From positions 1 through 36,944 of the forward strand of contig JAHDEE010000044.1 in NCBI GenBank assembly GCA_020629005.1: a DNA stretch of 36,944 nt. Direction: 5' to 3'. Below the pieces are notes generated by a model. It saw only the letters and a list, made by a program, of their open reading frames with translations, ran no database searches and was not told where the DNA came from. Numbering within the stretch: the first letter of the stretch is position 1; every line of letters begins with the position of its first letter. Below, one piece after another: positions 1 through 36,944 of this stretch. This DNA is from Chitinophagales bacterium (GTDB lineage Bacteria; Bacteroidota; Bacteroidia; Chitinophagales; UBA2359). A program made the translations under genes and the position numbers.

Positions 1-2
1 AA

Positions 3-383
3 AATGGCTGCGTGGCCAATCTTACGGCCAGCCGCATGTCCATGAAAAGCATGCGAAAAATGCGAATCTTTCAATCCGGCGCCTACATTTCCATTGATTT
101 TCTGGACAAGAAATCTCAGATTATCAGGATGTCGGCCACAGAGATCAAGGATATGCCCAGTCAGCTGATCGATACCGGAGCTGGCAAGGCGAATAAATAT
201 GTTGGATTTGAGAACCCGGAGGTTCCGGAAGTTAATTCCATCGGTTTAGAACATGAACTCTTTGCTGACAGTATAGAATTTGACCGGAAACCCTCGGTAA
301 CGTTAATGGATGGCTATAGGGCACTCCAGGCAGCGACAACAATTATGTCTAACTTGCAGGTACCGACTGATAAACTCTTGTGA
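3..383 (+). CDS. Gfo/Idh/MocA-family oxidoreductase, C-terminal fragment
   Basis: The gene is cut by the left edge of the window. The reading frame is open from base 3 (N-G-C-V-A-N-L-T-A-S-R), so the GTG at base 12 is an internal valine and not a start. The segment NGCVANLTASR followed by a beta-rich stretch (FQSGAYISIDFLDKK) is typical of the C-terminal alpha/beta domain of NAD(P)-dependent sugar oxidoreductases of the GFO_IDH_MocA family. The NAD-binding Rossmann domain lies outside the window. The stop codon at 381-383 overlaps the ATG of the next gene (TGATG), which indicates translational coupling. With a sugar transferase two genes downstream, a role in nucleotide-sugar modification for surface polysaccharide is plausible, but the substrate cannot be read from this fragment. 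Confidence 0.82.
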   Translation, partial: NGCVANLTASRMSMKSMRKMRIFQSGAYISIDFLDKKSQIIRMSATEIKDMPSQLIDTGAGKANKYVGFENPEVPEVNSIGLEHELFADSIEFDRKPSVTLMDGYRALQAATTIMSNLQVPTDKLL

Positions 384-1243
384 TGAGCTTAGTAGAGACT
401 AGATGCATACTTTTTTTGCTTGTATTGGCAATCGGATTCAGCTCCTGTGATGAAGCAGAAGAAATTCCAGCCTACCTGTATATAGAAGACTTTGGTATGC
501 AAACGGATCCATTGGACGAAGGCAGCAACTCGCAGAATTACAGAGACGTTTGGGTATATATTGATCAGCAACCAGCTGGCATTTTTGAGCTTCCGGCCTC
601 TGTACCAGTACTGAGAAGCGGGGAAACTACTGTATCACTTTTCCCTGGAATCTACGAAAACGGGATCTCGGCGACCCGGGTCATCTATCCAATGACCACG
701 GCCTTCGACCAAACCGTCACCTTGAATCCACTGGAAATAGATACCTTAAGCCCTGTCGTGGGCTACAAAGAGGAATGCAATTTCAAGATGGTGGCTGATT
801 TTGAGTTTGGCAACCCCTTTGATTCCTCCTCACCGGATATGCAATTGTCCTTGACAGAAAACGAGCAAGATGTCTTTGAGGGTAACAAGTCGATGAAAAT
901 GCGCTCCACCCTTGAGCTGCCCAATTTCCAAATCTTATCAAATGTAGCTTATGAGCTACCAGTAGATGGCAGACAGACCTATCTTGAGTTCAATTACAAA
1001 TGCGATGCTCCTTTCACCATTCTGGTCAAGGCTTTCGGAGATGGCACTGCTTCTTTTGAGGTCATTTCAGTTCGGGAAAAAGAAGATTGGAACAAATTCT
1101 ATGTGCACCTCACGCCATCCTTAGGTCAGTTGTTTGTGGAAGGCTTTAATGGTCCTTTTCAGATTGTGTTTGCTGGAGGGCTTAAGGATGATATGGAATC
1201 TGCCAATTGGTATTGGGATAACGTAAAACTAATTCACCTATGA
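383..1243 (+). CDS. Hypothetical surface-polysaccharide-cluster lipoprotein
   Basis: The protein has about 286 residues. A short hydrophobic signal ends in a lipobox (GFSSC, Cys near residue 22) followed by acidic residues, so it is predicted to be a lipoprotein. The rest is beta-rich. Its last part (YWDNVKLIHL, preceded by long strands from about residue 150) resembles carbohydrate-binding or jelly-roll folds that end in a 'W-DNV' strand, but no family is recognised with certainty. The ATG at 383 is preferred over the GTG at 380 because it forms a one-base overlap with the upstream stop. The 3' end overlaps the sugar transferase start (ATGA, 1240-1243). The three genes are therefore one tightly coupled operon. 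A role in sensing, binding or exporting the polysaccharide is inference from context only. Confidence 0.75.
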   Translation: MSLVETRCILFLLVLAIGFSSCDEAEEIPAYLYIEDFGMQTDPLDEGSNSQNYRDVWVYIDQQPAGIFELPASVPVLRSGETTVSLFPGIYENGISATRVIYPMTTAFDQTVTLNPLEIDTLSPVVGYKEECNFKMVADFEFGNPFDSSSPDMQLSLTENEQDVFEGNKSMKMRSTLELPNFQILSNVAYELPVDGRQTYLEFNYKCDAPFTILVKAFGDGTASFEVISVREKEDWNKFYVHLTPSLGQLFVEGFNGPFQIVFAGGLKDDMESANWYWDNVKLIHL

Positions 1244-2715
1244 GTTCAGCCATACCACTCACAAAGTCAACTGCTTTGGCACTGGCTCAGGACTCGGCTG
1301 AGCGCAAAAAGGACAAACGCATCGGATTGGTGCGATACATTGTGGCAGATTATCTGGCCGCTATGCTGGCCTGGGCCCTGTTCTTTTCCTTTAGAAAATT
1401 TAAGCTTCAGGATATCCCCTTTGAATGGTCCTACTTTCAGGATCCAAACTTTTTCATGGGTATAGCAATGGTGCCTGTTTTTTGGGTACTGCTGCATCTG
1501 TTTTTTGGCACCTACACCGATATCTATAGAAAGTCCAGACTGGCCGAGCTTGGCAAAACTTTTCTAACGACTTTAATTGGTGCCTCCATCCTGTTCTTCA
1601 CCTTAATACTTGACGATTGGGTGACGGGCTTGCATGGCTATTTCTACTCCTTCTTTGCCCTATTCAGCATACAATTTATTTGCGACACCATTTTCAGGAT
1701 GTATATGCTGACCAAGGCCAACAGGCAGATAGAAAGCGGTGAAGTTGGGTATAATACTTTGCTAATCGGTGGCAACAAAAAAGCGCTCAAGTTATACCGG
1801 GAGATTACCGAACGGGAGCGAGCTTTGGGCTATAAATTTGTGGGATTTATCAATGTCAAGGATAAGAAAAACAAACTGGAGTCCTACCTGCCGAGACTGG
1901 GCGACAAAGCATCCTTGAGAAAAGTGGTCAAGCAATATCAGGTAGAGGAAGTGATTGTGGCGATTGAGACTTCCGAGCATCACCTGATCAACGACATCAT
2001 CAATATGATTCCTGATCAAGAGATAGTGATCAAGATCATTCCCGATATGTATGACATCCTTTCCGGCTCCGTCAAAATGAATCATGTTTTGGGAGCAGTC
2101 TTAATTGAGATTAAGTCGCAATTGATGCCCAAATGGGAAGTGATCATGAAGCGGGCTTTCGATCTGTTGGTGAGTGGCGTTTGTCTGGTTGTCTTATCGC
2201 CCTTGTATTTGTTCCTGATGTTTCAGGTTCGTCGTTCGTCCAAAGGTCCTATTTTTTACAAGCAAGAACGCATGGGACTACATGGTAAACCCTTTCACAT
2301 CATTAAGTTTAGAAGCATGTATGTGAATGCGGAGGAAGCTGGCCCTGCCCTTTCGAGCGACCATGATCCGCGTATCACACCGATTGGCCGGATTCTCAGA
2401 AAGTATCGATTGGATGAGACCCCGCAGTTTTGGAATGTATTCAAGGGGGAAATGTCTTTGGTGGGGCCCAGACCCGAACGTCGCTTCTTCTACGACCAAA
2501 TAGTAGTAAAAGCTCCAGCATACCGGCATTTGCACAAGGTGAAGCCTGGCATCACTTCCTGGGGAATGATTAAGTTTGGTTATGCAGAAAACGTTGACCA
2601 AATGATAGAAAGAATGAAGTACGACATCTTATACGTAGAAAACATGTCGCTTACCATCGATCTAAAGATCATGATTTATACGGTACTCATTCTTGTAAAG
2701 GGCTCTGGAAAATAG
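1240..2715 (+). CDS. Polyprenyl-phosphate sugar-1-phosphate transferase (exopolysaccharide initiating enzyme)
   Basis: This 491-residue membrane protein fits the WcaJ/WbaP-like family, which transfers a sugar-1-phosphate from a nucleotide sugar to undecaprenyl phosphate and so starts a polysaccharide repeat unit at the inner membrane. Four hydrophobic segments occupy roughly residues 30-150. They are followed by a soluble CoA_binding_3-like region (LLIGGNKKALKLYREI, about 180-280) and a fifth hydrophobic segment (FDLLVSGVCLVVLSPLY, about 307-325). The catalytic bacterial sugar-transferase domain follows, with YKQERMG, FKIIKFRSM-like FHIIKFRSM, the LDETPQFWNV block and GEMSLVGPRPE near residues 400-412. 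The end (PGITSWGMIKFG) is also typical. It is translationally coupled to the lipoprotein by an ATGA overlap. The sugar specificity is unknown. Confidence 0.93.
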   Translation: MSSAIPLTKSTALALAQDSAERKKDKRIGLVRYIVADYLAAMLAWALFFSFRKFKLQDIPFEWSYFQDPNFFMGIAMVPVFWVLLHLFFGTYTDIYRKSRLAELGKTFLTTLIGASILFFTLILDDWVTGLHGYFYSFFALFSIQFICDTIFRMYMLTKANRQIESGEVGYNTLLIGGNKKALKLYREITERERALGYKFVGFINVKDKKNKLESYLPRLGDKASLRKVVKQYQVEEVIVAIETSEHHLINDIINMIPDQEIVIKIIPDMYDILSGSVKMNHVLGAVLIEIKSQLMPKWEVIMKRAFDLLVSGVCLVVLSPLYLFLMFQVRRSSKGPIFYKQERMGLHGKPFHIIKFRSMYVNAEEAGPALSSDHDPRITPIGRILRKYRLDETPQFWNVFKGEMSLVGPRPERRFFYDQIVVKAPAYRHLHKVKPGITSWGMIKFGYAENVDQMIERMKYDILYVENMSLTIDLKIMIYTVLILVKGSGK

Positions 2716-2856
2716 TACCTTTAACGCAATGCCCATGCTTGGCAAAATGGCCCTTGTTGTCTGTTTTGCACACATCCCACTCATTATAAACAGATTAGCT
2801 CTTTTTTGTCCGATTTGACCTTGAGTACAGGCCGGACTTGAAATAAATTGCTCCTG

Positions 2857-3309
2857 ATGAAAATCTGGTATATAGTGCTGGTATGCGCCGTTGTTACCTT
2901 CATCTCTTCCTGTAAAACACATACAAATGACATTGTTGGTGTCTGGGAACGAGTCGGAGATTATGGAGAAGGCAGCGTGGTAGAGGTGGAAAAAGTGGGT
3001 TCCTTCTTCCAGGCGAAACTGATTGACTTCCCGTTGACCGGACTCATGTCTGAAATGGGATTCCAGAAAGGCGATATGAAATGGCGCAATGTCAACTTCG
3101 TCCATGAGCGCTACTATCAAGGTGAAGACCTTCTCAAGATTGTCAATAAGCAAGGAGAGGTCGTTTCCACTCGCTACGACCCTGTGCATCTGGAATTACT
3201 ATCGGAAAACGTACTGGAAGTCCGGGCCTTTGCGGCTGGAGATGAATTCGTGGGCACTGTGCAGCGCTGGAATCGCATGATTCCAGAGGGAGAAAGACAC
3301 AATCGCTGA
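2857..3309 (+). CDS. Small hypothetical lipoprotein
   Basis: The protein has about 150 residues, starting at the ATG at 2857; a TTG three codons upstream (2848) is the only other in-frame option nearby. The N-terminus MKIWYIVLVCAVVTFISSC is a signal peptide with an ISSC lipobox. The mature part opens with DIVGVWERVGDYGEG and continues as a small beta-rich domain with an RYD motif, in the style of lipocalin-like or DUF2147-like 'xxGxW' proteins. The resemblance is weak and I do not assign a family. It stands alone, 140 nt after the polysaccharide operon, and runs tail-to-tail into the PLP enzyme gene at 3341 with only 31 nt between the two stops. Confidence 0.7.
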   Translation: MKIWYIVLVCAVVTFISSCKTHTNDIVGVWERVGDYGEGSVVEVEKVGSFFQAKLIDFPLTGLMSEMGFQKGDMKWRNVNFVHERYYQGEDLLKIVNKQGEVVSTRYDPVHLELLSENVLEVRAFAAGDEFVGTVQRWNRMIPEGERHNR

Positions 3310-3340
3310 TTTTCCCAAAGCCCACAAAAAACGCATGCCG

Positions 3341-4264
3341 CTAACAAGGGGCTAAGCCACCAGTGTGAATAGCAAGGATTCTCGATCCTGCTCTGAAGTA
3401 ACCTTTAGATAGCAGATCGAATAGTGCGAAAAACATTTTGCCGGTGTATACCGGCTCGGTTGGAATCCCAAAATCAGCTTCAAACTGCTGTATAAAATCC
3501 AGCAAGGCAGGCTTGTGCTTTGCATAACCGCCAAAATGGTAATCAAGCATGAGCTCCAGTTTCGTCGTTCCGCAATTGCTGCCATATTCTCCTAATAGGA
3601 GACTTATCTCATCCTTCAAAAAAGACCCACCTTTTAAGACGCTGACTGCAACAATATTTCCGCTTGGATTTGATGCCAATAAACCAGCCGTAGTTCCTCC
3701 ACTGCCGCAAGCAAGCATATAATAATCAAATCCGCCTTTCTGGGTGTTAATCTCTTGCATCATCTCCAGCACCCCCGGTATGGCCAGTGCATTACTGCCG
3801 CCTTCAGGAATCACGAAAGCATGAGGGAACTGTGCACTGATGTCGGCCAGAAATTCAGCATTATTTTTTTGTCGGTATCTACTTCGACTGAGATAGTGCA
3901 GCTGCATACCTTGGTCGATCACAAAACCTAATCGCTTGTTGAGCGGCAAATGCTGCTCACCGCGGATGAAACCAAGCGTTTCAAAACCAAATAGCTTTCC
4001 CGCGGCAGCCAGTGCATAAATGTGATTGGAATAAGCACCACCAAAGCTGAGCAACTGTCGATACCCGGCTTTGCTGGCAGCCAGCAAATTGTGTTTGAGC
4101 TTTCTCCATTTGTTTCCAGAAATCGCCGGATGAATCAAATCTTCGCGTTTCACCCACAGCTCTATTCCAGCAGCTGCCAATTGTGGATGTTGCAGGGACT
4201 GTATTGGCGTTTCCCTTCCAAATGCCAGGATCTTTTCTTGTTGTTGCAGCATATGCAGTGCCAT
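3341..4264 (-). CDS. PLP-dependent ACC deaminase / D-cysteine desulfhydrase family enzyme
   Basis: This 307-residue protein belongs to the fold-type II PLP family that holds 1-aminocyclopropane-1-carboxylate deaminases and D-cysteine desulfhydrases. Near the N-terminus are VKREDLIHP and SGNKWRKLKHNL, where Lys52 is the expected Schiff-base lysine. FGGAYSNHIYALAAAG is the substrate-carboxylate loop, and ACGSGGTTAGL is the phosphate-binding glycine loop. Bacteroidota members of this group are usually annotated 'ACC deaminase/D-cysteine desulfhydrase'; the sequence does not settle which reaction is used. The start ATG at 4264 lies 3 nt after the stop of the giant metalloprotease gene, so the two are almost certainly co-transcribed. 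A second ATG at 4252 is possible. Confidence 0.88.
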   Translation of the reverse strand: MALHMLQQQEKILAFGRETPIQSLQHPQLAAAGIELWVKREDLIHPAISGNKWRKLKHNLLAASKAGYRQLLSFGGAYSNHIYALAAAGKLFGFETLGFIRGEQHLPLNKRLGFVIDQGMQLHYLSRSRYRQKNNAEFLADISAQFPHAFVIPEGGSNALAIPGVLEMMQEINTQKGGFDYYMLACGSGGTTAGLLASNPSGNIVAVSVLKGGSFLKDEISLLLGEYGSNCGTTKLELMLDYHFGGYAKHKPALLDFIQQFEADFGIPTEPVYTGKMFFALFDLLSKGYFRAGSRILAIHTGGLAPC

Positions 4265-4267
4265 ACG

Positions 4268-7200
4268 CTATGGCTCCTTAAATTCGATAAGATAGTCCTC
4301 CACTTCTCCGCCGTAAAAGTTGCCACAGGCATCCGGCCACTCTCCTGTATCCAGTTGCATGACCACCCGCATCAATTTGAATCCAGGCTCCTGAGATTCC
4401 GAAAGACTAAAGCCGCCAAATACCTGCTCATTGCTTTGCGATTCGAAAACGAGCTCTGACGGCTCGAAGTCTTCGTTCGAATTATGATCAATCCAGACTC
4501 TCCATCTTTGTGTGTAGTTACTCAAAGCAAACCCCGGGCTCAAAGAAAGCGTAACCGAGGAACCCAGGATCAAGGGCTCAAATGCCTGCTCAAATAGGGC
4601 ATAACCTTCATTTCCACTTTCATGTACTTCTCCATTCACTTGCACAGAGGCGATCCACTCTGCAGTGCCTGATCCCGAAGCCGTGCAGCAAGGCATAACG
4701 CTAATCATGACCTCTTCCTCATAGTCGCACCCAAACTCATCTTGTACCAAAACCGTGTAGAGGGTACTTTCATCCGGAGTTCCAATTGTATGTGCTTCCA
4801 GCGGACTTGCAACTGCTGTCAGTGGAGTCCAAACATAGGAGGAACCACCGGAAGCCCACAATTTCACTGGTTCACCACGGCAAATCTCCCGATCCTTGCT
4901 TGCTGCAATCTCGCTATGATGAACCTTGACACGAACCTGGGCAAAATCCTCACAGCCTTTCGCATTATCTGCACGAAGTACATAGAGCTGATCAAATTTG
5001 GGACTAACCTCGATTGTGCTGCCTTCCTCATCAGCAGGCCACCAATAGTAATTCTCCGCACCCATTCCGGTCAAGGAAACGGTATCACCCCTGCAGATTT
5101 CAAGCTCCGCTTCTTCAACCTCCAGGAAATCACTTTGGCCAACCGAAACATAAACGCTGGCAGTATCACGGCAACCCAGTTCATTTAATACCGCTACTCG
5201 GTACAGGGTACTCTCTGCCGGTTCAGCTATTGGATTTGCTGAGGAAACAGACGAAAGACCTGTTTGCGGCCACCAATAATAGTAGGATCCTCCACTTACT
5301 TCCAACTCAGTTTGATCTCCCAGGCATATTTCGACATCACCGGAGGACTGAGCAAAATCATCAGCATGAGGAATCACTTCTACAATTCTGGTTTCGAGAC
5401 AGCCATCCGCACTGGTAACGGCAACTGCATAGACTTGTGCCTCCTCCACAATCACGGTCGTTGTTGCGCTTTCTGTGTCCGAAAGACCAACCGCCGGAGA
5501 CCAACTGTAGCTTACACCTCCCTCGGATTGCAGCTGAACTTCTTCTCCTTTACAGGCAAATACCTGCTCTTGTGCTACTTGTGCAAAACCTGAGGCTGCA
5601 AGCTCTACATAGACTTCCTCGACAAACTTACAGGCGGCACCGGCTTGAGTGATGGTGACCGTATACAATTGCTCTTGGTCTGTTGTGATCATAGGGTTTT
5701 GAACATCAGTGGCAGAAAGCCCATCAGCAGGATGCCAGCTGTGGGTCTCGCCCTCAGAGGCAGGAAGTTGAAATGCTTCTCCAGGACAAACCAGAATGGT
5801 TTGTGAATTGGCAATCTCCTGAGCTTCAATAACTGTCACCGTGATGGATTCCGAAGTCACACAACCATCGGGGCTTGTGAGTTGCGCAGTATACTCAGTC
5901 GTAACTTCAGGACTTATCAGTTGTACAGTGGAAGATGGATTTTCAAAGGCATCCGCCGGAGACCAGAAAAGCGTTCCTGGGCCTATGCTAGCCTGCAAAG
6001 AAGCAACATCACCAGCACAAATCGTCGGATCCGAACCCAGCTGAAGTACCGGTGCCGCATTTACCTCTACAGCCACTGTGATATTTTGTACGCAGCCATT
6101 CTCTTGTGTTAGTGTGGCAACATAAGTTGTGCTGGATGCCGGATTTGCCTCAGTGCTCGCCGCAGTGGGATCTGCCAATCCTGTTTCCGGCCACCACTGT
6201 ACAGATGCAGCACCTGTTGCAAAAATGACTGCCGGCTCACCCGGACAGACAGAGACTAAACCTGAATAGTCTATCTCTTCGATGCTCAGTACCTCCACAA
6301 AAACTGCATGCTGCTCAGAGCAGCCGTGCTCATTGCTTACCTCCACCTGATAAAGTTGCGATTCATTCGGAGCAACCACCAACTGGGCCTCCGATTGATT
6401 AAGAGGATCAGCATCTGCAGACCAGGAATAGTGGTCACCGCCAGTGGCTTGCAACAATACCGACTCACCTGGACATATAACTACATCCTCACTCACAGAA
6501 GTCTCTCCCAAATCATAGACGTAGACAATCACCGATCGCTCTGTCTGGCAACCATTTTCGTCCTGTACCACCACGGTGTATTCTGTTGTTTCTTCGGGAC
6601 TGGCATGCGGGCTGGCGATCAAAGGATTAGACAAACCAGCTTCAGGACTCCATACAAAGCTGCTGCCCTGACAACTCAACTGAGTTGATTCTCCTTTGCA
6701 GATTCCCTGGTTTTGGGTGATCTGCGGTTGAAAATCCAGGACTTCAACATGCACTTCTGCATAGCCTACACAGCCGTTTGCATCAGTACCATAAACGGAA
6801 TAGGTTTGACTGGAAGAGGGAGCCGCCGTAGTCACGGAGCCTGTAACGGCTGTAAGACCGGGAGCAGGATTCCATTGATAGCTTTCCGCTCCTGCTGCTG
6901 ATAGCTCTGCGCTCTCTCCCTGACAAATAATCAGATCAGGACTTACCACTAATGTCGGAGCATCAGCAACTTCTACGATCACTGAATTTTGACCAGTGCA
7001 ACCGAAACCATCATCGACTGTCACCGTATAGTTTGTGTTTTGATATACTGTCGCTACCGGGTTGGCAATATTCGCATTTGACAATCCTGTTGAAGGACTC
7101 CACTGATAATACAAGCCTCCGCTGGCTTGCAGCTGGACCGTAGAGCCAGCACAAGTTTCGTGCAAGGGAGTCACTGTAACAGGCAAACCATCGGAAACCG

Positions 7201-10200
7201 AGACAAGCACGCTTGCCTCAGAGACACATCCATACAAATCCGTCACTGTAACTGTATACACTTGATCGCTGGCGGGAGCAGCAACCGGATTATGCACATT
7301 TGCATTGGACAAGCCCTCTGCCGGAGACCAGGAATAGTACTGCCCGCCTCCAGCGGTTAATTGCACGGAGGTACCGGGGCAAATTTCAGTATCCTCGGAT
7401 ATGGTAGCCATAATGGATTGATCAGCATAAACCATCACATTGCCTTGATTAACGCAACCACTTAGATCGGAAACCGTAACGGTGTAGAGCATATCTTCCT
7501 GGACTGTTGCAACAGGATTAGCAATATTCGGATTTGATAGACCAGTTGGTGGAGACCAGGAGTAGAATTGCCCGCCACTGGCTTGCAAACTTACACTGGC
7601 ACCTGGACAAATATGCAAATCCTCGCTTACAGAAATATCAAGCTCGGCATCCAGGTAGACCCAAACGCTAGCCTGATTTACGCAGCCATTACCATCGCTT
7701 ACCGATACCGTATATAGCTGATCATTTGAGGGAATTGCGATTGGATTAGCGATATTCGGATCAGATAGACCTTGTGTTGGAGACCATTGATAATAACTGC
7801 CACCAGTAGCCTGAAGTGCCACGCTTGCGCCAGGACATATATGCTGCTCTGGACTAACTGAGACGCTTAGTTCGGAATCAAGGTATACCCATACGCTTTC
7901 TTCAGCTGTACAGCCATTGCTATCGGTGATCATCACCGAGTAAAGTTGATCAGTGGGAGGCGAGGCGACCGGATTTGCTATATTAGGATCGGAAAGCCCA
8001 ACTGTGGGTGACCATTGATAGTCTACCCCGCCATAGGCCGAAATGGTCGCGCTGCCACCTGCACAAATGTGCGCATCTGCACTTGCAGATGTACTGATTG
8101 CTTCAACGTTTACCTGCACCACATCTATCGCAGAACAACCATACTGATCAGTGACAGTCACTGTATATAGCTGATCCTGAAGTGGACTGGCAATAGGATT
8201 TTGAATATTCGAATTTGAAAGACTGCCCGAGGGACTCCACTGATAAGACACTCCCCCACTGGCACCTAGCTGGGCTGAAGCTCCTGGACAAATGTTTTGG
8301 TTGGCACTCACCTCAATCGGGATCGGGCCATTTACGTGCACCTGCACCTGCGCTTCACCTGTACAGGAATTCCCATCTGATACGGTGACTGTGTAAAGCT
8401 GATCGCTCATTGGCCCCGCGATTGGACTTGCAGAATAAGGATCACTCAGTCCGGTTTGCGGACTCCATTCGTACTGTGTTCCACCGGAGGCGTACAGATA
8501 GGCACTTTCCCCCGGGCAGATATATACGTGCTCAATTACATCCACTTCAAGGCTGCCGCCCACACTCACCATGATGTCATTTTGACTAGAACAACCAAAT
8601 GAATCGAAGACCGTCACCGTATACAGCTGATCGCTTTGCGGGCTTGCAATTGGGTTATAAACATAGGGATTAGACAAACCAGTAGTTGGACTCCACTCAT
8701 AAGTCTGTCCACCTCCTGCAACCAGGGCTACACTACCTCCGGGACAGATACTTACATCTTGACCAACAAAAGCGCTGGGAGCCGCCTGCTCCTCCACAGT
8801 AATCTGCGATTGACCTTGACAGCCCGCATTATCTGTCACTGTAAGGAAATAGGTACCAGGCTCCGTCACCGATATTGAAGAGCCTGACTGATTATTGGAC
8901 CACTGATAGCTGCTATAACCAGCAGCTCCCGAAAGGACCAGGCTCTCGCCGGAACAAAAGGTAAAGCTGCTATTCGAACTACTGATGTTTGGTTGAAAGG
9001 GGGTACATTCATTGATTTCGCAAGACCATGTTAGTTCGAAGCCCCCTGCCTGTCCTGTGCCATTTGAAAAATGTTCAACAGTGATGGCCCCTCCACTCGA
9101 ATTAATAATTCCTCCATTCGGAAGCACATTTCCAGTGTAGGTACCGATTAGAGTGGAAGCCGTACTGTTGCCATCGTATATTTTCAGATAGTCATCGGAC
9201 CAGTAATCGAAAGATTGGAACTGAAGACGAACAGAAGAAGCGCCAGCAGGTGCAATTACGGTACTCTTTTGACTGTTTGCAGGATAGGCTGTAGTTCCTC
9301 CCCCTTCATCAAAAAGCCTCCCTTCACAAGAGCTGTGCAAAGCAGTATAATCGATATCGTAAACGCAGGCATTTGCCGCAGAGACATTAATGTAGTTGCT
9401 CCGGATTCTGCTGTCATCTGCCCCACAGCCGGTAACTATCAAAGTTACCGTATAAGTGCCGGGCGTAGAATAGGTATGGATTGGATTGGACCATTGACTG
9501 GTGGTGCCATCACCAAAGTTCCAGGCATAGGATTCAGCCCCTGGTGTGAGATTTTGAAAATGAACCGGACTACCCACGAGGCAGTACTCGGTCGGATAAG
9601 CCGTAAAATCTGCTTGCGGAGCGGAACTGGCAAAGGCATTTCCCACACCAACTGCGTACCAGGCATTTGTGACAGCCACTTCTTCGGCAGAGCATTCACC
9701 ATACAACTGTTTTGCCGCCAGTATGCTATAGTACCGAGCATCCTGGTAGTCACTATAGGGACTCAAGTAAGCACTCAGATTTAGGAAGGCGATGTTCAGC
9801 GCCTTATTCTGGCCAATAGGAGTAATACTATAGCTATCTCCATGATCATTCGTGCCACTTCCACCCTGCGACAATAGGTAAAACCACTTGTTCTGTACGC
9901 CAGAATTACTGTGAACCCAGCCATAATCATTATCCGCATTTGCAAAAGGTTCACTGGTCCAGTAGTAGCCATCATAGGTATCCGGATGGTACAAGTCCTT
10001 AGGAGAAGACATAGAGCGAAGTGCAACGTTCTCAAGGCAGATCTCACTACCGAAATACCAGTCAGCATTTTCCGGCCTAGCAGATCGCTCCACAGCATTC
10101 CCGAAAATATCGCAGAAGGATTCATTTAGTGCGCCAGACTCAAACTCATACACCAGATCAGCCGTATGCTCCACCACTCCGTGTGTGAACTCATGGCCAA

Positions 10201-11323
10201 TCACGTCTATACTTGCGAAAGGCAAATACTGAACTCCATCTCCATCCCCAATGATTATTCTCCCGACAGGATCCCAAAAGGAATTACTGTAGTCTACATC
10301 ATAATGCAACAAATTATCAACCCTCGTATCCAGATTATCGAAGCTCTTCCAGTCAAACAAATCATCATACAACTCATAGGTCTGTTGCAAGGCCCAATGT
10401 GCATCCGTGGCAACTTCATCTTGATCGCTGTTGAAATTGCTCCAGTAATTGTCCGAATCGGTGAAATCAACGATACCTCCAACGGTAGTTGTTTGCTGCA
10501 AATTTCGGGTACGAATACCCCCGCCAGTCAGGGTCTCTCTAAGTCGATAACTGCCCTCATGCGAATCACAATTGATGGACCTTTGCCCGCTCCATTTGGT
10601 ATTAGCAGTTCCAACTACATCCTCAGAAGGCATCAAATTCTTGACGCTCAAGACCTCACCGCTTACAGCATCCACTAATACAGCTTGTTTTGCATGTGGC
10701 TCCAGAGAGTAAATCTCGAATCGGTAGACCAGGCGAAAATCACCTAATTCACCTCCATTATGCTTCATGGGAAAATAAATCAGCTCCCCCTTGGGATTTT
10801 CCAATTCCGACGGATGGTACAAATCAAGGTTTTTGTCGTTCGCTTCAAGCTCCCAGATATAAGTCTCCGCTCCGACTTCCATCAGCGCTATACTAAGAGC
10901 AGACTCTTCAGGCAAACTAGCCCGACTGCTGCCTGGAGCTTGTCGAACGAATCTGCCCGTGATGCTAGCACCCTCACCAAAATGTAAAACAATCACGCAA
11001 CCTTTTATCGGCTTTCCCAAATAGTACTGCTGAAATCGAAAGTGCTCGCTTCCCCAGGGATCAGCGTAGGATTGCATCCCGCGAAACTCAAAATCTGGAG
11101 TCAATTCCAGCATATCATGAACCTTGCTCGGAAAGTCTCTAGCAGTCTCAAGTACACCTTCTTCAATATGTAAGTGGGCAGGATTCCCCGTAAGATGATC
11201 CGTTCGCAAAACGCGCACACCAGCATTCGCCTGATTGGCTAGCAGGGAAACAGGGACAAGGTAAGTGCACACAAGTATTAACAATGCTTGCAAAAGCAAG
11301 ACAGACTTCTGGTAACAATGCAT
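4268..11323 (-). CDS. Giant secreted M4 (thermolysin-like) metalloprotease with PKD, CUB and 19 Ig-like repeats
   Basis: I prefer the ATG at 11323 over the TTG at 11362 because it starts directly before a signal peptide (YQKSVLLLQALLILVCTYLV); the protein is then about 2351 residues. Residue numbers here count from the TTG. An FTP/PepSY-type propeptide covers about 50-245 and the M4 catalytic domain about 250-575. The zinc motif is H390-E-F-T-H394 with third ligand E414 in GALNESFCDIFG, and the proton donor His484 is in HSNSG. Next come a PKD domain (about 584-660, WNFGDGTT), a CUB-like domain (about 667-781, DYLKIYDG), 19 Cys-bounded repeats of about 74 residues (about 800-2220), and a C-terminal GEVED domain (RWRVWIDHNSNEDFE, GEVEDYLIEF). 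No T9SS sorting-domain signature (YPNP...) follows, which is odd for a Bacteroidota protein of this design. Likely role: extracellular proteolysis, with the repeats as a stalk or adhesive. The PLP enzyme gene follows after 3 nt; a rhomboid gene lies 170 nt upstream on the same strand. Confidence 0.93.
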   Translation of the reverse strand: MHCYQKSVLLLQALLILVCTYLVPVSLLANQANAGVRVLRTDHLTGNPAHLHIEEGVLETARDFPSKVHDMLELTPDFEFRGMQSYADPWGSEHFRFQQYYLGKPIKGCVIVLHFGEGASITGRFVRQAPGSSRASLPEESALSIALMEVGAETYIWELEANDKNLDLYHPSELENPKGELIYFPMKHNGGELGDFRLVYRFEIYSLEPHAKQAVLVDAVSGEVLSVKNLMPSEDVVGTANTKWSGQRSINCDSHEGSYRLRETLTGGGIRTRNLQQTTTVGGIVDFTDSDNYWSNFNSDQDEVATDAHWALQQTYELYDDLFDWKSFDNLDTRVDNLLHYDVDYSNSFWDPVGRIIIGDGDGVQYLPFASIDVIGHEFTHGVVEHTADLVYEFESGALNESFCDIFGNAVERSARPENADWYFGSEICLENVALRSMSSPKDLYHPDTYDGYYWTSEPFANADNDYGWVHSNSGVQNKWFYLLSQGGSGTNDHGDSYSITPIGQNKALNIAFLNLSAYLSPYSDYQDARYYSILAAKQLYGECSAEEVAVTNAWYAVGVGNAFASSAPQADFTAYPTEYCLVGSPVHFQNLTPGAESYAWNFGDGTTSQWSNPIHTYSTPGTYTVTLIVTGCGADDSRIRSNYINVSAANACVYDIDYTALHSSCEGRLFDEGGGTTAYPANSQKSTVIAPAGASSVRLQFQSFDYWSDDYLKIYDGNSTASTLIGTYTGNVLPNGGIINSSGGAITVEHFSNGTGQAGGFELTWSCEINECTPFQPNISSSNSSFTFCSGESLVLSGAAGYSSYQWSNNQSGSSISVTEPGTYFLTVTDNAGCQGQSQITVEEQAAPSAFVGQDVSICPGGSVALVAGGGQTYEWSPTTGLSNPYVYNPIASPQSDQLYTVTVFDSFGCSSQNDIMVSVGGSLEVDVIEHVYICPGESAYLYASGGTQYEWSPQTGLSDPYSASPIAGPMSDQLYTVTVSDGNSCTGEAQVQVHVNGPIPIEVSANQNICPGASAQLGASGGVSYQWSPSGSLSNSNIQNPIASPLQDQLYTVTVTDQYGCSAIDVVQVNVEAISTSASADAHICAGGSATISAYGGVDYQWSPTVGLSDPNIANPVASPPTDQLYSVMITDSNGCTAEESVWVYLDSELSVSVSPEQHICPGASVALQATGGSYYQWSPTQGLSDPNIANPIAIPSNDQLYTVSVSDGNGCVNQASVWVYLDAELDISVSEDLHICPGASVSLQASGGQFYSWSPPTGLSNPNIANPVATVQEDMLYTVTVSDLSGCVNQGNVMVYADQSIMATISEDTEICPGTSVQLTAGGGQYYSWSPAEGLSNANVHNPVAAPASDQVYTVTVTDLYGCVSEASVLVSVSDGLPVTVTPLHETCAGSTVQLQASGGLYYQWSPSTGLSNANIANPVATVYQNTNYTVTVDDGFGCTGQNSVIVEVADAPTLVVSPDLIICQGESAELSAAGAESYQWNPAPGLTAVTGSVTTAAPSSSQTYSVYGTDANGCVGYAEVHVEVLDFQPQITQNQGICKGESTQLSCQGSSFVWSPEAGLSNPLIASPHASPEETTEYTVVVQDENGCQTERSVIVYVYDLGETSVSEDVVICPGESVLLQATGGDHYSWSADADPLNQSEAQLVVAPNESQLYQVEVSNEHGCSEQHAVFVEVLSIEEIDYSGLVSVCPGEPAVIFATGAASVQWWPETGLADPTAASTEANPASSTTYVATLTQENGCVQNITVAVEVNAAPVLQLGSDPTICAGDVASLQASIGPGTLFWSPADAFENPSSTVQLISPEVTTEYTAQLTSPDGCVTSESITVTVIEAQEIANSQTILVCPGEAFQLPASEGETHSWHPADGLSATDVQNPMITTDQEQLYTVTITQAGAACKFVEEVYVELAASGFAQVAQEQVFACKGEEVQLQSEGGVSYSWSPAVGLSDTESATTTVIVEEAQVYAVAVTSADGCLETRIVEVIPHADDFAQSSGDVEICLGDQTELEVSGGSYYYWWPQTGLSSVSSANPIAEPAESTLYRVAVLNELGCRDTASVYVSVGQSDFLEVEEAELEICRGDTVSLTGMGAENYYWWPADEEGSTIEVSPKFDQLYVLRADNAKGCEDFAQVRVKVHHSEIAASKDREICRGEPVKLWASGGSSYVWTPLTAVASPLEAHTIGTPDESTLYTVLVQDEFGCDYEEEVMISVMPCCTASGSGTAEWIASVQVNGEVHESGNEGYALFEQAFEPLILGSSVTLSLSPGFALSNYTQRWRVWIDHNSNEDFEPSELVFESQSNEQVFGGFSLSESQEPGFKLMRVVMQLDTGEWPDACGNFYGGEVEDYLIEFKEP
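4735..8965 (-). repeat. Intragenic array of 19 degenerate ~222-bp repeats encoding Ig-like modules
   Basis: Within the metalloprotease I count 19 units, each opening with a Cys in an ICPGxS-like motif and closing with a Cys in a TDxxGC-like motif. Between them are YxWSPxTGLSNP, IANPVASP and QLYTVTV. Each unit is about 74 residues (222 bp), and the two cysteines could form one disulfide per module. Units 2-9, nearest the catalytic end, are the most alike at both protein and DNA level (for example repeated gtatacagctgatc-like stretches on the plus strand between about 7250 and 8640). Units 10-19 are more diverged. This gradient suggests recent expansion at the proximal end. The array can recombine, so assembly length should be treated with caution. 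Confidence 0.9.
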
Positions 11324-11493
11324 ATCGGCAATGACATCACGCACAGTTGATCTATCGGCCAATTACTGGGACTTATCTTGGCGACTGGGAAAAGGGACGA
11401 ACGGCGCTATTAAGTGAAATGATTTAATCTTTTTAGTGCCCTAAAAATACGAAATCACGCTCAACTATTCGACCGGACCAAGACGCATCGCAT

Positions 11494-12249
11494 CTAAAAC
11501 GGTCGGTTTCCCGTATTGCCCAAAGGAGGAATACTATACCAAAGGCGGAATAAAACTCCAGACAGCAACCCGAAAGCAAACCCGCCAATGTGTGCCCACC
11601 AGGCTACACCACCAGAAGGAGCACCACTCAAACTACCCATACCACTAATCAATTGCTGCCCAATCCAAAAACCAAGGAATAAGATGGCCGCTACTCTAAA
11701 GGAGCGCATGAAGATCAAAACCAGAATCTTTATTTGCGATTTAGGAAACATCACCAGATAGGCACCTAAAACCGCAGCTATCGCCCCGCTGGCCCCTACT
11801 GTCGGAATTGTACCCGGACACATGGCGGTAACCTGACCTTCGCATGAGGCAATTGCAGAATTCAGACAGGGATTACAACAGCCTGCGATCATCTCGCCGC
11901 CTGTGCCTAATACTATATGCGCCAAATGAGCAGCCAGACCCCCCAATATATAGAAAATAGCAAACGGCACACTTCCTATGGTCGCCTCAATGTTATCCCC
12001 AAAAACCCAAAGGAAAAGCATATTGCCAATCAAATGCATCCATCCCCCATGCATGAACATACTGGTGAACAATGTGATGTAATCTTCACCATTCGCAATC
12101 TCCGCAGGTATAGCTCCCCATTCACAAACCAGCGCGCCTGGCTGAGTAAACTGATAAAGAAAAAACACCACATTAATAGCAATAAATGCATAGGCAACTA
12201 ATGGTGGATGCCCACCCCTTACCTGATCATCACCGATTGGAAAAACCAT
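11494..12249 (-). CDS. Rhomboid-family intramembrane serine protease
   Basis: This 251-residue polytopic protein has the hallmarks of the rhomboid family, which cleaves transmembrane segments inside the inner membrane. FMHGGWMHLIGNMLFLWVFGDNIE (residues 65-88, quoted here only as a landmark) carries the HGG, H72 and N76 positions. GASG holds the nucleophile Ser154, and WAHIGGFAFG holds His220 of the dyad. Six transmembrane segments are apparent. Between the third segment and the Ser-bearing helix there is an extra loop of about 30 residues containing five cysteines (124, 125, 128, 136, 144) that most family members lack. The gene is upstream of, and on the same strand as, the giant metalloprotease. 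It is divergent from the M23 gene, with about 298 nt between them. Confidence 0.93.
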   Translation of the reverse strand: MVFPIGDDQVRGGHPPLVAYAFIAINVVFFLYQFTQPGALVCEWGAIPAEIANGEDYITLFTSMFMHGGWMHLIGNMLFLWVFGDNIEATIGSVPFAIFYILGGLAAHLAHIVLGTGGEMIAGCCNPCLNSAIASCEGQVTAMCPGTIPTVGASGAIAAVLGAYLVMFPKSQIKILVLIFMRSFRVAAILFLGFWIGQQLISGMGSLSGAPSGGVAWWAHIGGFAFGLLSGVLFRLWYSIPPLGNTGNRPF

Positions 12250-12547
12250 AGTTTCAATTCAATAATGCAAATAGGCTGCAATGCAGCACAACACTAGCAA
12301 TACCGCCACAGAGCAAATCCCTGGAAATCAACGGCCAGCACAGCAGCAAAGTAGTGAAATTTTAAAAGACATTCTCGTACCGCAATGGCCATTTATACGA
12401 TTATGCACCTAAACCTGCTGCTCCCACACTAGTCTCAAACTCTATAGCAAGCTTTGTCATCCCCCTATGAAGAAAATAAAATTGACAAGAATGCTTGCAG
12501 TTTTGATTTTTTTGGCCAATACTTGAAGCCCATACCGATCCCTGATT
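12250..12547. other. Divergent intergenic region between rhomboid and M23 peptidase genes
   Basis: This 298-nt spacer must carry promoters for both flanking genes. On the minus strand a TACTTTG sequence (about 12348-12354) resembles the Bacteroidota -7 box but is one base short. On the plus strand, TTTTGATTTTTTTGG at 12501-12515 followed by TACTTG at 12520 is a poor match. I see no convincing small gene, hairpin or repeat here. Confidence 0.35.
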
Positions 12548-14284
12548 ATGATAAAGAAACTAGCCTTTGCCCCACTTCTGCTATTACTGCTCATTTTGCT
12601 GCTGGGTTTCCGCGCCAAGACCAGCTATCCGCAAGACTACTTCCGTCCACCGCTCAATATCCCCTTAGTGCTTTCTGGTTCATTTTGTGAACTTAGATCA
12701 AATCACTTTCACTCGGGCATTGATATCAAAACCAAAGGTGTGGAAGGCTACCGGGTCTACGCAGCTGCCGAAGGATACGTTTCCAGAATCAAGGTAAAAC
12801 CAGGAGGTTTTGGTAAAGCAGTCTACATAAGACATCCAAACGGCTACACTACAGTATATGCGCACCTCAGCACTTTCAATGATAAAATCGAGGCCTACGT
12901 AAAGAAAAAACAATACGCCCAGGAGAGCTTTGGCGTAGACCTATACCCGGATGCATCCATGTTCAGGGTTGAAAAAGGGGAAAAAATCGCCCTCTCAGGC
13001 AATTCAGGCAGCAGCGGCGGACCTCATCTACATTTCGAAGTGCGCGAAACCGCCACCGAACATCCAGTCAATCCACTCCTGTTTGGTTTCGATGTAAAAG
13101 ATACCCAGGCGCCTGACATACACAAACTGGCTATCTACGCAATGGAAAAAGGCAGTGCACCACTACCCACCCCAGACATCTATAAAGTCTCCGGAAGTGG
13201 TCCACAACACAGCATCAATGAAGGAATTGTAATGGTTCCCAGCGATTTTATGGGCGTAGGAATCAATGCTCACGATACATTTGATGGAGCAAGCAATCAC
13301 AACGGAGAGTTCAGTGTCGAGCTAAACGTCGACGACCAAACTGTCTTCTTCTTCGAACGAGACGAACTGTCATTTTCATTCTCTCGATACATCAATTCTT
13401 ATATAGACTATGCCTACAAAGCAGCCTCCCGACTAAGAGGCAATACCACCACCATACAGAAATTTTTTACCGATCCCGGCAACAAATTCCCCTTCTTCGA
13501 CATTGAAGTCAACGAAGGACTCGTCGACCTCAGCGATGGCGAGGTTCACGACATCGTCATCAGAGTACGAGACCAGAAAGGAAACCTCGCAAAGCTGGCT
13601 TTCAAAGCACAGAAGAGCGATGGCAGCCCGGCAAAGCCCGACAAATATTTCCAAAAACGCTTCGATTACAATCAAGCAGGCTCCCATACGGCTGATGGCT
13701 TTCGTATCGACATCCCACAAGGCGCCCTTTACCGGGATCTCGACTTTGAATACGACGCTCAGTATCCTGGCGACGCAGACATCTATAGCAAAGTCCACCA
13801 GGTACACAACGGTATGGTTCCATTGCACAAGCATTTTGTGCTAAAAATCGAGGCTGAAAACCTACCGGCAGCACTCAACTCAAAAGCCATTATCGCTTAC
13901 AAAGATTACCGCGGCCGCGAGTCTGCCCTAAGCAGCAGCTCCTGGGATGGAAATTTCATGCGGGTCAAAAACCGCGAGTTTGGCAAATACTATATCACGA
14001 TTGATGACACCCCGCCAAAAATAACGCCCGTAAATATTTCCGATGGAAAAAACATGTCTTCCAACAGCAGCATCCAGGTCAAGATAAGCGACGATCTATC
14101 AGGAATCGACAAGTTTAGAGCCACCGTCGACGGCCAGTGGATACTGATGGAATACGATCCCAAACGCTCCAGATTGACCCACCATTTCGATGGGCGAGTC
14201 AGCAAAGGATCCCACACTTTCAAATTGACCGTCAAAGATGGGCGAGCCAACAAATCTACCTACACAGCGAACTTTACTAAGTAA
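12548..14284 (+). CDS. M23 (LytM/peptidoglycan endopeptidase-like) family metallopeptidase with long C-terminal region
   Basis: The protein has 578 residues. A signal anchor is seen at residues 4-20 (poly-Leu). The M23 domain is complete: the zinc ligands are expected at H55 and D59 (HFHSGIDI), with H106 (YAHLS) and H160/H162 (GGPHLHFEV). This fold cleaves peptide cross-bridges in peptidoglycan or acts as a LytM activator. About 40 residues separate the YAHL and GNSG blocks, somewhat more than in minimal M23 domains. The remaining 400 residues are beta-rich and end in an Ig-like domain (DDTPPKITP..., then DDLSGIDKFRATVDG and HTFKLTVKDG). This is a layout seen in other Bacteroidota M23 proteins, where the tail may bind the wall or partners. 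The gene is monocistronic by context. A 187-bp hairpin element begins 108 nt after its stop. Confidence 0.93.
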   Translation: MIKKLAFAPLLLLLLILLLGFRAKTSYPQDYFRPPLNIPLVLSGSFCELRSNHFHSGIDIKTKGVEGYRVYAAAEGYVSRIKVKPGGFGKAVYIRHPNGYTTVYAHLSTFNDKIEAYVKKKQYAQESFGVDLYPDASMFRVEKGEKIALSGNSGSSGGPHLHFEVRETATEHPVNPLLFGFDVKDTQAPDIHKLAIYAMEKGSAPLPTPDIYKVSGSGPQHSINEGIVMVPSDFMGVGINAHDTFDGASNHNGEFSVELNVDDQTVFFFERDELSFSFSRYINSYIDYAYKAASRLRGNTTTIQKFFTDPGNKFPFFDIEVNEGLVDLSDGEVHDIVIRVRDQKGNLAKLAFKAQKSDGSPAKPDKYFQKRFDYNQAGSHTADGFRIDIPQGALYRDLDFEYDAQYPGDADIYSKVHQVHNGMVPLHKHFVLKIEAENLPAALNSKAIIAYKDYRGRESALSSSSWDGNFMRVKNREFGKYYITIDDTPPKITPVNISDGKNMSSNSSIQVKISDDLSGIDKFRATVDGQWILMEYDPKRSRLTHHFDGRVSKGSHTFKLTVKDGRANKSTYTANFTK

Positions 14285-14392
14285 TCCTGACCCTGAAAGT
14301 ATCAGCAGCATCGTACGCTAGCAATTCTGCCTCTTCAATTCAACGGGCAAAAGCACAAATGTGCAAGGGATGGCAAAGGCTATAATTAGAAT

Positions 14393-14580
14393 AATAAGGA
14401 GCGAATCAAATCCCACCGCGCCAAAGGTCTTCCGGCTGTCCGTTCCAATGTAGGTACTATCCGTGGGCTTCGAGTATCCGGTACTGCTGTCTCTCCGGCA
14501 AGCTCCGAGCCAGCATTACCGGCACTCTCAGTCCCACGCCTAGCACCTCCATTTCCTCTTCCATCCGGGCTATTCTGCAC
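14393..14580 (+). repeat. Dispersed ~187-bp hairpin element, copy 1
   Basis: The left end carries AGGAGCGAA (14397-14405) and the right end CCGGGCTATTCTGCAC (14565-14580). Both ends recur in the copies at 25167-25355 (inverted) and 36493-36678. Just inside the left end is CTGTCCGTTCCAATG (14436-14450). The interior is an inverted repeat: the arms 14447-14489 and 14511-14553 match at about 29 of 43 positions when folded, best at the base (AATG, AGGT, CGTGGG) and near the loop (CCGGTA, TGCTG). A 64-codon open frame (minus, 14580-14386) spans the element, but its protein status is doubtful. It lies between the convergent ends of the M23 and T9SS protein genes. Strand here means AGGAGCGAA-end first. 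Confidence 0.8.
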
Positions 14581-14648
14581 AGTCTACCCGTCGCGCTAAG
14601 TGAACTAAAACGCACTAGAAAAGCCACTGTCTAATCCAGTAAGCATAA

Positions 14649-14697
14649 AAAAAGCAGGAACCAAACAGCCATATGGCTATCTGAATTCCTGCTTTTT
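14649..14697 (-). terminator. Intrinsic terminator of the 14774-17257 gene (symmetrical, could act on both strands)
   Basis: The arms AAAAAGCAGGAA (14649-14660) and TTCCTGCTTTTT (14686-14697) are perfectly complementary over 12 bp. The loop holds a second palindrome, AGCCATATGGCT (14667-14678). Flanking A and T runs give a U-tract on either strand. It begins 77 nt past the stop of the minus-strand gene. Confidence 0.8.
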
Positions 14698-14773
14698 CAT
14701 TCAATTTATGCTTGACATACTGACAAGCATTTCGACACGATCAGTCAGGCTGATCGATCATGTAATTTCATTT

Positions 14774-17257
14774 CTATTTGCTGATTACCAATCGCTCAGT
14801 AGCAACTGCAGAATCAAAAGCAAACTGTACCATGTAAACCCCCGCTGGAAGATCGCTAAGATCTAGCTCCTGGCTAAAGCTTCTCATGTCATTTTGACTT
14901 GTTTGGTGAACCAACTCACCCGCAACATCAAATACGCTCAAAGTGAAAGCAACAGAATGATCTAGCTCGATACCAACTTGTACAATTCCTTGTGAAGGAT
15001 TTGGATAGAACTCGAAAGTCTGAAGTCCTTCAACCTGAGTAACAGAAGTGCTGAATTCGATCACAGTGAAGTCCATTGAAGACTCACATCCAAACTCATC
15101 TGTCAAAGTAACCGTGTAGTTTCCTCCTTGCTCAAGATCAGCAACATCTACATTCAGAATCAATCCTGAACCCAGCTCTCCAGCATCTGAAGACCAAACC
15201 ACTTCGTGGTTTACAGGCTCAGAGAATGGATTATCAACACTGTCAATGAACCACTGTACTTGATCGCCTAGATCTTCTTGACCCATTTCAAACTCCAAAG
15301 AACAATCAGGAGTTGAAACTTCGATCTCCTCTGAAACACAACCGCTTTCATCAGATACTACTACGCTGTAGCTTGTACCAGGAGTTAGATCAGTAATGGT
15401 TTCAGAATCCTGATCAAGACCAGCCCAATCGAAAGTGTAGTCACCTGCTCCACCTGATGGAGAAACGGTCAATGTAGTAGGATACTCTTCAACAACGTTA
15501 ACATCAATGTTACATTCAACCAGGATATCTTCACAATGCTCCAGGCCATCAGTTCCGAATACACAAATAGTGTATGTTCCTGACTCTGCATAAACTGCTG
15601 TTGCAGTACTTCCTTCAGCTGTCTCGCCATTTCCGAAGTCCCAGGACCAGTCACAGTTAGTACCATCGGCCTGACCTGTCAAATCTACTGACAAACCATT
15701 TACCTCATATGCATAAGTGATTGAAGTAGCTGGACCACTAGCCAATATACCGTATACCATTGGAATAACCGCTCCAGAACTAACTCCAGTACCAACCCAG
15801 TTTCCAGCAGCATTAAGTGTAAGACTCTCACCAGGCGTATTTCTCTGAGTAGAACAAGCCATTCCTAGCTCACCTTCTGGAGTACTTGGCTCAACTGAGA
15901 TAAAGTACTTTCCGGTTGGTAGTTCAATTGGGCAGTCAAAGGTGGTAGTAAATGTACCGCCATCTGGTGTGTCAGCTTCAGGAATAAACGGACCAAATGT
16001 ATAAAACACTTCACCCACTCCTTCTTCAGTCATATTGTAAACGTTCAACTCAGTTTCACCCCAAACGCCACTTTCCGGACCGACTGCATCAAAGGTAATC
16101 CCTGCAAGTTGAGAGTCTTCGAAAGCTTCGATAGAAGATCCGTAAGCACCCGTACCCGCAAGCGTAAATACTGTAAAGCTGAAATCTAGCGTAGCATTTC
16201 CTTCTTCATCCGGTACAACGATATCAACAAAGTCAATAGCTCGTCCGTACTTACCGGTTGTTAGGCTGCTGGTAAACACCTTTAGGTTATCAAATCCGTT
16301 CAACTCCTCATCATCTTCAGCTGAAGAAATGAAGTAGTTGAAGATATAAGTACCAGTGTCAGCAGGCTCAAAAGTGTTAGGAATAGTAAAGGTCTGAGTT
16401 TCACCAGAAGCCAATTCCGAAGGCTCACCTGTAAACTCACCAACAGTCGTCAACTGATTCGCTTCGAAGTCATTGTACTGAATCGTCATCAACATAGTAA
16501 CTTCAGTTCTGTCTTCAGCTCCGTTGTTGGTTACATCAATGGTAAAATCACCGAAGTTTGCCCACTCTGAGATCGGGAAGTAAGCATAATCATTCGGTGT
16601 TTGGATTCTATCGATTCGCATATCGAAGGCAACTGGCGTAGTGATAGAGAAGTTGTCAATTGCACAACCACTTGCCCAGTTTCCGCTATCATCATGCCAG
16701 AATCGTACGTGAAATTCACTGCTGTCAGTGTAAGGATCAAGGCTAAGACCAATGTCTTGCCAGAAAGTTTGCGCCTCCACTTCGAACAAAGTCTCCCATG
16801 AATCACCACCATCGGTGCTAATTTCTACAATACCTCGTGAACCCCAAAGGCCAGTCATAAATACACTAAAATTCAAACGTGCACCCGAACCGGAAGCTGA
16901 AGTTAGGTCAATGGCCGGTGAGATCAGGTAATCGGCAGAACCATCACAGGTTTCACCACATCCGTCATCATTCACCACCATAAAACCATTGCCTTCAATA
17001 CCGAGGCTAGGAGGAATATCCCAGTAAGTACTGGAACCACTGATTTCGTCGGCAGCTTGCCAACCATTGGAGGCAGTCAGCGGCGGATCGACATCATTAT
17101 TTCCAGAGGATTGCTCTGTTATCCATCCATCAGGAAAGCCGTCATCAAAGTTTTCTTCGATGATCACATCCTGAGCAAAGACAGGAGAAAGAAAAAAAGA
17201 CATGAAGGCAACCAAAAATAGGCTGCTCATGCTTAATCGTAAAGATTTCATTTTCAT
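14774..17257 (-). CDS. T9SS-secreted protein with choice-of-anchor J-like, PKD and SprB-like repeat regions
   Basis: This 827-residue protein starts with a clear signal peptide (LRLSMSSLFLVAFMSFFLSP, cleavage after VFAQ). Residues about 30-205 look like a MAM/choice-of-anchor J jelly roll (NFDDGFPDGW, YLISPAIDL, STDGGDSW, IDNFSI). The centre (about 205-520) is beta-rich with an 'NxGAEDRTEV' CARDB-like part. A PKD domain sits at about 525-600 (WDFGNGETAEG), then a SprB-like repeat (SGGAGDYTFDWAG, VVVSDESGCVSEE). The C-terminus is a type A T9SS sorting domain (FEFYPNPSQGIVQVGIE, then DLPAGVYMVQF and a final RLVISK). The protein is expected to cross the outer membrane by T9SS and be anchored or released. 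It is divergent from the next T9SS cargo gene, with 160 nt between. No enzymatic domain is visible, so adhesion is only a guess. Confidence 0.88.
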   Translation of the reverse strand: MKMKSLRLSMSSLFLVAFMSFFLSPVFAQDVIIEENFDDGFPDGWITEQSSGNNDVDPPLTASNGWQAADEISGSSTYWDIPPSLGIEGNGFMVVNDDGCGETCDGSADYLISPAIDLTSASGSGARLNFSVFMTGLWGSRGIVEISTDGGDSWETLFEVEAQTFWQDIGLSLDPYTDSSEFHVRFWHDDSGNWASGCAIDNFSITTPVAFDMRIDRIQTPNDYAYFPISEWANFGDFTIDVTNNGAEDRTEVTMLMTIQYNDFEANQLTTVGEFTGEPSELASGETQTFTIPNTFEPADTGTYIFNYFISSAEDDEELNGFDNLKVFTSSLTTGKYGRAIDFVDIVVPDEEGNATLDFSFTVFTLAGTGAYGSSIEAFEDSQLAGITFDAVGPESGVWGETELNVYNMTEEGVGEVFYTFGPFIPEADTPDGGTFTTTFDCPIELPTGKYFISVEPSTPEGELGMACSTQRNTPGESLTLNAAGNWVGTGVSSGAVIPMVYGILASGPATSITYAYEVNGLSVDLTGQADGTNCDWSWDFGNGETAEGSTATAVYAESGTYTICVFGTDGLEHCEDILVECNIDVNVVEEYPTTLTVSPSGGAGDYTFDWAGLDQDSETITDLTPGTSYSVVVSDESGCVSEEIEVSTPDCSLEFEMGQEDLGDQVQWFIDSVDNPFSEPVNHEVVWSSDAGELGSGLILNVDVADLEQGGNYTVTLTDEFGCESSMDFTVIEFSTSVTQVEGLQTFEFYPNPSQGIVQVGIELDHSVAFTLSVFDVAGELVHQTSQNDMRSFSQELDLSDLPAGVYMVQFAFDSAVATERLVISK

Positions 17258-17417
17258 ACCGTTTTTATTTAAGAACTATTAAAGCTTAAAGATAATCAAT
17301 CTCAAATTAGGCATATACTCAAGCATACCAGAATTTAGTCATCCTCTTGCCATGACGTCACTAAATTCGTAAATTACCCTGCTAGACACCCTTATTCACA
17401 TTAAACAAACTCACGAT

Positions 17418-18263
17418 ATGACAAAGAAAATAACCTTGATGGCCCTCATTATTTGCGGGATGCTAATTTACGCCAACACCAAAACCGGACATAGCTTCAG
17501 CACCGTCCCTCCAACTGGACATGCAGGCGCCTTTGCGCTGGGAGAGCTGACCTGCGCAAAAAGTGGATGTCACAGCTCCAACGGAGCACAAAACGACGGC
17601 AGTGGCAGCTTGTCCATACAATTCCCAGCAGGAACCGAATATACACCAGGAACCTTATATGACATGGAACTTGTCATAGATGACCCTGGTTTTATGCAGT
17701 ACGGATTCCAATTAATTGCAGTTGCCGACAATGGGCAAAGCATCGGACAATTAGTCTCAACTAACAGCTTCACGACAATTACAACAGCTTCAGGGCGAGA
17801 TTACCTAAGTCACAGCAATATTCCCGATGCAATTGGAAGCAGCTATCCATTTAGCTGGCAGGCTCCTGCTAGCGACAGTGGAACCATTACATTTTTTGCC
17901 ACTGGTGTTTCTGCCGACGGCAATAATAGCCCCGCAGGAGACTGGGTATACTTTGGAGAATTGGCACTAACTCCCGCCTCTGATGCCATCGGAGATGCTC
18001 AGTTAATCAATTCTGCTAACCTTTTCCCTTCTCCGGCAAGCACTCATAGTACTCTGGAATTTACTTTGTTGAGCGAGCAGAATATTAGCATTCGTTTGCT
18101 GGATATTTCAGGTAGAACAGTGCAAAACTGGAATCCGGGACTGTTAAATGCAGGCCACCAATCGCTGAATCTTGATCTAAGTCAACAACTCACAGGCGGC
18201 CAATATATACTGCAACTACAAGCAGAAAACCAGGTCAAGGCACTGAAAATTATGGTTCAATAG
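17418..18263 (+). CDS. Choice-of-anchor V (reelin-like) T9SS-secreted protein
   Basis: The protein has 281 residues with an N-terminal signal (ITLMALIICGMLIYA). After it comes the pattern THE-TGHAGAFALGE-like 'PPTGHAGAF' and then C46-AKSG-C51-H52. The choice-of-anchor V family in Bacteroidota characteristically has a 'TGAPGE...C(S)GCH' start followed by a reelin-type beta domain; here that domain covers about residues 65-185 (YTPGTLYDMELVIDD, MQYGFQLIAV, GTITFFATGVSADGNN, GDWVYFGELAL). The last 80 residues are a T9SS sorting domain (NLFPSPASTHSTLEF, LTGGQYILQLQ). The CX4CH group could bind haem or a metal, but a standard CXXCH motif is absent. The protein is likely surface-exposed. Function is unknown. 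It is followed after 28 nt by lpxK, perhaps on the same transcript. Confidence 0.85.
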   Translation: MTKKITLMALIICGMLIYANTKTGHSFSTVPPTGHAGAFALGELTCAKSGCHSSNGAQNDGSGSLSIQFPAGTEYTPGTLYDMELVIDDPGFMQYGFQLIAVADNGQSIGQLVSTNSFTTITTASGRDYLSHSNIPDAIGSSYPFSWQAPASDSGTITFFATGVSADGNNSPAGDWVYFGELALTPASDAIGDAQLINSANLFPSPASTHSTLEFTLLSEQNISIRLLDISGRTVQNWNPGLLNAGHQSLNLDLSQQLTGGQYILQLQAENQVKALKIMVQ

Positions 18264-18291
18264 ACAATCTTTTCCAGCATAATCAGCCAAG

Positions 18292-19335
18292 GTGAGAAGA
18301 TTGCTTTTACCCTTTTCCTGGCTATTTGGCGCTTTCGTCAAATTGCGAAATCATCTCTACGATACTGGTCGTCTAAAGAGCTTTAGTTTCGATATTCCAG
18401 TCATCTCTGTTGGCAATCTAAATACCGGAGGAACAGGCAAAACACCGCATTGCCTGTTCCTCCTCCAAAAACTACAACACATCTGTAAGCCCGGCTTTGT
18501 TAGTCGCGGCTACAAAAGAAAAACACAAGGCCGTATTCTCGCTGACAAGCACAGCAGCGCATCGGATATTGGAGATGAACCAAAGCTCGTCAAATACCAT
18601 CATGAAGATATTCCTGTGATGGTAGGAGCAGAGAGAATCATGGCAATTCCAGAATTGTTGATGCAAGTTGAAGGCACAAATTGCATTGTGCTCGACGATG
18701 CCTTTCAGCATCGCAAAGTGGTTCCAGCACTTTCGATTCTTCTTACCGAATACGCAGATCTATACACGAGGGACTACCTGTTACCCGCCGGCAATCTCAG
18801 AGAGCATTCGAAAGAGTCTCGTCGTGCCGACATTATCATTGTAAGCAAATGTCCTCAGTCAATCAATTTGGCTGAAAGACAGGCAATTAGGCGGGAATTA
18901 TCTCCAAATAAAGACCAGATACTGCTATTTTCGCGGCTGAAATATATGCCAGCTTACCACCTATTGAATAAGGAGCTACTTCTTGATTGGAAACAAAAGA
19001 AAAACATCCTTCTTTGCTGTGGTATTGCCAGGAGGCAGGCATTGATTCAGTATCTGAACAGCAAAGACTTAAACCTTACGATTAAAGCCTATAGCGACCA
19101 TTTCTATTTTCTGGAAAAAGATCTCAAAAATATAGACCGGCTTTTCAACACATTGCAGGAAGATACGATCATTTTGACTACTGAAAAAGATGCAATGAGG
19201 TTCTTGTTACATGAAGACTGGATTAGAGACAGAGCCTGGCCGATATATGCGCTGCCAATACAGGTCGCCATGAGCGATGACGATAATGAACTTCTTTTTG
19301 GAGAGCTAGAAAGAGTGATTGAAAAACCCTTCTGA
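18292..19335 (+). CDS. lpxK: Tetraacyldisaccharide 4'-kinase (lipid A biosynthesis)
   Basis: LpxK phosphorylates the 4'-position of the tetraacyldisaccharide-1-phosphate intermediate to give lipid IVA on the inner face of the cytoplasmic membrane. The N-terminal membrane-associated segment (LLLPFSWLFGAFVKLRNHLY) is typical, followed by PVISVGNLNTGGTGKTPH with the Walker A loop at residues 41-51. FVSRGYKRKTQG, SDIGDEPKL, VLDDAFQHRKV and LLPAGNLREH are all conserved family blocks, and TTEKDAMRF near the C-terminus is also diagnostic. Length (347) is normal. The start is a GTG at 18292, chosen because MRRLLLPFSWLFG aligns with the family N-terminus. It is upstream of purine nucleoside phosphorylase, a pairing I recall as common in Bacteroidota, here separated by one unknown gene. 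Confidence 0.95.
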   Translation: MRRLLLPFSWLFGAFVKLRNHLYDTGRLKSFSFDIPVISVGNLNTGGTGKTPHCLFLLQKLQHICKPGFVSRGYKRKTQGRILADKHSSASDIGDEPKLVKYHHEDIPVMVGAERIMAIPELLMQVEGTNCIVLDDAFQHRKVVPALSILLTEYADLYTRDYLLPAGNLREHSKESRRADIIIVSKCPQSINLAERQAIRRELSPNKDQILLFSRLKYMPAYHLLNKELLLDWKQKKNILLCCGIARRQALIQYLNSKDLNLTIKAYSDHFYFLEKDLKNIDRLFNTLQEDTIILTTEKDAMRFLLHEDWIRDRAWPIYALPIQVAMSDDDNELLFGELERVIEKPF

Positions 19336-19521
19336 AATTGAATAAAACCTCGAATACCATGATAGCTGACAGACATAATGCTAAAAAAAAAGATTATGCA
19401 GCTTAGTCGCAGATGAGCACTGATTTGGCAGGGAATTCGTACTACATCTTGCCGTTGAGTGGAAGTAAAATTCCAGCAACATCAAACAAATCTAATTGGT
19501 GGAACTGAGGAACAGAATCGT

Positions 19522-20157
19522 ATGCAAATTCAAGAAATTCAATTATTGGCAGTGAACTGGGAAGTGGGGCTTTTCTATGCAAAGGAAGGCGAGCACATTT
19601 TTGCAATTACTCATCCTTATGACAAACTGGATAACAAGTGTTTATCCAATGAGCTTGAGCTTGAAGAAGCACTAACCCTGGGAAAGGTGGATGATATCCG
19701 ACAGGAAAAACACACCTACTTTTCATACAGCACCCTGGTGCGCTTTATCGAAGATAAAATGGAAGAAGTCTTCTATGAAGACAATGATTGCTCCATGAGC
19801 AATGAAGAATTGGAAAACTTCTTGCATGAATTGCCGCTGGAGGCAATCGAACTTTTTGTGCAGGATTTGGAAAAAGAGGTCAGCGTAAAGTGCTACTCTA
19901 TCCACCAGTACGATTTTGCCATGACCTTGTCTCAGGCCCCGGCATTAAAAAATGAGACTGAAGTTTCTGCTCGACTCGACAAAGTAATTCAATCGTTGGA
20001 AAAACATCATTTGCTCTTCGACCTTCCTAAGCCAGGAAGCATTACAGATGCTTCAGAAGAGATACAGCGTATTCCTTTGTCCGGCAGTCCTGCCGCAGAC
20101 CTGGTTCCCGAAGTAGGCCAGGCAACAGGAGACTCCAGAGAAGGCATGGCCTCTTAG
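19522..20157 (+). CDS. Hypothetical acidic cytoplasmic protein
   Basis: The ATG at 19522 is preferred over the upstream in-frame GTG at 19459, whose extra 21 residues look like leader sequence; the protein is then about 211 residues. It has no signal peptide or membrane segment and is rich in Glu and Asp. Predicted secondary structure is mixed: an opening strand pair (LLAVNWEVGLFYAKEGEHIF) and then mainly helices (STLVRFIEDKMEEVFYED, NEELENFLHELPLEAIELF). The last 50 residues are low in order and rich in Pro, Ser and Gly. I do not recognise a family. It sits between lpxK and purine nucleoside phosphorylase on the same strand. The downstream gene has its own -7 box, so co-transcription with it is not required. 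Confidence 0.62.
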   Translation: MQIQEIQLLAVNWEVGLFYAKEGEHIFAITHPYDKLDNKCLSNELELEEALTLGKVDDIRQEKHTYFSYSTLVRFIEDKMEEVFYEDNDCSMSNEELENFLHELPLEAIELFVQDLEKEVSVKCYSIHQYDFAMTLSQAPALKNETEVSARLDKVIQSLEKHHLLFDLPKPGSITDASEEIQRIPLSGSPAADLVPEVGQATGDSREGMAS

Positions 20158-20240
20158 ATTCCCAATGACAAACGATAGGTCTTTTGTGTCCGACTTAAGA
20201 TGCAATAGGGCCTTTGGCACTTTATTTTGAAGGGAGTGGC

Positions 20241-20248
20241 TAACTTTG
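20241..20248 (+). promoter_or_regulatory. Bacteroidota-type -7 box upstream of purine nucleoside phosphorylase
   Basis: TAACTTTG matches the TAnnTTTG consensus exactly and lies 17 nt before the ATG at 20266. A -33 TTTG is not at ideal spacing: TTTG at 20213-20216 is 24 nt away and TTTA at 20221 is 16 nt away. Confidence 0.55.
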
Positions 20249-20265
20249 CCGCACAAAGAAAGCAA

Positions 20266-21087
20266 ATGAACCTACTTCAAAAAATTGATGCTTCACTGAG
20301 CTACATACGCTCTATGACAGCATTCGAGCCAAAATTTGGGATTATTTTGGGCACAGGCCTGGGCAATCTGGTCGAGGAGATCGACATTGAGGTAACCATT
20401 CCTTATGAAGACATCCCACATTTCCCGCTGTCGACACTAGAATTCCATAAGGGAAAGCTACTGTTTGGAACCCTGGCTTCGAAGCCTGTAGTTGCCATGC
20501 AGGGACGCTTCCACTTCTACGAAGGCTATTCTCTAAAGGAAGTCACTTACCCTGTGAGGGTACTGAAGGCCCTGGGTATTGAAAAGCTTCTCATCTCTAA
20601 TGCGGCTGGTAGCGTGAATGAAAACATTCACACCAGCGACCTCATGATTATCAAAGACCATATAGATCTGCAACCGGAAAACCCACTTAGAGGCTTAAAT
20701 CATCCAGAACTTGGCCCCCGATTCCCAGATATGAGCGAGCCCTATGATCTATCAATGATCGAAATGGCTAAGTCTGTAGCCAAAGAGCTGGACATTGAAT
20801 GCCATACAGGAGTCTATGCCAGTGTACAAGGCCCAAATTTAGAAACCAAGGCCGAGTATGTCCACCTAAATCGTATAGGTGCTGATGCAGTAGGCATGTC
20901 TACAGTCCCGGAGGTGATCGTCGCTGTGCATAGCGGATTGCCGGTATTTGCCATCTCCGTAATAACGGATGCCAATTATCCACCGGAAATAGTTACCAAA
21001 GTGACACTGGAGGAGGTTTTAGCCGCTGCCAGGAAGGCTGAACCCAAAATGACCCTGCTTCTGAAGCAACTAATCGCTAGATTGTAG
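20266..21087 (+). CDS. punA: Purine nucleoside phosphorylase (trimeric, PNP-I type)
   Basis: This 273-residue enzyme cleaves purine ribo- or deoxyribonucleosides with phosphate to base plus (deoxy)ribose-1-phosphate in the cytosol. Seen motifs are GIILGTGLGNL (phosphate loop, about residues 26-36), MQGRFHFYEGY, LLISNAAGSVN, GVYASVQGPNLETKAEY and DAVGMSTVPEVIVAVH, followed by ISVITDAN, the Asn that reads the purine. Together these place it in the trimeric inosine-guanosine family. The ATG at 20266 is chosen over the TTG at 20227 because the TAnnTTTG promoter box lies between them and the family N-terminus aligns with LLQKIDASLSYI. It is downstream of lpxK and an unknown gene. A GTG-started envelope gene follows after 40 nt. 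Confidence 0.95.
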   Translation: MNLLQKIDASLSYIRSMTAFEPKFGIILGTGLGNLVEEIDIEVTIPYEDIPHFPLSTLEFHKGKLLFGTLASKPVVAMQGRFHFYEGYSLKEVTYPVRVLKALGIEKLLISNAAGSVNENIHTSDLMIIKDHIDLQPENPLRGLNHPELGPRFPDMSEPYDLSMIEMAKSVAKELDIECHTGVYASVQGPNLETKAEYVHLNRIGADAVGMSTVPEVIVAVHSGLPVFAISVITDANYPPEIVTKVTLEEVLAAARKAEPKMTLLLKQLIARL

Positions 21088-21127
21088 AGTATATTTCCTG
21101 CAGGGTGATAAAGTTAGTCTCTACATT

Positions 21128-21697
21128 GTGAAATCGACTTTCCTCATATTATTGTTTTCCTTGTCTACTTTGACCTGTCTGGCGCAGATTCCAATGCCGC
21201 AGAAAGTAGAACAGTCACAGGGCAAACAAGCTCCCACGATCAAATTCAATGGCCTGGGCCTGGGGGTTGGCTTGGAAGTAGCGCTATCTTCAAAACAATC
21301 GCTTTATACGGAATTAGGTTCTTCCTTCGTTTTAGATGCCACCACTGTCTACAGCACAACAGGACAACAAACGACCCAGTATGAGTTGGTGCCCTTACCC
21401 TATCTCTCGCTGGAATACCGATACTATTATAATCTGGACAAGCGCCAACACGCAAAAAGAGATGTTGATGCCTTTTGCTCAAATTATACCGGTTTCTTTG
21501 CTCGCAGGGTCAGCATCCGAAAGTACGATATCGCTTTCTGGAACTTTGCGCCTATCTGGGGCATGCAAAGGAGGTATTGGAATTTCCTCTATTTTGACGC
21601 ACATATTGGGCCCTCCATCTATATTGCCGATGAGGAGAGCTTGATTCTCCCCCACTTAAAATTTGCCATAGGCTTATCACTACAATACGGACAATGA
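21128..21697 (+). CDS. Small outer-membrane beta-barrel-like protein
   Basis: The protein has 189 residues and starts at a GTG (21128). The signal peptide KSTFLILLFSLSTLTCLA ends in a CLAQ site. The mature part alternates short amphipathic strands with turns (GLGLGVGLEVALSSKQSLY, LVPLPYLSLEYRYYYNL, WNFLYFDAHIGPSIYI) and ends HLKFAIGLSLQYGQ, where strands ending in aromatic residues are typical of outer-membrane barrels. It is too divergent to assign to a family. It overlaps the next gene by four bases (ATGA, 21694-21697), so the two products are probably made together and may be partners at the outer membrane. Confidence 0.68.
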   Translation: MKSTFLILLFSLSTLTCLAQIPMPQKVEQSQGKQAPTIKFNGLGLGVGLEVALSSKQSLYTELGSSFVLDATTVYSTTGQQTTQYELVPLPYLSLEYRYYYNLDKRQHAKRDVDAFCSNYTGFFARRVSIRKYDIAFWNFAPIWGMQRRYWNFLYFDAHIGPSIYIADEESLILPHLKFAIGLSLQYGQ

Positions 21698-23082
21698 AAA
21701 ATATTTTTTACTTCTTCGCTGTTATGCTCAGTCTTCCAGCCTTGGTCTGCCATGCGCAAGAAATTGACCTGGTGTTCCATTGGGAAGATCCTACTATCCC
21801 AGGCTCAGCAGAATACAACAATGCCTACAACGAAGTGTGGGGATTAGTAGTCGAAGGCAGAGAGTTTGCAGTCATCGGCTCTACCATGGGTACACATATT
21901 TTTGATATAACCGATATAGCCAATGTCGACAGTGTGGCATTTATTCCAGGTAAGGTAACCGGACCGGCCATCATCCACCGAGATTACCATGACTACAATG
22001 GACTTCTGTACATCGTTGCCGATGAGGGCATCAGTAGTTTGCAGATTGTGGACATAAGCCAACTTCCTGAATCTGTTGAGGTTGTTTACGATTCAGGAGA
22101 ACTAATTACCCGTGCTCACAACATCTTTATTGATACAACCGCAGCTGTCTTGTACGGATGTGGGATCTCTACCGGCACAGGCTCTTCAGTTTGGTTTGGC
22201 CAATATGATATCAGCAATGTGGAACCCGTATTTCTAAACTCCGCTCCGGAAGCAGGATACGTACACGATATGTACGTACGAGATAATATCGCTTACGTTT
22301 TAGCTGGCAGCTCAGGGGGACTCTACATCATTGATTTTACCGACCCAACTAATTACACAGTTCTTGGTAGCCTGCTCAACTATTCGGCATTTGGCCAGGG
22401 CTATACGCACTCAGGCTGGCTCTCCGATGATGGAAACACTTTCGTTTTTGCCGATGAGAATCACGGCCTGGAAATGAAAATCTGTGACGTAAGCGATCCA
22501 ACCGACATTACCGTAGAGTCTACCTGCTGGTCGGAGGTAGATGAGCAATCTATGGCACATAATCAAATGATCAAGGGAGATTTCCTTTATACGGCAAACT
22601 ACCATGATGGCCTGGTCATACACGATATTTCTAATCCGCAAGAGCCGGAATTGTTAGCAATTTATGATACTTACAGCCCCTTAGACCACGACTCTTACAG
22701 AGGGGCCTGGGGAATCTACTGCTACCTGCCCTCTGGCAGGCTACTCGTCTCAGATATGCAATATGGATTGTTCGTGTTTGAATTTGATCTGAGTATGCCG
22801 CAGGCAACTGCATTGCACGACAATAGTGAAGCCTTTGAAGCTGGGATCATGCTCAATGCAAACCAGATACAATGGTCCTGTAGCTCTTGTAAGGACGAAA
22901 CCACAACTCTTTCCCTTATTGATTTGAGCGGAAGAAGGGTGCATGAGCAGACACTGGCAGCGGGAATGAGTTCTGGTACAATTTCGGTCCCGGGGTCTTT
23001 GCCTGCTGGTGTTTTGATCGCGGAAATGAGGCAAGGCACAAAACAATTCACACAAAAAGTTATAATCGGTTCTAAGCCTTAA
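21694..23082 (+). CDS. Choice-of-anchor B / LVIVD beta-propeller protein with T9SS sorting domain
   Basis: The protein has 462 residues with a signal peptide (NIFYFFAVMLSLPALVCHAQ). The body is a series of about seven LVIVD-type blades (GTHIFDITDIANVDSV, SLQIVDISQLPES, GLYIIDFTDPTNY, EMKICDVSDPTDI, GLVIHDISNPQEP, GLFVFEFDLSM). Together with HRDYHDYNGLLYIVADEG this matches the choice-of-anchor B domain of secreted Bacteroidota proteins. The final 80 residues form a T9SS-type tail (LSLIDLSGRRVHEQTL, LPAGVLIAEMRQG, FTQKVIIG) although the usual YPNP start is missing. It is predicted to be exported and possibly surface-anchored; the ligand is unknown. It is coupled to the upstream barrel-like gene by ATGA overlap, and a new promoter box overlaps its stop codon. 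Confidence 0.85.
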   Translation: MKNIFYFFAVMLSLPALVCHAQEIDLVFHWEDPTIPGSAEYNNAYNEVWGLVVEGREFAVIGSTMGTHIFDITDIANVDSVAFIPGKVTGPAIIHRDYHDYNGLLYIVADEGISSLQIVDISQLPESVEVVYDSGELITRAHNIFIDTTAAVLYGCGISTGTGSSVWFGQYDISNVEPVFLNSAPEAGYVHDMYVRDNIAYVLAGSSGGLYIIDFTDPTNYTVLGSLLNYSAFGQGYTHSGWLSDDGNTFVFADENHGLEMKICDVSDPTDITVESTCWSEVDEQSMAHNQMIKGDFLYTANYHDGLVIHDISNPQEPELLAIYDTYSPLDHDSYRGAWGIYCYLPSGRLLVSDMQYGLFVFEFDLSMPQATALHDNSEAFEAGIMLNANQIQWSCSSCKDETTTLSLIDLSGRRVHEQTLAAGMSSGTISVPGSLPAGVLIAEMRQGTKQFTQKVIIGSKP

Positions 23083-23087
23083 CTTTG
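23080..23087 (+). promoter_or_regulatory. -7 promoter box overlapping the stop of the upstream gene
   Basis: TAACTTTG begins with the TAA stop of the choice-of-anchor B gene (23080-23082) and is a full match to TAnnTTTG. It lies 26 nt before the GTG start of the porin gene. No clear TTTG -33 box is seen at the usual spacing. The context TAACTTTGCGG closely resembles TAACTTTGCCG before the nucleoside phosphorylase gene. Confidence 0.5.
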
Positions 23088-23113
23088 CGGTCAATCCTGA
23101 CTAACCAGAATCT

Positions 23114-25057
23114 GTGCCTATCAGACGCTTTTTCATTTGCCTGAGCTGCTTGCTCTTCCTGCTTCCAACCAAGCAACTGTTTGCCCAGCTCCTGGAACGA
23201 GACACGCTTAATGTATCTGGACGTTACGAAGTGGTCGGATATACGACCGATCTGGAAAGTAAAAAACTGGTGAAACTGGATACCAGCTTGCTAAACTTTC
23301 ATCATTTCAACCCTTCGGAAAGCTGGCCATACGCCTATAGCAATCTGGGCAACCTTGGCCTGGCCAACAAAGCAATGCGCTTTAGCTATGATCGCGAACA
23401 TGGTTTTGACAGTGGATTTAGAAATTTCAGCAACTTCTTTTTTGAACCCAGAGCAGTACCCTACTTTAAAGTCAGGGCGCCCTTGACGGACCTTTACTAT
23501 GCAATCGGGGCCAGAGAAGCACAGGTATTGAAGCTCAGCCATGCCCAAACAGTGAGGAAACGACATCAGGTCGGACTTCACTATAGAAGACTGGTATCAG
23601 ACGGTCGGTACCAAAGGCAGAAGTCTGGAGTACATGCATTTTCACTTTCAGATTGGTATCAATCCAAAAATAAGCGCTACACTTTCATGGCTGCCTTGGT
23701 CTGGAACAAAGCCACACCCAGGCACAATGGTGGAGTATCTGACACTTTGCTCTTCAGCAACTATCCAAATCCCCTGGAACGAGCCGGACAAGATATCCGC
23801 CTATCTAATGCAGAATCAGTATACAATGAGATAAATTATTTCATCCGACAAGAGTACGAACTCGGCCATACTGCAGAACCTGAACGCAGCGATAGCACAG
23901 CATGGGATTTGTGGAAGGACAGCAAGCAAGGCAATGGCTTCAAACTGTTGCATGAGCTGCACATCAAGCGAAGTAGCTACCAGTATCAGGATGCGGCTGT
24001 TAGTGACGACGGTTTCTATCAAAATAACGGATTTAGGACCAGCCCATTTAGGAGCTGGGAAGATAAGTGGCGAATGCGAGAGATTGATAATCTGGCCGGA
24101 CTTGCTTATGAAAATGAGGACTCCGGCAAGCTAGCGGGAATGCGCATCAGTGCTGGCTTGCTGCATGAGTACAGTTTGTTCAGAGACACTTTGCCTAGTG
24201 GCGATTTGATTGGTTTCACAAGAAAGGACCGACAGAACAACCTCGCACTGGTAGGCAGGCTTGCCAGTGATCCCTCAGCATTGTCTTACAAGGTAATGGC
24301 AAAGTTTGGGCTACTTGGCAGTCGAGTTGGAGATCTGGAGTTGGATGGAAAAGTTGGATTGCAGGTTAATGAGACCTGGCCGCAGCTATGGGGAAGATTT
24401 CGACTTAGCAACCTTAGCCCTGCCTATCTGCACAATTGGACTTTCATGGACAACTTTCGTTGGTTCAATGATTTCAATAAAGAGCGACATGCGCTTTGGC
24501 AGCTAGGTGCCTCCTGGACAAAACTCGGTCTGGATCTAAGTTTTAGCAACCATTTGCTCGACAACTATATCATCTACGACTATGAGGCGCGCCCCATACA
24601 ATTGACCAACAGCATTACGGTACAACAATTCGATGCCCGATTATTGCTGAAGTTGGGGCGCTTCGCTTTTCAGCCGAATCTGCTGTGGCAAAACACAGGA
24701 AGCGACCAGATTGCCTTTCCTGAGTTATATCTCGCAGGTAGTGCCTGGTATGAAAACAATGTTTTCGGGGATGCCATGTTGCTGCAATTAGGGATCGAAG
24801 CCAGTATGTGGAAGGCGCACAGGGCCTACGATTATATGCCTGCAACCAATGTATTCTTCCTGACGGAAAACGAACAGATCGAACAGTATCCTTTGCTAAG
24901 CTTATTTGCTGCTGCGAAGGTAAAGCAGGCAAGGCTTTTTCTCAGCCTTAGCAATCTGTTGATGGGTTTTCCTGACAACGGCTACTATTCAGTGCATAGA
25001 TATCCTATGCAGGATCGTGGACTCAACTTCGGAGTGAGCTGGCGGTTTTATGATTGA
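23114..25057 (+). CDS. Putative porin (Porin_10-like outer-membrane protein)
   Basis: The protein has 647 residues and starts at a GTG (23114). The signal peptide FFICLSCLLFLLPTKQLFAQ is followed by LERDTLNVSGRYEVVGYTTD. The body has many alternating beta strands and aromatic girdle residues (FSYDREHGFDSGFRNF, FKVRAPLTDLYYAIGAREAQ, HQVGLHYRRLVSDGRYQRQ) and ends in a strand with a terminal aromatic (LNFGVSWRFYD). This order resembles the 'putative porin' family of Bacteroidota (PF14121, from memory), whose members are outer-membrane barrels of 600-700 residues next to nucleotide or central-metabolism genes. The substrate is unknown. It follows the LVIVD protein, so a joint role in outer-membrane transport is plausible but not shown. 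A G/T-rich tract and hairpin element copy 2 follow it. Confidence 0.86.
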   Translation: MPIRRFFICLSCLLFLLPTKQLFAQLLERDTLNVSGRYEVVGYTTDLESKKLVKLDTSLLNFHHFNPSESWPYAYSNLGNLGLANKAMRFSYDREHGFDSGFRNFSNFFFEPRAVPYFKVRAPLTDLYYAIGAREAQVLKLSHAQTVRKRHQVGLHYRRLVSDGRYQRQKSGVHAFSLSDWYQSKNKRYTFMAALVWNKATPRHNGGVSDTLLFSNYPNPLERAGQDIRLSNAESVYNEINYFIRQEYELGHTAEPERSDSTAWDLWKDSKQGNGFKLLHELHIKRSSYQYQDAAVSDDGFYQNNGFRTSPFRSWEDKWRMREIDNLAGLAYENEDSGKLAGMRISAGLLHEYSLFRDTLPSGDLIGFTRKDRQNNLALVGRLASDPSALSYKVMAKFGLLGSRVGDLELDGKVGLQVNETWPQLWGRFRLSNLSPAYLHNWTFMDNFRWFNDFNKERHALWQLGASWTKLGLDLSFSNHLLDNYIIYDYEARPIQLTNSITVQQFDARLLLKLGRFAFQPNLLWQNTGSDQIAFPELYLAGSAWYENNVFGDAMLLQLGIEASMWKAHRAYDYMPATNVFFLTENEQIEQYPLLSLFAAAKVKQARLFLSLSNLLMGFPDNGYYSVHRYPMQDRGLNFGVSWRFYD

Positions 25058-25150
25058 TTTGGTTGGTGGTTTTTGGTTTTTGGTTTTCCGGCTTCGGTTC
25101 CTGGTTCCGGTTTCGCTTTAGATGCCTGTTTTTGGTTTCTGGTTCATTGT
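25058..25150 (+). repeat. G/T-rich low-complexity tract after the porin gene
   Basis: From the porin stop to about 25150 the plus strand is nearly devoid of A and made of GGTTTTTGG-like units. GGTTGGTGGTTTTTGG at 25061-25076 has four GG runs with loops of 2, 1 and 5 nt, enough for a two-tetrad G-quadruplex in DNA or in the 3' end of the transcript. An antisense open frame here (Asn/Pro/Lys-rich) is a by-product of the composition. Confidence 0.6.
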
Positions 25151-25166
25151 GGCTAGAGGGAGAGCT

Positions 25167-25355
25167 GGTGCAAAATAGCCCCGATGGCAGTGTAAATGCA
25201 GGTGCTTTGCAGGCGACTGAGTGTGCCACTTCGGAGGGCTCCGACCTTAGGAGGAGACCACCGAAGTGGATACACGAAGCGCCTGCAAAGTGCCTGCATT
25301 GCAACGGACAGCGGGTAGGCCGTTAGCTAGAAGGGAGAAAACTTCGCTCCTAAAT
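25167..25355 (-). repeat. Dispersed ~187-bp hairpin element, copy 2 (inverted orientation)
   Basis: This copy is reversed relative to the other two: GGTGCAAAATAGCCCCG is at 25167-25183 and TTCGCTCCTAAAT (reverse of ATTTAGGAGCGAA) at 25343-25355. It is the best-paired copy. The arms 25195-25215 and 25280-25300 match at 19 of 21 positions, and the two exceptions are G-T wobbles. An inner stem, CCACTTCGG (25226-25234) with CCGAAGTGG (25261-25269), continues the hairpin. The whole stem-loop covers about 106 nt. It lies between the porin and acyl-CoA dehydrogenase genes, in the same orientation as a read-through transcript from the porin gene. Confidence 0.82.
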
Positions 25356-25454
25356 TTAGATTTCGTTTTTGCGAAACAGAGGAAAAGGACGGTCTATAGG
25401 GGCCATTTTCTAAACTTTTTGAGTCGCGAGCTGTTAATTCTAGGCATTTTGGCC

Positions 25455-25462
25455 TAATTTTG
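25455..25462 (+). promoter_or_regulatory. Candidate -7 box for the acyl-CoA dehydrogenase gene
   Basis: TAATTTTG fits TAnnTTTG exactly, 93 nt before the ATG at 25556, which would give a leader of about 85 nt. No TTTG -33 box is found at the usual spacing (the nearest, 25418-25421, is 33 nt away), so the call rests on the -7 match alone. Confidence 0.4.
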
Positions 25463-25555
25463 GGCCGAAAGACTCACGGGTAGTCTCAATCCCAGTAATT
25501 TAGGGTCGTTTCCTGCCATCAAGGCGAGCATGCATTTAAATCAAAAAACAAAAAC

Positions 25556-27349
25556 ATGGCCGTGTTAGAAGATCAAAAGATTATCAAAGGTGGAGAATTT
25601 CTGGTGACAGAGAGCAGCACTTCCGATGTATTTATCCCTGAGCAATTGAATGAAGAGCAACGAATGATGGGCCAGATGGCCCGCGATTTCGTGGATCATG
25701 AGATTTTGCCGATTGCGGATAAGGTGGAAAAGATGGAAGAAGGTCTATCGGAGATGCTTTTGGAGAAGGCTGGAGAACTGGGATTGCTTGGTGCTGGATT
25801 GCCGGAAGAATTTGGCGGCATGGGTGTCGATTTGAATTCGGAAACGGTGCTAACTGAAGAGCTTGGTCGCTCACAATCTTTCAGTGTTTCGATATCTGCG
25901 CATACAGGAATCGGGACTTTGCCAATTCTGTATTACGGCACGGACGAGCACAGAAAAAATCTGCTTCCTCAGATTGCTTCTGGCCAAATGAAAGCTGCTT
26001 ATTGTCTTACTGAGCCTGGTTCGGGTTCTGATTCTTTGGCTGCCAAAACAAAAGCGATACTCAGCGATGATGGCAAGTACTACACCTTGACGGGACAAAA
26101 AATGTGGATTACCAATGCTGGCTTTGCTGATATTTTTACGGTATTTGCTAAGGTTGATGGAAAACAGTTTACGGGCTTTTTGGTCCCTGCGGATTCTGAA
26201 AATCTTACACTTGGAGCGGAAGAACAAAAGTTGGGTATCAAGGGTTCGTCTACCAGACAGGTCTTTTTGGAAGGTGTGAAAGTACCAGTGGAAAACGTAC
26301 TGGGAGAGGTTGGAAAAGGGCATAAGATTGCCTTCAATGTGCTGAACATGGGTCGCTACAAATTGGGTGCGATGGTAGTGGGAGGCTGTAAAGGGCTTGT
26401 TAGTATTTCGGTACAATATGCCAATGAACGAAAGCAGTTTGGTCAGTCCATCTCCAATTTTGGCGCGATCAAATACAAACTGGCGGAGCAGGCCATTTTG
26501 ACTTTTGCTGCTGAGTCTTCTTCCTACAGAATTTCCAATTTGATCCAGAAAAAGGTGGACGAATTAGTTGAAGGAGGAATGGATAAAGTGCAGGCAAAAA
26601 TGAAGTCAGCCGAAGAGTATTCCATTGAGTGTGCGATTCTAAAAGTGCTCGGATCTGAGGTGCTTGATTATGTTGTTGATGAGTCTGTGCAGATTCATGG
26701 AGGTATGGGTTTCTCGGAAGAATCTCTGGTTTGCCGTGCATACCGTGATGCGCGAATCAACAGGATTTTTGAAGGTACGAACGAAATCAATCGATTGCTT
26801 TCGGTGGGTATGTTGTTAAAAAAGGCGATGAAGGGCAAGATCGATTTAATGACTCCAATTCAGCAGATTCAGAAGGAGCTCACTGCCCTTCCTAGTTTTG
26901 GATCAGATGAGGATACACATCCATTGGCGGCAGAGAAAAAAGCGATTGCGAATGCCAAGAAACTGCTTCTTTTGGTGGCTGGTGCGGCAACGCAAAAATA
27001 CGGGGCGAAAATGGATCAGCAGCAACAGTTGATGATGTACGCTGCGGATATGCTAATGGCTATTTTTGCTGCGGAGTCTTCGGTACTGCGTGTTGAGAAA
27101 CTGATTGAAATGCGGGGAGAAGCAGAGACAGCTCTGTACCTCGATATGGTAAAAACCTATATGACCGATGTGATGGACAACATGCATGTTTGGGCTAAGC
27201 GTGCCATCGTCTCCTTTGCTGAGGGTGATGAGCAAAGAATGATGCTTTTGGCCGCTAAGCGTTTCTCAAAGTTTGCCACGTACAATACGGTAGATGCACG
27301 AGTAAGAATTGCAGATAAGCTAATTGAAGCTAACGAATATTGCTTCTAG
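25556..27349 (+). CDS. Acyl-CoA dehydrogenase (long, VLCAD/ACAD9-like form)
   Basis: This 597-residue flavoenzyme is expected to catalyse the first oxidation of fatty acyl-CoA beta-oxidation (alpha,beta-dehydrogenation, FAD to ETF). Residues about 40-420 form the three-part ACAD core: N-terminal helices; the beta domain with AAYCLTEPGSGSD and KMWITNAGFADIFTVFAK; and the helical domain with YANERKQFGQSI and VQIHGGMGFSEES. The catalytic base is expected to be the Glu in RIFEGTNEINRLL, near residue 405. An extra 180-residue helical extension, as in very-long-chain enzymes, distinguishes it from the 380-residue short- and medium-chain forms. The gene stands alone and ends before a strong terminator. 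Its third-position T-rich codon use differs from the C-rich use in the M23 and radA genes, perhaps reflecting expression level. Confidence 0.94.
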   Translation: MAVLEDQKIIKGGEFLVTESSTSDVFIPEQLNEEQRMMGQMARDFVDHEILPIADKVEKMEEGLSEMLLEKAGELGLLGAGLPEEFGGMGVDLNSETVLTEELGRSQSFSVSISAHTGIGTLPILYYGTDEHRKNLLPQIASGQMKAAYCLTEPGSGSDSLAAKTKAILSDDGKYYTLTGQKMWITNAGFADIFTVFAKVDGKQFTGFLVPADSENLTLGAEEQKLGIKGSSTRQVFLEGVKVPVENVLGEVGKGHKIAFNVLNMGRYKLGAMVVGGCKGLVSISVQYANERKQFGQSISNFGAIKYKLAEQAILTFAAESSSYRISNLIQKKVDELVEGGMDKVQAKMKSAEEYSIECAILKVLGSEVLDYVVDESVQIHGGMGFSEESLVCRAYRDARINRIFEGTNEINRLLSVGMLLKKAMKGKIDLMTPIQQIQKELTALPSFGSDEDTHPLAAEKKAIANAKKLLLLVAGAATQKYGAKMDQQQQLMMYAADMLMAIFAAESSVLRVEKLIEMRGEAETALYLDMVKTYMTDVMDNMHVWAKRAIVSFAEGDEQRMMLLAAKRFSKFATYNTVDARVRIADKLIEANEYCF

Positions 27350-27392
27350 CTTAGGCGGCAGTTGCTTGTGTGTTAGGCAATGAAAAATAAGG

Positions 27393-27448
27393 GAAAGCCA
27401 GGCACTTGTTCCGAACGTTGATGTAGACGGAACAGGTGACTGGCTTTC
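27393..27448. terminator. Strong bidirectional terminator between convergent genes
   Basis: The arms 27393-27413 (GAAAGCCAGGCACTTGTTCCG) and 27428-27448 pair at 19 of 21 positions, with a 14-nt loop. A/T-rich ends (GAAA... and ...CTTTC TTCG) sit on both sides. It lies between the acyl-CoA dehydrogenase stop (27349) and the stop of the minus-strand gene (27465), so it can serve both. Confidence 0.75.
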
Positions 27449-27464
27449 TTCGTTTGGGATTTGC

Positions 27465-28883
27465 TTATCGTTTTTCTTCCACTTTTTCCAACAACCAGGG
27501 ACCATGCGCTACGCTAGTGCTCTCTTCTATTCGCACTTGTAGTTTGTCCAAGGCCCGAGTGTTACCTCTTTCTACCTTAGACAATCGATTGACAAACTTG
27601 ATGAGATTTAGAAATACTTGCTTTTTGTGATCGGAAACAAGCTTGTTTCTTCGCAGATACAAACGGAAAGATTCTGCCAGTGACCAAAGCGCATCTGATT
27701 CCTGCAACTCATAGAAAATTCGAAGCAGCAATGCTTTGGACATCGTTGTGTAGTACACATCGTCAAACTCGACACGGTGTAATAATTCCTGAGCCTTTCC
27801 AAACTCGCCTTTATGAAAAAAGAGATAAGCGAGATTATAGGTGTAGGCGTTTACTTTGAACTGTGGTGCCAGGTGTTTTTTGTATTTACGGATGAAATCC
27901 TCTGCCCACTCAAAAGCCTTGTTTCTAATGGCGATCACAACAATATTCATATACCCCCAGGGCGAAATATGGTCGCCTTCGAAAATCAGATTGCTGTCAA
28001 GAAGTTTTTTGTAAAGGCCGAAGGTTTCTTCCAGAAAATTCCTGTGGCCCATGTTGACCTTTTTGATGCAATAGTTGATTCCGTAGATGTACATGGTGCG
28101 CAACTCCATAGGCTCAATCACCGAGGCGTGGGTAATCAGCCGCTCCTTGAGGTCAAAGAAGTGCTTTTCTTCGCTCTCATCTCTCATCGCTCTTAGCACA
28201 GTTCCATAAACAGCGATGTAGGGGTTATCCGGAAAGGGATCGGTATCCAGGTAAGAAGTTATCTCATCCAAAAAGCTCATTTGTGCATCATTGAGCATCA
28301 CATTGGATCGATTGAGCATCTCACAAGAAAAGCGGAGCTTGGTTGCCATGTAATACTCATCGAGATTGTCCAGTGATTTCCCTAAACTCTCATCGTAAAC
28401 ATGCTTCTTCTTTTTGTCGAAGTACACATTCTCGATATACGATAGTCTAAAATTGTAGTAAAAGTAGTCTGTATCTCGGTAAGGCATTTTTTTCATCGTC
28501 TTCTGCGCACCTTTCATCACCTGTTGAAATGCAGAATCGAGATTCCAGTCCATATATACCGCCAACAAACTACAGGAGGCTTCCAGCGGGCGATTTTCCA
28601 AATCTTCAATCACAAGAAATTGCTCTATGAGTTTCACCAAATTACTGGTGAGGTATCCGAAGTCTTTTTCGTCAAATCTCTTATTGGGGTGCACTTGCTT
28701 GTATACCTTTTCCTTTTCGATTTCGGCGGCCTGATACTTGGGATGGAAACCGACCAGTAAATCCAGTAGCTTGGCTACTTCCCATCTCTTATTGAAATAG
28801 GGTGATGAAACGAAGTCCTGCAATCGTCGAAGCTGTTTCTTATTGAGCCTTTCTAGTATTCTGACAAGTTTACTTTCGACCAT
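27465..28883 (-). CDS. Conserved-looking hypothetical helical protein
   Basis: This 472-residue protein has no signal peptide or membrane segment. The sequence is almost wholly helical with repeated aromatic/leucine spacing and charged surfaces (LVRILERLNKKQLRRLQDFV at the start, LLDSNLIFEGDHISPWGYMN in the centre, NAYTYNLAYLFFHKGEFGKAQELL near residue 370). The last stretch, with 'AYLFFHKGEFGKAQELLHRV', looks like a TPR or related helical repeat. I do not recognise a named family. Similar proteins of this length, uncharacterised and opening with 'xxSPYFNKR', appear to be widespread in Bacteroidota, which is recollection and not a search result. It is convergent with the acyl-CoA dehydrogenase gene and shares its terminator. 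A cytoplasmic scaffold is a guess. Confidence 0.72.
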   Translation of the reverse strand: MVESKLVRILERLNKKQLRRLQDFVSSPYFNKRWEVAKLLDLLVGFHPKYQAAEIEKEKVYKQVHPNKRFDEKDFGYLTSNLVKLIEQFLVIEDLENRPLEASCSLLAVYMDWNLDSAFQQVMKGAQKTMKKMPYRDTDYFYYNFRLSYIENVYFDKKKKHVYDESLGKSLDNLDEYYMATKLRFSCEMLNRSNVMLNDAQMSFLDEITSYLDTDPFPDNPYIAVYGTVLRAMRDESEEKHFFDLKERLITHASVIEPMELRTMYIYGINYCIKKVNMGHRNFLEETFGLYKKLLDSNLIFEGDHISPWGYMNIVVIAIRNKAFEWAEDFIRKYKKHLAPQFKVNAYTYNLAYLFFHKGEFGKAQELLHRVEFDDVYYTTMSKALLLRIFYELQESDALWSLAESFRLYLRRNKLVSDHKKQVFLNLIKFVNRLSKVERGNTRALDKLQVRIEESTSVAHGPWLLEKVEEKR

Positions 28884-29223
28884 CTGTTGGCTGGAGGCAG
28901 TATTTTACACAAAAGACATCGGTCATGCGTTCCGAGTCATTGCTGGTGGGGATTGAATTAGTCTGATTGTTGGAAATTATGAATTTTTGAACTTGGAATG
29001 GCTTAATTTAGGGTAAAAAAGATCGTTTTGTATTTGAAATATTATTTCAATTGACAATCAGCGATTTAGATCGAAATTTTGTTTACATAATTCAGCTATA
29101 GAGGCAAGAAACGATTCAAAAACAGCTTGGAGGACCCACATTTTTGTATTTTTTTCGTGCACAGCGAATATGCAACTTTGTTCTGAAAGAGTGACTACCC
29201 CCAAACTAGAAACACCTATCTCC
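28884..29223. other. Divergent AT-rich intergenic region with candidate promoter and palindrome
   Basis: No gene is seen in these 340 nt. They separate two divergent genes and so hold both promoters. On the plus strand CAACTTTG at 29173-29180 differs from the -7 consensus only in its first base, 43 nt before the ATG at 29224. TTTG at 29143-29146 is upstream at a long spacing of 26 nt. A 17-nt perfect palindrome lies at 29034-29050. Confidence 0.4.
29034..29050. promoter_or_regulatory. 17-nt perfect palindrome, possible operator
   Basis: TTGAAATA-T-TATTTCAA is a perfect inverted repeat with a one-base centre, in the middle of a divergent promoter region. It could bind a dimeric regulator or simply reflect AT-rich composition. 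No regulator gene is adjacent. Confidence 0.3.
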
Positions 29224-30597
29224 ATGAAAACACTGATCATAAGCTTCATTTTGCTTTGCTTTTCTTTTGGGAATGCACTCTTTGCACAGATCCATGTTGC
29301 TGTATCGGACAGCATCAATATCGATAGCTTCGAGCCGATAGACATTGATGTGCTGGCAAATGATTCGCTGGGAGATGATCCCTTCACGGTTGTATTGCTC
29401 ACTCAGCCCTATGAGGGATCAGCATATGTAAACGAAGATAATAGCATTGCCTACATGCCGTACGAACCGGAGAACGAAATTCCTCCATGCACTTGCATCG
29501 ACATTTTCACCTATGGTCTTTGCTCAGATTATGACTGCACTGAGATCTATGCAGCTGCCGACATTTGGGTTTACTGGAGTGCAGATGCGGAAATGGATTA
29601 TGTCTGGCCGGGCGATACCAATGATGATGGCATTGCCAATGCTTTAGATCTACTTTCGATTGGTCAGCATTTTGGTGTTGATGGCCCATCCAGATATCTG
29701 GATTTTGGAATTGAATGGGTTGAGCATCATGGTCTCGATTGGCAGTATTCCAACAATGAAGGAGTTAATCTCAAACATGTTGATTGCAATGGAGATGGAG
29801 TTATCGATCAGCATGATGTTGAAGCCATTGAAGTAAACTATGGCCTGGAGCATAATAAGACCGCTAATACGGAGCAAACAAATTTTGAAGCAAGTCTCTA
29901 TATAGATATTGTGAACGAAGTGGTAGGAGAATCTGACACGGTTGAGGCCATCATCAGACTGGGAGATGACTTCGCTAGTCTCGAAGAGGCTTATGGTCTC
30001 GCATTCAGCATCAATTATAATCAGGCTCTAATTGAACCTAATACAGTTTCCATCGCCTTTACGGATTCCTGGCTGAGCACTGGCTCTCCGATTCTTGAAA
30101 TCTACAAGGAACTTGACGGCCGAACGGAAACGGCCATCAGCAGAACCGACCATGCCTCTGTTGGCGGATCAGGTGTTATTGGAGCGATGACCTTTGTAAT
30201 GGAAGATGTACTCATTGGAAAGGACCAGTCGGCTGCTCTGCAGTTAATGCCTTCAGATGTTCGACTCGTCACTGCAGAAAACAATGTGGTAGAGATCGAA
30301 CCCGTAGGTGATGAAGTCACCGTTGTAGGAATCGAATCTAAGATCATGGCTAACAATGAGTTTGAGATATGGCCAAACCCTATCGAAGACCATTTCCAAT
30401 TGCGTTTCGAGCAGCCTGTGGAGCTAAAAGAAGTAGCCCTATACAATAGTGCAGGAATACAGGTTTGGATAGCTGAGCCAGGATTTACGGGGCAGCTATT
30501 TGATCTGAAGCCTGGCAAACTGGCTTCAGGCAATTACATTCTCAGAGGTGTTTCCTCTCTCGGAATCTTCCACCAAAATGCTGTGATTCTGGACTAA
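29224..30597 (+). CDS. T9SS-secreted protein with dockerin-like pair and cohesin-like domain
   Basis: The ATG at 29224 is chosen because it begins a signal peptide (KTLIISFILLCFSFGNALFA); an in-frame ATG at 29170 would add 18 non-signal residues. The protein is then about 457 residues. After the signal, residues about 22-110 resemble an Ig/tandem-95 segment (DIDVLANDSLGDDPF). Two calcium-loop motifs follow: DTNDDGIANALD and DCNGDGVIDQHD. They are separated by about 45 residues instead of the usual 20 or so, and together make a dockerin-like module. Next is a cohesin-like beta domain (about 215-370, LYIDIVNEVVGESDTVEAII, YGLAFSINYN, GVIGAMTFVMED). A T9SS sorting domain ends the protein (FEIWPNPIEDHFQLRFE, LASGNYILRGV). 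Function is unknown; in this phylum such modules usually occur in surface proteins and not in cellulosomes. Confidence 0.85.
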   Translation: MKTLIISFILLCFSFGNALFAQIHVAVSDSINIDSFEPIDIDVLANDSLGDDPFTVVLLTQPYEGSAYVNEDNSIAYMPYEPENEIPPCTCIDIFTYGLCSDYDCTEIYAAADIWVYWSADAEMDYVWPGDTNDDGIANALDLLSIGQHFGVDGPSRYLDFGIEWVEHHGLDWQYSNNEGVNLKHVDCNGDGVIDQHDVEAIEVNYGLEHNKTANTEQTNFEASLYIDIVNEVVGESDTVEAIIRLGDDFASLEEAYGLAFSINYNQALIEPNTVSIAFTDSWLSTGSPILEIYKELDGRTETAISRTDHASVGGSGVIGAMTFVMEDVLIGKDQSAALQLMPSDVRLVTAENNVVEIEPVGDEVTVVGIESKIMANNEFEIWPNPIEDHFQLRFEQPVELKEVALYNSAGIQVWIAEPGFTGQLFDLKPGKLASGNYILRGVSSLGIFHQNAVILD

Positions 30598-30735
30598 TCC
30601 CTTCTTAGGACCGAGTGCGACAAATCCCGTTTTTTGGAAATCTTTGATTGGATTTGTTTTAACATATGTGCTATTTTTAAGCCCCTTTGAGATGGGCTTG
30701 CTGTGCCCAGGATTGACCAACCTATAACCATTGTT

Positions 30736-32967
30736 ATGAAAGCAGTAATAACGTTCCTCATTCTGTTTGTAATCACCAGTCTAAGCCTGCACAGTCAATG
30801 TGAATCAAGCTTCAATATATTGGAAACAAGTAGTGGAGCATACTTGTTCGAAAGTACTGCCGGCACGCCCAATACGCTTGCAGGCTGCTTCTGGAGTTTT
30901 GGCGATGGCAACACATACGACGGCTGTTTTGCACAATATTCCTACGCTCAGGAAGGTGTTTATGCTCCTTGTCTGACAATTACAACACTAGATGGCTGCA
31001 CAGCAACCAGCTGCGATACTCTGGCGGTCGGTGCTACAAACCCGATGCTTTGCGGTCCGGCAGGTATATACGTGGAGCCACTTAACAACTCTGACAGCTT
31101 TCAGTTTGGCGTGCAAGCAAATACACTCTTTACCTACTATTGGGATTTTGGAGATAATAGCTCATCTACCGAAGGGGCTCCCACACATACCTTTCAAGAG
31201 GGCACTCACCAGGTCTGTCTCACCTACACCTGCGACAATGGAGAGACAGGTACTGAATGTGTTGAAGTGACTGTTCCGGGAACTCAAGGCAATGATTGTA
31301 TTGCAGAATTCACTTACAGTGAAGAAATGACAGCGAGTGGCGAAAGTGTTGTCGTGTTACACGCTGCAGCTGATCCAGCAATATCAGCCCAGTACTATTG
31401 GATCTTGCCAAATGGTGATGTTGTTGTAAATCAAACGTACACCTTGGTTCTGGACCCAGGAACATACGATATCTGCCTCACCATAGATACAGGCGACTGT
31501 GAAGACACGTATTGTCAAGGAATAGTCGTCGGTGGAAACAATACACCAGACTGCAATGCTGGCTTTACAGCCGAGCAAACCGTGACAGGTGTAGTACTTA
31601 ATCACGTAAACCAGTTCGCGGGTATTTCTTACTGGGAGTGGAGTCTTGGAAACGGTCTGGCTTCCACCGAAGTTAGTCCTTCCCTAACATCCCCTGGAAG
31701 TTACACTGTATGCCTACTCACATTCTGCGATCAAAACACGGAAGATTATCAGTGCCAGGATATAGTCGTAGGAAATTCCAACAATGACTGCGAGGTTAAT
31801 ATCAGCTATACCAATAATCCCGGGAGCCTAAGCGATTACGTATTCGTGGCAGATGCTCAGGGAACGGGACCATTCACCTACTTGTGGACCAATGCAAATG
31901 GCAATGTACTCATGGGCGGACAAACCATAACCATTGCACTGGATTCAGGCATGAACCTTGTCTGCGTGGACGTAACGGATGCAAATGGCTGTGTTGCCTC
32001 TTCTTGTGAACAGTTAGAGATAGAAAATCCAAACTCAGCAGCAATCTGCGGGGTGATAACAACCGGTAGTGCCAACATTGATCCGCAATTGGATGCCACA
32101 GTGTATCTAATCACCTATGATGAACCAACAGGATTACTGAGTATGGTTTCTGAAATGCAAATCGATGCGAATCCTAATGCTGCAGGAATAACCTTTTGTT
32201 TCGAAGACCTTACGGTTGGCCAGCCCTACATGATTAAGGTCGCATTGAACGAGGACTCCTTTATGTATAGTGACTATCTACCGACTTATTATCCACATGC
32301 GGCTTTCTGGGCAGAGGGTCAGGAGATTATTGCAACTGGCGCCACAACGATCGAAATCGAGTTAGTCGCTGGTTCTAATCCTGGTGGACCTGGTTTTGTC
32401 GAAGGATATGTATATGAAGGTGCAGGAAAAACGGCAGAGGTAGGTGTCCCAAATGCATTGGTATTGCTGCTCGACGCCGAAGGGAATGCAGAACGATACA
32501 CAATAACTGATGAAGATGGCTACTATAGCTTTACTGAGGTAAGTTTAGGAACGCATCAATTGACGATAGATGCGCTCAATAAAGAATCAGAAAGGCTGGA
32601 ATTTAACCTGGAAGACTACGAAGGCCACAGCATTGTCATCAACTTTGAAGAATTTGAAGACATGGTTGAAGCTGAAACCGTTAACCCAACATCAGTCATT
32701 GAGGAGTTGCTAGAGCATGATATCATCGCTTATCCCAATCCTACAGATAATGACTTTACGGTTTGCTTTTTGGGCAATGGTTGCTCACAGGTAGCGATCA
32801 CTGCCAGTTCACAATACGGCAAGAGAGTCTACAGCAGAAAAGTAAATGTAACGAGAGGCGTAAACACATGGAGAATAAACTCCTCGGAATGGCCAGCTGG
32901 CACCTATACGCTCAGCATCATGTACAGCAATGGCGAAAGCTATAGCACCATGATTTTGAAGCTATAG
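30736..32967 (+). CDS. T9SS-secreted multi-PKD protein with carboxypeptidase-regulatory-like domain
   Basis: The ATG at 30736 starts a signal peptide (KAVITFLILFVITSLSLHSQ); a GTG 33 nt upstream would precede it with unlikely residues. The protein has about 743 residues. Four to five PKD-type domains are visible from about residue 25 to 440 (CFWSFGDGNTYDG, YYWDFGDNSSSTEG, YWILPNGDVVVNQ, YWEWSLGNGLASTE, YLWTNANGNVLMG). Each carries paired cysteines, including a recurring 'D/GCxAxxC' turn. Then comes a CarboxypepD_reg-like domain (GFVEGYVYEGAGKTAEVGVP ... TDEDGYYSFTEVSLG, about 555-640) and a T9SS sorting domain (IIAYPNPTDNDFTVCF, WPAGTYTLSIMYSNG). It is 138 nt after the dockerin-type gene and may share its regulation. 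Its role is likely structural or adhesive; no catalytic residues are seen. Confidence 0.86.
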   Translation: MKAVITFLILFVITSLSLHSQCESSFNILETSSGAYLFESTAGTPNTLAGCFWSFGDGNTYDGCFAQYSYAQEGVYAPCLTITTLDGCTATSCDTLAVGATNPMLCGPAGIYVEPLNNSDSFQFGVQANTLFTYYWDFGDNSSSTEGAPTHTFQEGTHQVCLTYTCDNGETGTECVEVTVPGTQGNDCIAEFTYSEEMTASGESVVVLHAAADPAISAQYYWILPNGDVVVNQTYTLVLDPGTYDICLTIDTGDCEDTYCQGIVVGGNNTPDCNAGFTAEQTVTGVVLNHVNQFAGISYWEWSLGNGLASTEVSPSLTSPGSYTVCLLTFCDQNTEDYQCQDIVVGNSNNDCEVNISYTNNPGSLSDYVFVADAQGTGPFTYLWTNANGNVLMGGQTITIALDSGMNLVCVDVTDANGCVASSCEQLEIENPNSAAICGVITTGSANIDPQLDATVYLITYDEPTGLLSMVSEMQIDANPNAAGITFCFEDLTVGQPYMIKVALNEDSFMYSDYLPTYYPHAAFWAEGQEIIATGATTIEIELVAGSNPGGPGFVEGYVYEGAGKTAEVGVPNALVLLLDAEGNAERYTITDEDGYYSFTEVSLGTHQLTIDALNKESERLEFNLEDYEGHSIVINFEEFEDMVEAETVNPTSVIEELLEHDIIAYPNPTDNDFTVCFLGNGCSQVAITASSQYGKRVYSRKVNVTRGVNTWRINSSEWPAGTYTLSIMYSNGESYSTMILKL

Positions 32968-32999
32968 ACTGCGGAAGTTGCACCAATTCGCCGGTGTCA

Positions 33000-33467
33000 C
33001 TACTTGCGACGCAGTTCAAAGAACTTTCGAAGCAAGTCCGAACATTCTGGCTCTAATATGCCCCCGATCAACTGTGTTTTTGGATGCAGTACCCCACCAG
33101 GTATACTGGTGAATCCCTGCTTTTGGTCCGACGCACCGTAGATCAAATGACCTAGCTGGGCCCATTTGAGTGCAGAAGCGCACATCAAGCAAGGCTCCAG
33201 AGTCACATAAAGGCTACATTCATTCAGGTACTTCGCTCCCAGATAATTGGCAGCCGAGGTCACAGCAATCATTTCTGCATGTGCAGTGACATCGGTAAGT
33301 TGCTCCACCTGATTGTATGCCTTGGCAATAATCTGCCCTCGGCAAACAACAATGGCTCCCACGGGAACTTCCTCACGTTCAAAGGCATATTCCGCTTCTT
33401 GCAAAGCCTTCTTCATCATTTGTTCGTGTACCTTGTAGGTTTCCAACATTGCATTTTTTGCCAGCAA
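33000..33467 (-). CDS. tadA: tRNA-specific adenosine deaminase (A34 to I34)
   Basis: This 155-residue protein of the cytidine/deoxycytidylate deaminase fold fits TadA, which converts wobble adenosine to inosine in tRNA-Arg(ACG). The zinc site is complete: H63-A-E65 (TAHAEMIAV), with E65 as the proton shuttle, and C93-x-x-C96 (TLEPCLMCASA). EREEVPVGAIVV and PGGVLHPKTQLIGGILEPECSDLLRKFF are family-typical. Length is normal. The start could also be Met7 or Met17, since the first residues vary in the family. The gene runs convergent to the PKD protein gene (32 nt between stops) and divergent from the efflux gene. A guanine deaminase-like role is less likely because of the tRNA-deaminase-type C-terminus. 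Confidence 0.88.
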   Translation of the reverse strand: MLAKNAMLETYKVHEQMMKKALQEAEYAFEREEVPVGAIVVCRGQIIAKAYNQVEQLTDVTAHAEMIAVTSAANYLGAKYLNECSLYVTLEPCLMCASALKWAQLGHLIYGASDQKQGFTSIPGGVLHPKTQLIGGILEPECSDLLRKFFELRRK

Positions 33468-33523
33468 GGTATTGCATATAGATCAAGCAAACAAAAAGAT
33501 GCCCTAAAGTAACGGCAAATGCT

Positions 33524-33531
33524 CAAATATA
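33524..33531 (-). promoter_or_regulatory. Candidate -7 box for tadA
   Basis: On the minus strand the bases read TATATTTG, a full match to TAnnTTTG, 56 nt upstream of the ATG at 33467. No clear -33 TTTG partner is present. On the plus strand, TAACTTAG at 33605-33612 is a one-mismatch box for the efflux gene starting at 33618, but it lies too close to the ATG to be convincing. Confidence 0.35.
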
Positions 33532-33617
33532 CCCCGAATGGCAGCGAATTTGAAGCATGTATTGCTTTAACCTTTATTAATAACGATCATCGCTAAATCC
33601 GTAGTAACTTAGCGCCT

Positions 33618-35042
33618 ATGAATATCCTAAAATTAGCTACAACCCTAGTGGCTTTGTTTATTGCGGTGCAAAGCGGATTGCTTGCACAAGAAGAATGGAG
33701 CCTACAAAAGTGCATCGATTATGCACATAAAAATAACCTGCAATTGCAGCAAATCAAGCTGACCGGGCAAATCGGAGAGATCAACCACAAACAAAGCAAA
33801 GCCAATTTCCTACCCTCGGTGAATGGTTCGGCTTCTTACGGTTACAGTCTTGGTAGAGCACTTAACCCAACAACCTACAGCTTCTCCAACAGAAACATTG
33901 CCTCAACATCCCTAAGCTTAAATGCCTCGCTAAATCTCTTCAGCGGTTTCCAAAACAAAAACACCCTGAAGCGTACCGCAATGGAAAACGAGCTCAACGA
34001 CCTGCTTTCAGAAGATGCGGAACAAGATATTTCTCTTGCAGTTTGCTCTGCATACCTGCAAGTGATCCTGGCCACCGAGCAGCGCAAAGTGATTCAGGAA
34101 CAAGCAAACCTAACCATAGAGCAGCGACAGCAAATGCAAAAAATGGTCGAGGCAGGTACCCTCGCTCAGGGTGACCTACTAGATCTGGATGCACAGATCG
34201 CTAGTGATTCAGCCAACCTGGTGACTGCTGACAATGCCATCGCTACTGCCTACCAAAGCCTGCAGCAGCTAATGGAGTACTATCCTGACGAGGCGTTCAC
34301 CGTGGTACAACCCAAACTAAGCACGGTATCTTCAGCTGAACTGGAAGCAATGTCCTCACAGCAACTGTACGAAAACGCTCTGGGGCATCGACCAGAAATC
34401 AAAAGTGCCGATCTACAGATTCAAATTGCTGAAAAGAACATCGACATCAGTAATGCGGCCAAATACCCACGTCTATCCCTCAACGGCAACGTCTCCACCA
34501 ATGCCACGAGTCTGGGCACAAAGGTAGTCGGCAGCGAACCCTTTGAAACACCAGTCTTCACAACTGACGGGGAGGTCTTCTATATCCAAAACACAATCCC
34601 GGTCACGGAAAAAGCCAGCTATCCGAGTCAGTGGTCCGACAACTACAATAGCTACATAGGACTCAGTCTTGCTGTGCCCATTTTCAACCAAAACCGAGTC
34701 CAGAATTCAGCGCAAATTGCCGAGCTCAACGTTGCCAATAGCCGGGTACTGGAGAAGCAGGCCAGGAATCAACTGCGTAACGATATCAATACAGCCTATC
34801 TGGCAGCCGTATCAGCAGCAAAAAGTTACGAAGCCAGCCAAAGCAGCATCAAGGCTCTCAAACTAGCTTTCGAGCAAGCAGAGAAAAAACTCAACATCGG
34901 AATGATCAATAGCTACGATTACAACACCGCCAAAAACAGACTGGCAGTGGCAGAACTAAATGAATCTGCCGCAAAGTATGAGTTGTTGTTTAGAATGAAG
35001 ATATTGGACTTTTATACCGGCCAGCCGCTCACGCTTGATTAA
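33618..35042 (+). CDS. TolC-family outer-membrane efflux protein
   Basis: The protein has 474 residues. A signal peptide (NILKLATTLVALFIAVQSGL, cleaved after LLAQ) is followed by EEWSLQKCIDYAHKNNLQLQ, a signature of the outer-membrane efflux protein (OEP/TolC) family. The two OEP halves are visible: helices with NFLPSVNGSASYGYSLG and, in the second half, NAAKYPRLSLNGNVS and YIGLSLAVPIFNQNRV. TolC proteins form trimeric channel-tunnels that join inner-membrane pumps and periplasmic adaptors to the outside. The gene is a single TolC with no adaptor or pump within the window; downstream radA is unrelated in function. Bacteroidota TolC genes usually sit beside RND or ABC pumps, which here would have to lie elsewhere. 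Confidence 0.92.
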   Translation: MNILKLATTLVALFIAVQSGLLAQEEWSLQKCIDYAHKNNLQLQQIKLTGQIGEINHKQSKANFLPSVNGSASYGYSLGRALNPTTYSFSNRNIASTSLSLNASLNLFSGFQNKNTLKRTAMENELNDLLSEDAEQDISLAVCSAYLQVILATEQRKVIQEQANLTIEQRQQMQKMVEAGTLAQGDLLDLDAQIASDSANLVTADNAIATAYQSLQQLMEYYPDEAFTVVQPKLSTVSSAELEAMSSQQLYENALGHRPEIKSADLQIQIAEKNIDISNAAKYPRLSLNGNVSTNATSLGTKVVGSEPFETPVFTTDGEVFYIQNTIPVTEKASYPSQWSDNYNSYIGLSLAVPIFNQNRVQNSAQIAELNVANSRVLEKQARNQLRNDINTAYLAAVSAAKSYEASQSSIKALKLAFEQAEKKLNIGMINSYDYNTAKNRLAVAELNESAAKYELLFRMKILDFYTGQPLTLD

Positions 35043-35124
35043 TCGGCCTGCAGGCAAAATCAACAATTGCCTCAGGGGAGTTTCTTGCTTAGCCGCTAAT
35101 TGCCGATCAATAAAACGCGCAAAA

Positions 35125-36489
35125 TTGGCTAAAGCAAAAACGGTCTATTTCTGTCAAAACTGCGGCTATGACGCTGTCAAATGGCTCGGCAAATGTCCTT
35201 CTTGCCAGGAATGGAACACCTTCGTAGAAGAAAAGGTGGTTGCCACAAAGGCAAAGAACAACTATGCTGACTCTCCCATTAGCTCAGCGGGAAAAGCAGT
35301 CAGCTTCGAAGAAATTGATCTCGACAAACAGAAACGACTGTTGACACTCGACTCCGAGATCAACCGTGTCTTGGGCGGTGGAATTGTACATGGCTCCATC
35401 ACGCTGATTGGTGGCGAGCCCGGCATCGGCAAGTCTACACTGCTACTGCAATTGGCCATGAATCTCCACGGCCTTTCTCTGCTCTATGTCAGCGGAGAAG
35501 AAAGTGCCCAGCAAATCAAAATGCGAGCCGATCGTATGGAGCTCAAAAATCCGGATTGCCTCCTGCTGATCGAAACCGACACCGGCCGCATACTCAAGGA
35601 AGCCAAAAAGATTGAGCCACAGGTCATGATCATCGACTCGATCCAGACGCTTCACTCCCCAATGCTCGAATCCACTCCAGGCAGCGTCTCACAAATCCGG
35701 GAATGTGCTGGCGAATTACAGCGCTTCGCTAAAGAGAGCGGCACCGCCGTTTTCATCGTTGGCCATATCACCAAAGATGGGACCATCGCCGGCCCCAAAG
35801 TACTCGAACACATGGTCGACACCGTCCTGCAATTTGAGGGCGACAGAAACCACACTTATCGCATTCTACGCACACAAAAGAACCGCTTCGGTTCCACCGC
35901 CGAAATCGGAATTTACGAGATGCATCAAAAAGGTTTGCGCACCGTCACAAATCCCTCAGAGCTGCTCATTTCCGAAACCCGAGCTGACCTCAGCGGCATC
36001 ACCATCGCTGCAACAATGGAAGGCCTGCGCCCTCTGCTCATAGAGACGCAGGCACTGGTTAGTCCTGCCGTCTATGGCACCCCACAGCGTTCCGCCACCG
36101 GTTTCGATCTGCGTCGACTCAGCATGTTGTTGGCCGTATTAGAAAAGCGCTGCGGCTTCAAATTCGGCGACAAAGACGTGTTCATCAATATCGCCGGCGG
36201 CATTCGTGTCGAAGATCCCGCCATCGACCTCTCCGTCATCGCAGCCCTGCTCTCCTCTTTTGAAGACATCCCCTTGCCGGCCTCCGTCTGCATGGCTGGC
36301 GAAGTCGGCCTTTCCGGCGAAGTCCGCAGCATCAATCGCATCGACCAGCGACTCGCTGAGGCCAATCGCCTCGGCTTCAAAAAGATGTTCCTCTCCAAAA
36401 CAAACAAGGGCGTCGATCCCAAAGACTACGAAATGCAGCTCATCAAAGTAGGCTCGGTATACGATCTGTATCAAGCTCTTTTTAAATAA
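35125..36489 (+). CDS. radA: DNA repair protein RadA (branch-migration ATPase)
   Basis: RadA is a RecA-related helicase that extends recombination intermediates. With a TTG start at 35125 (MAKAKTVYFCQNCG) the protein is 454 residues, close to the usual length, and the N-terminus aligns with the family. A longer frame from 35035 adds 30 residues that overlap the TolC stop and look like non-coding sequence. Motifs: C4 zinc finger C10, C13, C24, C27; Walker A GEPGIGKST (97-105); Walker B-like VMIIDSIQT; the RadA-specific KNRFG at 252-256; and a Lon-like C-terminal domain (VFINIAGGIRVEDPAIDL, VGLSGEVRSINRIDQRL). Codons are rich in third-position C, more than most neighbours. The gene ends 3 nt before copy 3 of the hairpin element. 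Confidence 0.94.
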   Translation: MAKAKTVYFCQNCGYDAVKWLGKCPSCQEWNTFVEEKVVATKAKNNYADSPISSAGKAVSFEEIDLDKQKRLLTLDSEINRVLGGGIVHGSITLIGGEPGIGKSTLLLQLAMNLHGLSLLYVSGEESAQQIKMRADRMELKNPDCLLLIETDTGRILKEAKKIEPQVMIIDSIQTLHSPMLESTPGSVSQIRECAGELQRFAKESGTAVFIVGHITKDGTIAGPKVLEHMVDTVLQFEGDRNHTYRILRTQKNRFGSTAEIGIYEMHQKGLRTVTNPSELLISETRADLSGITIAATMEGLRPLLIETQALVSPAVYGTPQRSATGFDLRRLSMLLAVLEKRCGFKFGDKDVFINIAGGIRVEDPAIDLSVIAALLSSFEDIPLPASVCMAGEVGLSGEVRSINRIDQRLAEANRLGFKKMFLSKTNKGVDPKDYEMQLIKVGSVYDLYQALFK

Positions 36490-36492
36490 TAT

Positions 36493-36678
36493 ATTTAGGA
36501 GCGAAAGCAATCCGCACGTCAGAAACGGCTTGCCCGTGCTTTGTTCCAATGCAGGGCCCGTCTGCCTGTTCATGCGCTGGCCCTGTGGTCTTTCCGCAAG
36601 CTCCAAGCCCCCATGGCCAGGCATTCACCACGGCAGCCGCACCCTGCATTTCCTCGTCGCCCGGGGCTATTTTGCACC
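36493..36678 (+). repeat. Dispersed ~187-bp hairpin element, copy 3
   Basis: The left end ATTTAGGAGCGAA (36493-36505) starts 3 nt after the radA stop and the right end CGGGGCTATTTTGCACC is at 36662-36678. The interior arms 36548-36582 and 36615-36650 fold with about 26 of 36 positions matched (AATGCAGGG at the base, CTGGCC near the loop). The arms differ in sequence from those of copies 1 and 2, yet each pairs with its partner. Short open frames here are not counted as genes. Confidence 0.8.
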
Positions 36679-36722
36679 GTCACTGGTTCGCGTTGGCGGG
36701 CACTTCGACTAGGTTCCACAAT

Positions 36723-36815
36723 GTCCGCCATCAACGGGTACAGAATGAGTAAAATACTATTGCCGGAACCCACGACGGTCGCCGGTCGTATTCGAGGCGC
36801 CCGTTGAAGACGGAC
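36723..36815. repeat. Inverted repeat downstream of hairpin element copy 3
   Basis: The arms GTCCGCCATCAACGGG (36723-36738) and CCCGTTGAAGACGGAC (36800-36815) match at 14 of 16 positions, with about 61 nt between. The arm sequence recurs once more as GTCCGCCAATAACGGG at 36866-36881. No coding frame is convincing in this stretch. Confidence 0.6.
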
Positions 36816-36869
36816 CACGAAGAACATTATTTTCATTGCACAAGACCTTCATTAACAGCTCCGTAGTCC

Positions 36870-36913
36870 GCCAATAACGGGCCTTTCGACTCCGCTCAAG
36901 GACCGTCATTGGC
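36870..36913. repeat. Short hairpin with conserved loop motif at the right edge
   Basis: The arms GCCAATAACGGGCC (36870-36883) and GGACCGTCATTGGC (36900-36913) pair at 12 of 14 positions around the loop TTTCGACTCCGCTCAA (36884-36899). The loop sequence resembles a TTCGACTCCGCTCA-type repeat that I recall as common in intergenic regions of many bacterial genomes. The rest of 36679-36944 holds no supportable gene. Confidence 0.6.
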
Positions 36914-36944
36914 TACTGCATCAATGTGAGCAAAGTCCTTTTTT

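Follow-up and report, generated by a model that had tools for sequence, protein, structure and literature searches.

The locus considered here raises the question of how a very large protease of the secreted type would leave the cell when it lacks the C-terminal sorting tail that nearly all of its complete relatives bear. The window, the whole stretch of 36,944 nucleotides that was analysed, encodes an M4 (thermolysin-type) zymogen in which the propeptide and the M4 catalytic domain are followed by a PKD domain, a CUB domain, 19 Ig_7 units and a GEVED domain (Table 1). Its reading frame opens with an ATG at position 11323, which aligns with the start methionine of the sister-species protein, and closes with a TAG codon. 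The Pfam families found on it are FTP, M4, M4_C, PKD, CUB, Ig_7 (eight stretches) and GEVED: M4 (98.8 bits) and M4_C (145.6 bits) both pass their cut-offs, the FTP propeptide scores 29.6 bits against a cut-off of 21, and GEVED (PF20009) scores 48.8 bits against 24.4. By eye, no lipobox is seen in the signal peptide. The zinc ligands and motif residues H377, E378, H381 and E401 do not vary among the seven sequences aligned, so the catalytic machinery of the enzyme seems intact, as far as can be judged from sequence.

Table 1. Features of the focal gene and its surroundings, in window coordinates.
Feature	Position	Strand	Basis
CDS, M4 metalloprotease, 2351 aa, 19 Ig units and terminal GEVED	4268..11323	-	ORF and Pfam
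Sec-type signal peptide, N-terminal, residues about 1-34	11222..11323	-	by eye
Propeptide: FTP (79-121) and weak PepSY (137-227, below cut-off)	10613..11221	-	Pfam
M4 catalytic domain, residues 238-560	9644..10612	-	Pfam
HEFTH zinc motif, residues 377-381; third ligand E401	10181..10195	-	7-sequence alignment
PKD domain, about 565-650	9374..9631	-	Pfam
CUB domain region, about 651-777	8993..9373	-	Pfam
19 tandem Ig_7 units, residues 778-2204, Cys pair in each	4712..8992	-	Pfam, C-x-G motif spacing, AlphaFold (units 5-7)
Ig unit 6, missing in the sister-species protein	7646..7873	-	unit comparison and tree
C-terminal GEVED domain, residues 2205-2351	4271..4711	-	Pfam; AlphaFold pLDDT 93.4
PALP (pyridoxal-phosphate enzyme) gene, downstream; starts 3 bases past the protease stop	3341..4264	-	ORF and Pfam; order kept in G001
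Rhomboid-family gene, upstream, same strand	11494..12249	-	Pfam; order kept in G001
T9SS type A tail protein, contrast to focal	14774..17257	-	profile scans
T9SS type A tail protein, contrast to focal	17418..18263	+	Pfam
T9SS type A tail protein, contrast to focal	30703..32967	+	profile scans

The original prediction was that this protein ends in GEVED with no T9SS tail, and Pfam, NCBIfam and home-built models all bear this out by giving no match to one. No tail appeared among the Pfam families at E ≤ 1, whether the whole protein or its last 148 residues alone were scanned, and none was found by NCBIfam in the last 310 residues alone at the same threshold. The type A families (PF18962/TIGR04183) and a home-built type A model gave no match. 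The type B sorting signal (the NRWGE-type CTD), whose detection would have told against the prediction, was sought in the C-terminus with Pfam and NCBIfam, which returned nothing, and with a home-built model, which gave E 0.89; the ChiA-like type C CTD had no match in NCBIfam, a library that may hold no type C model. These results could also be read as a tail that is present and too diverged for the models, as type C CTDs exist (PMC9936825) and two window proteins have tails under the Pfam cut-off. This reading is, however, close to refuted by length, and we give it hardly any weight: the GEVED match (residues 2274-2346) stops 5 residues short of the C-terminus, and in the GEVED model the final strand predicted reaches residue 145 of 147, so that a further domain of some 70 residues could not fit.

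The missing tail is not due to a genome without a T9SS, since the focal genome (G000) contains SprA (profile match of 2249.8 bits) together with T9SS-tailed proteins. The second M4 protein of this genome has a type A tail (E 1.5e-18), and the five tailed proteins expected in the window are there, with 5 of its 20 other proteins matching PF18962 at E ≤ 0.01 (three over the Pfam cut-off and two under it). A protein at window positions 29170-30597 combines Big_9 and dockerin with a sub-cut-off T9SS tail match in Pfam; its dockerin is internal, unlike the terminal dockerin-like module described below. Short second ORFs in the focal genome (G000:C425:15889-17130, 475 aa) and in the sister species (G001:C304:5220-6464, 472 aa) cover only SprA profile positions about 767-1191; the main SprA gene is found on different contigs from these short SprA-like ORFs and, in G001, is split in two.

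An assembly or gene-model artefact, or a gene in decay, would also give a protein with an unusual end, and both genomes of the genus are drafts, in 456 and about 580 contigs. The sister species (G001), the sole other genome of the focal genus found, argues against both. Its orthologue, 61% identical over the N-terminal 764 residues, likewise terminates in GEVED and lies in the same gene order between rhomboid and PALP genes, so that the ending and the flanking genes are the same in two assemblies that have diverged in sequence. The absence of a tail is thus real and old. GEVED is 60% identical between the two species although their synonymous sites are saturated (so that no dN/dS ratio is given), which indicates that the GEVED ending has been long maintained, and over the last 22 codons the protein is 64% identical against 18% at third positions. 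The two-species comparison points to strong constraint over the entire frame, and an artefact or decay is accordingly highly improbable. Truncation or frameshift was rejected as well, since the PALP gene begins 3 bases after the stop, leaving no room for a tail in a shifted frame, and the sister species ends alike.

Several features of the locus were noted alongside. A ribosome-binding-like AAGGAG motif for PALP lies inside the last protease codons (window 4264-4279). Across window positions 2662-11323, identity to G001 is 61% for the protease (764 residues), 56% for PALP and 51% for the gene at 2662-3189; nearby sugar-transferase, rhomboid and M23 genes are 75-86% identical and thus far less diverged than these three. 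The rhomboid was considered as a dedicated processing partner and rejected, as the protease and PALP were not found beside it in the eight other matching genomes, within the flanks read. The promoter motif TAnnTTTG was likewise discarded; it occurs 30 times in the window against 23.4 expected, and no copy stands directly upstream of the ATG.

Tail-less forms are exceptional among the relatives of this protein. The homologue set comprised the best 80 of 309 confirmed homologues (sister species included) and the window protein, giving 81 proteins, of which 73 have a stop codon and are complete and 8 run off their contig. The N-terminal 764 residues, the part shared with the T9SS-cargo M4-PKD-CUB proteases of Bacteroidota, are 36-44% identical to 79 loci besides the sister species. 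A tail model matches 68 of the 73 complete homologues, the focal pair being counted (type A in 64 and type B in 4), although the agreement is partly built in: 58 type A and 8 type B homologues of this very set served as seeds for the models, and type A came before type B in the testing. The five without a match are the focal pair, L136, L184 and L197. L136, a homologue from another genus of the focal family (G002), terminates too close to a contig end for its ending to be judged; the distance from the stop to the end of the locus is 261 bases in L136 and 274 in L184. L197 has a type B tail match in another reading frame. Only two of the 73, both of the focal genus, are GEVED-terminal, and giant M4 homologues in two other genera of the family, G004 (2231 aa) and G007 (2392 aa), have type A tails.

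Taken at face value, the lack of a tail would favour retention of the enzyme. A review describes the CTD as both necessary and sufficient for T9SS export (PMC10202324), and none is detectable in the focal protein with Pfam, NCBIfam or our own models; without it, the enzyme would stay periplasmic or be released only by vesicles or lysis. Against this stand the tails borne by nearly all complete relatives examined and the architecture itself, for a periplasmic enzyme would be oddly built with 19 Ig units, each holding a Cys pair, and a putative binding domain, all of them strongly constrained. Retention is therefore a serious but unlikely explanation.

The reading that we favour, with moderate confidence, is a lineage-specific loss of the sorting tail that left a "nonCTD" protease bearing a binding domain at its far end. 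In this scheme, the thermolysin-family zymogen would descend from ordinary T9SS cargo, and Sec would carry it across the inner membrane. The common ancestor of the two known species, the only two in which the GEVED-terminal M4 form was found, would have lost or replaced the sorting tail, or swapped the whole C-terminal half, leaving a protein that now stops at GEVED. The Ig chain would act as a long spacer and GEVED as a distal binding domain, and the enzyme may still reach the outside through tail-free T9SS-dependent export or by another route. Such export has a possible precedent in the nonCTD peptidases of F. columnare, which have no recognisable CTD and are reported to be secreted by wild-type cells and poorly or not at all by T9SS-mutant cells, so that their export appears T9SS-dependent, although the authors of the report allow indirect explanations (PMC9936825). 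Those peptidases are smaller and of other families, none of the ten in the table of that report being M4 or of the focal size, and every F. columnare enzyme that it assigns to M4 or calls thermolysin-like carries a type A CTD (PMC9936825).

The role assigned to GEVED draws on its fold. The best structural alignment of the GEVED model is to Endo HS alpha (PDB 9x1i) and spans 147 of 147 residues (Z 15.5, rmsd 2.8, 17% identity); at the sequence level, too, a GEVED profile hits this enzyme (E 1e-4, strongest over residues 735-876). At that stretch of the GH85 glycosidase lies domain IV, for which glycan recognition has been proposed and in which, according to the same article, the sugar-binding residues known from a similar fold are not conserved; the next domain, V, resembles a gingipain CTD (PMC12961652). 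Since IV and V are separate, GEVED and the sorting tail are different domains that are often adjacent, and the focal protein ends with the first of them. T9SS CTD structures are absent from the 50 matches listed for the GEVED model, which is not evidence of absence. GEVED (PF20009) was defined in CshA-type fibrillar adhesins, where it is described as invariably paired with a ligand-binding domain, placed downstream of NR2 and followed by stalk domains (PMC10952558). From these likenesses we infer that the GEVED of the focal protein is a distal binding domain, perhaps for glycans, and that it is unlikely to be an export signal.

The original prediction had nevertheless allowed for a non-canonical signal within GEVED, and some observations could be read as a terminal GEVED that itself directs export or anchoring. 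An unrelated M43 protease in another genus of the family (L110) also ends in GEVED without a T9SS tail, the last 22 codons of the focal gene are conserved in protein far more than at third positions, and the NCBIfam Leptospira thermolysin model carries its GEVED-matching part at positions 634-771 of 776. This proposal is disfavoured, however, because GEVED usually precedes a T9SS tail, is separate from the CTD-like domain in Endo HS alpha (PMC12961652) and is rarely terminal in the surveys given below. Six genomes of the family hold 40 GEVED ORFs, 35 of them complete; 24 of the 35 have a type A tail and 11 match neither type A nor type B. Three of these 11 are GEVED-terminal, namely the focal pair and L110 (of the eight others, one contains a run of N that prevents a judgement), and the GEVED of L110 is only 30% identical to the focal one. 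L110 (2018-5527) is an M43 pappalysin with four fn3 stretches that stops at GEVED as the focal protein does.

Pattern surveys gave a similar picture. Across ten genomes of the family, an in-frame stop just past the exact motif was seen only in the focal gene and L110 among the matches listed. The survey of the order (298 genomes) gave such a stop in 0 of the 150 matches listed, none of which came from the focal family, and that of the phylum (392 genomes, with a span of 6 or 7 codons after the motif) in 1 of 17, a protein with no Pfam GEVED match. These surveys used one exact motif, listed part of the rows and gave on the plus strand the shortest match per motif, so that a true terminal case can be hidden, as the G001 gene was in the ten-genome listing; those of the order and phylum covered stops other than TAG, the stop type of the focal gene. 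In the surveys made, then, GEVED-terminal proteins occur rarely. No article joining GEVED with type IX secretion was found among open-licence articles. A signal residing in GEVED is, on balance, improbable, and that a C-terminal GEVED stands in for the T9SS tail, in export or surface anchoring, and is used in this way independently by M4 and M43 proteases of the family seems just as improbable.

Other endings occur in the family. Giant S8 subtilases with GEVED and fn3 from three genera (L101 1968-8471, L108 894-6647 and L115 1678-6135) are PKD-terminal, with no T9SS tail found, and three more family loci (L079, L085 and L119) show a similar PKD-type ending by eye or by motif only. A different, unnamed module closes other GEVED proteins of the focal family. 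In alignment A6, which comprises 30 sequences, it spans about 128 residues and contains a "VRHRNHLAV" segment and two dockerin-like loops, with "IGVxxVRY" as its usual last stretch. No Pfam or NCBIfam family matched this module above cut-off in the proteins scanned, where dockerin models gave weak matches below cut-off. The focal genome has 25 copies (loci L302-L326), all of them lying 0-7 residues from the stop and lacking a type A tail; further sites are L116 4492-4884, L118 3541-3924 and L123 5826-6215. Ten of the 25 copies were scanned with fetched flanks, and five have upstream M36, M14, PETase-like, YHYH or endonuclease-type domains, differences which indicate that the module is common to unrelated enzymes. 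It is present in 20 of 20 genomes of the family, in 4 of 40 other genomes of the order and, with at most 14 candidates per genome scored, in 44 of 296 phylum genomes (focal included). At 29 loci outside the family, it lies at most 16 residues from the stop in 26 of 30 ORF rows, and none has a type A tail. The module is a candidate for a further C-terminal signal of sorting or docking.

The Ig chain was counted by anchoring on the C-x-G motif and its spacing. Each of the 19 units is 69-78 residues long and holds a Cys pair, usually 51 residues apart (range 45-52), that is probably disulfide-bonded. Ig_7 (PF19081) scores 122.9 bits on the protein, and its eight stretches pass individually. AlphaFold models units 5-7 with a pLDDT of 94.9 and a pTM of 0.63, the latter leaving the angles between domains uncertain. 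Mean mutual identity is 50% among units 2-9 against 30% among units 10-19, and when unit order was shuffled 20,000 times a block of eight equally alike arose 3 times, in agreement with the claim that the repeats grow more alike toward the catalytic side. The further claim of ongoing length variation holds in part: repeat number is not fixed among relatives, with 19 units here and 18 in the sister species (two species compared), whereas the evidence that variation is ongoing is weak. In a unit tree, all 18 sister-species units pair with their positional focal partner (support 0.76-1.00, except 0.15 for unit 16), and unit 6 alone is unpaired and joins the tree outside the pair formed by unit 5 (support 0.90). 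Units 7 and 16 find their best protein match in a non-positional sister unit by raw identity, but not in DNA. DNA identity between any two focal units is at most 64%. A recent repeat expansion was rejected on the basis of this orthologous tree and of TRF, which reported no tandem DNA repeat. Units 2-9 are also better conserved between the species (61-75% identity, against 37-60%), so slower evolution is enough to account for the gradient without recent duplication and is most simply what the likeness of units 2-9 reflects.

Known proteins share parts of this architecture. The NCBIfam Leptospira thermolysin model NF047971, which we take to correspond to LIC13322, likewise joins M4 to a C-terminal stretch that matches the focal GEVED and ends 5 positions from the model end, but it spans 776 positions and has no Ig chain, and the focal protein reaches 253 of 1350 bits on it, far under the cut-off. 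Leptospira is not known to have a T9SS. LIC13322 is a described Leptospira thermolysin (PMC5447677). Within Bacteroidota, the secreted M4 protease of Mesonia algae EK4-1 likewise has FTP, M4, M4_C and GEVED but differs in its FN3, in the absence of an Ig_7 chain from its listed domains and in a Secre_tail (T9SS) after GEVED (PMC10178186). Among solved structures, Ig units 5-7 come closest to Ig segments of the grappling hook protein GhpA of Aureispira (PDB 9fls and others; Foldseek E 1e-12, 23% identity); by sequence there is no profile match at E ≤ 0.01, and the tandem-Ig likeness is no sign of shared function.

T9SS cargo is usually listed on the strength of its C-terminal tail. A tail-less protease that has been kept under strong constraint while its kin are almost all tailed therefore offers a clean test of whether the tail is needed or another exit serves. 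The three GEVED-terminal proteins and the eight further tail-less complete GEVED ORFs in six genomes suggest that secretome prediction based on the tail would miss large enzymes of the secreted type in this family.
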